Positions 1 through 64,000 of a DNA stretch of 64,000 nucleotides are shown in pieces. The stretch is from Marchantia polymorpha subsp. ruderalis. Its lineage: Eukaryota; Streptophyta; Marchantiopsida; Marchantiales; Marchantiaceae. Location: assembly GCA_037833965.1 (NCBI GenBank), contig AP031355.1:15339501-15403500 (forward strand), written 5' to 3'. Numbering within the stretch: position 1 is the stretch's first letter; each line of letters opens with the position of its first letter. Position numbers and translations under genes: made by a program. The notes under the pieces were generated by a model. That model made no database searches, was not told the origin of the DNA, and saw only the letters and a list, made by a program, of their open reading frames with translations.

Positions 1-2312
1 TTTAGTTCTAACTAACTAAAGATGGTTACATAAGTATACAAAGTTATGAAATTCATATTAATTCCAATGAAAAAACATTGCAATTACATATCCCATACTA
101 ATATTAATCTGATGAAATACATGTAATATATAATATCAATTATCAATCAAATCATCTACAAATAATATATAAATCTAATTTTTCATCATAAAAAGTGATT
201 GACATTTTAAGACTAAAATTTAACAAAAATAAATCTACTCAAACAAATTGCACAATAGACTAGGAACAAAAATCACATACCCTGATATAATAGATTCGAG
301 TGTATGCTCTTATTAGCATCTTAGCTTCATATATAAAAGATGCTAAGAGATGCTCTTACTCATTTTGTACTTTTCAATGCAAACCAGTGGCTATGCATAT
401 GAGATATTGAAGTATTGTGTTATAACAAACAAAAGATGTTTAATTTTATCTTGCATAGCTTTCATCTTCATGGTAAGCGAAACTCTAATCAAATGTGTAA
501 TTTATAATTTTTAGCATAATGACATGTGAATCATGAGCATATGGAATAATATATCAATTTCAAGCAAAACCTCATTAATTTAATAAAAGCATTAAATGTA
601 AGTAAACTGACTTATTGCACAATCAAGCGAAGATCCAAATGTACAAGAGATGATTGTACTTAATAAGAACTAATGTAAAGCATGTTGTGGCTTTAGTTTT
701 ATCAAAATAGATTGTTATAGATTGTAAATATCTATTAACCATTTGTAGAGATCTAAGGCAAATGTAAAAATCATATCATTGTTTAGAGATCAAAATGGAT
801 CTTGTTTGGATTAGAGTTAAATAAAATAAATTCAATCATATATCCATATCAATCACAAAAATCTCAAAAATTGCTATATAAGAATATAGCTATTTTTGAG
901 TATTAACAAAACACAATGATAAAAAATAGTCGAAAATATCCACTCTTTTATCTATGTAAAACATAAAATCAACTCTATGCGCGGAATAAACAATAAAGAA
1001 TAAAGAAGAAATAATATTTTATAATAATTTTAATTCAATCAATCAAAATTTTGATTCAAATATGTTTTCAATCTTACTTAAAAATAATTAAGATGAAATC
1101 ATGCCAAGTATAAAATTTGGATTTGTGAAAAATAGTGAAAAATTGTAAATTAAATATCACATGTGGATTTTATTATTAAAAATCAGCTCTTGCAATATAT
1201 AATAAGAATTTTTTCGTCTAAATAATCTGAGACAAGATTTTTGACTTCAACTTGGTATTAGACTACAAAATATTTTTAATAATTTCAAACACAAAAATCT
1301 ATTTTAAAAAAGGTTTTATAATCTAAAACTTCATTGTATGAAACAATTTTTTTTTCTTGAAGCACTTTACAGAATAAAATATGTGATATATAAAAAAAAT
1401 ATACGATTTTTTGAAAAGAAGCAAAGAATGTATCAAGTTTGTAAAAAACACTTTCAACATCTGTATGCAATACACATCAATTTGGATAGACACTAAATAT
1501 TGTGAAAACGCTCGATGATATTATCTCAAAATCTAGAAGTTTGGAAAATTCATATTACTGTGAACAAAAATAATACAAGATTCAAATTATTATCGAAATT
1601 ATTAAAGATGATAAATTTTCATCATTGCATGCGCAATGATCATTACTATTAAACAATATATCTCTTTAAAAGCAATAATTTTAAGCCAGTAAGTTATCTA
1701 TATTTTAAACAATCTATTCATGGCTAGCAATTGAAAGAGAAATATTTTTCATTTAATCAAAAATTTTCTCTTGTAATTGACTTATTCATACAAAATTCAG
1801 TAAAATTCAGTAAAATTATTAAAATATACTTATTTAATAAATATTTTTTAAAAAATCATACATCAGAAATCACATGACTTCACAAGATATATGTAGTTTA
1901 GATTTAGATGAAAAGAAAAAAAAACCAGGAAGACATAAAAGCACTTATTGCTGATAAACGATTGCATGCATAATAGACATACATTGTCATTTGTTAATCC
2001 ACTTAACTATACAAGAGATGTGAAGTTGCAATAGTTTCTTTTGTAAAAATAGACATCATCAAATTGCAAAATGCTTGTGCTACATTCTTTAGTCTAATAA
2101 AATTCTGTAGTCAAATGATATCAAATACATATCATAAGACTAAATCTGAAATTTAATTTATATATTTTGCAGAAATTCCTCTAAAAAAATTTCATAAATT
2201 CTTCAAAATTTAGCTTTCTCTCTCGTCTTTGTTTCACTTTTTATCTTTAGTTTAATAAGGAGAATAAGAAATATTAATTTCATGCAACATGCTAGCGTGT
2301 CTATGATATCAT
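1..2312. other. AT-rich intergenic DNA, no gene seen
   Basis: This stretch is strongly AT-rich, with many A and T runs. The only open frames are short (about 60 codons), biased to Phe, Ile, Lys and Tyr, and lack recognisable motifs. No RNA gene, tandem array or coding exon could be supported. It ends at the ATCAT target duplication of the first giant LTR unit. Confidence 0.7.
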
Positions 2313-5300
2313 TGTGGTAACCCACTTTTTGTTTTTGTGCGGAATTTAAAACATTTTTAGAAAACAGTACCGCAGCGGTCATGTAAATGGTAATCGGTAC
2401 ATTTAAATAGTGTGAAGATGGATAATCGCGGGTCTCGTATGATCTCGTAGTATCCCGGAGTTGGGCGCAATGCCCAGAGCAGGCGCCCCGACCTGAACGA
2501 TCAATTCTGAAGGAGATCTCCTCCGGCGCGAGGCGCATAATCCGCCTTCGGCGTTAAGCCTTTGGCGCTAGGGAAATCCATCAGAGCTTATTCAATTCAC
2601 AACGCCTTGACTTGATTAGGGTCTTGTTGAAAAGGGCTCGACACGCTTGTTCTAACGAGCCCAAGAATGCCTAGAACGGATGAGGGCTCAAGGAGTTATG
2701 ATTGTCGGACGATACGTAGATGAACGCCTTCGGCGGAAGGAGTTCGCCTTTGGCGGAAGGAGTTCGCCTCCGGCGGGAAATCCGCCTTCGGCCCTAGATG
2801 TCCGCCTTCGGAGGTGATTTCTTCGTACGGCGCCTTCGGCGCCAGCGCATCAAGATTAGGTAAGTGACTTCGGAGGTAGCAACTCAGTATGATCCGCCTT
2901 CGGCTCAACGCCTTCAACGGGACGGACATGTGCGCCTTCGGCGGAACAGAGCTCCGACGGCAAGAGCGCCTTCGGAGGGACAAGAGGAATCAACAGACAA
3001 GACAAGATCCGTTGACCACTGTCAACGCTTTCGGCGCTGCGCGTTCGGCGATGCACCTACGGCGACGGACGTCTTCAAGGAGTTCGCCTTCGGCGCTGGA
3101 AGTCAATGCCTTCGGCGGTAGAGACGCCTTCGGCGCTGCGGGTCAACGCCTTCAGCGGAAGCAGTTCGCCTTCGGCGGAACGCCTTCGGCGATGCGAGAT
3201 GAATACGAGTTGCGAGTCGGCCAGAGGCGAAAGCCTTCGCCGCCGCGCCTTCGGCGTTGCGCGAACACGGCCGCGGCGAAGTACGATGGCGGAAATCAAA
3301 TTGAATTTTCGAGCGTGTGAGTCCGCGCGACGGAGGAGCGTGAAGCCGCGCGTGCGACAGGAGGGCCGTTACGCCTCCAAGCCGGCACAACCATCAAGTG
3401 AGTCGACACTCACGACGAAGTGTCGACAATGACATCCTGTGAGCCAAGGGCGGACAACTCATTCTTGAATTTGCGATTTCAATTTCTTGTGAGAGCTGCG
3501 CGCGCACACATCCTGGCAGAGAGGAATTCGAGAAGGCGACGCGCAGAGACTCGCAAGTTGACAGAGAGAGAATTGAGTGCGCGACCGCTGGAATTGAGAG
3601 AGATTAGAGTTTGCAGAGGAATCGCAGCCGCAGGCAAGAAGCTTGGGCATAGCGGAGGAGAGTATACGAAATTCAATTTCAAGAACGCAATGTCGAAAGC
3701 CACTCAGCTGCAGATGATTCCGCTGAAGATCCCGCAGATTGGGTTGCGCGCTTTTTAGACCCAGTTGTTTGCGGTGAAGCTCGATATCCTCCTGTGGGGA
3801 TGGAATTACGTGTGCTAGGACATGGTGCGCAAATGGCAAAGGGAGAGACACCAACCTACGTAGCTCTGGGTTCGAGTGGCATTTCACCGGGTTTTGACCG
3901 CACGTAGGTTGGACCGTCCACGCACCGTTGGACCGTCCAAGATTGGGCACAGGTACTGGGAAGATGTGCGGGCGAGGACGGATACCTCATATTTGATAGT
4001 GAGAGCATCAAGGTGACGAAGGAGGAAGAGATTTCCTTCGCGACCTTGTTAAAAGTGAAAAGTCCAGCAAGAACGGGTACAGGACCCGGGACTACAAGGA
4101 CCCTACCGCAGAAATGTCGCGGTAGCACTTCTCCAACTCTTGCAGCCGCACAGGACCACATACATAACTTCTTGGCAAGTGTCTTTCGTGGAGCTGGCGT
4201 TGGTCGGAGCTCCGATTCATTGGTCGCGTAACTTGTGGAAGATTACGCGGCAGCATGCGTTTGAGGAGAAGGGGGATCGATCAATCATCTCTCCTCCTTC
4301 TTGATCAACTTTTATCGGTCGATGGGTTGCTTAACCGCGACCGAGCGTGTTCAATATCCGCTTCTATCACTCAGCAATCCCGGGAGGTATGTGAGAGATA
4401 TCGAGGTCGACACCGACGCTGAAGAGACTCCGGCCTCCACGCCACCAGCCCAACAGAGTGCGGGAAGGGAAACATTCGCAGCGTGAGTGCCGCGGAAGCG
4501 GAGATGGAAGGGAGAACCAGAGAAGGGTCAACATCAAGACTCGGCTGTTCTCAAACGGAAGCGGCCACTGGAGGAGCTTTGCAGTCGGCGGAAGCAGAAA
4601 GCACCCAGGCTTGTATTGCCTGCAAGTAGCGTAGAGACAAGGCGTGCCACCGGAGCAAAGGAGACGCCATCCTCGGAGGAGGATGGGAACACGCGGACGG
4701 CAGAGGGGTCAGCAGACCTCCCTACGCCGAAGGCACGGACGCCTTCGGCGGAAGCAAGACGGCCTTCGGGTCAAGAGAGACGACACGCGGCACCGATGAG
4801 TGTGCCGGCAACGGATAGGAGAGCTGCACGAGCACCGTACGCGGACTCGCCTTCGGGGCTGGGCTTTCGGCTCGAGTGCCTTCAGTGCAGCAGAGGAAGG
4901 GAAAGGAGCCAGCGGAAGATCCGCCTTCGGCTCAAGGGCCTTCGGCGGTAAGTCCGCCGGAAAGTGCGCCTTCGGGCCAAGGAGTTGCGAGTAGGGAGCC
5001 GGCGGGGAACGCGCTTTCGGCGGTAAGTCCGCCGGAAGGTGCGCCTTCGGTGGAAGCGCCGCCGACAAATGCGCCTTCGGCGGAGGCACCTTCGGAGCAG
5101 GACCTATCGAAGGAGCAGGACCTAACGGAAGAGCGAACTGACAGTCGGAAGGAAGAAACACGTGTGCGCGCTGCACAATTGCAATCCGCGCAAACACCTT
5201 CCGCACGAACGCCTTCGGCGATGCGGAGTTAGTAGAAGCCGGACGGGCGAGGAGTGCGAGTTTGGCACAACCCAACTCTCCCACCGCCTTAGACATTCTG

Positions 5301-7411
5301 GCCGGAAGCAGCGCGGCAGCAGCGGCAACAGTGGCAGCAGACGACGCAGCCACTACGAAGCCCCACTCACGAGAGTCACTAGAGAAGTCAGTGGCGACCG
5401 AAATCCTCAATTCGGAGGATGACGAGGGAGGAGAGATGGAAACGGAAACGGGATCGGGATCGGGATCGAGTGAGGAGGAGAAACAATCGTTGGCAGGCAC
5501 GCCGACGGCGGCACTCTACGAGCAGGTGGTACCTCTGTTGAGGTACCTTGATCGTAAGGTGGCGAAGTATGCAGACCCCCGCCAGCCTGGGTCCTACGTC
5601 GAGTTAGTGCGTAGGCGGACTCGCACTAAAGTCCACACCAGCAAGTTGTTGGCACGTCTGGATGGGGACATTAAGGATCTGCGGGAGAAGAATGAGTGTC
5701 TGTTGGGCCACATTACTCTCACTCGGAAGATGCACAAGGTCGTCGACAAGTTGAAAGATGAGAAACTTGAAGAAGCGACGAAGGAGTTCGCCAAGGAGAA
5801 GGCGAAGCTCGTAGATGAGCTGGATTCTGAGCAGACTCAGAATCAAATTTTGTCAGAGGAGCTCGTGCGGCAGACACGGTTGTTGGAGCAGTGTTAGCTC
5901 GCACGTTAGGCGGATGAAGAATTAATCCGCAAACTGCAATCCGAGTGCGGGGAATTGAGAGCGCAGCGTGCGGACGCTGAATTGCAGTTAGTAGTAGTTG
6001 AAGATGATCGCCGGCGGGAGGCAGATCACACGAAGGAGGAGTTGGCGAGGCGAGTCAACCACTGTCTCAGAGGTTATACCCACTGGGAAGTGGCGGCGCA
6101 GGAGAAACTCACACTGCGCGTGTTAGAGCTTCGTGCGGCGGGTTTGGTGTCAGGTGACAGTCGGAGCCGGCGGCGAGTAGCGAAGAAGTTAGATTCGTTT
6201 CTATCAAGGTCGCGGGACGCCATGGCCACCCTCGAGACAGAGGTTACTGCGGTGTTGCGGCGGCTGGGACTGCGCAGTCGAGCTGAAGACTGGTCGGGTA
6301 GGAGGTTAGTGCGCGGCAGTCCGTCGCGAAGAAGGTGAAGCACTGGATCTGCAGACTGTAGCGTAGTGTGGTTCCGTGCAGGCGTGTAGTGTAGTGTAGT
6401 GTAATGTTAGTTAAAACTTAGAAGGTATAAAGTGGTTCAAGGCGTCTTGCCTTGGGATTCTTTCAGTTTCGGAAGTGCAGATCAGGAACTCATTTTCTCT
6501 GCGCGTTTGTGTCCTTAGTTCTGTCACCACGCAAGAGGAGCTACAACTTGGCGATCCGCATTTTGTAGCTGAAGGCCTTCGGCCGAATGTTCAGAGCTAG
6601 TACACTGGTTAGAGACTTGAGTAGTTCGAATCTACACCTGCGGGTGATTGCCGATGCTCAGAGCTAGTCATTAGTTAGATACTTGAACAATTTCCCCCTT
6701 ACACTTTCGAGTGATTGTTCTTGATTGTACTCCTTCGGGATTTTTCCCCTGAACGCCAAAGTGAAGTTTTGTTACTTCGAGTAAGCCTTGGTTGTAATTT
6801 AGGTTACGATGCAGCAGGTGCCTTAAGGGCAACCCCTGTAGTACTTCTGGGAATGACAAGTGCCTAAGAATTCAAACTCTTCAATAGACTGTTATGGTGT
6901 GCTACTGGATCGTTTCTCAGTTGAGTCTCTCAGTTCGGACCTGTGTTCTCTGCGCGTTTTGTGAGTTGAGTGTGTTGTTCACCGCGTGTGAGTGACTTCG
7001 ATCCAAAGTAGGAAGTTCAATCTGGGTTCCCTGTGCTAGCAGAAACTAGTGGAAGGGTTGTAAAAGCCGGAGTTGGGAGTCACTACCCGCAGATTCGCTG
7101 AGTGTATTCGCGAGAGACTTTTCCCCTGAAATCTTAAGTGGAGGTCCTAACCGACCTCTGAGTTGTGTTTCTATAGTTTCAGGTGTGTGTGTGTGTGTGT
7201 GTGTTGAGTGAACTACGCTGCATTGTGCGACCTCCAAGTGAGCTTCGAGTGAACACTTGCAGTATTTCTGGGAGTGACAGTCGCCTGAGAATTCAAACTC
7301 TTCAATAGTCTGTTAAATGTGACACTTTGTACTCTGTGTGTTGCCTCTGTCCCTGTGGGTTCGACCTTTCTACCATTATATTGCAGTTTTAGCCTTTGGT
7401 GGGTTATTACA
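2313..7411 (+). mobile_element. Giant LTR unit, copy 1 (solo LTR, broken)
   Basis: The unit starts TGTGGTAACCCAC and ends GTGGGTTATTACA. It is flanked by the perfect 5-bp duplication ATCAT (2308-2312 and 7412-7416). No direct repeat links its two ends, so it is best read as a solo LTR of a Gypsy element. In order it holds a leader packed with CGCCTTCGGCG-type palindromes (about 2520-3290), a decayed version of the LTR-borne reading frame (about 3420-6340), a TATA box and dyad (about 6425-6455), and a 3' part of about 950 bp with a GT microsatellite. The frame is broken in about half a dozen or more places, and this is the most decayed of the long copies, so probably the oldest. A DNA transposon with short inverted ends is the less likely alternative. 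Confidence 0.8.
2690..3290. repeat. Dense array of CGCCTTCGGCG near-palindromes
   Basis: The leader of copy 1 is built from closely spaced units of the form CGCCTTCGGCG and variants such as CGCCTCCGGCG and CGCCTTTGGCG, joined by short linkers. Each unit is an inverted repeat with a three-base centre. On the complementary strand that centre is GAA closed by C and G, a type known to form very stable DNA mini-hairpins. The same units occur in the leaders and coding frames of the other copies, so they look like a dispersed palindromic motif of this family rather than a simple tandem repeat. Confidence 0.8.
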
Positions 7412-7800
7412 ATCATTTTGTGTAAATTTACGGTTATTAACAAAAACCTTTCTAGAATAAAAATGTGTTTGAGCCAAGGTTTTAAAGTAGATTTTTATGA
7501 AGTGTCAAAATGATTTTAAATGATAAATAAAATAAAATAAAATAAACTTGTTCAAAATGATGATGAAAACATGAATGTGTTGATAGATTGTGATTCAAAA
7601 CACATATATAAATTACTAATACAAAGTGAGTCAAAGTTATACAATGTGGTCCACAATGATGATAAAAACTGATACAAACGATCATAATGATGATAATTTA
7701 CTTATACAAAATGATCAATAGTAATGATAAAAAGTTCGTACAAAAAATATCATTGTAGTGAAATACACTAGTTTAAAATGACTTGAAATAGGTATTAAGG
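7412..7800. other. AT-rich spacer between two giant LTR units
   Basis: This is 389 bp of AT-rich host DNA with degenerate reiterations of an ACAAAATGATGATAA-like motif. It begins with the ATCAT duplication of copy 1 and ends with the TAAGG duplication of copy 2. I see no gene in it. Confidence 0.7.
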
Positions 7801-7869
7801 TGTGGTACCCCACTTTTGGTAATTTTGAGGAAATTAAAACATTTTTGGAAAACTGTACCACGGCAGCAG

Positions 7870-7877
7870 TATAAATA
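7870..7877 (+). promoter_or_regulatory. Possible TATA box for the LTR-borne frame
   Basis: TATAAATA lies 70 bp inside the left end of copy 2 and about 1.1 kb before the reading frame at 9012. Other copies have TGTAAATA or TTTAAATA at this place, so the box is only fully canonical here. If real, it would drive a transcript of the LTR-borne gene, separate from the genomic RNA promoter further downstream. Confidence 0.4.
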
Positions 7878-10800
7878 GCCTTCGGTGCATCAAAATAGAG
7901 TGAATTCGGAAGATCGCAGAGATTCTCGAGGGACCTTGTAGAATCTAGGAGTTGGGTGAAGCGTCAGAAGGGCACCACCCTCCCTGCAAGCTCTAAAGGT
8001 ATGATCCCTACGGCACAAGGCGCAAAATCCGCCTTGAGGCGCTGCGCCCTCGGCGGTAGGGAAATCCTTCATATTTAGGTCAACCCCCAAACGCCTTGAC
8101 TTAGTTAGGATCTCGTTGAAAAGAACTCGACGCGCTGATTCCAACGAGCCCAAGAACGCCACGAACGGAGGAGGGCTCCGGGAGTTATGAAGGTCGCAAG
8201 ATACTTAGCTTTCCGCCTGCGCACATGCGAAGAAGTTTTGTCCTATGCGCGGACGGAGTAGTTCGCCTGCGCACAGGCAAAATAGGGTTTTTTGATGTAG
8301 GCGCGAAGTTCGCCTACGCACAGGAGTACGCCTGTGCACAAGCGCTTCGGCGTCGGCGGGAAATCCGCCTTGGGCCCTAGAAATGCGCCTTCGGAGGTAG
8401 AAATTGTACGGCGCCTTCCGCGCCAGCGCAACAGCGCGGACGAGCAAGGAGCCGCCAGAACAGTAAAATCCGTACGGACCGTATGGACTGTACGGACGGG
8501 ACGGATGGATGCGCTCGTGGTCGGACGGAGTTGCGGCGGCGAGAGCGCCGACGGAGAGACAAGGAACGGACAGTCTGGACAGAGTCGGTTGACCGCGGTC
8601 AATGCCTTCCGCGCCAGCGCATCGACGCGGACGGACTTTGCCTACGCACAGGCGAGCGCCTGTGCATAGGCGGGTGAAGTTCCGCGCCGGCGGAGAATCC
8701 GCCGAGGAGTGCGCCTGCGCACAGGCGGGAGTTGAATTTTTGTCCGACGTGCGGACACGCGCCGGGGCAGAGGAGGATTGGCTGAGGAGCGGTACGAACG
8801 AGTGTACCGTGCAAGGCGGAAAATCCGCCTTCGGCGCTGCGCACCCATGTCCGCGGCGTAGTACGTTCGCGGAGTTCAAATTCGCCAATTCGAGCGTGTG
8901 AGTTAAATCGGCGTCGGCGGAGCGTGAAGCCGCGCGTGAGAGCGGAGACCGTTTTAGCGTAGAGCCGGCGCGGCCATCATTTGAGTCGACCCTCACGGTC
9001 AAGAGCCGACCATGACCTTCGACCGGGAGGCGGAGAGCATCCCATTCTTGAATTCGCGATTCCATTTTCTAGTGCGAGCTGCGCGCGTCCATCTGCTAGC
9101 TGCTAAGCATTCCCGACATCGCCGCGCAGAGGATTACTTAGTGATTGAGAGAGAATTGAGTGCGCGCGATTTGGAATTGAGTGAGATTAGAGTTTGCCGA
9201 GGAAGCAAGGAGCTCGAGCGGAGCAGAAGGAGAATTAGCGAACAGGCGAATTCCAAGAACGCAATGTCAAGACTGAGCCGATTGCGGATGCTGCCGCTCC
9301 GACTGCCACAGAACGGGCTGCGCGCTTACGAGGAGCTCCTGATAGCAAGAAAGCTCGATTTCTTGCTATAAGGATGGAACTACATATGTGCGGATATGGT
9401 GCGCGAGTGGCTAGAGCCACGGGGATCACCTTCGCGCGGATTGCGTCCGCATGTCGATCGGTGGACAGTCCAAGATTGGGCGCAAGCATTAGGGAGGTGT
9501 GCCGGCATCCCAGGGCACCTCCTCTTTGATAGTGAGAGCGCAAGGTGTCTAAGCAGGACGAGGCGCAATTTGTGGAGCTGTTCAAGCGGGAGAGATCTAC
9601 CAAGAATGGGTACAAGACCCGCGATTACAAGGATCGCTTCCGCCGAACTGTGGCTACGGCGCTGCTGCAATTACTGCAGCCACACCGCGCCTGCTACATC
9701 ACATTGTGGCAGGTCTCTTTTGTGGAGTGCATCATCGAGGGAGCTCCAATTCACTGGGCGAGCATCCTGCACAGAGTGATGCGACAACACGCCTTTGAGG
9801 AGAAGGGGGGACTCTCAATCATCTCTCTCCTTTCCTCATCAATTTTTATCGGCAGCGGAATTGTTTGACCGCGGCGGAGCTTGCTCGTTTTCCGCCGTTG
9901 TCCGTCGACCATCCCGGGAAGTATGTGCGGGACAACGAGGTCGACACTGATGCAGAGGAGTCGCCGACTTCTACTCCGCCAAGGCGGAGGGACGAAGGAA
10001 GAAACACTCCCGCAGCGAGAGTGCCGCGGAAGCGGCGATGGAGAGAGGAGTCCGAAGAGGAGCAGCATCAAGAACCCACTGCTCCCATTCGGCAGCGGCC
10101 GTTGCACGAAGTGTGCAGCCGGCCGAAGCAGAAGGCGCGCAGGCTAGTGTTACCAGCCAGCAGCGCGGACACGGCGACGATTGCCACGGAGAAAGGAGGT
10201 GCGTCACCGGAGAAGAACGAGGGAGCGCAGACGGCTGCAGGAGCGACGGGCCACGCTACACCTTCGACGGACGAGAGGCCGCCTACGGGCCAAGGGCCTC
10301 CGGAGTTACCACGTGCGTTGCGGACAGGTGTTCCGCCTGCGCACAGGCGAGCCTCGACGGAAAGGCGACCACAAGCGGACGTGGACCTACGCCTACGCGT
10401 AGGAAGGAGCAGTCCGCCTGTGCACAGGTCGCCTACACACGTGCCGCCTGTGCACAGGCAGGATTCACCCCCGTTCCAACGTAGGAAGGGGAAGGAGCCG
10501 GCGGAAGATCCGCCTACGGGTCACGGGCTTTCGGGGCCAGACCCTCCGGCGCCCAACGCGCCGCGATTTGCGCCTTCGGCGCTAGGGCCCTCGGGCCAAC
10601 GAGATGTGAACAGGGAGCGTGCGGAGGCCGCACCATCGGCGGGTAGTCCGCCGGTAGATGCGCCTTCGGCGGCAAGGCCTACGGGCCAAGGGACATCGGG
10701 CGAGCGACCTCCGGCTATGTCGCCTTCGGCGATAGACGCCTTCGGCGCTGCGCCTGCGGCGGACAAGGCGCCGGCATTTGCGCCTGCGCACAGGCCAGGC

Positions 10801-12143
10801 ACAGCCCTCGCGCAGGACCGATTGAGGGAGCAGGACCTGAAGGGGGAGCGGATTGACTGTCCGCGGGACGAAATTTCGGTGCGCGATGCGCAATCAAACC
10901 CCGCGCAGACACCCTCCGCTCGATCGCCTTCGGCGGCGGACGTCGGCGGCAGAGAGGATACGGTCGAAGACAGACAAGCGGGCGACGGGGATATAGCACG
11001 GCCACATTCGCCCACCGCCTTGGACATTTTGGCGAAGAGCAGCGAGGCTGCAGCGGTGCCTTCGCAGGCAGCACCCATAGACGACGTGCAGCCCCACTTG
11101 GGTCAGTCGCCAACGCAATCAATGGCGACTGAAATCCTTAACTCGGATGATGACGACGGAGGTTCCACAGAAGCAATGTCGGGAGCCAGGGATACCGAGG
11201 AGGAGGAGGAGGAAATTGTTGGAGCGCCGGCGGCGGCGCTCTCTGAGCAGGTGATACCGTTGCTGAAGTACTTGGATCGCAAATTTGATAAATACGCTGA
11301 TCCACTTCAGCCGGGATCTTACATCGAATTAGTGCGCAGACGGACTCGCACTAAAGTCCACACTAGCAAGCTACTAGCTCGGGTGGACCGGGAACTTAAG
11401 GATCTGCGAGAGAAGCATGAATGCTTGTGGGGTCAGTATAACCTCAATTAGAAATTCTACAAGTACTCCGAAAAGGTGAGGGATGGGAAACTGGAAGAGC
11501 TCACCAAGGAGCAGGTGAAGGTCACGGAAGCACTGATTTCTGAGCAGACCCAGAATCGGATTTTGTCAGAGGAGCTCGTGCGACAGACGCGGTTGTTAGA
11601 GCAGTGTCAGCTCGCACGACAGGCGGATGAGGATTTAATCCGCAGGCTACAGTCAGAGTGTGGGGAATTGAGAGCGCAGCGTGCGGAGGCCGAATCGTAG
11701 TTGGTGGTAATTGAAGATGATCGCAGGCGAGAGGCAGATCGCACGAAGGAGGAGATGGCGAGGCGTGTCGCCCACTGTCTCAAGGGCTACGCCCACTGGG
11801 AAGTGGCGGCGCAGGAGAAACTCACACTGCGTGAGTTAGAGCTTCGTGCAGCCGGGTTGTTGACAGGCGACAGCAGGAGTCGGCGGAAGGTGGCGAAGAA
11901 GCTAGACGCTTTTCTGTCAAAGGCGCGGGATACCATGTCCACCCTCGAGGTGGAGGTGTCCGCGGCGTTGCAGCGGTTAGGACTGCGTAGTCGAGCGGAA
12001 GACTGGCAGGGTAGGGAGTTAGTGCGCGGCAGTCCATCGCGCAGGAGACGTAGCACAGGTTCTGCGGAGTGTAGTGTAGCGTGGTTCCGTGCCGGCGCAT
12101 AGTGTAGTGTAGTGCAGTGTAGTGCTAGTTAGGACTTAGAAGG

Positions 12144-12172
12144 TATAAAGTAGTTCAAGGCGTTTTGCCTTG
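12144..12172 (+). promoter_or_regulatory. Second TATA box and adjoining dyad in the LTR
   Basis: TATAAAG starts at 12144 and is followed 5 bp later by CAAGGC-GTTTT-GCCTTG (12156-12172), a 6-bp inverted repeat with a 5-base loop. The arrangement is present in all copies that keep this part. In copies E, B and F the stem is CCAGGC/GCCTGG, so one base pair has changed on both sides. It sits after the LTR-borne frame and about 950 bp before the LTR end, where the promoter of the genomic RNA (U3/R boundary) is expected. Confidence 0.6.
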
Positions 12173-12900
12173 GGTTCTTTCCCAATTTCGGAAGTGCAGA
12201 TCAGGAACTCATTTTCTCTGCGTGTTTGTGTCCTTAGTTCTGTCACCACGCAAGGTTCGCTACCACTTGGCGTTCCGCATTTTGTAGCTGAAGACCTTCG
12301 GCCGAATGTTCAGAGCTAGTACATTGGTTAGAGACTTGAGTAGTTCGGATCTACACCTGCAGGTGATTGCCGATGCTCAGAGCCAATGACTAGTTAGATA
12401 CTTGAATAGTTTCGCCCCTACACCTTCGAGTGTTTGTTCCTGATTGTACTCCTTTGGAATTTTTCCCCTTAATGCCAAAGTGAAGTTTTGTTACTTCGTG
12501 TAAGCCTTGGTTGTAAATTCAGGTTACGCTGCAGCAAGTGCCTTCAGGGTAACCCCTGTAGTATTTCTGGGAATGACAAGTGCATGAGAATTCAAACTCT
12601 TCAATAGACTGTTGTTGTGTTACTGGAATGTTTCTCAGTGAGTTCTTCAGTGCGGACCTGTGTTCTCTACGCGTTTTGTGAGTTGAGAGTGTTGTTCACC
12701 GCGTATGAGTGACTTCGATCCGAAGTAGGCAGTCCAAACCGGGTTTCCTACGCTAGCAGCAAGCTAGTGGAAGTGTTGTAAAAGCCGGAGTTGGAAGTCA
12801 CTACCCGCAGCTTCGCTGAGTGTACTCTTGAGAGGCCTTCCCCCTGAAATCTTGAGTAGAGGTCCTAACGGGTCTCTGGGTTGTGTTTCTGTAGTTTCAG

Positions 12901-12931
<31 letters not shown>

Positions 12932-13125
12932 GCTGCACTGTGCGACCTCCGAGTGCGCTCCGAGTGGACACTTGCAGTATTTCTGGGAGTGACAGTCGCC
13001 TGAGAATTCAAACTCCTCAATAGTCTGTTAAACGTGACACTTTGTACCCTGTGTGTTCCTCTGTCCCTGTGGGTTCGACCTTTCTACCACTATATTGCAG
13101 TTTTAGCCTTTAGTGGGTTATTACA

Positions 13126-14930
13126 TAAGGATCGATAATAAGTGAAACGAAATGAAAAAATATAAAACTAACGTCTAATTCGAAATTAAAAAAAGCCAAA
13201 ATTACTAATTTGTAAAGACAACATATAGAAAAAGTAAATTTCTCAAGTCTAAAAAATGACAAGATTCAAAACAAGTGGTATACAAAAAGTTATGAATAAT
13301 GAAACAATTGAAGCACAAAATGGCGAGACAAGTTGACGAATGATGATGACAAGTAGTGGAAAAAACAGATGAATGTGGAAAATAAACTCAAAATTTTATT
13401 TTTCAAAAGAACATTTTTTTCAAAAATTTAGATAATACTTGAGAAAAAAAAGTCAAAGAAGTTTAGAAAAACAAGCGTTCATTGAAAAAAAAATTGGAAA
13501 ATTTTGTTAATAGATGATGAGACAAATGAAAAAGAATTACAGAAAGAAAAAAAGTAAGATGAGAGTATAGAAAAAAATTATTACCCAGAATTCAAAGGAT
13601 TTGATTCAAAGTTGAAATTAAAAATTGATTGAAACAACATTTTCTAAATTATGCAACCAATTGTTAAGGTTTTAGGATTTGATATTTCAAGGATTTTGAA
13701 TAATTTCATTACTGTGAAAAAACCTTACAATTTGAACTCTTTTATAGAGAGACTAGTATTTCATTTTGATTGGAATGATTTTATGTGCAATTGGTAACAA
13801 GAAATGAAATTAGTACAAGGTTAGAATTGTAAGAATATAACTCAGAGTTTATTTTAAAAAGAATAATTGAATTCTTCAAGGATCCTTATAAGATCATAAA
13901 AAACTAAATTGACTGTCAAAATATTTATAAAAATTTAATTATTATATATTTTTAAAATTGATATTAAGTGAAAATTGATTTTTGATATTGATACAAAATA
14001 TTATTGCAAGATAAAAATTAATGTTTTATCTCTTGAATGAATTTTTAATGATTGTAATATTATTAGAAGATTTTGACTAATTAAACTTTATCGTAAAAAA
14101 TTTACGACTTGTATTTTGTTTTAATCTAAAATTTGGACTTATTTGGATTGACATAAACAATAATGTGTACTTAACATATATTTACAAGATTGCAATTGAA
14201 TGTGCAACAAGTTGTACAATTATCTTACTTTTTGCAACAAATTTGTTTCAATAAAACTTCTTTTGAAAAATGTTTGATGGTGAACACATATTTATGTGAA
14301 GTACAAAAGTAATTGAAGCAATAATTTGAAATTTAGGATGATTTTTGTGAAGAAGTTGCTGCATTTCCCAATTTATATAAATAAATGATTTAAGTATTTT
14401 AAGAAAATAATTTATGCCAAAAAAATACATTTTTTCAATAAAGTTTGATTAAAATTGGCTGAATCATTTGGAAGCGATTATCATCCTAGTGAAATGTAGT
14501 TTCAAGAAGCCAAGAGTAAAAGAATGAAGGGGAAAAAATGATAATTCACTCTTTAGAGAACATTCTCTATCTAAGAGGTTGAATGTATTCAAAGGAGTTC
14601 ACTATACATGCCACAATGTTTTAGTGGTAGATAATATTCAAGTTGTCATATTCCAATTTGAGTTTTTTTTCAAATTTATACTTGGTCAGTTTGTAGCTGT
14701 GACTTTTACAAGTTTATGAAAGTCAGTTATATTTGTTTAAATGAAAGCCAATGGGCTAACTACTAACTTAGCAATTGTTTCTGGCCATAATCAAAATAAT
14801 TTTAACTTGAGCTTAACCATGCATTTTTAGGTAACAGCAAGTGGCTCCAAGATAACGCGACAGGTCCTTGGAGAGAAGAAAGTGTGTTTAAGTCTTAAAA
14901 TATTAATTTGTGATATGTGATTTTTAAAAT
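13126..14930. other. AT-rich intergenic DNA, no gene seen
   Basis: Very AT-rich sequence with A and T homopolymers follows the TAAGG duplication. Open frames are about 60 codons at most and look random. No RNA gene or repeat unit could be supported. Confidence 0.65.
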
Positions 14931-16621
14931 ATAAATACTTTCATAATCTTAATGTTTGATTGGACTAAGCAAACCGAATTTCAGCTCTTGCTGTGTTTGT
15001 GATACAGAAGAGAATATATGCCAAAACTACAACACCTGGTTCTCAATGTGAACGACGACAAGCAAGTATAACATTTAAACGTCAAAAGTGGCCAGTCCGG
15101 ATATTCTTGAGTCAAAACCCTCTTCGGTAGAAAATTGTTAGAATGGGTCCGCTATGGAGCCATTCCACAACCACACGTTTAAAGTGAAATAAACTCCAGA
15201 GTGGAAAAGACTTTGATAGAAGTGAGAACAATATATTTAGCTCTTTGTAGGGAGCGTTTATTATGATGTTCCCATTCTTGCCATGAACAAAGCATTTTTC
15301 GTGGTGCCTGTGCTAGAGCAGCAAGGAAGGCTGCACGAATTCTTAGCCAGCGATCACGACCTCCCATGCTAATCCGGGCGTACTTGCCAGGGGCTTGTAG
15401 GAGTGACTACTCGAAAACTTCAGATCACCTGAGTCTCCGAGTATTTCTTAACTTTGGCGAAACTGTGCGGGGAGAGAATGTCCAAATGAGTACTGAACAC
15501 TGCGAGACACGAACCCGATTCAGAGGGCAAATATTCGTAACGTTCTCAGATGTGGAGCGGGTCGAACGAGAGATCTCATGCTTTATCAGAATCATCGCTC
15601 TGACAGCTGGGTCACCGTTGGATGGAGGTGACAGTGCTAAAACGAGTGGAAATGACCGAACTGACTCTCCTCGAGGTACACTCGCAGTACCTGATGAGGA
15701 CATCAGGTTCTGCTAGCGTACTTCGCTTTTTACTTCTCCAAACAGTTCCAAAGGGTGTACATGTACTGCTGCGCGTTTTACGTTCTCGAGAGCAGGGAAT
15801 TGCTCTAATCTTTCTCCACTATGCTTTCTATCTGGAAAATCGTCCTGAAGTAGTACAGAAAGCAACCCTTTGCTGCCTTTTGCTTCTTTGACTTTTGGAA
15901 AGAATCTAAATCTAGTTTATCATCATGTAGCAGCTGGGCAGCCGTGGATCCAAATTTGTAGTACAGCCAACCGCAGTACTCCACATCCATATCTCCGGCA
16001 TCGGTGAACTAGGTGTGCAGTTTTTGCACCCATCAGTTTTTCGATCTACTTGGCCCCCCTTTCATGTCGGTGTGCAGTGTTGATGCCGATGAAGAAGAGA
16101 CAGATGTGTCGAAAGTAGACGGCATTTACTTGTCAAGAGCGATGCCAACCAAGCGTAATCTGTGAGAGAGTTGGTATCAAGAAGATGAAAGCGCCGTATC
16201 GATAGAACGGCCTCTCCATCTTTCAGAAGAATATGATACCTAATCCGGGAAATACTCTAAGATCATGTTCATGAAAACCTCTGTTCGAGATTACCAGTAG
16301 AGGTCATAGTACACTCTGAGCTGGAAATGCAGAGCGTTGGTCTGTGCTGGCCCGTAGGGTGTAGTACTCAGGTGAAGGCTTATTCGAGTGAGCTTTTGCT
16401 GGTTCCCTATTCTGGGAATTCACCTATGTCTAAGGAAATTACACACATGAACTTTTTATTAAAGTCAGGCTGTACGGTAATACTTTTCCCGGCTACTAGT
16501 TTGACTGACGGTGTTGTGTGTAAATATTACAGATGCCAGAAACCCTCGATGCGTTTGAGATGAAATGGGTGACCTTCGAATTGAGCAAAGTAGGATTAAC
16601 CAATGGCATAAACTTCAAGAC

Positions 16622-16723
16622 AGACATGAGTGTACATGAGTACACTCATGCCATTGTGATGAGAGTCTGGAAAGAAACGTACATGAGTACACTCATGTCT
16701 GTGTCTTTCCAGACTCTCATCAC
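16622..16723. repeat. Nested inverted repeats (cruciform-capable)
   Basis: GTGATGAGAGTCTGGAAAG at 16656-16674 is followed by its perfect 19-bp reverse complement at 16705-16723. The 30-base loop contains a second inverted motif, CATGAGTACACTCATG. Just to the left, 16625-16650 is another near-perfect palindrome of the same CATGAGTGTAC units. The structure could be a fold-back transposon remnant or a small hairpin RNA source, but no flanking duplication was seen. Confidence 0.75.
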
Positions 16724-18962
16724 GTTGTTGCTTAAATTCAAACTTTCGCTCGATGGTCGCCAAAAAATCAGACCTTGCGTCAAATTTTTCGAGCACGGCA
16801 AACTGTGGCTTGAAAAGTTAATCAAAATTGTAGCTGAACATTTTGTTGTTTTTTTTATCTTATGTAAGTGGTTAAACGTGAAATATGTACAAAGATCAAT
16901 TTTTGGTTTGTCAATTCTAAACCTATGAGATCCAATTCTATTTCTAGCAATAATATGAAATAAAACTAGAGATTATTTCAAGTAGATATTACTCATTACA
17001 ATAAACAAGCATAGGATTCACATGAAATTGATAAAACTACATATTGGTTCCGTCCTTGCTCCACATAATGTTCAGAACTACTCCTTTAAAAGTTCCCGTA
17101 GTGCCATAGGTTGTAGATACCAATCGGGTTCCGTCACATTCCACCTCAATGACCAAGATATTATATCCACTAACCATGTTATGATGCTCATGTGACACAC
17201 AAAGCTTGAAGAGTAAAGCGAGAAGCATCAATAAATCTCATCCCTTGTGATGTAAATGATTTCCGATTTAGAGCTTCAGCCTCTAGAGTGCAATAGTTTG
17301 AAAAGGTTAAGAAATCCACTTTCAAGTAGAAAATGAGTAGGATCTATGTAAACATTACGAACCAGACCTATTGAATTCTCCGGTGCTCTAATCTGAGTTC
17401 TCCTGTCATTTATAATCTAGGCATGTGTCGACCTGGAGATACCTCGCCCTTATAACCACTTCAGCCCACATCGTTTCCTCGAGGTGATGACTCACGAGGG
17501 CTCCTCTTAAATCATGCTAACGTTGCTTTCTGAAGCCTTTCATTCACCTTGCTTACTGTCCCCATGAGTCCGTAGCACAATAATATATTAGAAGCTGATC
17601 GCTGTAATTTACCTGCCTGGTCGATTGGCGGTGATGAAACAGCCGAGGAGAAGTAATATAACGGCGTGTTCTTCGTCTCTGACCTGGACAAAGAGTTTAC
17701 CAGGTCGCAGAGACAAGCCTGGCTTATCTGAAATTCTGAATCCTCTAAATTGAACTATCATCTTTGGTTTTTCATGAGAAAACTTATTTCTATGAAGCTA
17801 GGGTCCGCTAACATTGAGCAAAATCAAATCACAAATCACAAATCGAAAATCTCACAGATCATGAGTTCATTACTTTCTAATAGTACACTCCTTATAACCG
17901 AGCTCACGAATGAAGAGGTACGTTTTAAGTTCGCTCCCGAATCCTAGTGACAGCATCCTGGAACTGTGATTGGAACTCTGAGGAGTAGTCGACATCTAGA
18001 ATGTGCATGACGGTCGTTCCAGCAATTGATTTCAAGAAACGAAAGTCATGTATCCTCAGTACGAGGCGTTTAGCCGTACAGGTCAATTCTCAATTTCCAT
18101 ACTGGAAAAATAGTTGGACAATGACGTAAATTCTCTCAAACAGCACGTGGATCAGTTTTGAGATTATGTTTAGCCTCGGTTGATTGTGTAGGAGATTAAA
18201 GACAACGGATTTCAGCCGAACCTAAGTGATATAATTATCTTTTGTCATGTTTCCAACACCGTTCTATCAGATCAGGAAACAATATATCATCTACACCAAA
18301 ACTCATAGAGAAACTTTCATCTGTGCACAACTCCAGAACTTCCAGGAAGCCGGGTTTAGATTCACCTCACATTTACATTCCAATCATGTTGATCTAACAA
18401 CAGCATGGTCATCTGTCACTGAACTCTCTCTCACTCACATCATAAATTCAAAGCCTTCCCTTCCCCAAACCGAGTGGGTCAGGTACCACACGGACAAAGT
18501 TCAGACGTCTTTTATCGTTTGAATGCTGATCGTAAATAAGGTCGACAGAAACCATCAAATTCAATAGAGTCAATCTGTAGAATTAAGATGCGGAAGCTGC
18601 TCTATTTATCATCCATCCCTCTAAATCTGTAGACAAAGATAGCTATGAACTGTAGCGCCTTTATCTGCTTCCCAGTGCCCATTTCACATTTGCATGAGAT
18701 GGCACTCGTACGCGGCGACGTACATCCGTTCGTATCAGTACAGGATCCCGTTGTCAGTCAGCGGCATCAAAGTACTCTTGCTGGATAGAACTTCCCCTGT
18801 TTCAATCGTTGCAAATGATGATCTCCTGATTACTTTCTAAGTAAGCAATCGACGGGCGTTGTCTCTTTCGGCAACTAGTAAGGGCAAGTTGAGCAGAAAC
18901 CGCGCCACCCAGACGATGGAGACGAATCTTATTGCAACTCATTTCATTTCAGTAAGTATGTC

Positions 18963-19690
18963 AGACCTGCCGCAGCTTCGGTGGAAGCTCAAGACGGAAG
19001 AGTACATTCAAGAGTACGAGAGGTACGACTTCTGATACGTAAGCGGGTTTACTGCAATCTAGTGGGTTCTCTGTTGGGGAACATCGTTGTTGGACTCAAG
19101 CACACGCGTATCGTGATAGCACAACCTCACCAACATCCCTTCAGACCTTCCCCTTACAGCGCGCAGCTACTGAGCTTCCGGCAGAAAAGTAGGGATTTCT
19201 CAGTGGCACTCAGAATCATTCCTTCATGAATGATTGTATCCTGTTGTCTGATTCTCATATAAACTTAGTCTTTCAAAACAACAAGAAGAAATCTAATACC
19301 AAGAATCGGTGGATGAAATGAAGCCAGGCTTTCAAGGATATATCGCTCAGAAGATTGACGGCTTGTTAGAGCAAATTATGGTCTCACCTGTTGGCAGAAT
19401 TCGAAAGCGGCAAAGGTGTGTTGCGAGTGGGCATTCAGGACAAATCGTTCTTAACATGGTGAACTTAACATCGTTCTTCATTGATCTACGTGGTAGATTA
19501 TGTGGCGCTGACCAACACGCTGGACATACTGCCGTGTACGCGCGATTAATGGTCGCTGGAGAACCTGATGAATCGAGCTCGTGTGCACAGCCGCAAGAGA
19601 TCATAGAGGTCCTTAGCTCAGGTCGACATTGCTGTCCAGACTGTTCAGCCATTCGAGAGGCTCAACAAAATTGACATTGAAGATGCAATG
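18963..19690 (+). pseudogene. Decayed coding remnant of unknown family
   Basis: Several plus-strand segments have protein-like composition. One at 18960-19031 starts MSDLPQLRWKLKTEEY. Another at about 19488-19710 reads YVVDYVALTNTLDILP and, further on, DIAVQTVQPFERLNKIDIED before a stop. In-frame stops lie between and within these pieces, and no single open frame or clear splice pattern joins them. I do not recognise the family. The last part is repeated in the tandem duplication next to it, as if a terminal exon had been duplicated. This could be a host pseudogene or coincidence. Confidence 0.3.
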
Positions 19691-19913
19691 GCCGAAAGCA
19701 GAAAGATGTAACTCTTAAAACAACCAATATGTGTTCTGGAGGTATCACAGGGAAGCAAAGAAAATATATAAATTGCTGTCCAGACGGTTCAGCCATTCAA
19801 GAGGCTCAACAATATTGACATTGAGGATGGAATGGCCGAAACCAGAAAGAGGTCAATCTGAGAACAACCAAGATGTGTGCTGGAGGTATCACAGGGAGCA
19901 GAGAAAATATATA
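19628..19913. repeat. 144-bp tandem duplication
   Basis: The sequence starting ATTGCTGTCCAGAC at 19628 recurs at 19772 with modest divergence, and both copies end in AGAAAATATATA. Both copies keep a short plus-strand frame ending in a stop (IAVQTVQPF...), which suggests the duplicated unit included the end of a former gene. Confidence 0.75.
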
Positions 19914-22666
19914 CATTAAAATAGATGATGGGAAAGGTTTGTACCCACCCATCTTCTTAAACAGGCAACTTTAAGGAAAAAAAAATAAGGATGATTAAGT
20001 ACTTTCTAGATAACAAGAGCTATATATAAGAAAATCACAAGGTAAAAGGTTCAAAATTTCGCTCGTAAGTTGAAGCAAAATTCCAGTTTCATATGTAGAG
20101 ATGACACTCTACTAAGAGTTCTGTAAAATATAATCTGAAAATAGATTATAGTGAATCATATATCACTAGACCTACTAGAAACCGAAGCTTTTAAACAAGC
20201 TTCTTTTAATCAAACATACGGAGTATTATAAATTATTACAAGCTCTTACATCGTGAACGATTCGTGCTATTTACATTGTCAATGATCTCTCATTTTAAAT
20301 TTATAAAGGGTTATAAAAAGTAAAAATTACATCATTATTTTCTCTTTATGGTCACCTTGAGTCCAAGGAGGAAATATATGTATTTCTAATTGCACAATAT
20401 TTTCAGTGTAACCATTGTGGGGAAATGTTGTTTAACGTGAAACGGTAGTCTTTATCTCCTCGCTTGTTATATGTGGCTCCTAATGGAACAGCCCTCGATT
20501 ACAAACGTCTGAGTACATCTAAGACAACGAGAACTTTGTGAGGTCTCCTCAATGGACCATTCCAACTGTGTTCGTCTGCAGTGAGAACTATAAATGCTTA
20601 TTATATACCAGCTAGCCATCAAGTAATTTAAAAAAGAGCTACGCCTTTAAGAACGATTGGAAGTCAGAAAGTGCTACTATTATGTTTCTACAAGCTGGGT
20701 TTGACGGTTACGGTCTCCTGTGAGGTCATGGTGCATCTTTTCAACTGGAGTTATCTATAATATCTTATACAATATATCCCACAATACTATTACTCAATTA
20801 GCCTCAACGTTAAACTACTCTTCAGTCCTTACATGTCACTCATTCGCACCAATAGAGATCACTGTCTATCGATATCTCATAAATTTATGCATAAATCAAG
20901 GTATGTTATGAGACTACTTGTAATTATTTTCGAAGAGTATATACGAGTGTGTAATTATTTTCAAAGAATATATACTTAACATCTAAGAATATTTCCAGCA
21001 TATTATCTTATGAAACAGATGTTTAGAGTTTTCGGAGATGAACTTACCTCCTTCAACCAAGCCTAAAATTATTGTCCGGCGATTACACGACATAGAGTAG
21101 CGAGAAGATCTATCGATCGAGACGTGCAAGCCTGGTCTGTAAATGATGAACTCTTACACTAATGCGTGCTTATCATTGGGGAAGTATGACCCAACAATCA
21201 GTTGTTAGAAATCTGGATAGGAGGTGTGGGTTAACGAACACGTGAAACTCAGCACAAACTCAGGTAACTCGGGAACACACTCACGTGCTCCACCTCGGAA
21301 GAAAAAGCTGACCTCAGAGACTAGAATAGTGGGTAGCCTCCTGTGCAAAAATGACCGCAATCACAGGTCAAGAACAGAGGGTTGGAATCACGCGATAATT
21401 CTCCGCAGACCGAGTTGACGACAATCCTTGCCATGGTTCGGACTCCAGTACACAATCTCTGGGCAGGATGAAGATTTTGTCAGCAAACTGTGGTATAAAT
21501 AAAATACTCATATTTCCAGAATGAGCAAAGGCTCCCTCCCGCTTATTGATGCCAGGGGCTCGTAGTGGGCATGCAAGATATTAATTAGCAACAGTACTGG
21601 TCGACATGTCAGGAAGCCCCAAACCGGAGCACGAGAGAGAGATTCTGCAGAAAGTTGAGAGCCACAGTCGAAGTTGGCGAGAGCGTTGACCGCGGAACAT
21701 GACATGGCGGCAAAATACGGATACGGATACGGTACTTGAGGCTGTACTTGCACCTCCCTGTAATACACCAGGCTCCGAGGGATATTTTCAATCAAGAGAT
21801 GGCAGCTCAAGCATCCGACAGGTCTACCGCCCCAGGAAGACACCGAATCCTGGTCGAGGAGGAATCGGTGGCTAATCAGAATCTTTCGAGGACGAGGGTC
21901 GTCACTCCTCGAGTACGGCGCATGTCCTCGCGTTGAAGAGCGTGTACGATGCAGTCAACTCGATACAGACAAGTCTGCGAGACGGATCGTCCACGCGCTG
22001 GGCCTACTATTGCCTTGCTCCGACACGAGACGCAACGACGGAGACGATGCTGGAGCTCTGTTTCGCGCACGTCTTTCTTCTCATCAGACTTGGCCAAGTG
22101 CGGCTGCTCGTCGCCTCCTTCATTGGCTGACAAACGCTTCTCTTCATGCAGGTCGATAGTGACAAGCTCGAGGGAATAGGCATCAGCCCGAATTAGAGCT
22201 GCGAATTTTTCCACGGGCTTGAAGTCCGCCGTCACACCCTACGGGTTTCATGGTTACCGAAAAAAGCGTCAAACTTGTTTCGTCCATCGTTTCATCTGCA
22301 CTGAATGGGCTTTTAAAACCGGGGCTCATGATGATAATTCAGCAGTTTGAATCTCGAGCTTCCAGTCTCGTCGACTCGAACGTGGTCGCTCGGCCAAGCT
22401 CTTCAGCTGCCTGCCTTCCGGTTCCGAGCTGGGATTCCTCCCTCGAGGCAATAGATTTCAAATGCCTGCCAGCAAGTGATTTTCTCCACAGAAATTGTCA
22501 CTGGTCCGCATTCATAATTCTAATGCACACCGACGAAGACACTATAAAGGCCTAAGGGAGTATCAGATATCTTCTGAGTCACGATACTGAGCTCGGTTCA
22601 CTGCATGCCTCGAGCACGATTGATCGAGCTTTGAGCCAGGTCAAGTTTCGAATCACGTTTGGACAG

Positions 22667-25600
22667 ATGGCGAAGTACATGGCTCAGGCGGCCATAGCAC
22701 TGCAAGTGCTAATGGTCTTAGCCTGCGTGGCGTGGTATATGTTTTGGTTCACTCTGCCCATTCTCGATGCGCGGAACTGGATACGCAGTATCTTGGATCC
22801 TAAAGCGAATGTGGACTTCCTTGGAATCAGAGGTTTGCTCCTAGCGATCTCAGAGGGGATGGAGAGGAAGACGAATATAATGGTTATTTGCATGCACTGT
22901 TTTTATTTACTCCAAGTGTAGTTTCCATTTGAAACAGTGTAGCCTGTGATGATATGACACTCTGATGAGCTATTTGTCCGGAATTTAGGGTCAATATGGC
23001 TAAATCAAATTTTCGTATGGATCCTGGTGGCCGTGCTCGCGTACCCTGTCATCGAGCTTCGTAAAAGGATCAAGGCTGCCAAAACGTAAGTGGATTGCTG
23101 TCTGGAATTTTTCAGGATTTAAGAATTGGAAATCTTACTGCACAATTCTAATCACCAGCTGGTGTCAATCTACTGCACTCTATATGTCCCTCCAATTGCT
23201 TCCCTGCTGACGAGAGATATTGTGCTTAACAGCAACCCAAAGTCCGAGGAGAAGCCGAAGATTAGTATCTGGCAGCAACCGATTATTCTAAAAGGGCCCT
23301 TGGGCATGTTGACACTAGCGGACGTCATCTTTATTTCGATTATCGTTTTTCTCACCGTGTGGTACACGGTCAAGAACTGTGTGGACAGAGCTAAACTCAT
23401 CGACGCTGCCAAGCAAAAACCAGGAGCTCATTCTCGGTAAGTCTGAAAACATATTCTTTCACCTTCTGAACTCCTTGCGAGGCAAAGATATTTTGGTGTG
23501 CGACGGCAAGCTGTACCGTGCGTTCCATGGGAAGACAACTTCCATGTGAATATCTGCTTAGGCTGAGCATCAGTTTCTTATAGTTGGAGAAGTACGTACA
23601 GGCATCTAGTAGCTGGGTTCTCCTATCTCTAAGGCATAGACTCATGATCTCTTTTATTTGTTTCAGGAGTTCACAAAAGCTGGAATACGTTGGCATTTAC
23701 CTTGGAAAAGCAGCAGAGATTCCTATGACGCTACTTTGGATTCCTGTATCCAGAGCTTCCCCGCTCTTGCGTGTATCCGGAATCCCATTCGAGCGTGCAG
23801 TCAAGTACCACATTTGGCTAGGCAGTTCTTGCATATGGCTTCTCATCGCCCATGGCGTGGTTTTCTTCGGTTACTATCCCATGATTCATGACGTCTCTGG
23901 GGTACTTCTCAGCACACTCGAGTTCGTTTTGGTTTTCAAGCTTGTTATCTTGCTTACGGTGTCGTTACTGGCTACTCACGCTACTGTTGATTTTGGTAGC
24001 TCAAGTCCAAACAATTCGAGTCCTTCCGATATGGAGCACGTATTGACTCGTGGCTATGCCTTTGACATTTCCAGCTGTGGTCGTGGAAGACAAGAGGCAT
24101 CGCGGTCTTCCCCGGTATCATTTCTCTTGCAGCTGGTGTGCTGATGTTGGCGACAGCTTTCGAGAAAGTGCGCAGAGAAATGTTCAACCTTTTCTTCATC
24201 ACTCACCAGTTATATCTGGTGTTTCTCTTGTTCTTCCTCTTCCATTGCCAATCCCAAATGGTCTACGTCGTCATTCCCGTTCTGCTTTTCTTCCTCGATC
24301 GCTTCATGCGCATGGTGCAGTCCCGGAAAGCCGTGGACGTGCTCTCCACCAGACTCTTACCTTCCGGCGCCATCGAGTTGAAGTTTGCGAAACCAGCGAG
24401 TATGTCTCCTGCAACTGGATTTGAATTCAGATTACTGGCTTTCAGAAGGAAAAGTAATCATTCTAGGTGCGATAGCTGAGTGTGGAACAACCGCTGAACT
24501 GTAAATTTGGAGTTCTGATAAAATCTCGTTGATCACCGAGATTTGGATGGGTGGTCTGTGGTTTCGAACAGATTTGGAGTACAATGCTCTGAGTTTCCTC
24601 TACGTGCTGTTTCCGACCGTTTCCAAAATCGAGTGGCACCCATTCAGCGTGGCATCGAGTCCACTCGACGGAAGTAATCAGATCTGCATATATATCAAAC
24701 CATTGGGTGGATACACGAAGAACCTCCACGACGCCCTCGTTGAATCCAAGGCACACAAAGAAGCTGGAAAGATCAAGTGCCCATTTGGGTTCAAGCTCTC
24801 AGTCGAGGGACCGTACGGTGACGAGACAGACTTCTACTTGAAGTAAGTATTGACACTCTCGGGGTTGGCCTCTAGGAAGTGTTTAGAAGATCATCCTGAT
24901 CATGTACCAGATCAATCTGACTAGTTTGATCATTCACACATTGCAGCAAGTTGCCTAGTAACGTCGTGAGAGCAAATTGGTTTGCAGGAAGAAGTCCCTG
25001 ATACTGGTTGCCGGAGGGATTGGAGTGACTCCTTTCCTGGCGATTTTACGAGATGTTCTCCACAGACATAGACTTCAGCAGGAAGACGTGCCGACCTCTA
25101 TCAAGCTGATCTTCTGTGTGAGAAGTGCTAGGGATATATGTCTCTTGGATACACTGAACCCGGAAGACATCCTTCCAGGCTACGAGCAACGTGTGCAAAT
25201 CTCGGTACATGTTTTCATTACCTCGAAAGAGGAAGTTCTGAAGGATGGCGAGTTGGAATCCATGGAAGGCGTTGTACCATACGAAAGCTACAGAAACACC
25301 CGAACCGATGAACGTGCCTTGTCGTTTTACGGACACCCCATTGACGAGGTTCAAGCAATGTCAGCCATGGCGGCTGCAGGTGACACCAAGTGGGTTGCAG
25401 CTACGGTGTTCGCCACTGTCATGGGATATGTTATCATCTGGGGCTTATTCAACCAATTCATCGGCGGTCACTACACCAACTACGTCAGAGCGCTTCTTTA
25501 CTGCGTTGCGATGTTCTTGGCCGTGTGCGGATGCGGAGGAGCTGTGATGTACTTCTGGGATCGAAGCCTCAAGAACACGAATCTCAAAGGTAGCACTCAG

Positions 25601-26033
25601 GATCTTGTTAACAGCATGCCCCCATCGCCTGTCAAGGATGGCCATGCCCTTCAGGCTGGCGGTGATCTCGAAAGTCTTGGTGCTTCTCCGAGAACCGCTT
25701 GGCGAGGAGATGTAACTCTGGGCAGGAGACCAGACTGGCAAGGTAAGTTCACTCCTAATCCTAGTATCTCCGTCGGAGCTCTGATTGAGACTGATTCAAA
25801 TCCGCTTTGCAAAGCAAATCCGCATTCGAGCACGTGCTCACATGACAAGCTGATGGCGTTGTTCAGGAATGTTTGGCGAGTTTGCCGAGCTATACAGAGG
25901 AAAGAACGTCGGAGTCCTTGTATCCGGTGGATCGAAGATGCAAGAGGACGTCGCCGCCCGCTGTAAGCATCACAACAGCTTACAAGGCTCTGAAGTGGCG
26001 TTCCACTACCACTCCGTCAGCTTCGAGCTGTAA
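22667..26033 (+). CDS. FRO: Ferric-chelate reductase (FRO family), 8 exons
   Basis: This is a predicted membrane flavocytochrome of 739 residues that passes electrons from cytosolic NADPH through FAD and two hemes to chelated Fe(III) or Cu(II). Exons: 22667-22832, 22989-23085, 23233-23436, 23667-23901, 24075-24399, 24572-24842, 24988-25742 and 25867-26033. All introns are GT-AG, 124-230 bp, and the phases agree. Heme ligands are H204/H218 (HX13H) and H278/H291 (HX12H), the spacing known for FROs. The FAD motif HPFS is at 365-368, EGPYG lies near 422, and the NADPH motif GGIGVTP is at 442-448. Two extra membrane spans follow at about 540-600, as in plant FROs. The usual C-terminal CGP reads SGG at 704-706. 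The ATG at 22667 gives the expected N-terminal membrane span; the fourth donor (23902) is the least certain junction. Length matches the family (700-760). Localisation (plasma membrane or organelle) cannot be told. Confidence 0.88.
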
Positions 26034-26633
26034 ATCGTCGACACCTTTGGTGTGGAAGTAGAGATGTATCCTATTCAGTAGGAACCGAACCCCCCAACTG
26101 AGTGTCCAAGTTCAGAAACTAGGCACAAGCAGCAATCCCTATACTCCTATTGAGCCCATATCCCTATATTTCAGTATCTGATTCTTAGATTGATCAAATG
26201 GATTACGTCGAGCTGGTGGATGTAAAAATAATGTGGAAAGCTATTTCTGCCTAATGTAGAGCTACTCAGCAACTGTTGTTGCACTATCTGAGCATTAGAC
26301 ACCGGCACAGCCGCTTTTCAAAACCATAGAGCACCGTAAGCCCGTCGCCAAACTTCTGAAGCGTGTGATTTCGACAAGATCAGATGAGCTTGTGTATCAT
26401 TTTGAAACCCAAAATCAGAAAAGAAAAAAAAACAAGCACAGTTTCTGTGCATGATCTTGAGAGAAATCAGAATCTTCTTACTTAAGTTCGAAGGCGTGTG
26501 TGGCTATTGTAGAATCGTATATTTTCTAGACTCATATGTCATTCCATCTCAGTCCTTGTTTCCTGTGAGGACGACAAGCACTATGTGATGTTAATTGTAA
26601 GATCAGCGCGCTCACTAATTTCAAGGACGGTCC
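26019..26633. repeat. FRO 3' end, copy A of a direct duplication
   Basis: Two blocks, 26019-26155 (last FRO codons, stop and 3' flank) and 26452-26633, recur downstream as 28804-28935 and 28938-29117. In copy A the blocks are separated by about 300 bp; in copy B they nearly abut. The gap does not have GT-AG ends, so copy B is not simply a spliced form. Confidence 0.85.
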
Positions 26634-26645
26634 ATTATTCCATTC

Positions 26646-26735
26646 CATGCAATAATATGTCTGCATATTAGTCACCAAAAATTAGAGCCGTGCCCAAACG
26701 GCCACGTGTCTCCAGCCGCCACGGCTACTTCGCCC
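26646..26735 (+). repeat. Left arm of an inverted repeat flanking the PP2C-like gene
   Basis: About 90 bp, starting CATGCAATAATATG and including CACCAAAAATTAGAGCCGTG, is repeated in inverted orientation at 29450-29539. The pair encloses 2.9 kb with the PP2C-like gene and copy B of the FRO 3' end. The arms are similar but not identical. No convincing target duplication was found outside them. Confidence 0.8.
26703..26710 (+). promoter_or_regulatory. G-box / ABRE-like motif CACGTGTC
   Basis: CACGTGTC lies about 340 bp upstream of the PP2C-like start codon and inside the left inverted-repeat arm. The family of bZIP and bHLH factors that bind this core is well known in plants, and ABA-responsive PP2C promoters commonly carry it. 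The right arm has the same CACGTG core at 29477-29482, so the motif may belong to the repeat rather than to the gene. Confidence 0.4.
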
Positions 26736-27045
26736 TCCGTTGAAAGCTGTTGCTTTCAACTGAGGGCGAACGAGAATACATTCGAGTTTCAAATTTGACA
26801 TAGGAATCAGAAAGGTCAGAGGCCGATGGAGTCGCGTCCTCCCCGACAAACCGTCGAGGAAATCTCGTGCGGACGTGACTGGTGGTGCGTTCTCCTAGTG
26901 CCGAGCAGTTTTTATGGAGCGAGAAGGTGCCAGTTCTAGACAGCATCGACGCACGCCACCATAGCTCGTGTTGGGTCGGCTAATTTAGTCGGCGGGCTTT
27001 GATCTCTCTTGTCATCTCGATCTCGTTGCTTGTCCGACGCTAAAG

Positions 27046-28785
27046 ATGTGGAACACGCAAGAAGGTGAGCCCAGTGCTGGCACTCAGTTGCAACAAGAAG
27101 AGCGTACGGAGGAACCTGGGGCATTGAACACTTCATCTGCAATTCACTCCGAGGGTTTTAAGGATGTCGCTCCAGCTGTTGAGGGAGAGTCCAGTGTAAG
27201 CAAGCAGGTGCGAAGTGAAAAAATCGATTCTCCTTCTGCAGCCGAATGTTTGCTTCGTCTGCAAGAGATCCCTGTGATATGTGATGTCAGCGATGCCAGA
27301 ACAGTCTCGGAGGAAGATAACTCTGTCTCGAATGATCTTGGAAACTCGCCAGTAGGATCAGAAACATGTGATGCCAGCGATGCCAGAACAGTCTCGGAGG
27401 AAGATAACTCTGTCTCGAATGATCTTGGAAACTCGCCAGTAGGACCAGAAACGCCTTCAAAAACTCCTTCGAATACTGTACCTGATACAGTGGAGCCTGC
27501 CGCATGTAAGAGAAGGCTCATCAGTTCCACTCGGGGTGAAGTCCATGAAGGGGAGAGCAGTACCTTTGGTCGATTGAGAGGTGAGAAGGTTGTAGAGGAC
27601 CAAGCTGCCCTTTCCCACGTCCTCGAGGTCGAAAATACATGTCCAGTGGATTTGTCTGAGATAGAAACCCCTCGAAACCAAGTACTGGCGGCACTTCCTG
27701 AACAAGACCTCGAGTTTAGTCCACCTAAGAAGAAGATAATTCTTGAGGAGGAGGAGGAGTCATCCGCAATGTTGGTCTCTTCGGTGAGCTTTATAAGTTG
27801 CAACATACTAGACGGCCCTTCTTGGGGAGTGGTCTGTGCTGACGAAGAAGGAAGTCATGTGGACAACCAAGCCATAGCCGTACCTACACTTCTGTCGTTA
27901 CCCACCGATGACAACCAGTGTGATTCTCAAAGCACAAATCCTGGGCATCCGAGCGTTCATTATTTTGCAGTTTTTGACGGTAACGGAGACTCCGTTGCCG
28001 CCTATTTGTGTAAAGGCCGCCTTCATGAGATCGTTGCTGAAGAAGTCAAGAGACAGCTGGATGAAGACGAAGAAGACTGTCATCCCCTTTGTTACTATAA
28101 GTTTTTCTGTGAGCGAATTCAGAGAGGCATCAGGAACAGTTTTTTAAGGATGCATGATGAGGTTGTAAATTACCGCCCGGAAGATGATGAGTTACCTGAT
28201 CCGATGGAGTTACCGATTATGAGAGGTGCGTCAGCTACAGTGGCCATCGTCACCACTTGTAGAATCCTCGTTGCAAATTGTGGGAATGCCCGCGTCGTGC
28301 TATCTAAAGGAAGGAAAGTTATTCAGATCTCTAACGACCATATACTCGACCGGGATGATGAAAAGGTTCGGCTACGAGGACTTGGATTTCCTATTGGAGA
28401 TCTAAGTACCGTGACTCGATCTCTTGGCTGTCGTCCTGTGCATGATGATAATACTCCGATTTACTTGATCCCAGAGCCAGAGTTTACTTTCGAAATGCGG
28501 AGCAAGGATGACGAATGTCTCATAATTGCCAGTCACGGCCTGTGGAAAGTCATATCCAACGAGGTTGCATGTGAGGTTGCTCGCACGTTTCTGGCGAGGG
28601 GGGCTACTGCAGAGACAACGGCCATCTTTCTGGCGCGGATGGCCAAAAAGAGGCGTGCTGAAGGTGCAGAAAGTTTTTCAGAATCTGTGATTGTTGTAGA
28701 CCTCCGGCCTGGCAAGGTACAAAATGGACAAGATGAGTCTGCGATGGACTATTTTGAAGGCACTACGGCTATTTTTCGAGGGTAG
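27046..28785 (+). CDS. PP2C-like protein, probable pseudophosphatase
   Basis: This is a single uninterrupted frame of 579 codons. Residues 1-290 are acidic and Ser-rich, probably disordered, with a 29-residue tandem repeat. Residues 295-555 follow the PP2C fold motif by motif: FAVFDGNGD (311 is the Asp of DG), GASATVAIV, VANCGNAR, NDHILDRDDE, TRSLGC, IIASHGLWKVISN and SVIVVDL. Active PP2Cs have DGHGG, GDSR, R-[AS]-[IFL]-GD, SDGLWD and DN at these places. Here His becomes Asn313, the Asp of GDSR Asn414, the Asp of GD Cys462, and the Asp of SDG His497; the second Asp of GLWD is Lys, and DN reads FS. Two of the three core metal-binding aspartates are therefore missing, while the frame is intact. 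It is more likely a non-catalytic binding or scaffold protein than an active Ser/Thr phosphatase. The lack of introns suggests a retrocopy. Confidence 0.8.
   Translation: MWNTQEGEPSAGTQLQQEERTEEPGALNTSSAIHSEGFKDVAPAVEGESSVSKQVRSEKIDSPSAAECLLRLQEIPVICDVSDARTVSEEDNSVSNDLGNSPVGSETCDASDARTVSEEDNSVSNDLGNSPVGPETPSKTPSNTVPDTVEPAACKRRLISSTRGEVHEGESSTFGRLRGEKVVEDQAALSHVLEVENTCPVDLSEIETPRNQVLAALPEQDLEFSPPKKKIILEEEEESSAMLVSSVSFISCNILDGPSWGVVCADEEGSHVDNQAIAVPTLLSLPTDDNQCDSQSTNPGHPSVHYFAVFDGNGDSVAAYLCKGRLHEIVAEEVKRQLDEDEEDCHPLCYYKFFCERIQRGIRNSFLRMHDEVVNYRPEDDELPDPMELPIMRGASATVAIVTTCRILVANCGNARVVLSKGRKVIQISNDHILDRDDEKVRLRGLGFPIGDLSTVTRSLGCRPVHDDNTPIYLIPEPEFTFEMRSKDDECLIIASHGLWKVISNEVACEVARTFLARGATAETTAIFLARMAKKRRAEGAESFSESVIVVDLRPGKVQNGQDESAMDYFEGTTAIFRG
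27280..27453 (+). repeat. 87-bp in-frame tandem repeat inside the PP2C-like gene
   Basis: Two nearly identical 87-bp units (27280-27366 and 27367-27453) encode two copies of a 29-residue acidic segment containing ARTVSEEDNSVSNDLGN. The near identity at DNA level points to a recent duplication. The unit is a multiple of three, so the frame is kept. Confidence 0.9.
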
Positions 28786-28803
28786 GTTAAGGTCACCGCT
28801 CAG

Positions 28804-29117
28804 TGAGCTTCGAGCTGTAAATCGTCGAAGTGGAAGCAAAGATGTATACTATTTCAGTAGGAACCGACCCCCCAACTGAGTGTCCAAGTTCAGAAACTAG
28901 GGTCACAAGCAGCATACCCTTTATTCCTATTGAGCATTATCTTGAGTGAAATCAGAATCTTCTTATTTAAGTTCGAAGGCGTGTGTGGCTATGGTAGAAT
29001 CGTATCTTTTCTAGACTCAGATGTAATTCCATCTCAGTCCTTGTTTCCTGTGAGGACGAGAAGCACATGTGATGTTAATTGTAAGATCAGCGCTCTCACG
29101 AGTTTCAAGGACGATCC
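28804..29117. repeat. FRO 3' end, copy B, downstream of the PP2C-like gene
   Basis: This copy starts 19 bp after the PP2C-like stop codon and matches the last FRO codons, stop and 3' flank. The PP2C-like transcript would therefore end with a 3' region almost the same as that of FRO. Confidence 0.85.
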
Positions 29118-31765
29118 TACCTCAAGCTGTTTCGGACATTGTATACATGATGTACTTCTCATTGTCGCTGGAATTCTTCTGAAAACCATTGGCTTTCAAC
29201 GAGTCGAATGTTTTTTGTTGTATCACATGATTCCGGTTTGATATACAAGATTGCAGAAGAGTGATTATTGTATCTTACACTATCCTTTCATACTGGATCT
29301 GCAACGCGTATATTGCCATTTGAAACTGAAGCACATGGTAGATATTGCAGGAAATTCTGATACGGATACATTGAATTGATATTCAATGGAATTGATGGAA
29401 TTGGTGATTTTGTGCAGCCTCCGGGAGTGACGGAGCAACAGCTTACAACGGGCTAAGAAGCCGTGGCGGCTGGAGACACGTGTCTGTTTGGACACGGCTC
29501 TAATTTTTGGTGCCTGGTATGCATGCATATTATTGCATGTCTTCATTACGAGTGGTCTTCATATTTTTTGAGAAAGAAGAGTTTCATGTTATTTGTGAGA
29601 TCAATTTGGCATAACGACATTAATGTAAAAATATTAATTGTTTCATATCTAGAATAATTTCAGAAATTGCACCAATCTCGTTATGCATATGCCCACCTTA
29701 AACTGTGACATCTTATGCTCATGAACAACTGATTAAATTCATTAATCATTCGGACTAGTCATCACAATTTGATTTTTTTTCCTTGATGAGATAAAAATCA
29801 TATCAGAACTGCTGAAATACAGAGTTCAAACATCTCAGTAAGAGTCATCTAAATAGACATAAGCAAGTGAAATAATCTGTATCTTTTCATTTTTATATAA
29901 TTTCAAGTGATTTTTATTCCAAATTTTTTAAGAATGATATTTTCACCTAGATAATCCTTAAACTTTAGAATTTTTTTTTTAGAAAATTTTAAATATACCT
30001 GGTGAAAGTCTTGAAGTATTCCCTTGGGTATATTTAGAGTGATTGCAATTAAAACATCACTTGAAAATCACAAATAATAAGCAATATTGTAATGACTTTT
30101 ATGCTAATTTTTTTTTGAAAATTTTGGTCATTATTTAGTGAAATTTCACTCTCAGTATATCTCATTTCTCTTTTTTTTCATTCATAAACCTTTTAAAAGA
30201 TTTGAAAGCAGTAAACATATAATAGAATTGCAAACATAAAATAAAAGATCATTATGAGGTGCTTTACAATTTAGCTTATTTCATGCAGATAACTTTTTCT
30301 CTATATTGACCTTATATTATATCCTTTTTTAAATAGTGCTTACTAGTTCTCATTTCTGAAATGTTGAAACTTCCTCTCTTTTGCATAAACTTGAATTTTT
30401 TATTCATTTCACTTTGCATTTCTTCGTAAATTGAAATATTTAAATGATATTAACGTTTTGGGCCTACATTTCGATGTACAACTGTTGAGCGTGAGCATTT
30501 TGAACACATGATTGGAAATTTTATGTACAAAATTCTATTTTAAAAATTCTATTTTTCAGTACAATCTATTTTAAAAATTAGAAAAAAAATTAAAACCTGA
30601 TTTTTTTATATTGAAAACTTCCGTCAAAAATATGATACTCTCTGACTGTTTAGATATTTTAATCACTTCCATAATTATTTCTTAAGAAAATACGTGATAA
30701 AATTATTTTTCAGAAAGTATTTTAATTAAAATTTTTTTTAAAATTTCATGGAAGTAAATTGATTACTCGTCATTTATTTGAAAAATAAACCGAATTTTTC
30801 ATGTTATTTGTGGGATCTCCATTTTTATTTTTGAGTTTGGAATAAAATTTTATTATCAGTTACATTCAATGTCAAATTTAAACAATAAATTTTTTTCAAT
30901 TCATTTAAAAAATTATCTTCATGAAAATTGATTCAGCTGAGTTTATTAACACAAAATATATTATCTACAAATTGATCTTGTATATATACTTTGATGCATG
31001 CAAGTTCTTAACTCAAGAATATGTCCATATATTTTGTTTGTGTAATTAGATATAATAAACGTGATTCTTTTGATAAAATGTAATATAAAAGCCTTGAAAT
31101 TGTGCAAAAATTTTTATCAAAACATGCATGCATAGTATCTTAATGTGCATATGAACAATTATAATGTCACAAAAGTTTTTTTTAAAGTAAAGATATATTA
31201 ACAAAATTCTTTAAAAGTGCATAAAATTTATATTAATGCTTATTTTCTTGAATGAGCAATTTTCATGATAATAGTTTTTTCATAGATTTGATTTATTTCT
31301 TCTATGTTTGATTGCATTTTGTTACTATCAATAAATAAATATCAATCAACATATCGATGTTACAGTCGTGACTAAGCTCGTAGCTACTTTTACACAGATC
31401 AAGGAACGATATGACTCACTAAGTACTTGCGCGCAAGAAATTTATCAGAGTAAACTTTTGGAAACAATTCAGCTTGCAGGAAGATTGTCTAGATTTTTGA
31501 AAATAAGTCTAATTATGAGAACTAGTGAAATTGGACATACCGCACTAACCAATTCCTAACCTATTCGATATTCATCTTCGTTGCATGGAGAAACATCATT
31601 TTTGGATGTACCTTGTGGCTTGTTGGGTGCATATTTTATGATTAGAGTGATGGTGTCAAGAGTGTCATTGATTCTTTTAATAGTTAGTTATGGAGAGACT
31701 TGGGATTGAATCATATACGATCTATACTGAATGTTTCATAGATTTGAATCGCAAACTATCCGTCT
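29118..31765. other. Intergenic DNA, mostly AT-rich
   Basis: 29118-29449 is mixed-composition DNA that may be the original flank of copy B. The right inverted-repeat arm follows at 29450-29539. From about 29600 the sequence is strongly AT-rich with no gene seen. A plus-strand frame of about 63 codons at 31368-31559 has no recognisable motif. Confidence 0.6.
29450..29539 (-). repeat. Right arm of the inverted repeat flanking the PP2C-like gene
   Basis: This is the inverted counterpart of 26646-26735. It ends outward in TATTATTGCATG, and its inner part includes GCCGTGGCGGCTGGAGACAC. Confidence 0.8.
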
Positions 31766-33659
31766 TGCATTCTCCAAACTGACTATCACTTTGGTTTACC
31801 TCAGATGGTTTTGCAGCAGTTCATCATGGTTCTTAGAATAGTAGAATTTCTCCTCATATTCATAGTCCAAACATCCACTCACATAATACTTCATTGTATT
31901 ACTCCAACTCACACACACATCTACACTCCAAGATACTAAAAATCGTCACTCTTTCATATATGAAACAAATCTCTATACATGAACTCTCCAAACTTGCTTG
32001 AGAGGCGCTACTCTACCTCTATATTTATACTACTTGAGATATTACCATAATAACATATATTAATTTCTCCTGACTCATTTTTCACTAGGTAGTATTGACT
32101 AATACACTATACGTGGCAACACGCCATTGACTAATCTAAACCTTCTAAAAGTTTTTGAAATCCTAGCTTGAGGTGACGACATGCTATTGGAAACTTTAAA
32201 ACTTGTAGAAACTTCCTAGTTAATAAATCAACATTGGACTTACTCTAGCCAGTCATCTTTCATACATTTAGTGAAATCAATCAAATCCAGGCTTATAGTC
32301 AAAAGTCTAATCCCGTGGAATCTAGATCTTCAAGTTGTGAATTTTGATTCGCTTGTTGTGATACTTCTTCTGCACTTGTTGAGCTCGCTCTACTCGTACC
32401 ATGGCCAAAGCTCGAGCTTCCTTCAACTCCATCAGCTGTTGCTAGCAAGACTTGACAGCTTCCACTTCATTCGCTTTCTTCACCTTCTGCTGAATTGTTG
32501 TGAATGTTTTCAAGTCAAGCTGTATTGGAAGTTTACTCAACTCCATACATCATGCGAAAAGGTGAGTACTCGATTGATGTCTTTCATGTTGTCCAATAAT
32601 CCCACAAGATAGCATGAAGCCTCTTGTCCCAATAGTGCTCATTAGTAGATTTAAGTGGTCATGCCTCTATCCTTTTGGTAGAATAATATAAATCTATCAC
32701 AATGAGCTTATTCTCTTGAGGAGTAAGATTCAAATTACCGATAAAATCTATCCTCTACATGAGAGGTTTTCATGGACTTTTTAGCAAAAGATTGACATAC
32801 ATCACAACTCTTGCAATATTCCACACAATCTTTGAAAACGTCATTCCAATGATAACCAACATCAAGAATCTTGAAGGGAGTTACCTTTCCTCGCAAAATG
32901 TTCTCCACAAACTGCACCATCATGAAACTTCTTTATGAGTTGTAGTGCCTCTCTTCTCCCAACTGCACTTCGTAGAAGTCCGTCGGCTCCTTGATGAAAG
33001 TACCTTCTCCATGATCATGTAAGGTTGACATCTCTTCACTAACGAATTTTTTTCCCTTTGGTGCATTCCTTAGGGAAACTCTATTCTACAAATGAAATCT
33101 CAAATTTTCTTGTACTCCTTCGATACTGTTCTTATCGTGTCCATGTTCATCCAAAAATATATCATCTGTTGATTCATCTACTGCATCATCACATGCTCTT
33201 GATATCAAATTCGCATTAGCATGCTTCTTTCCGAGTCTGTTTTCAATGGTATAATCAACTCTACTAGTAGTAGCTTCCATCTAGCTATCATAACTTCAAC
33301 ATTAGGCTTGTTAAAAATGTATTTCAAAGCCTTATGATCAGTTATTATAATGAATCTTTCATTCATCAAATAATGGCAAAACTTCTTAAGTGAAAAGATT
33401 ACAACCAATGTCTCTCTTTCTATTACTAAGTAGTTTTTCTCCACTTGAACCATCTGTCTACAAGCATAGTCAATTGAATGATCATGTTTCAATCATCTAA
33501 TTGATTTAAGGTGCATCCTACAACAATTAAAGGATCCTACAATATTTGATACAAGGTACATTTGTGTAAAGAATGAAAGATTTACGCCAATCCAGTTTTG
33601 TCAAATTTGGAGCTGTCACCAATGCCTTCTTGAGAACTTCGAATGCCATCTTTACTGCT
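31766..33659 (-). mobile_element. Gyp-G Gypsy element, copy 1 (decayed fragment)
   Basis: This is a minus-strand remnant. Part of the Gyp-G LTR lies at 31766 to about 32325, ending TGCA on the minus strand. Pol remnants follow to 33659: integrase zinc-finger region (CKSCDVCQSFAKKS), an RNase H region (ITDHKALKYIF) and the end of RT. It is the more diverged of the two Gyp-G copies, broken in many places (ten or so or more) and incomplete, so likely old. A giant LTR piece adjoins it at 33660. Confidence 0.75.
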
Positions 33660-34584
33660 TGTAATAACCCACCAAAGGCTAAAACTGCAATATAGTGGTA
33701 AAAAGGTCGAACTCACAGGGACAGAGGCAACACACAGAGTACAAAGTGTCACATTTAACAGACTATTGAAGAGTTTGAATTCTCAGGCGACTGTCACTCC
33801 CAGAAATACTGCAAGTGTTCACTCGGAGCTCACTCGGAGGTCGCACAGTGCAACGTAGTTCACTCAACACACATACACACACCTGAAACTATAGAAACAC
33901 AACTCAGAGGTCGGTTAGGACCTCTACTTAAGATTTCAGGGGGAAAGTCTCTCGCGAATACACTCAGCGAATCTGCGGGTAGTGACTCCCAACTCCGGCT
34001 TTTACAACCCTTCCACTAGTTTCTGCTAGCACAGGGAACCCGGATTAGACTTCCTACTTCGGATTGAAGTCACTCACACGCGGTGAACAACACACTCAAC
34101 TCACAAAACGCGCAGAGAACACAGGTCCAACTAAGAGACTCAACTGAGAAACGATCCAGTAACACACCATAACAGTCTATTGAAGAGTTTGAATTCTTAG
34201 GCACTTGTCATTCCCAGAAATACTACAGGGGTTGCCCTGAAGGCACCTGCTGCAGCGTAACCTGAATTACAACCAAAGCTTACTCGAAGTAACAAAACTT
34301 CACTTTGGCATTCAGAGAAAAAATCCCGAAGGAGTACAATCAGGAACAATCACTCGAAAGTATAAGGGGAAAACTGTTCAAGTATCTAACTAATGACTAG
34401 CTCTGAGCATCGGCAATCACCCGCAGGTGTAGATCCGAACTACTCAAGTCTCTAACCAGTGTACTAGCTCTGAACATTCGGCCGAAGGTCTTCAGCTACA
34501 AAATGCGGATCGCCAAAATGTAGCTCCTCTTGCGCGATGACAGAACTAAGGACACAAACACGCAGAGAAAATGAGTTCTTGATC
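33660..34584 (-). mobile_element. Giant LTR fragment J (3' part only)
   Basis: Read on the minus strand, this is the last 925 bp or so of the giant LTR, ending GTGGGTTATTACA at 33660. It abuts decayed Gyp-G pol on the left and the LTR of Gyp-G copy 2 on the right. It carries no part of the LTR-borne frame. It is a partial, broken copy. Confidence 0.8.
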
Positions 34585-35354
34585 TGCAACCTCCGGGCTG
34601 ACTCTCACTTAGGTTTACCTCAGATGGCTTTTCAGTAGCTCATCATGATTCTAGAAGACTAGGATTCCGCATCATACTCATAACCTAAACACCCTCTCAC
34701 ACAATCTCTCAAGGTATCACTCCAACTCATACACTCATTGACACTCCAAGGTACTGAAAATTCGTCACTCTTTCATATATGAAACAAGTTTCTACATATG
34801 AACTCTCCAAACTTGCTTGAGAGGCTCTTCCCTACCTCTCTATATGTACTACTTGAGAATTTATCATAGTAACAAATGGTAATTTCTATCTAACTTACTT
34901 TTACGAAGATAAACCATAGTAAGGTTGACTAGTTATCAATATGTGGCAACATGCGATTGGCCCCTAAACCTTCTAGATGTTTACTAATCCATAGATTGAG
35001 GTGGCGACATGCCATTTGTGCCTTTCCCACTTCTAGAACTTCCACTTTCCACTAAGTCATCATTAGACTTAGTCTCACCAATGGAATACTCCTTACTTTA
35101 GTCAAACCAATCAAAACTAAACATGAAGTTCAAAAGTCTTTTCTCTTGGAATCTAGACTTTTGTACAAGACAAAATAGAAGTGCTCACTCAAATCTTCTA
35201 GAACTTCTCTAGTTATTCCGCCAAGTATAGACATTATAGCTAAACTAGCTAGACTTAGTCATAACTAGCTAGATTTAGTCATAACTATCTTAACCATGAT
35301 TAACTCCTTGGCTAGTTTTAGTTTTATTTCACACATGCAATATCTGGTCTTACA
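34585..35354 (-). repeat. 3' LTR of Gyp-G copy 2
   Basis: On the minus strand this 770-bp LTR starts TGTAAGACC and ends TGCA. It matches the LTR part of copy 1 at 31766-32325. Just upstream of it, on the minus strand, is a short G- and A-rich tract (GGGGATAAG) where the polypurine tract is expected. Confidence 0.75.
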
Positions 35355-35554
35355 CTTATCCCCGGACCAAGATTTCACTACGCCTTCGAAGTGAAAGAAT
35401 CTGATCTTCGATGGAATAATTTCAACTTGTCGTGGTTGACTCGATCGAAGTGACGTCCTCCTAACTCCTTGATATCATAAGTAAAGTTTCCCCACACCTT
35501 ATCAACTATGAAAGGTCCAAAATACTTAGGAAGAAACTTTTTCCTAGCTCTCTT
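35355..35554 (-). mobile_element. Gyp-G copy 2, end of pol next to the 3' LTR
   Basis: Minus-strand coding matches the segment after the integrase core of Gypsy elements (for example KYFGPFIVDKVWGNF). It ends at the CTCTT target site (35550-35554), where a giant LTR has inserted. The rest of this element lies at 53297-56770, beyond the insertion. Confidence 0.75.
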
Positions 35555-36562
35555 TGTAATAACCCACTAAAGGCTAAAACTGCAATATAGTGGTAGAAAG
35601 GTCGAACCCACAGGGACAGAGGAACACACAGGGTACAAAGTGTCACGTTTAACAGACTATTGATGAGTTTGAATTCTCAGGCGACTGTCACTCCCAGAAA
35701 TACTGCAAGTGTCCACTCGGAGCGCACTCGGAGGTCGCACAGTGCAGCGTAACACACACACACACACACACCTGAAACTACAGAAACACAACCCAGAGAT
35801 CCGTTAGGACCTCTACTCAAGATTTCAGGGGGAAGGTCTCTCGAGAGTACACTCAGCGAAGCTGCGGGTAGAGACTCCCAACTCCGGCTTTTACAACACT
35901 TCCGCTAGCTTGCTGCTAGCGTAGAAAACCCGGTTTGGACTACCTACTTCGGATCGAAATCACTCCTACGCGGTGAACAACACTCTCAACTCACAAAACG
36001 CGCAGAGAACACAGGTCCGCACTGAAGGACTCACTGAGAAACATTCCAGTAACACAATAACAGTCTATTGAAGAGTTTGAATTCTCAGGCACTTGTCATT
36101 CCCAGAAATACTACAGGGGTTACCCTGAAGGCACCTGCTGCAGCGTAACCTGAATTTACAACCAAGGCTTACACGAAGTAGCAAAACTTCACTTTGGCAT
36201 TCAGGGGAAAAATTCCAAGGGAGTACAATCAGAAAGAAACACTCGAAGGTGTAGGGGCGAAACTGTTCAAGTATCTAACTAGTCACTGGCTCTAAGCATC
36301 GGCAGTCACCCGCAGGTGCAGATCCGAACTACTCAAGTCTCTAACCAATGAACTAGCTCTAAACATTCGGCCGAAGGCCTTCAGCTACAAAATGCGGAAC
36401 GCTAAGTTGTAACTCCTCGTGCGTGGTGACAGAACTCAAGGACACAAACACGCAAAGGAAATGGGTTCCTGATCTGCACTTCTGATGGGAAAGAACCCCA
36501 GGCAAAACGCCTGGAACTATTTTATACCTTCTAAGTCCTACCTAGCACTACACTGCACTACG

Positions 36563-39500
36563 CTACACGCCTGCACGGAACCACGCTACACTACACTCCG
36601 CGGAACCTGTACTACGTCTCCTCCGCGGCCGACTGCCGCGCACTAACTCCCTACCCTGCCAATCTTCCGCTCGACTGCGCAGTCCCAACCGCTGCAACGC
36701 CGCGGACACCTCCCCTTCGAGGGCGGACATGGTATCCTGTGCCTTCGACAGAAAGGCATCGAGCTTCTTTGCTACCTTCCGCCGACTCCTACTGTCGCCT
36801 GACAACAACCCGGCTGCGCGCAATTCAAACTCACGCAGTGTGAGTTTCTCCTGCGCCTTCACTTCCCAGTGGGCGTAGCCCTTGAGACAGTGGGCGACTC
36901 GCCTCGCCGTCTCCACCTTCGTGCGATCCGCCTCCTTCCTGCGATCCTCTTCAATTATCACTAATTGCGATTCGGCTTCAGCACGTTGCGCTCTCAATTC
37001 GCCACACTCTGACTGTAACCTGCGGATTAACTCTTCATCCGCCTGCCGTGCGAGCTGACATTGTTCCAACAACCGCGTCTGTCGCACGAGCTCCTCTGAC
37101 AAAATCCGATTCTGGGCCTGCTCAGAAATGAGTGCTTCCTTGACCTTCACCTGCTCCTTGGTGAGCTCGTCCAGTTTCTCATCCTTCATCTTCTCGGAGT
37201 GCTTGTAGAATTTCTGATTAAGCTTGTACTGACCCCACAAGCACGCATGCTTCTCCTTCAATTCCTTCAACTCCTGGTCCACTCTAGCTAATAGCTTGCT
37301 GGTGTGGACTTTAGTGCGAGTCCGCCTGCGCACTAACTCGATGTAAGATCCCGGCTGGAGTGGGTCGGCGTATTTATCGACCTTGCGATCCAAGTACCGC
37401 AGCAACGGAATCACCTGCTCAGAGAGCGCCGCCGCCGGCGCTCCAACAATTTCCTCCTCCTCCTCCTCGGTGTCTTCTGCTCCTGACATTTCTTCCGTGG
37501 AGCCTCCGTCGTCATCATCCGAGTGGAGAATTTCAGTCGCCATTGATTGCGTCGGCGACTGCCCCGAGTGGGGCTGCACGTCATCGACGTGTGCTGCCTG
37601 CGAAGGCACGGCTGCAGCCTCGCTGCTCGTCGCCAAAATGTCTAAGGCGGAAGGCGAATGTACCCGTGCGGCATCCCCGTCGCTCGCTTGTTGATTGTCT
37701 ACCGCATCCTCTCTGCCGCCGTCGTCCGCCGCCGAAGGCGATCGAGCGGAGGGTGACTGCGCGGGGTTTGATTGCGCATCGCGCATCGAGATTTCATCCC
37801 GCGGACAGTCACTCCGCTCCTCCGTCTGTTGCTGCTCCCTTGATCGGTCCGTGGGGGCTGTGCCCGGCCCGTGCGCAGGCGCATTTGCCGGCGCCTTGTC
37901 CGCCGCAGGCGTAGCGCCGCGGACATCTATCGCCGAAGGCGACATGGCCGGGGGCCGCACGCCCGATGTTCCTTGGCCTATAGGCCCTACCGCCGAAGGC
38001 GCATCTATCGGCGGACTTCCCGCCGATGGTGCGGCCTCCGCACGCTCTCTGCTCGTATCTCCTCGGCTCGAAGGCCCTGGCGCCGAAGGCGCAAATTGCG
38101 GCGCGTGGTGCGCCGGAGGGTCTGGCCCCGAGGGCCGGTGTCTCGTAGGCGGTTCTTCCGCCGGCTCCTTCCCCTTCCTACGTTGGAACGGGGGTGATTC
38201 TTGCCTGTGCACAGGCGGCACGTGTGGAGGCGTCCTGTGCACAGGCGACCTGTGCACAGGTGAGCGCCTGTGCACAGGCGGACTGCTCCTTCCCACGCGT
38301 AAGCGTAGATCCACGTCCACTTGTGTTCGCCGGTCCGCGGAGGCTCGTCCGTCCGCGGAGGCTCGTCTGTGCGCAAACGGAACATCTGTCCGCATCGCAC
38401 GTGGTAACTCCGGAGGCCCTTGGCCCGTAGGCGGCCTTTCTCCCGTCGAGGTTGCAGCGTGGCCCGTTGCTCCTGCGGTCGTCCGCGCTTCCTCCTGCCT
38501 CTCTGGCGACGCACTTCCGATCTCCGTCGCAATTGTCGCCGTGTCCGCACTGTCGGCTGGTAACACCAGTCTGCGTGCCTTCTGCTTCGGCCGGCTGTAT
38601 GGCTCGCACAGCGGCCGCAGTCGAATGGGAGCAGAGGGTTCTTGATGCTGCTCCTCTTCAGACTCTTCCCTCCATCGCCGCTTCCGCGGCACTCGTGCTG
38701 CAGGAGTGTGTCTCCCTTCGTCCCTCCGTCTTGATGGGGTAGAAGTCGGTGACTCCTCTGCATCAGTGTCGACCTCGTTCTCCCGCACATACTTCCCGGG
38801 ATGGTCGATGGACAATGGCGGAAAATGTTCAAGCTCCGCCGCTGTCAAACAATTCCGCTGTCGATAAAAATTGATGAGGAAAGGAGAAAGATGGTTTAGA
38901 GTTCCCCCCTTCTCCTCAAACGCGTGCTGTCGCATCACCCTGTGCAGGATGCTCGCCCAGTGAATTGGAGTTCCCTCGATGACGCACTCCACAAAAGAGA
39001 CCTGCCACAATGTGATGTAGCAGGCGCGGTGCGGCTGCAGTAACTGCATCAGCGCCGCGGACAAAGTCCGGCGAAATCGATCCTTGTAATCACGGGTCCT
39101 GTACCCATTCTTGGTAGACCTCCCGGTCTTGAACAGCTCCACAAATTGCGCCTCTTCTTGCTTGGTCACCTTGATGCTCTCACTGTCGAAAAGGAGATGC
39201 CCTGGCATGCCAGCACATCTTCCCAACGCCTGCGCCCAATCTTGGACTGTCCACCGGTCAACATGCGGACGCAATCCGCGCGAGGGTGGTCCCTGTGGCT
39301 CTAGCCACTCGCGCACCATATTCGCACAGATGTAATTCCATCCCCATAGCAAGAAATCGAGCTTTCTTGCTATTAAGCGCTCCTCGAAAGCGCGCAGCCC
39401 GTTCTGCGGTAGGCGAAGTGGCACCATCCGCAATCTGCTCGGTCTCGTCATTGCGTTCCTGGAGTTCGCTCGCCCGCTCATTCTACTTCCGCACCGCCCG

Positions 39501-39703
39501 GGTTTCTTTCTCTCTCGGCAAACTCTAATCGCCCTCAATTCCAAATCACGCGCACTCACTTCTCCCTCAATCAACAAGAAATCTCCTGTGCGACGACGTC
39601 GAGAATGTTCCGCAGCCAGCAGATGGATGCGCGCAGCGCGCACAAGAGATTGGAATCGCGAATTCAAGAATGGGACGTTCTCCGCCGCCCGGTCGAAGGT
39701 CAT
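36563..39703 (-). CDS. LTR-borne protein, copy E (1046 residues, whole)
   Basis: The protein function is unknown. Residues 1-90 are Arg-rich. Residues 100-320 form the best conserved block, with WTVQDWAQALGRCAG, a KNGYRTRDYKDRF segment and HWASILHRVMRQ. The last resembles the shape of domains seen in extra reading frames of plant Athila/Tat-type Gypsy elements, but that is only an impression. Residues 330-740 are low complexity, rich in Pro, Ser, Ala, Arg and His, and coded largely by palindromic units. An acidic run (EEEEEE) lies near 746, and about 820-1010 is a predicted coiled coil. There are no RT, protease, integrase or zinc-knuckle motifs. It lies wholly inside the LTR and upstream of the putative genomic promoter. 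Confidence 0.7.
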   Translation of the reverse strand: MTFDRAAENVPFLNSRFQSLVRAARIHLLAAEHSRRRRTGDFLLIEGEVSARDLELRAIRVCRERKKPGRCGSRMSGRANSRNAMTRPSRLRMVPLRLPQNGLRAFEERLIARKLDFLLWGWNYICANMVREWLEPQGPPSRGLRPHVDRWTVQDWAQALGRCAGMPGHLLFDSESIKVTKQEEAQFVELFKTGRSTKNGYRTRDYKDRFRRTLSAALMQLLQPHRACYITLWQVSFVECVIEGTPIHWASILHRVMRQHAFEEKGGTLNHLSPFLINFYRQRNCLTAAELEHFPPLSIDHPGKYVRENEVDTDAEESPTSTPSRRRDEGRHTPAARVPRKRRWREESEEEQHQEPSAPIRLRPLCEPYSRPKQKARRLVLPADSADTATIATEIGSASPERQEEARTTAGATGHAATSTGERPPTGQGPPELPRAMRTDVPFAHRRASADGRASADRRTQVDVDLRLRVGRSSPPVHRRSPVHRSPVHRTPPHVPPVHRQESPPFQRRKGKEPAEEPPTRHRPSGPDPPAHHAPQFAPSAPGPSSRGDTSRERAEAAPSAGSPPIDAPSAVGPIGQGTSGVRPPAMSPSAIDVRGATPAADKAPANAPAHGPGTAPTDRSREQQQTEERSDCPRDEISMRDAQSNPAQSPSARSPSAADDGGREDAVDNQQASDGDAARVHSPSALDILATSSEAAAVPSQAAHVDDVQPHSGQSPTQSMATEILHSDDDDGGSTEEMSGAEDTEEEEEEIVGAPAAALSEQVIPLLRYLDRKVDKYADPLQPGSYIELVRRRTRTKVHTSKLLARVDQELKELKEKHACLWGQYKLNQKFYKHSEKMKDEKLDELTKEQVKVKEALISEQAQNRILSEELVRQTRLLEQCQLARQADEELIRRLQSECGELRAQRAEAESQLVIIEEDRRKEADRTKVETARRVAHCLKGYAHWEVKAQEKLTLREFELRAAGLLSGDSRSRRKVAKKLDAFLSKAQDTMSALEGEVSAALQRLGLRSRAEDWQGRELVRGSRPRRRRSTGSAECSVAWFRAGV
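38205..38285. repeat. Palindromes CCTGTGCACAGG inside the coding frame
   Basis: Four copies of CCTGTGCACAGG, within the longer CGCCTGTGCACAGGCG form in places, fall within about 80 bp of the LTR-borne frame. They encode PVHR units on the coding strand. The same palindrome also occurs in the non-coding leader of this unit (40045-40440), so it spreads or persists regardless of coding status. Confidence 0.85.
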
Positions 39704-40947
39704 GGTCGGCTCTTGCTCGTGAAGAACGTCTCACTTGATGGCCGCGCCGGCTGTACGCTGGAACGGTCTTCGCTCTCACGCGCGGCTTCACGCTCCGCCG
39801 TCGTCGATTAAACTCTCACGCTCGAATTGGCGGATTTGAACTCCGCGAGCGTATTACCCTGCGGACATGGGGGCGTAGCGCCAAAGGCGAGTTTTCCGCC
39901 TTGCGCGGTACACTTGTTCGTACCGCCCCTCGGCCAATCCCCCTCTGCCTTGACGCGTGTGTCCGCATGTCGGACAAAAGTTCAACTCCTGCCTGTGCGC
40001 AGGTAGGAGCCTCCGCGGATTCTCCGCCGGCACGGAACTTCATCCTCCTGTGCACAGGCGTTCGCCTGTGCGCAGGCGAATTCCGTGCGCTACGTCGCGC
40101 TGGCGCGGAAGGCGTTGACAGTGGTCAGCCGTCTCCGTCCAGTCTGTCCGTTCCTTGTCTCTTCGTCGGCGCTTCCGCCGCCGCAACTCCGTCCGTCCAA
40201 GAGCGCATCCACCCTTCCCGTCCGCATGGTCCGTACCGATTTGATTACTCTGGCGGCTCTTCCGACGTACGCGGCGCCGCGCTGGCGCGGAAGGCGCCGT
40301 ACACTTTCTACCTCACAAGGCGCATTTCTAGGGCCCAAGGCGGATTTTCCGCCGACGCCGAAGCGCCTGTGCACAGGCGAGCGCCTGTGCGTAGGCGGAC
40401 TTCGCGCCTCCCCTAACCCTACTTCGCCTGTGCACAGGCGAACGCCTTCGTCCGCGCATAGGACAAAACTTGATTCCCCCTTCCGTGTAGGCGGAATTCG
40501 CGCCGGTGGCGAACTCTTTCCGCCGTAGGCGACCGCCTCCGTTTCTTCCAATAGCGATAACTCCCTAAGTCCTCATCCGTTCCAAGCGTTCTTGGGCTCG
40601 TTGGAATCAGTGCGTCGAGCTCTTTCCAACGGGATCCTAACTGGATCAAGGCGCCCGAGGGTCAACCTAATTATGGAGGGTTTCCCTACAGCCGCGGACG
40701 CAACCTCCGAAGGCGGGTTTTGCGCCTTGCACCGTAGAGATCCTAACTGCAGAGCTCGCAGGGAGGGTGGTGCCTGTCCTTACTGCTGCACCCCAAATCC
40801 CAGATTCTACAAGATCCCTCGAGAATCCCCGCGATCTTCCGGATTCACTCTGTTTTGATGTACCGAAGGCTATTTACAATGCTGCTAGGGTACAGTTTTC
40901 CAAAAATGTTTTAATTTCCTCAAAATTGCCAAAAGTGGGGTACCACA

Positions 40948-43900
40948 AACGCAATGACGAGACTGGGCCGATTGCGGATGCTGCCGCTTCGTCTACCACA
41001 GAACGGGCTGCGCGCTTTCGAGGAGCGCTTGATAGCAAGAAAGCTCGATTTCTTGCTATGGGGATGGAACTACATCTGTGCGGATATGGTGCGCGAGTGG
41101 CTAGAGCCACAGGGACCACCCTCGCGTGGATTGCGTCCGCATGTTGATCGGTGGACAGTCCAAGATTGGGCGCAGGCATTGGGAAGATGTGCCGGCATGC
41201 CAGGGCATCTCCTCTTCGACAGTGAGAGCATCAAGGTGACCAAGCAGGAAGAGGCGCAATTTGTGGAGCTGTTCAAGACCGGGAGGTCTACCAAGAATGG
41301 GTACAGGACCCGCTATTACAAGGATCGATTCCGCCGGACTTTGTCCGCGGCGCTAATGCAATTACTGCAGCCACACCGCGCCTGCTACGTCACATTGTGG
41401 CAAGTCTCTTTTGTGGAGTGCGTAATCGAGGGAACTCCAATTCATTGGGCGAGCATCCTGCACAGGGTGATGCGACAGCACGCTTTTGAGGAGAAGGGGG
41501 GAACTCTAAACCATCTCTCTCCTTTCCTCATCAATTTTTATCGACAGCAGAATTGTTTGACAGCGGCGGAGCTTGAGCGTTTTCCGCCGTTGTCCGTCGA
41601 CCATCCCGGGAAGTATGTGCGGGAGAATGAGGTCGACACTGATGCAGAAGAGTCACCGACTTCTACTCCGTCAAGGCGGAGGGACGAAGGGAGGAACACT
41701 CCTGCAGCACGAGCGCCGCGGAAGCGGCGATGGAGAGAGGAGTCCGAAGAGGAGCAGCATCAAGAATCCTCTGCTCCCATTCGACCGCGGCCGTTGTACG
41801 AGTCATACAGCCGGCCGAAGCAGAAGGCACGCAGACGAGTGTTACCAGCCAACAGTGCGGACACGGCGACGATTGCGACGGAGAAAGGAAGTGCGTCGCC
41901 AGAGAAGAATGAGGAAGCGCGGACGTCCGCAGGAGCAACGGACCACGCTGCAGCCTCGACGGGCGAGAGGCCGCCTACGGGCCAAGGGCCTCCGGAGTTA
42001 CCACGTGCGTTGCGGACAGGTGTTCCGTTTGCGCACAGACGAGACTCCGCGGACGGACGAGCCTCCGCGGACGGACGATCACAAGCGGACGTAGATCTAC
42101 GCCTACGCGTGGGAAGAAGCAGTCTGCCTGTGCACAGGCGCTCGCCTGTGCACAGGTCGCCTCCACACGTGCCGCCTGTGCACAGGGAGGAATCACCCCC
42201 GTTCCAACGTAGGAAGGGGAAGGAGCCGGCGGAAGAGCCGCCTACGAGACACCGGCCTTCGGGGCCAGACCCTCCGGTGCACAACGCGCCGCGATTTGCG
42301 CCTTCGGCGCCAGGGCCTTCGAGCCGAGGAGATACGAGCAGGGAGTGTGCGGAGGCCGCACCATCGGCGGGTAATCCGCCGGTAGATGCGCCTTCGGCGG
42401 TAGGGCTCCAGGGCCAAGGGACACCGGGCGAGCGGCCCCCGGCCATGTCGCCTTTGGCGATGGACGTCCGCGGCGCTACGCCTGCGGCGGACAAGGCGCC
42501 GGCATTTGCGCCTGCGCACAGGCCAAGCACAGCCCCCGTGGGCCGATCAAGGGAGCAGCAACTGGCGGAGGAGCGGAGTGACTGTCCGCGGGATGAATTT
42601 TTTGTGCGCGATGCGCAATCAAACCCCGCGCAGCCACCCTCCGCTCGATCGCCTTCGGCGGCGGACGTCGGCGGCAGAGAGGATACGGTAGACGATCAAC
42701 AAGCGGGCGGCGGGGATGCAGCACGGGCACATTCGCCTACCGCCTTAGACATTTTGGCGAAGAGCAGCGAGGCTGCAGCCGTGCCTTCGCAGGCAGCACA
42801 CGTCGACGACGTGCAGCCCCACTCGGGTCAGTCGCCGACGCAATCAATGGCGACTGAAATTCTCCACTCGGATGATGACGACGGAGGCTCCACCGAAGAA
42901 ATGTAAGGAGCAGGGGACACCGAGGAGGAGGAGGAGGAAATTGTTGGAGCGCCGCCGCCGGCGCTCTCTGAGCAGGTGATTCCGTTGCTGAGGTACTTGG
43001 ATCGCAAAGTCGATAAATACGCCGACCCACTTCAGCCGGGATCTTACATCGAGTTAGTGCGCAGGCGGACTCGCACTAAAGTCCACACCAGCAAGCTACT
43101 AGCTAGAGTGGACCAGGAGTTGAGGGAATTGAAAGAGAAGCATGAATGCTTGTGGGGTCAGTATAAACTCAATCAGAAATTCTACAAGTACTCCGAGAAG
43201 GTGAGGGATGGGAAACTGGAAGAGCTCGCCAAGGAGCAGGTGAAGGTCACAGAAGCACTAATTACTGAGCAGGCCCAGAATCGGATTTTGTCAGAGGAGC
43301 TCGTGCGACAGACGCGGTTGTTAGAACAGTGTCAGCTCGCACGACAGGCGGATGAGGATGTAATCCGCAGGCTACAGTCAGAGTGTGGCGAATTGAGAGC
43401 GCAACGTGCTGAGGCCGAATCACAATTAGTGGTAATTGAAGAGGATCGCAGGAAGAAGGCAGATCGCACAAAGGTGGAGACGGCGAGGCGTGTCGCCCAC
43501 TGTCTCAAGGGCTACGCCCACTGGGAAGTGGCGGCGCAGGAGAAACTCACACTGCGTGAGTTTGAACTTCGCGCAGCCGGGTTGTTGTCAGGCGACAGCA
43601 GGAGTCGGCGGAAGGTAGCAAAGAAGCTCGATGCTTTTCTGTCGAAGGCGCGGGATACCATGTCCGCCCTCGAAGTGGAGGTGTCCGCGGCGTTGCAGCG
43701 ATTGGGACTGCGCAGTCGAGCAGAAGACTGGCAGGGTAGGGAGTTAGTGCGCGGCAGTCCGTCGCGCAGGAGACGTAGCACAGGTTCCGCGGAGTGTGGT
43801 GTAGCGTGGTTCCGTGCGGGCGTGTAGCGTAGTGCAGCGTAGTGCAGTGTAGTGCTAGTTAGGACTTAGTTAGACTTAGTTAGGACACCGGCCCTCGGGG

Positions 43901-44509
43901 CCAGACCCTCCGGCGCACCACGCGCCGCAATTTGCGCCTTCGGCGCCAGGGCCTTCGAGCCGAGGAGATACGAGCAGAGAGCGTGCGGAGGCCGCACCAT
44001 CGGCGGGAAGTCCGCCGATAGATGCGCCTTCGGCGGTAGGGCCTATAGGCCAAGGAACATCGGGCGTGCGGCCCCCGGCCATGTCGCCTTCGGCGATAGA
44101 TGTCCGCGGCGCTACGCCTGCGGCGGACAAGGCGCCGGCAAATGCGCCTGCGCACGGGCCGGGCACAGCCCCCACGGACCGATCAAGGGAGCAGCAACAG
44201 ACGGAGGAGCGGAGTGACTGTCCGCGGGATGAAATCTCGATGCGCGATGCGCAATCAAACCCCGCGCAGTCACCCTCCGCTCGATCGCCTTCGGCGGCGG
44301 ACGACGGCAGCAGAGAGGATGCGGTAGACAATCAACAAGCGAGCGACGGGGATGCCGCACGGGTACATTCGCCTTCCGCCTTAGACATTTTGGCGACGAG
44401 CAGCGAGGCTGCAGCCGTGCCTTCGCAGGCAGCACACGTCGATGACGTGCAGCCCCACTCGGGGCAGTCGCCGACGCAATCAATGGCGACTGAAATTCTC
44501 CACTCGGAT
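40948..44509 (+). mobile_element. Giant LTR parts D and C-left, plus strand (broken)
   Basis: This plus-strand giant LTR material begins at an AACGC target site, without the LTR's own left end. It covers most of the LTR-borne frame (40954 to about 43830, with about one break). Near 43.9 kb it is followed by a second partial copy in the same orientation that restarts in the middle of the frame. It stops at the CGGAT site where unit B entered. It is explained as the inverted part of nested LTRs plus a partial duplication. Confidence 0.75.
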
Positions 44510-47500
44510 TGTAATAACCCACTAAAGGCTAAAACTGCAATATAGTGGTAGAAAGGTCGAACCCACAGGGACAGAGGAACACACAGGGTACAAAGTGTCA
44601 CGTTTAACAGACTATTGATGAGTTTGAATTCTCAGGCGACTGTCACTCCCAGAAATACTGCAAGTGTCCACTCGGAGCGCACTCGGAGGTCGCACAGTGC
44701 AGCGTACACACACACACACACACCTGAAACTACAGAAACACAACCCAGAGATCCGTTAGGACCTCTACTCAAGATTTCAGGGGGGAAGTCTCTCAAGAGT
44801 ACACTCAGCGAAGCTGCGGGTAGTGACTTCCAACTCCGGCTTTTACAACGCTTCCACTAGCTTGCTGCTAGCGTAGGAAACCCGGTTTGGACTGCCTACT
44901 TCGGATCAAAGTCACTCATACGCGGTGAACAACACTCTCAACTCACAAAACGCGCAGAGAACACAGGTCCGCACTGAAGGACTCACTGTGAAACATTCCA
45001 GTAACACAACAACAGTCTATTGAAGAGTTTGAATTCTCAGGCACTTGTCATTCCCAGAAATACTACAGGGGTTACCCTCAAGGCACCTGCTGCAGCGTAA
45101 CCTGAATTTACAACCAAGGCTTACACGAAGTAGCAAAACTTCACTTTGGCATTCAGGGGAAAAATCCCAAGGAGTACAATCAGAAAGAAACACTCGAAGG
45201 TGTAGGGGCGAAACTGTTCAAGTATCTAACTAGTCACTGGCTCTGAGCATCGGCAGTCACCCGCAGGTGCAGATCCGAACTACTCAAGTCTCTAACCAAT
45301 GTACTAGCTCTGAACATTCGGCCGTAGGCCTTCAGCTACAAAATGCGGAACGCTAAGTTGTAACTCCTCGTGCGTGGTGACAGAACTCAAGGACACAAAC
45401 ACGCAAAGGAAATGGGTTCCTGATCTGCACTTCTGATGGGAAAGAACCCCAGGCAAAACGCCTGGAACTATTTTATACCTTCTAAATCCTAACTAACACT
45501 ACACTGCACTACGCTACACGCCTGCACGGAACCACGCTACACTACACTCCGCGGAACCTGTACTACGTCTCCTGCGCGGCCGACTGCCGCGCACTAACTC
45601 TCTACCCTGCCACTCTTCCGCTCGACTGCGCAGTCCCAACCGCTGCAACGCCGCGGACACCTCCCCCTCGAGGGCGGACATGGTATCCTGTGCCTTCGAC
45701 AGAAAGGCCTCGAGCTTCTTCGCTACCTTCCGCCGACTCCTACTGTCGCCTGACAACAACCCGGCTGCGCGCAATTCAAACTCACGCAGTGTGAGTTTCT
45801 CCTGCGCCTTCACTTCCCAGTGGGCGTAGCCCTTGAGACAGTGGGCGACTCGCCTCGCCGTCTCCACCTTCGTGCGATCCGCCTCCTTCCTGCGATCCTC
45901 TTCAATCGTCACTAATTGCGATTCGGCTTCAGCACGTTGCGCTCTCAATTCGCCACACTCTGACTGCAAACTGCGGATTAATTCTTCATCCGCCTGCCGT
46001 GCGAGCTGACATTGTTCCAACAACCGCGTCTGTCGCACGAGCTCCTCTGACAAAATCCGATTCTGGGCCTGCTCAGAGTTGAGTGCTTCCTTGACCTTCA
46101 CCTGCTCCTTGGTGAGCTCGCCCAGTTTCTCATCCTTCATCTTCTCGGAGTGCTTGTAGAACTTCTGATTAAGCTTGTACTGTCCCCACAAGCACTCATG
46201 CTTCTCCTTCAAGTCCCTCAACTCCTGGTCCACTCTAGCTAATAGCTTGCTGGTGTGGACTTTAGTGCGAGTCCTCCTGCGCACTAACTCGATGTAAGAT
46301 CCCGGCTGGAGTGGGTCGGCGTATTTATCGACCTTGCGATCCAAGTACCGCAGCAACGGAATCACCTGCTCAGAGAGCGCCGCCGCCGGCGCTCCAACAA
46401 TTTCCTCCTCCTCCTCCTCGGTGTCTTCTGCTCCTGAAATTTCTTCCGTGGAGCCCCCGTCGTCATCATCCGAGTGGAGAATTTCAGTCGCCATTGATTG
46501 CGTTGGTGACTGCCCCGAGTGGGGCTGCACGTCCTCGACGTGTGCTGCCTGCGAAGGCACGGCTGCGGCCTCGCTGCTCGTCGCCAAAATGTCTAAGGCG
46601 GAAGGCGAATGTATCCGAGCGGCATCCCCGTCGCTCGCTGGTTGATTGCCCACCTCATTCTCTCTGTCGCCGTCGTCCGTCGCCGAAGGCGATCGAGCGG
46701 AGGGTGGCTGCGCGGGGTTGGATTGCGCATCGCGCATCGAGATGTCGTCCCGCGGACAGTCACTCCGCTCCTCCGTCTGCTGCTCCCTCGATCGGTCCGT
46801 GGGGGCTGTGCCCGGCCCGTGCGCAGGCGCATTTGCCGGCGCCTTGTCCGTCGCAGGCGTAGCGCCGCGGACATCTATCGCCGAAGGCGACATGGCCGGG
46901 GGCCGCACGCTCGATGTTCCTTGGCCTATAGGCCCTACCGCCGAAGGCGGATCTATCGGCGTACTTCCCGCCGATGGTGCGGCCTCCGCACGCTCTCTGC
47001 TCGTGTCCCCTCGGCTCGAAGGCCCTGGCGCCGAAGGCGCGAATTGCGGCGCGTGGTGCGCCGGAGGGTCTGGCCCCGAGGGCCGGTGTCTCGTAGGCGG
47101 TTCTTCCGCCGGCTCCTTCCCCTTCCTACGTTGGAACGGGGGTGATTCTTGCCTGTGCACAGGCGGCACGTGCGGAGGTGTTCTGTGCACGGGTGACCTG
47201 TGCACAGGCGACCTGTGCACAGGTGAGCGCCTGTGCACAGGCGGACTGCTCCTTCCCACGCGTAAGCGTAGATCCACGTCCACTTGTGTTCGCCGGTCCG
47301 CGGAGGCTCGTCCGTCCGCGGAGGTTCGCCTGTGCGCAAACGGAACCTCTGTCCGCATCGCACGTGGTAACTCCGGAGGCCCTTGGCCCGTAGGCGGCCT
47401 CTCTCCCGACGAGGTTGCAGCGTGGCCCGTCGCTCCTGCGGTCGTCCGCGCTTCCTCTCGCCTCTCTGGCGACGCACTTCCTATCTCCGTCGCAATCGTC

Positions 47501-49849
47501 GCCGTGTCTGCACTTTCAGCTGGCAACACCAGTCTGCGTGCCTTTTGCTTCGGCCGGCTGTATGGCTCGCACAGCGGCCGCGGTCGAATGGGAGCAGAGA
47601 GTTCTTGATGCTGCTCCTCTTCGGACTCTTCCCTCCATCGCCGCTTCCGCGGCACTCGCGCTGCAGGGGTGTGTCTCCCTTCGTCTCTCCGTCTTGATGG
47701 GGTAGAAGTCGGGGACTCCTCTGCGTCAGTATCGACCTCGTTCTCCCGCACATACTTCCCGGGATGGTCGATGGACAATGGCGGAAAATGTTCAAGCTCC
47801 GCCGCTGTCAAACAATTCCGCTGTCGATAAAAATTGATGAGGAAAGGAGAAAGATGGTTTAGAGTTCCCCCCTTCTCCTCAAACGCGTGCTGTCGCATCA
47901 CCCTGTGCAGGATGCTCGCCCAGTGAATTGGGGTTCCCTCGATGACGCACTCCACAAAAGAGACCTGCCACAATGTGATGTAGCAGGCGCGGTGCGGCTG
48001 CAGTAACTGCATCAGCGCCGCGGACAAAGTCCGGCGAAATCGATCCTTGTAATCCCGGGTCCTGTACCCATTCTTGGTTGACCTCCCGGTCTTGAACAGC
48101 TCCACAAATTGCGCCTCTTCTTGCTTGGTCACCTTGATGCTCTCACTGTCGAAAAGGAGATGCCCTGGCATGCCAGCACATCTTCCCAACGCCTGCGCCC
48201 AATCTTGGACTGTCCACCGGTCAACATGCGGACGCAATCCGCGCGAGGGTGGTCCCTGTGGCTCTAGCCACTCGCGCACCATATTCGCGCAGATGTAATT
48301 CCATCCCCATAGCAAGAAATCGAGCTTTCTTGCTATTAAGCGCTCCTCGAAAGCGCGCAGCCCGTTCTGCGGCAGGCGAAGTGGCACCATCCGCAATCTG
48401 CTCGGTCTCGTCATTGCGTTCCTGGGGTTCGCTCGCCCGCTCATTCTACTTCCGCACTGTCCGCGTTTCTTTCTCTCTCGGCAAACTCTAATCGCTCTCA
48501 ATTCCAAATCACGCGCACTCACTTCTCCCTCAATCAACAAGAAATCTCCTGTGCGACGACGACGAGAATGGTCCGCAGCCAGCAGATGGATGCGCGCAGC
48601 GCGCACAAGAGATTGGAATCGCGAATTCAAGAATGGGACGCTCTCCGCCGCCCGGTCGAAGGTCATGGTCGGCTCTTGGTCGTGAAGAACGTCTCACTTG
48701 ATGGCCGCGCCGGCTGTACGCTGGAACGGTCTTCGCTCTCACGCGCGGCTTCACGCTCCGCCGTCGTCGATTAAACTCTCACGCTCGAATTGGCGGATTT
48801 GAACTCCGCGAGCGTGTCACCCTCCGGACATGGGGGCGTAGCGCCGAAGGCGAGTTTTCCGCCTTGCGCGGTACACTTGTTCGTACCGCCCCTCGGCCAA
48901 TCTCCTTCTGCCTTGACGCGTGTGTCCGCATGTCGGACAAAAATTCAACTCCTGCCTGTGCGCAGGCGGAAGCCTCGGTGGATCCTCCGCCGGTGCGGAA
49001 CTCCATCCTCCTGTGCACAGGCGTTCGCCTGTGCGCAGGCGAATTTCGTCCGCGGCGCTGCGCTGGCGCGGAAGGCGTTGACCGTGGTCAGCCGTCTCCG
49101 TCCAGTCTGTCCGTTCCTTGTCTCTCCGTTGGCGCTTCCGCCGCCGCAACTCCGTCCGTCCAAGAGCGCATCCACCCGTGCCGTTTGCACGGTCCGTACC
49201 TGTTGGATTACTCTGGCGGCTCTTCCGACGTACGCGGCGCTGCGCTGGCGCGGAAGGCGCCGTACACTTTCTACCTCACAAGGCGCATTTCTAGGGCCCA
49301 AGGCGGATTTTCCGCCGACGCTGAAGTGCCTGTGCACAGGCGAACGCCTTCGTCCGCGCATAGGACAAAACTTGATTCCGCCTTCCGCGTAGGCGGAATT
49401 CGCGCCGGTGGCGAACTCCTTCCGCCGTAGGCGACCGCCTCCGTTTCTTCCAGTAGCGATAACTCCCTAAGTCCTCGTCCGTTCCAAGCGTTCTTGGGCT
49501 CGTTAGAATCAGCGCGTCGAGCTCTTTCCAACGGGACCCTAACTTGGTCAAGGCGCCCGAGGGTTTACCTAATTACGGGGGGTTTCCCTACAGCCGCGGA
49601 CGCAACCTCCGAAGGCGGGTTTTGCGCCTTGCGCTGTAGAGATCCTAACTGCGGAGCTCGCAGGGAGGGTGGTGCCTGTCCTTACTGCGGCACCCCAAAT
49701 CCCAGATTCTACAAGATCCCTCGAGAATCCCCGCGATCTTCCGGATTCACTCTGTTTTGATGTACCGAAGGCTATTTACAATGCTGCCAGGGTACAGTTT
49801 TCCAAAAATGTTTTAATTTCCTCAAAATTGCCAAAAGTGGGGTACCACA
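44510..49849 (-). mobile_element. Giant LTR unit B, solo LTR, looks whole
   Basis: This is a complete minus-strand unit of 5340 bp with both canonical ends, flanked by the perfect 5-bp duplication CGGAT (44505-44509 and 49850-49854). It sits inside the reading frame of another giant LTR copy. The reading frame is whole, so this is among the youngest insertions in the window. It has no internal terminal repeat, consistent with a solo LTR. Confidence 0.87.
45514..48666 (-). CDS. LTR-borne protein, copy B (1050 residues, whole)
   Basis: This is the same protein as copy E, with scattered substitutions and one extra PVHRS unit in the palindrome-coded stretch. The N-terminal block and C-terminal coiled coil are the most alike between copies, and the low-complexity middle changes most in repeat number. 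Two whole frames in copies that have begun to diverge suggest that the frame was intact in the source element. Function remains unknown; a nucleic-acid or particle-associated role is only a guess from the basic head and coiled coil. Confidence 0.7.
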   Translation of the reverse strand: MTFDRAAESVPFLNSRFQSLVRAARIHLLAADHSRRRRTGDFLLIEGEVSARDLELRAIRVCRERKKRGQCGSRMSGRANPRNAMTRPSRLRMVPLRLPQNGLRAFEERLIARKLDFLLWGWNYICANMVREWLEPQGPPSRGLRPHVDRWTVQDWAQALGRCAGMPGHLLFDSESIKVTKQEEAQFVELFKTGRSTKNGYRTRDYKDRFRRTLSAALMQLLQPHRACYITLWQVSFVECVIEGTPIHWASILHRVMRQHAFEEKGGTLNHLSPFLINFYRQRNCLTAAELEHFPPLSIDHPGKYVRENEVDTDAEESPTSTPSRRRDEGRHTPAARVPRKRRWREESEEEQHQELSAPIRPRPLCEPYSRPKQKARRLVLPAESADTATIATEIGSASPERREEARTTAGATGHAATSSGERPPTGQGPPELPRAMRTEVPFAHRRTSADGRASADRRTQVDVDLRLRVGRSSPPVHRRSPVHRSPVHRSPVHRTPPHVPPVHRQESPPFQRRKGKEPAEEPPTRHRPSGPDPPAHHAPQFAPSAPGPSSRGDTSRERAEAAPSAGSTPIDPPSAVGPIGQGTSSVRPPAMSPSAIDVRGATPATDKAPANAPAHGPGTAPTDRSREQQTEERSDCPRDDISMRDAQSNPAQPPSARSPSATDDGDRENEVGNQPASDGDAARIHSPSALDILATSSEAAAVPSQAAHVEDVQPHSGQSPTQSMATEILHSDDDDGGSTEEISGAEDTEEEEEEIVGAPAAALSEQVIPLLRYLDRKVDKYADPLQPGSYIELVRRRTRTKVHTSKLLARVDQELRDLKEKHECLWGQYKLNQKFYKHSEKMKDEKLGELTKEQVKVKEALNSEQAQNRILSEELVRQTRLLEQCQLARQADEELIRSLQSECGELRAQRAEAESQLVTIEEDRRKEADRTKVETARRVAHCLKGYAHWEVKAQEKLTLREFELRAAGLLSGDSRSRRKVAKKLEAFLSKAQDTMSALEGEVSAALQRLGLRSRAEEWQGRELVRGSRPRRRRSTGSAECSVAWFRAGV

Positions 49850-51819
49850 CGGATGATGACGACGGAGGCTCCACGGAAGAAATGTCAGGAGCAGAAGACA
49901 CCGAGGAGGAGGAGGAGGAAATTGTTGGAGCGCCGGCGGCGGCGCTCTCTGAGCAGGTGATTCCGTTGCTGCGGTACTTGGATCGCAAGGTCGATAAATA
50001 CGCCGACCCACTCCAGCCGGGATCTTACATCGAGTTAGTGCGCAGGCGGACTCGCACTAAAGTCCACACCAGCAAGCTATTAGCTAGAGTGGACCAGGAG
50101 TTGAAGGAATTGAAGGAGAAGCATGCGTGCTTGTGGGGTCAGTACAAGCTTAATCAGAAATTCTACAAGCACTCCGAGAAGATGAAGGATGAGAAACTGG
50201 ACGAGCTCACCAAGGAGCAGGTGAAGGTCAAGGAAGCACTCATTTCTGAGCAGGCCCAGAATCGGATTTTGTCAGAGGAGCTCGTGCGACAGACGCGGTT
50301 GTTGGAACAATGTCAGCTCGCACGGCAGGCGGATGAAGAGTTAATCCGCAAGTTACAGTCAGAGTGTGGCGAATTGAGAGCGCAACGTGCTGAAGCCGAA
50401 TCGCAATTAGTGATAATTGAAGAGGATCGCAGGAAGGAGGCGGATCGCACGAAGGTGGAGACGGCGAGGCGAGTCGCCCACTGTCTCAAGGGCTACGCCC
50501 ACTGGGAAGTGAAGGCGCAGGAGAAACTCACACTGCGTGAGTTTGAATTGCGCGCAGCCGGGTTGTTGTCAGGCGACAGTAGGAGTCGGCGGAAGGTAGC
50601 AAAGAAGCTCGATGCCTTTCTGTCGAAGGCACAGGATACCATGTCCGCCCTCGAAGGGGAGGTGTCCGCGGCGTTGCAGCGGTTGGGACTGCGCAGTCGA
50701 GCGGAAGATTGGCAGGGTAGGGAGTTAGTGCGCGGCAGTCGGCCGCGGAGGAGACGTAGTACAGGTTCCGCGGAGTGTAGTGTAGCGTGGTTCCGTGCAG
50801 GCGTGTAGCGTAGTGCAGTGTAGTGCTAGGTAGGACTTAGAAGGTATAAAATAGTTCCAGGCGTTTTGCCTGGGGTTCTTTCCCATCAGAAGTGCAGATC
50901 AGGAACCCATTTCCTTTGCGTGTTTGTGTCCTTGAGTTCTGTCACCACGCACGAGGAGTTACAACTTAGCGTTCCGCATTTTGTAGCTGAAGGCCTTCGG
51001 CCGAATGTTCAGAGCTAGTACATTGGTAAGAGACTTGAGTAGTTCGGATCTGCACCTGCGGGTGACTGCCGATGCTCAGAGCCAGTGACTAGTTAGATAC
51101 TTGAACAGTTTCGCCCCTACACCTTCGAGTGTTTCTTTCTGATTGTACTCCTTGGGATTTTTCCCCTGAATGCCAAAGTGAAGTTTTGCTACTTCGTGTA
51201 AGCCTTGGTTGTAAATTCAGGTTACGCTGCAGCAGGTGCTTTGAGGGTAACCCCTGTAGTATTTCTGGGAATGACAAGTGCCTGAGAATTCAAACTCTTC
51301 AATAGACTGTTGTTGTGTTACTGGAATGTTTCTCAGTGAGTCCTTCAGTGCGGACCTGTGTTCTCTGCGCGTTTTGTGAGTTGAGAGTGTTGTTCACCGC
51401 GTAGGAGTGACTTCGATCCGAAGTAGGCAGTCCAAACCGGGTTTCCTACACTAGCAGTAGGCTAGTGGAAGTGTTGTAAAAGCCGGAGTTGGAAGTCACT
51501 GCCCGCAGCTTTGCCGAGTGTGCTCGCGAGAGACTTCCCCCCTGAAATCTTGAAGTAGAGGTCCTAACGGACCTCTGGGTTGTGTTTCTGTAGTTTCAGG
51601 TGTGTGTGTGTGTGTGTGTGTTACGCTGCACTGTGCGACCTCCGAGTGCGCTCCGAGTGGACACTTGCAGTATTTCTGGGAGTGAAAGTTGCCTGAGAAT
51701 TCAAACTCCTCAATAGTCTGTTAAAACGTGACACTTTGTACCCTGTGTGTTCCTCTGTCCCTGTGGGTTCGACCTTTCTACCACTATATTGCAGTTTTAG
51801 CCTTTAGTGGGTTATTACA
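49850..51819 (+). mobile_element. Giant LTR part C-right, plus strand
   Basis: This is the continuation, after insertion B, of the copy left of 44510. It holds the C-terminal coiled-coil part of the LTR-borne frame (open to 50808), then the TATA box, the CCAGGC/GCCTGG dyad and the 3' region. It ends in GTTATTACA at 51819. It is followed by the target site GCGTT. Confidence 0.8.
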
Positions 51820-53296
51820 GCGTTCCTGGAGTTCGCTCGTCCGCTCATTCTACTTCCGCACCGCTCGAGCTCCTTTCTTTCTCGGCAAACTCTAATCGCC
51901 CTCAATTCCAAATCACGCGCACTCACTTCTCCCTCAATCACCAAGAAATCCTCTGTGCGGCGATGTCGAGAATGCTTAGCAGCCAGCAGATGGACGCGCG
52001 CAGCTCGCACAAGAGAATGGAATCGCGAATTCAAGAATGGGACGCTCTCTGCCGCCCGGTCGAAGGTCATGGTCGGCTCTTGCTCGTGAAGGACGTCTCA
52101 ATTGATGGCCGCGCCGGCTCTACGCTGAAACGGTCTCCGCTCTCATGCGCGGTTTCACGCTCCGCCGTCGCCGATTAAACTCTCACGCTCGAATTGGCGG
52201 ATTTGAACTCCGCGAGTGTACTACCCCGCGGACATGGGTGCGCAGCGCCGAAGGCGAGTTTTCCGCCTTGCGCGGTACACTCGTTCGTACCGCTCCTCAG
52301 CCAATCCCCTTCTGCCTCGACGCGTGTGTCCGCATGTCGGACAAAAGTTCAACTCTTGCCTGTGCGCAGGCAGACTCCTCGGCGGATTCTCCGCGGGCGC
52401 GGAACTTCATCCTCCTGTGCACAGGCGCTCGCCTGTGCGCAGGCGAATTCCGTCCGCGGCGACGCACTGGCGCGGAAGGCGTTGACCGCGGTCAGCCGTC
52501 TCCGTCCAGACTGTCCGTTCCTTGTCTCTTCGTCGGCGCTTCCGCCGCCGCAACTCCGTCCGTCCAAGAGCGCATCCACCCGTCCCGTCCGTACGGTCCG
52601 TACGGATTTGACTATTCTGGCGGCTCCTTGCTCGCCCGCGGCGCTGCGCTGGCGCAGAAGGCGTCGTACACTTTCTACCTCACAAGGCGCATTTCTAGGG
52701 CCCAAGGCGGATTTCCCGCCGACGCCGAAGCGCCTGTGCGTAGGCGAACTTCGCGCCTCCTCAAACCCTATTTTGCGTGTGCACAGGCAAACTTCCTTCG
52801 TCCGCGCATAGGACAAAACTTGATCTCCCTTCTGCGTAGGCGGAATTCCCGCCGGTGGCGAACTCCTTCCGCCGAAGGCGAACGTCTACGTATCTTCCGA
52901 TAGTGATAACTCCCTAAGTCCTCATCCGTTTCAAGCGTTCTTGGGCTCGTTAAAATCAGTGCGTCAAGCTCTTTCCAACGAGATCCTAACTAGGTCAAGG
53001 CGTCTGGGGGTTGACCTAAATATGAAGGATTTTCCTACCGCCGCGGACGCAGCTCCGAAGGCGGGTTTTTGCGCCTTGCGCCGTAGGGATCCTAACTGCA
53101 GAGCTCGCAGGGAGGGTGGTGCCCGTCCTTACTGCTGCACCCAACTCCTAGATTCTACGAGATCCCTCGAGAATCCTCGCGATCTTCCGAATTCACTCTG
53201 TTTTGATGCACCGAAGGCTATTTACATTGCTGCTAGGGTACAGTTTTTCCAAAAATATTTTAATTTCCTCAAAATTACTAAAAGTGGGGTACCACA
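51820..53296 (-). mobile_element. Giant LTR part X, left end and leader
   Basis: This is the first 1.48 kb of a giant LTR on the minus strand, starting TGTGGTACCCC at 53296. It includes the palindrome-rich leader and the beginning of the LTR-borne frame. It is cut at GCGTT (51820-51824). Its right flank, CTCTT (53297-53301), matches the flank at 35550-35554. The outer insertion into Gyp-G pol therefore spans 35555-53296, including everything nested in it. Confidence 0.8.
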
Positions 53297-56200
53297 CTCT
53301 TGTATCTAATTGCATCAAAGAGCATCACCCAATCACCTTCCTTGAATGGCTTCAAGTTCTGGTTTCCACTTCGTTTGTCGTGATACTTCTTCTGCAAGTG
53401 TTGAGCCCGCTCCACTCGTACCATGGCTAGTGCTCGAGCTTCCTCCAACTCCATCAATTGTTGTTGGCGAGACTTGATGGCTTCTGCTCCATTTGATTTC
53501 TTCAACCTTTGCTGGATTGTCATGAAAGTAGTCAAGTCTAATTGTATTGGGAGTTTTGACTCAACTCCATACACCATCCGAAAAGGTGAATATCCGGTAG
53601 ATGTTTTCCAAGTCGTTCGATACTCCCACAAGATAGCATGCAACCTCTTGTCCCAGTTTTGCTTGCTCCCGTCCATGTCTGCATCCTTGGCCAACATCAT
53701 ACAAAGAGTGTAGTTGGTCCGCTCCGCTAACCCATTAGCATTGGGTTTGTAGGAAGTGGTCACTCTAGACTTGATGGAAAAATGATCTAACATTGCTTGG
53801 ATCATACTTCCCACAAACTCTCCTCCTCTATCCGACACTAACTCCAATGGACAACCAAATCTGGTTATGATTCTCTCATACAAAAACCTACCAATCTCCT
53901 TCTCATTAGTAGATTTTAGTGGTCTTGCCTCTAACCACTTGGTAAGATAATCTGTAGCTATCACAATGAACTTATTTCCACGAGGAGTAAGATTCAAAGG
54001 ACCTACAATATCTATCCCCCATTTTTCAAAAGGACGTAACATTGGAACTGAAATCAAAGGAGGGGTTTTCATGGACTTTTTAGCAAAAGCTTGACACACA
54101 TCACAACTCTTGCAAAATTCCACACAATCTTTGAAAATACCCTTCCAATGATATCCAGCATCAAGGATCTTGAAGGTTGTTACCTTCCCCACAAAATATC
54201 CTCCACACACGGCACCTTCGTGAAACTTCTTCATGAGTTGCAATGCTTCGCCTCTTCCAACAGCTCGTCGTAGCAGACCGTCAGCTCCTTGATGAAATAA
54301 CACCTTCTCAATGATCATATAGGGTTGACATCTTTTTACCAATGCATTCCTTTCTCTTGAATGCATACCTTGAGGAAATTCTCCTTTGGAAATGAACTCC
54401 CAAATCTCCTTGTACTCCTCTGGTACCAATGTCACCGTGTCCATGACCAACAAATCTTCGTCCGGAAAAGTGTCATCCACAGATTGATCTCCTCGCTCAT
54501 CATAAGCTCTTGACAACAAATCCACATTAGTATGCTTCTTTCCCGGTCGATCCTCAATGGTATAATCAAATTCCGCTAGTAGTAGTTTCCATCTAGCTAT
54601 CCTCCCCTCAACATTAGGCATGTTGAAAATATATTTCAAGGCCTTATGATCAATCACTATAGTAAATTTTCCACCCAAAAGATAGTGTCGAAACTTCTTA
54701 AGTGAAATGATGACAGCTAAAGCCTCCCTTTCGATCACTTAATAATTTTTCTCTGCTTGTACCATCTGTCTACTAGCATAGGCAATTGGATGATCATGCT
54801 TTTCATCATCAAATTGACTCAAGGTGCATCCTACAGCAATATTTGATGCATCTGTATACAGAAGAAAAGGTTTACCCCAATTAGGTTTCGCCAAAATTGG
54901 AGCCGTCACCAACGCCTTCTTGAGTGCCTCAAACGCCAACTTCGCCTCTTCATCATTGAAGATGAGCTTGTATTCGGTCCCCTTCTTCATGTAACTCGTC
55001 AAGGCATGAGCTTTGTTGGAGAAGGACAAGATGAACCTCCGATAGTACCCCACCATACCAAGGAATTGTCTCAATTTAGTCAACGTCACCGGAAAAGGTA
55101 ACTCCATGATCCTCGTCATCTTCTCTGGATCCACAGCTATACCATTCTTGGAAATGATGTGCCCCAACAATAATCCTTCCTCACATCCAAAAATGCATTT
55201 TTCTGGATTGAGTGAAGCTTTGGCTTCCTCCAAACGTTGGAGTATTTTGATCAAATGATCAAAATGATACTCCTTCCTCCCGTACACACAAAAGTCATCT
55301 ATGAAATCTCTCACAAACTTTCCAATGAAAGGTTCAAACACCCTATTCATGAACCTTTGGAAAGTGGCTGGAGCATTACATAGACCAAATGGCATTACTC
55401 TAAAGGCAAAAGTTCCCCATGGTGTGATAAAGGTAGTTTTCAATTGATCCTCTAAAGCAATTTGGATTTGGTTATAGCCACTATAACCATCTCCAAAACT
55501 ATACCACTCATGGCCTGCTACCTCCTCTAAAATCTCATCTATGAAAGGTAAAGGATAGTAGTCCTTCTTTGTGACAGCATTCAACTTCTTGTAATTTACA
55601 CATACACGTAGTTTACCATTCTTTTTCTTCACTATCACAATAAGAGACACCCATTCCGAATTTTCTACCTCATAGATGAAGCCAGCCTCCCTCAACTTGT
55701 CAATCTCCTCTTTTACCACCACAGCTGTAGGAGGATTGATTCGTCGTTGCTTCTGCCGAATAGGGCGAGCTTTCTCCTCCAACTCAATGTGATGAGTTTC
55801 AAGTGTCACATGCTTCAAATCTTTGTAACTAAAGGCAAAGACATGGATATATTTGCGAAATATATCCAAAAATCTTGCCTTCTCCTCCATGGTAACATTT
55901 GGACCAAACTTGAGGGTGGAAAGTCTTCGACACACCTCCTCCTCGCTCATCTCCACTTTGTCCGGATCTTTCTTCACCCCTGGTCTAGGAAGCAACTCCA
56001 TGGCAGCAACCACTTGAACTTGTACATCATCATCTGAAGAGTCGTCTGACGATGTTCTTGATCAGAAGTTGACATGTCGGTGTCAACTTCTGAAAAATTG
56101 CCACTCTCCTCACTCTCAGATTCCCAATATTTGTCGGTTGGTCTATCTGAGTCGGTAAGAGAACTTCCTCCTCCTGTCAAAGGAACCTTCACCCGATGGT

Positions 56201-56770
56201 TCTTTGGGCCTATTCTCAGATAGCCCTTGTGCCATCGATCAGTAGTTCTCACCGCCCTCAATCAAGGACGTCCCAACAGCAAATCATAACTAGCTTCCTT
56301 GAGTACTTGGAAGGAAAGTAAGGTTTGCACACCTCTCACACTTACCACAACTTTGTCAACCACACCAAGTGGTTTTACCTTCTGTTTGTTGGCCATACCA
56401 ACAATTATACTCGAAGGTCTTGAAAGTTGCATCCCCAACTTCATCAACAATCTTTCAGACATTGCATTTACAGCAGAACCACCATCTCCTAGCACATCTG
56501 AAACATCATGCCCATCGATCCTCACTTCGATCTTTGAGGCATGTGTACATACCTCCGAGGCAGCTGCATCCACCACAGCAACTCCCACATTAGTCATATG
56601 AGCCTTTACCTTGGATCTTCACTTCTTGATCCTTGTGGAGCTAAAGCCTCATCTCAACTCCTTCCGTATGGCTGGATTTAAAGCAATGAGTTGGCCAACT
56701 GTGATATTGGCCTTCTGACTTCCTACATCTTCCACCACGTTATACTTAGCTTGAGAAGATGAAATGGAAA
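53297..56770 (-). mobile_element. Gyp-G copy 2, protease to integrase (broken)
   Basis: This is minus-strand Gypsy pol. The protease-like region (56262-56597) has DGGSAVNAM at the usual active-site position. RT (54739-56013) has DGYSGYNQI, MPFGLCNAPATFQ and FIDDF. RNase H has TDHKALKYIF, and integrase (53297-54738) has a CKSCDVC zinc-finger motif and DIVGP with a following catalytic core. Order PR-RT-RH-INT and the lack of a visible chromodomain suggest the non-chromovirus (Athila/Tat-like) side of Ty3/Gypsy. It is broken in about three or more places besides the large insertion. The 5' LTR is not seen, because a giant LTR piece adjoins at 56771. Confidence 0.85.
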
Positions 56771-58826
56771 TGTAATAACCCACTAAAGGCTAAAACTGCA
56801 ATATAGTGGTAGAAAGGTCGAACCCACAGAGACAGAGGAACACACAGGGTACAAAGTGTCACGTTTTAACAGAATATTGAGGAGTTTGAATTCTCAGGCG
56901 ACTGTCACTCCCAGAAATACTACAAGTGTCCACTCGGAGCGCACTCGGAGGTCGCACAGTGCAGCGTATCACACACACACACACACACACCTGAAACTAC
57001 AGAAACACAACCCAGAGATCCGTTAGGACCTCTACTCAAGATTTCAGGGGGAAGGTCTCTCAAGAGTACACTCAGCGAAGCTGCGGGTAGTGACTCCCAA
57101 CTCCGGCTTTTACAACACTTCCACTAGCTTGCTGCTAGCGTAGGAACAAACAAGGAGTACAATCAGGAACAAACACTCGAAGGTGTAGGAGCGAAACTAT
57201 TCAAGTATCTAACTAGTCACTGGCTCTGAGCATCGGCAAGCACCCGCAGGTGTAGATCCGAACTACTCAAGTCTCTAACCAGTGTACTAGCTCTGAACAT
57301 TCGGCCGAAGGTCTTCAGCTACAAAATGCGGAACGCCAAGTTGTAGCTCCTCTTGCGTGGTGACAGAACTAAGGACACAAACACGCAGAGAAAATGAGTT
57401 CCTGTTCTGCACTTCCGAAATTGGGAAAGAACCCAAGGCAAGACGCCTTGAACTAATTTATACCTTCTAAATCCTAACTAGCACTACACTACACTATGCT
57501 ATGCGCCGGCACGGAACCACGCTACACTACACTCCGCGGAACCTGTGCTTCGCCTCCTGCGCGACGGACTGCCGCGCACTAACTCCCTACCCTGCCAGTC
57601 TTCTGCACGACTGCGCAGTCCCAAACGCTGCAACGTCGTGAAACCTCCGCCTCGAGGGTGGACATGGTATCCCGCGCCTTCGACAGAAAAGAGTCTAACT
57701 TCTTCGCCACCTTCCGCCGACTCCTACTGTCACCTGACAACAACCCGGCTGCACGAAGCTCCAACTCACGCAGTGTGAGTTTCTCCTGCGCCGCCACTTC
57801 CCAATGGTCGTAGCCCTTGAGACAGTGGGCGACTCGCCTCGCCATCTCCTCCTTCGTGCGATCTGCCTCTCGCCTGCGATCGTCTTCAATTACTACCAAC
57901 TGCGATTCGGCCTCCGCACGCTGAGCTCTCAATTCCCCGCACTCCGACTGCAGTGTGAGGATTAAATCCTCATCCGCTTGTCGTGCGAGCTGACACTCCG
58001 CCAACAACCGCGTCTGTCGCACGAGCTCCTCTGACAGAATCTGATTCTGAGTCTTCTCAGAAATCAATTCCTCCGTGGTCTTCACCACATCCCTGGTGAG
58101 CTCTTCCAGCCTCGCCTTCTTCAATGTGTCGTAGTGGGTGTGCGTCTTCCGCACGAGATTATACTGTCCCCACAAACAGTCATGCTTCTCCCGCAATTCC
58201 TTCAGCTCCCGGTCCATCCTAGCTAGTAGCTTGCTGGTGTGGACTTTAGTGCGAGTCCGCTTGCGCACTAACTCGATGTAGGACCCCGGCTGGAGTGGAT
58301 TGGCGTATTTATCAAATTTGCGATCCAAGTACTTCAGCAGAGGTAGTACCTGCTCAGAGAGCGCCGCCGTCGGCGCTCCAAGAATTTCCTCCTCCTCCTC
58401 CTCAGTATCTCCTGATCCCGACATTGCTTCTGTGGAGCCTCCTTCGTCATCATCCGAGGGAAGGATTTCGGTCGCCATTGATTGCGTTGGCGACTGACCC
58501 GAGTGGGGCTGCGAGTTGTCTACGGGTGCTACCGCCGAAGGCACTCCTGCAGCTTTGCTGCTCCCCGCTAAAATGTCCAAGGCGGTGGGTGAATGTGGTC
58601 GTGCTACGTCCTCATCATCCGCCTGTCGATCATCAACTGTGTCCTCTTCGCCGCCGACGTCCGCCGCCGAAGGCGATCGAGCGGAATGTGCCTGCGCGGG
58701 GTGTAATTGCGCATCACGCACCCGAATTTCGTCCCGCGGACAGACAATCCGCTCCTCCGTTAGGTCCTGCTCCCTCGTTCGGTCCTGCGCGAGGGCTGCG
58801 TCTGGCCTGTGCCTGCACGGAACCAC
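56771..58826 (-). mobile_element. Giant LTR part H (truncated)
   Basis: This is minus-strand giant LTR material from the canonical end (TGTAATAACCCAC at 56771) through the TATA box, the dyad and the coiled-coil half of the LTR-borne frame. It stops at 58826, where another unit begins. The dyad here is CAAGGC/GCCTTG, as in copies 1 and 2, so H belongs to the older subfamily. It is broken and partial. Confidence 0.78.
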
Positions 58827-59481
58827 TGTGGTAACACGCTTTTTGTTTTTTTTTGCAGAATTTAAACAATTTTAGAAAACAAGTACCGAAGCAGTGTCTG
58901 TAGTTAGAAAAGGGTACGTTAAATAGAGTGGATTGAGGAGATCGTCACGAGGTCACGAAGAATCGCGAAGTCGGATGTACCAGCGCCAAATGTCTTCGGC
59001 GCCTTCGGCAAAAGCTCCTTTTCTAAGGTGTCTCTACTCACGCGCTGCTAGCGTTTAAGGAAGCTACGCTGCCGGCGCAGACACCTCCGGAGGAGATTTT
59101 GCTAAAGACGTCAGAAGAACGGCACGGACCTCTGAAGGCTTCCGACCATGAGTGCGCCTTCGGCGATGCGCCGCTAGCGCGGAAAAGGAAACCTTCATAA
59201 AAATCGGAATACACGGTAGTTCCAATTGATTGAAGTTGCATTGGAAAGAGCTCGGGACGCTCGTCCTAACGAGCCCAAGAGCGTTGGAGATGGATCAGGG
59301 ACGAAGAAGTTATGAGCATTGGAAAACTCATAGCCGGACATGCGCAGTTCGCGCTAGGGTTCACAGTCGGAAAGGACTCCCGTACGCCTTCGGCGATGCG
59401 CCTGAATCGCGCGCTCATGGGAGGAAATCAACTCAGAGTCGGAAGCGCCTTTGGCGGCTGCGCAACGGAAGAAAAGCGCCG
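58827..59481 (+). mobile_element. Giant LTR part I (left-end fragment, copy 1 subfamily)
   Basis: This fragment starts TGTGGTAACACGC and resembles the left end of copy 1 (GTAAC type) more than the GTACCCC type of the other copies. It has 655 bp of leader with palindromic units and ends where unit F begins. Its remainder may lie beyond the window. Confidence 0.7.
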
Positions 59482-59881
59482 TGTGGTACCCCACTTTTGG
59501 CAATTTTGAGGAAATTAAAACATTTTTGGAAAACTGTACCCTGGCAGCATTGTAAATAGCCTTCGGTACATCAAAACGGAGTGAATCCGGAAGATCGCGG
59601 GGATTCTCGAGGGATCTTGTAGAATCTAGGATTTGGGGTGCGGCAGTAAGGACAGGCACCACCCTCCCTGCGAGCTCTGCAGTTAGGACCCCTACGACGC
59701 AAGGCGCAAAACCCGCCTTCGGAGGTTGCGTCCGCGGCGAGAGGAAATCCTCCATAATTAGGTCGACCCTCGGGCGCCTTGACCAAGTTAGGGTCTCGTT
59801 GGAAAGAGCTCGACGCACCGATTCCAACGAGTCCAAGAACGCTTGGAACGGATAAAGGCGCTCGGGCGGTGCGGAAGTAGA

Positions 59882-62767
59882 ATGAGCGGGCGAGCGAACC
59901 CCAGGAACGCAATGACGAGACCGGGCAGATTGCGGATGGTCCCACTTCGCCTACCACAGAACGGGCTGCGCGCTTTCGAGGAGCGCTTAATAGCAAGAAA
60001 GCTCGATTTCTTGCTATGGGGATGGAACTACATCTGTGCGAATATGGTGCGCGAGTGGCTAGAGCCACAGGGACCATCCTCGCGCGGATTGCGTCCGCAT
60101 GTCGATCGGTGGACAGTCCAAGATTGGGCGCAGGCGTTGGGAAGATGTGCTGGCATGCCAGGGCATCTCCTTTTCGACAGTGAGAGCATCAAGGTGACCA
60201 AGCAGGAAGAGGCGCAATTTGTGGAGCTATTCAAGACCGGGAGGTCGACCAAGAATGGGTACAGGACCCGTGATTACAAGGATCGATTTCGCCGGACTTT
60301 GTCCGCGGCGCTGATGCAATTGCTGCAGCCACATCGCGCCTGCTACATCACATTGTGGCAGGTCTCTTTTGTGGAGTGCGTCATCGAGGGAACTCCAATT
60401 CACTGGGCAAGCATCCTGCACAGGGTGATGCGACAGCACGCTTTTGAGGAGAAGGGGGGAACTCTAAACCATCTTTCTCCTTTCCTCATCAATTTTTATC
60501 GACAGCGGAATTGTTTGACAGCGGCGGAGCTTGAGCATTTTCCGCCATTGTCCGTCGACCATCCCGGGAAGTATGTGCGGGAGAATGAGGTCGACACTGA
60601 TGCAGAGGAGTCACCGACTTCTACCCCATCAAGGCGGAGGGACGAAGGGAGAAACACTCCTGCAGCACGAGTGCCGCGGAAGCGGCGATGGAGAGAAGAG
60701 TCCGAAGAGGAGCAGCATCAAGAACCCTCTGCTCCCATTCGACCGCGGCCGCTGTACGAGTCATACAGCCGGCCGAAGCAGAAGGCACGCAGACTGGTGT
60801 TACCAGCCGACAGTGCGGACACGGCGACGATTGCGACGGAGAAAGGAAGTGCGTCGCCAGAGAAGCATGAGGAAGCGCGGACGACCGCAGGAGCAACGGG
60901 CCACGCCGCAACCTCGACGGGAGAGAGGCCGCCTACGGGCCAAGGGCCTCCGGAGTTACCACGTGCGTCGCGGACAGATGTTCCGTTTGCGCACAGACGA
61001 GACTCCGCGGACGGACGAGCCTCCGCGGACAGGCGATCACAAGTGGACGTGGATCTACGCTTACGCGTGGGAAGGAGCAGTCCGCCTGTGCACAGGACAC
61101 CTCCACACGTGCCGCCTGTGCACAGGCAAGAATCACCCCCGTTCCAACGTAGGAAGGGGAAGGAGCCGGCGGAAGAACCGCCGACGAGACACCGGCCCTC
61201 GGGGCCAGACCCTCCGGCGCACCACGCGCCGCAATTTGCGCCTTCGGCGCCAGGGCCTTCGAGCCGAGGAGATACGAGCAGGGAGCGTGCGGAGGCCGCA
61301 CCATCGGCGGGTAGTCCGCCGATAGATGCGCCTTCGGCGGTAGGGCCTATAGGCCAAGGGACATCGGGCGAGCGGCCCCCGGCCATGTCGCCTTTGGCGA
61401 TGGATGTCCGCGGCGCTACGCCTGCGGCGGACAAGGCGCCGGCATTTGCGCCTGCGCACAGGCCGAGCACAAACCCCACGGACCGATCTAGGGAGCAGCA
61501 ACAGACGGTGGAGCGGAGTGACTGTCCGCGGGATGAAATTTCGATGCGCGATGCGCAATCAAACCCCGCGCAGCCACCCTCCGCTCGATCGCCTTCGGCG
61601 GCGGGCGTCTGCGGCAGAGAGGACACGGTAGACGACCAACAAGCGAGCGGCGGGGATGCCGCACGGGCACATTCGCCTACCGCCTTAGACATTTTGGCGA
61701 AGAGCAGCGAGGCTGCAGCCGTGCCTTCGCAGGCAGCACACGTCGACGACGTGCAGCCCCACTCGGGGCAGTCGCCGACACAATCAATGGCGACTGAAAT
61801 TCTCCACTCGGATGATGACGACGGAGGCTCCACTGAAGAAATGTCAGGAGCAGAGGACACCGAGGAGGAGGAGGAGGAAATTGTTGGAGCGCCGGCGGCG
61901 GCGCTCTCTGAGCAGGTGATTCCGTTGCTGAGGTACTTAGATCGCAAGGTCGATAAATACGCCGACCCACTTCAGCCGGGATCTTACATCGAGTTAGTGC
62001 GCAGGCGGACTCGCACTAAAGTCCACACCAGCAAGCTGTTAGCTAGAGTGGACCAGGAGTTGAGGGAATTGAAGGAGAAGCATGCATGCTTGTGGGGTCA
62101 GTATAAACTTAATCAGAAATTCTACAAGTACTCCGAGAAGGTGAAGGATGAGAAACTGGACGAGCTCACCAAGGAGCAGGTGAAGTTCAAGGAAGCACTC
62201 ATTTCTGAGCAGGCCCAGAATCGGATTTTGTCAGAGGAGCTCGTGCGACAGACGCGGTTGTTGGAACAATGTCAGCTCGCACGGCAGGCGGATGAGGAGT
62301 TAATCCGCAGGTTACAGTCAGAGTGTGGCGAATTGAGAGCGCAACGTGCTGAGGCCGAATCGCAATTAGTGATAATTGAAGAGGATCGCAGGAAGGAGGC
62401 GGATCGCACGAAGGTGGAGACGGTGAGGCGTGTCGCCCACTGTCTCAAGGGCTACGCCCACTGGGAAGTGAAGGCGCAGGAGAAACTCACACTGCGTGAG
62501 TTTGAATTGCGCGCAGCCGGGTTGTTGTCAGGCGACAGTAGGAGTCGACGGAAGGTAGCAAAGAAGCTCGATGCTTTTCTGTCGAAGGCACAGGATACCA
62601 TGTCCGCCCTCGAAGTGGAGGTGTCCGCGGCGTTGCAGCGGTTGGGACTGCGCAGTCGAACGGAAGATTGGCAGGGTAGGGAGTTAGTGCGCGGCAATCC
62701 GCCGCGCAGGAGACGTAGTACAGGTTCCGCGGAGTGTAGTGTAGCGTGGTTCCGTGCAGGCGTGTAG
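59882..62767 (+). CDS. LTR-borne protein, copy F (961 residues, shorter head)
   Basis: This is the same protein as copies E and B, but it begins at an ATG near the start of the conserved block (MSGRANPRN), so it lacks most of the Arg-rich head. The conserved block, low-complexity middle, acidic run and coiled coil are all present. Because this copy sits in a 5' LTR next to a primer-binding site, it is the best evidence that the frame belongs to the LTR of an otherwise ordinary retrotransposon. Confidence 0.7.
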   Translation: MSGRANPRNAMTRPGRLRMVPLRLPQNGLRAFEERLIARKLDFLLWGWNYICANMVREWLEPQGPSSRGLRPHVDRWTVQDWAQALGRCAGMPGHLLFDSESIKVTKQEEAQFVELFKTGRSTKNGYRTRDYKDRFRRTLSAALMQLLQPHRACYITLWQVSFVECVIEGTPIHWASILHRVMRQHAFEEKGGTLNHLSPFLINFYRQRNCLTAAELEHFPPLSVDHPGKYVRENEVDTDAEESPTSTPSRRRDEGRNTPAARVPRKRRWREESEEEQHQEPSAPIRPRPLYESYSRPKQKARRLVLPADSADTATIATEKGSASPEKHEEARTTAGATGHAATSTGERPPTGQGPPELPRASRTDVPFAHRRDSADGRASADRRSQVDVDLRLRVGRSSPPVHRTPPHVPPVHRQESPPFQRRKGKEPAEEPPTRHRPSGPDPPAHHAPQFAPSAPGPSSRGDTSRERAEAAPSAGSPPIDAPSAVGPIGQGTSGERPPAMSPLAMDVRGATPAADKAPAFAPAHRPSTNPTDRSREQQQTVERSDCPRDEISMRDAQSNPAQPPSARSPSAAGVCGREDTVDDQQASGGDAARAHSPTALDILAKSSEAAAVPSQAAHVDDVQPHSGQSPTQSMATEILHSDDDDGGSTEEMSGAEDTEEEEEEIVGAPAAALSEQVIPLLRYLDRKVDKYADPLQPGSYIELVRRRTRTKVHTSKLLARVDQELRELKEKHACLWGQYKLNQKFYKYSEKVKDEKLDELTKEQVKFKEALISEQAQNRILSEELVRQTRLLEQCQLARQADEELIRRLQSECGELRAQRAEAESQLVIIEEDRRKEADRTKVETVRRVAHCLKGYAHWEVKAQEKLTLREFELRAAGLLSGDSRSRRKVAKKLDAFLSKAQDTMSALEVEVSAALQRLGLRSRTEDWQGRELVRGNPPRRRRSTGSAECSVAWFRAGV

Positions 62768-62803
62768 CGTAGTGCAGTGTAGTGCTAGGTAGAACTTAGA
62801 AGG

Positions 62804-62832
62804 TATAAAATAGTTCCAGGCGTTTTGCCTGG
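62804..62832 (+). promoter_or_regulatory. TATA box and CCAGGC/GCCTGG dyad in unit F
   Basis: TATAAAAT at 62804-62811 is followed by CCAGGC (62816-62821), a GTTTT loop and GCCTGG (62827-62832). The expected start of the genomic RNA falls at or just after the dyad, leaving an R-U5 region of about 940 bp to the LTR end. It differs from copies 1, 2 and H by a paired change in the stem. Confidence 0.6.
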
Positions 62833-63798
62833 GGTTCTTTCCCATCAGAAGTGCAGATCAGGAACCCATTTCCTTTGCGTGTTTGTGTCCTTGAGTTCTG
62901 TCACCACGCACGAGGAGTTACAACTTAGCGTTCCGCATTTTGTAGCTGAAGGCCTTCGGCTGAATGTTCAGAGCTAGTCCATTGGTTAGAGACTTGAGTA
63001 GTTCGGATCTGCACCTGCGGGTGACTGCCGATGCTCAGAGCCAGTGACTAGTTAGATACTTGAACAGTTTCGCCCCTACACCTTCGAGTGTTTCTTTCTG
63101 ATTGTACTCCCTTGGGATTTTTCCCCTGAATGCCAAAGTGAAGTTTTGCTACTTCGTGTAAGCCTTGGTTGTAAATTCAGGTTACGCTGCAGCAGGTGCC
63201 TTGAGGGTAACCCCTGTAGTATTTCTGGGAATGACAAGTGCCTGAGAATTCAAACTCTTCAATAGACTGTTGTTGTGTTACTGGAATGTTTCACAGTGAG
63301 TCCTTCAGTGCGGACCTGTGTTCTCTGCGCGTTTTGTGAGTTGAGAGTGTTGTTCACCGCGTATGAGTGACTTCGATCCGAAGTAGGCAGTCCAAACCGG
63401 GTTTCCTACGCTAGCAGCAAGCTAGTGGAAGCGTTGTAAAAGCCGGAGTTGGAAGTCACTACCCGCAGCTTCGCTGAGTGTACTCTTGAGAGACTTCCCC
63501 CCTGAAATCTTGAGTAGAGGTCCTAACGGATCTCTGGGTAGTGTTTCTGTAGTTTCAGGTGTGTGTGTGTGTGTGTATGTACGCTGCACTGTGCGACCTC
63601 CGAGTGCGCTCCGAGTGGACACTTGCAGTATTTCTGGGAGTGACAGTCGCCTGAGAATTCAAACTCATCAATAGTCTGTTAAACGTGACACTTTGTACCC
63701 TGTGTGTTCCTCTGTCCCTGTGGGTTCGACCTTTCTACCACTATATTGCAGTTTTAGCCTTTAGTGGGTTATTACATAAGAAGCCGACAACTTCTTTT

Positions 63799-63816
63799 TG
63801 GCGCCGCTGCCGGGGA
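63799..63816 (+). other. Primer-binding site for tRNA-Asp
   Basis: TGGCGCCGCTGCCGGGGA begins 22 bases after the end of LTR unit F. It is the complement of a plant tRNA-Asp 3' end including CCA, apart from one position compared with the commonest form (GTTGCC). tRNA-Asp-type sites of this form are well known in Athila/Tat-like Gypsy elements of plants. Confidence 0.85.
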
Positions 63817-63862
63817 CAGTTGCGTCAACACCGGGGTTTTTACGAGCAGCCATGCTCGGTGA

Positions 63863-64000
63863 ATGTCGACTGGAGCTAGCGGGAGCAACCTAAGTGCTAG
63901 AGCTGTTCGCAGGTTCCGACGAGATTCAGAGAAGGCCGTGGAAGAGACACGGCGTCAAAACAAGAAAACACCAAAAAGAGTACCTAAGCCTAGTTCGGCC
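63863..64000 (+). CDS. Start of a gag-like frame (runs off the window)
   Basis: An ATG at 63863, 46 bases after the primer-binding site, opens a frame that stays open for 46 codons to the end of the window. It starts MSTGASGSNLSARAVRRF and is rich in Arg, Lys and Ser, as Gag N-termini often are. Its position fits gag; the sequence alone does not prove it. Confidence 0.55.
   Translation, partial: MSTGASGSNLSARAVRRFRRDSEKAVEETRRQNKKTPKRVPKPSSA

What the first reader, a model, noticed from the sequence alone, without database searches (positions are those of the whole stretch)
59482..64000. A retrotransposon LTR that carries its own gene of about 1000 codons
Unit F runs from a canonical TG end to a CA end, contains an open frame of 961 codons, and is followed 22 bases later by an 18-nt tRNA-Asp primer-binding site and a gag-like start. 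The frame is therefore inside the LTR, not between LTRs. Extra frames in plant Gypsy elements usually lie between LTRs; a large protein gene in the LTR is rare (mouse mammary tumour virus sag is the familiar animal case). Every LTR copy gives a potential source of the protein, even after solo-LTR formation.
Basis: partly seen in the sequence, partly recalled or inferred. Interest (0 to 1): 0.85.

Follow-up and report, generated by a model that had tools for sequence, protein, structure and literature searches.

The report
Retrotransposon LTR carrying a protein gene
In a liverwort (Marchantia polymorpha), the end repeats of an abundant jumping element each contain a gene for a protein of about 1040 amino acids that natural selection has kept working, an arrangement known from a few animal retroviruses but not one I found described in plants.

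Summary
Unit F (59482-63776) is the 5' LTR of a Ty3/gypsy element: TG...CA, PBS 22 bases on, gag to integrase, then a 5375-bp 3' LTR beyond the window (7 substitutions in 4295 shared sites), with CGCCG on both outer flanks. F lacks about 1060 bp; its 961-codon frame is a shortened form of a 1035-1050-codon frame intact in 11 of 18 full-length LTRs examined. Eleven of 17 full-length units are solo LTRs with exact 5-bp duplications; 6 of these 11 keep the frame. It is a selected gene: pN/pS 0.28 overall, 0.08 in columns 95-335, constraint like gag's, none in shifted frames. A conserved TATA box follows the stop codon, so the gene sits in U3, like nef and sag. The genome holds 3186 LTR ends, 1251 LTR-PBS junctions and 2590 copies of a gene marker. 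Host: Marchantia polymorpha subsp. ruderalis. Function is unproven; I favour a nuclear accessory protein made from the element's 3' RNA. New variant of a known kind.

The parts
59477..59481 (+). left target-site duplication CGCCG (right copy directly after the 3' LTR, C6:15419767-15419771)
59482..63776 (+). unit F: 5' LTR of a Ty3/gypsy element, internally deleted by about 1060 bp relative to its 3' LTR
59882..62767 (+). LTR gene in F: 961 codons from the first ATG, 5'-truncated form of a 1035-1050-codon frame
59942..60664 (+). most constrained part of the LTR gene (about alignment columns 95-335 of the full frame; coordinates approximate), pN/pS 0.077
62804..62810 (+). TATA box beginning 37 bases downstream of the end of the stop codon; conserved in families 1 and 2; places the gene in U3
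63799..63816 (+). primer-binding site, 22 bases after the LTR end
63863..64000 (+). start of gag (944-codon gag-protease frame continuing beyond the window, L009:5364-8198)
44510..49849 (-). solo LTR of the same family with 5-bp target duplication (ATCCG as read on the - strand); carries an intact 1050-codon frame (45514-48666)
35555..40947 (-). full-length LTR of the same family, intact 1046-codon frame (36563-39703); no target duplication found
7801..13125 (+). older solo LTR (88% identical) with 5-bp target duplication, frame broken
2313..7411 (+). diverged family-2 solo LTR (66-80% identical in blocks) with target duplication ATCAT and a decayed relative of the gene

Best explanation
An abundant Ty3/gypsy retrotransposon of Marchantia polymorpha carries an accessory gene of 1035-1050 codons wholly inside the U3 part of its ~5.4-kb LTR. 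SHOWN: both LTRs of one element and many solo LTRs carry it; it is kept by purifying selection about as strong as that on gag; a TATA box conserved between two families lies directly downstream of it. INFERRED: transcription starts after that TATA box in the 5' LTR, so the gene is read only from the 3' LTR, as the last gene of the genomic RNA after pol, and is probably translated from a spliced or otherwise subgenomic RNA. Reverse transcription then copies it with U3 into the 5' LTR. A likely origin is an extra sense ORF downstream of pol that came to lie inside the LTR when plus-strand priming moved to a purine tract upstream of it. INFERRED, weaker: the product is a basic, non-membrane, nuclear protein (conserved N-terminal domain, Pro/Ala/Ser/Arg-rich variable middle, charged C-terminal region) that acts in trans on the element's expression, silencing or integration.
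For: LTR identity: element flanked by CGCCG, solo LTR flanked by GTATT; 11 of 17 full-length units with exact 5-bp duplications, 10 independent; Pfam gag, zinc knuckle, RT, RNase H and integrase in the body. Gene: intact in 11 of 18 units; pN/pS 0.28 over 12 sequences, 0.077 in alignment columns 95-335; observed/expected N:S against base- and CpG-matched reassignment 0.27-0.49 for the whole frame in 6 pairs; the same measure is 0.25-0.37 for gag in 5 pairs, 0.37-0.47 for the frame in 4 pairs, and 1.1-2.1 for its +1 and +2 frames. Position: GTATAAA after the stop in 18 of 18 family-1 units, and TATAAAG at the same place in 11 of 12 family-2 sequences (the twelfth, L042, gave no match). No strongly hydrophobic stretch; basic clusters RKRR and RRRR; pI 9.1.
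Against: No transcript or protein data were available, so expression, TSS and splicing are inferred. Two database gene models seem, by eye, to join gag or integrase to this frame (P0082, P0071), but no GT donor stands at the place implied by P0071 in this element. No known domain was found in the protein. The fold prediction failed twice (mean pLDDT 37.2 and 39.6). A simple heptad test of the C-terminal region did not support a coiled coil (489 of 1000 shuffles as high). Constraint is uneven: columns 420-480 give 1.08 and the last 38 columns 1.50; in the middle third 3 of 6 pairs, and in the N-terminal third 1 of 6, were not clearly below expectation (more than 100, or 21, 115 and 169, of 500 simulations as low in the middle; 173 in the N-terminal third). 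The sampled LTRs came from best-match lists and the window and are biased to young copies.
Confidence: 0.72

Rival explanations
1. The gene has its own promoter in the first 1.2 kb of the LTR, so that every LTR, solo ones included, can express it independently of the element.
For: Six of 11 units with target duplications keep an intact frame; 1244 bp of LTR precede the ATG.
Against: No TATA[AT]A occurs in positions 1-1244 of the 3' LTR; the box after the frame is conserved between families. Intact frames in young solo LTRs are expected without any expression.
Confidence: 0.2
2. The gene is an env-like gene, as proposed for sense extra ORFs of some plant elements, that happens to lie in the LTR.
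For: Sense orientation, directly 3' of pol on the RNA; sense extra ORFs after pol are called env-like in the review PMC7264820.
Against: No membrane-spanning stretch: the highest 19-residue hydropathy mean is 1.14; the protein is basic and rich in charged residues.
Confidence: 0.05
3. The frame is a passenger: a host or foreign gene trapped in the LTR and amplified with it, without use to the element.
For: No known domain; in the profile search 85 of 113 hits are named, each of those M. polymorpha subsp. ruderalis, and 28 are unnamed.
Against: Constraint between copies comparable to gag, and a recognisable relative in a second LTR family (38-81% identical piece by piece); a passenger would drift.
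Confidence: 0.08
4. The low N:S comes from selection for host use of a few copies, or is an artefact of GC-rich sequence or CpG decay.
For: The LTR is 57% GC.
Against: The control matches base and CpG context, and shifted frames of the same DNA show ratios above 1.
Confidence: 0.04

Closest known systems
[quoted passage not shown] SIRE in PMC6317226, passages read)
   Same: Extra sense gene located 3' of pol on the RNA; function unknown.
   Different: Those lie between pol and the 3' LTR; here the gene is wholly inside the LTR (U3), is copied into both LTRs and survives in solo LTRs. No membrane segment.
MMTV sag and primate lentivirus nef (ORFs in the 5' third of the LTR; passages of PMC2664473 read, which also mention ORFs in some HML LTRs)
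   Same: Sense gene in U3, upstream of the LTR's own TATA box (for sag and nef this detail is recalled), read from the 3' LTR.
   Different: Plant Ty3/gypsy element; about 1040 codons (sag and nef are a few hundred codons, recalled); no sequence relation detected (Pfam).
Grande gene23 / RIRE2 / Retand antisense aORFs (PMC7264820)
   Same: Extra gene at the 3' end of a plant Ty3/gypsy element; gene23 product is nuclear.
   Different: Antisense and internal there; sense and in the LTR here.
Retrosat2 ORF0 (PMC3485330, abstract and passages read)
   Same: LTR retrotransposon with unusually long LTRs (>3.2 kb) and an extra ORF.
   Different: ORF0 lies upstream of the gag-pol ORF, not in the LTR.
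[not shown]
   Same: Ty3/gypsy elements reported from the same genus.
   Different: Whether the present element belongs to that clade was not tested; the passages read mention no LTR gene.

Membership tests
Ty3/gypsy LTR retrotransposon | two near-identical TG...CA LTRs within one target-site duplication | tested here: met
   F and C6:15414392-15419766, 7 substitutions in 4295 sites, CGCCG on both outer flanks
Ty3/gypsy LTR retrotransposon | PBS after the 5' LTR and purine tract before the 3' LTR | tested here: met
   PBS at 63799; GAGGAGGGGAGCA directly before the 3' LTR; pairing with a particular tRNA not tested
Ty3/gypsy LTR retrotransposon | gag - protease - RT - RNase H - integrase order | tested here: met
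   Pfam hits in that order in L009 and L010; the two protease hits are below Pfam's cut-offs, and the last 234-codon integrase piece has no hit
Plant sense additional ORF (aORF-3S / env-like) | sense ORF 3' of pol | tested here: met
   integrase frame ends before the purine tract; the gene follows in the 3' LTR in sense
Plant sense additional ORF (aORF-3S / env-like) | lies in the internal region between pol and 3' LTR | tested here: not met
   frame is inside units that occur as solo LTRs with target duplications
Plant sense additional ORF (aORF-3S / env-like) | transmembrane segment for env-like function | tested here: not met
   maximum 19-residue Kyte-Doolittle mean 1.14
U3 gene of the nef/sag type (works like) | sense ORF in U3, upstream of the LTR TATA box | tested here: met
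   frame 1245-4352, TATA at 4389 of the 5375-bp LTR; box conserved; the transcription start itself was not tested
U3 gene of the nef/sag type (member of) | sequence homology to nef or sag | tested here: not met
   no such Pfam family listed at E<=1 for the whole proteins or E<=10 for the 7 N-terminal domain sequences
Transposase_32 / other plant retrotransposon extra-ORF domains | match to PF20167, PF10536, PF04195 or PF03078 | tested here: inconclusive
   no hmmscan hit; the PF20167 genome search had no positive control; a resemblance to PF20167 seen by eye is recall only
Tat/Athila (OTA) clade | RT/INT phylogeny within OTA | not tested
   no reference RT set was built

The most novel reading that the evidence does not exclude
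A plant Ty3/gypsy lineage evolved, independently of retroviruses, a required trans-acting gene housed entirely in U3. Every integration plants two copies and every solo LTR leaves one, so thousands of LTRs form a dispersed reservoir of an element-encoded nuclear regulator (for example a counter-silencing or integration factor) that unrelated copies and the host genome can use.
Probability: 0.3. Interest if true: 0.82.

Novelty: new variant of a known kind. Interest (0 to 1): 0.66.

Why it matters
LTRs are usually treated as non-coding regulatory repeats and are masked or classified without looking for genes. Here the LTR carries a gene of some 1040 codons under gag-like constraint in thousands of places in a model plant genome, and 88 database entries matching this protein at E<=0.001 (4, 84) are named as ordinary hypothetical proteins of Marchantia polymorpha. 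It gives a plant counterpart to nef/sag, a testable case for how an accessory gene can enter U3, and a possible cause of over-counted genes and of LTR misclassification in liverworts.

Tried and rejected
Chance open frame: rejected. Unit not an LTR: rejected by target duplications and PBS/PPT. Other coding frames in the LTR: the antisense frames at LTR 719-90 and 3277-2303 and a small sense frame at 902-1195 gave observed/expected N:S of 0.40-1.42 in 4 pairs each, many on few differences, so no firm sign of coding. Env-like protein: disfavoured (no membrane segment). Coiled coil in the C-terminal region: suspected by eye, not supported by the heptad test. Splicing from integrase into the gene: suggested by database model P0071, but no GT donor at the matching place here. 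Structure of the N-terminal domain: two predictions, mean pLDDT 37.2 and 39.6, too poor for a fold search, so none was run. Relation to PF20167: suspected from memory, not found by any tool. Genomic setting of the more diverged relatives (P0002-P0004, P0056, P0079, P0082): not obtained, so whether their gene lies in an LTR is open.
Full report
WHERE IT IS. The window lies on contig C6 (31,446,154 bases) of a 241-Mb, 9-contig genome. A host gene in the window (27046-28782) matches MpPP2C_A2 of Marchantia polymorpha subsp. ruderalis at 96% identity over 58% of the frame, and that protein's longest source contig has exactly the length of C6. I take the host as that species.

THE ELEMENT. Unit F (59482-63776) begins TG and ends CA. 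The PBS starts 22 bases later (63799) and gag at 63863. Reading on beyond the window: a 944-codon gag-protease frame, an RT-RNase H frame, integrase, a purine tract (GAGGAGGGGAGCA) and then a 5375-bp 3' LTR at C6:15414392-15419766. CGCCG precedes F and follows the 3' LTR. The two LTRs differ by 5 transitions and 2 transversions in 4295 shared sites, plus 18 gap columns (K2P 0.0016), so the insertion is young. A solo LTR of the same family, flanked by GTATT on both sides, is inserted in the integrase gene.

F IS A DELETED COPY. F lacks about positions 374-1435 of the 3' LTR, including the first ~64 codons of the gene. Both LTRs are copied from one RNA, so the deletion most likely arose after insertion (inference). 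The full gene is at 1245-4352 of the 3' LTR (1035 codons); in the other units where it is intact it has 1035-1050 codons.

THE UNIT IS AN LTR. Of 17 units that align to the 3' LTR from end to end in one piece (from the window and loci L009-L032; mostly best-match loci, so biased to young copies), 11 have exact 5-bp target duplications and are solo LTRs. Two of these (L020, L025) share the same flanks and count as one event, so 10 are independent. Three have the PBS to the right (L013, L016, L028), two the purine tract to the left (L015, L016), and two have none of these marks (L018, whose right flank still begins like the leader, and window 35555-40947). Frames of more than 1000 codons are in 11 of 18 units (the 17 and the 3' LTR), among them 6 of the 11 solo LTRs. 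An older, diverged LTR at 2313-7411 has target duplication ATCAT and decayed remains of the gene.

ABUNDANCE. With up to 3 mismatches the genome holds 3186 copies of the LTR's first 28 bases, 1251 copies of a 38-base LTR-PBS junction and 2590 copies of a 42-base marker in the gene; the reversed-pattern control gave 0 each time. If all LTR ends were full-length the LTRs alone would be 17 Mb (7%), an upper bound, not a measurement.

IT IS A SELECTED GENE. Over 12 sequences (11 intact, and F) pooled pN/pS is 0.28: 0.17 in alignment columns 1-335, 0.45 in the middle, 0.23 in the C-terminal part. Columns 95-335 give 0.077, columns 1-95 0.43; four of the 60-column blocks lie between 0.85 and 1.50. 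Against reassignment of the observed changes to sites of the same base and CpG context, N:S over the whole frame was 0.27-0.49 of expectation in 6 pairs, and 0, 0, 0, 0, 4 and 0 of 500 simulations were as low; in sub-regions of the closer pairs, with few changes, the difference is often not clear. The same test gave 0.25-0.37 for gag in 5 pairs (0, 0, 0, 4 and 13 of 300 as low), 0.37-0.47 for the gene in 4 pairs (0, 0, 2 and 0 of 300), and 1.1-2.1 for its two other sense frames. Family 2 encodes a relative, 38-81% identical piece by piece and mostly with stops or frame breaks.

PLACE IN THE LTR. A TATA box begins 37 bases after the end of the stop codon. All 18 family-1 units have it (17 TATAAAA, one TATAAAG), and TATAAAG stands at the same place in 11 of 12 family-2 sequences (L042 gave no match), whose surroundings are 80-85% identical (one second match at 72%). 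No TATA[AT]A occurs in the 1244 bases before the gene in the 3' LTR. By inference transcription starts after the gene, U3 is about 4.4 kb and R-U5 about 0.95 kb. The gene is then read from the 3' LTR, as the last gene of the genomic RNA, as sag and nef are (LTR ORFs described in passages of PMC2664473; the mode of reading is recalled).

THE PROTEIN. No Pfam family. A profile of the N-terminal domain found 113 proteins at E<=10 (112 at E<=0.001): 85 named, each a hypothetical protein of M. polymorpha subsp. ruderalis, and 28 unnamed; the whole protein found 4, likewise M. polymorpha. Only proteins sharing exact words and of limited length are candidates, so distant relatives elsewhere are not excluded. 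It is basic (pI 9.1), has basic clusters and no membrane stretch. Structure prediction failed, and a heptad test did not support a coiled coil. So function rests on weak ground; I favour a nuclear accessory role by exclusion and by analogy with Grande gene23 (PMC7264820).

LITERATURE. Searches for ORFs or genes in LTRs or extra ORFs, and 13, 42 and 63 for Marchantia elements, gave listings; parts 1 and 2 of PMC7264820 and passages of PMC6317226, PMC3485330, PMC10508981, PMC9985172, PMC2664473, PMC1560396, PMC4016481 and PMC8775202 were read. None of what I read describes a gene inside a plant LTR. The library holds open-licence papers only, so this is no proof of absence.

VERDICT. The finding is real and stronger than stated: the gene is longer, very numerous and selected. 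The claim that each LTR is a source of protein is not shown. New variant of a known kind: a sense extra gene of a plant retrotransposon, placed in U3.

Noticed in passing
C2:31350998-31384550, C7:8463236-8507902, C4:14473263-14495595; L013, L016, L015: Matches spaced 11.16-11.18 kb apart suggest head-to-tail arrays of the element (LTR plus body). In the C4 case the outer flanks of the first and third LTR share CAGAC, as if LTR-body-LTR-body-LTR lay in one target duplication; the bodies were not read through.
   Followed up: partly
3' LTR (L010:6393 to L011:1767) and the window: Short palindromes are strongly over-represented in the LTR: GCCTTCGGC 6 times against 0.08 in 50 shuffles, CTGTGCACAG 5 against 0; they occur both in the non-coding part and inside the gene, where CCTGTGCACAGG can read PVHR.
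   Followed up: partly
window 44510-49849 compared with the 3' LTR: Mosaic divergence: 4-7% in U3 and the gene but 0.9% in the end of U3, R and U5, as if R-U5 had been exchanged between subfamilies by template switching.
   Followed up: no
window 53278-56013 (-): Another Ty3/gypsy pol whose integrase frame runs directly into an LTR start of this type at about 53296.
   Followed up: no
P0071, P0082 (database proteins): Gene models of M. polymorpha that by eye fuse integrase or gag to the LTR gene; retroelement sequence annotated as host genes.
   Followed up: partly
window 23584-25966 and 27046-28785: Host genes between repeats: frames that look like a respiratory burst oxidase (by eye, recalled) and a PP2C phosphatase identified as MpPP2C_A2.
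   Followed up: partly
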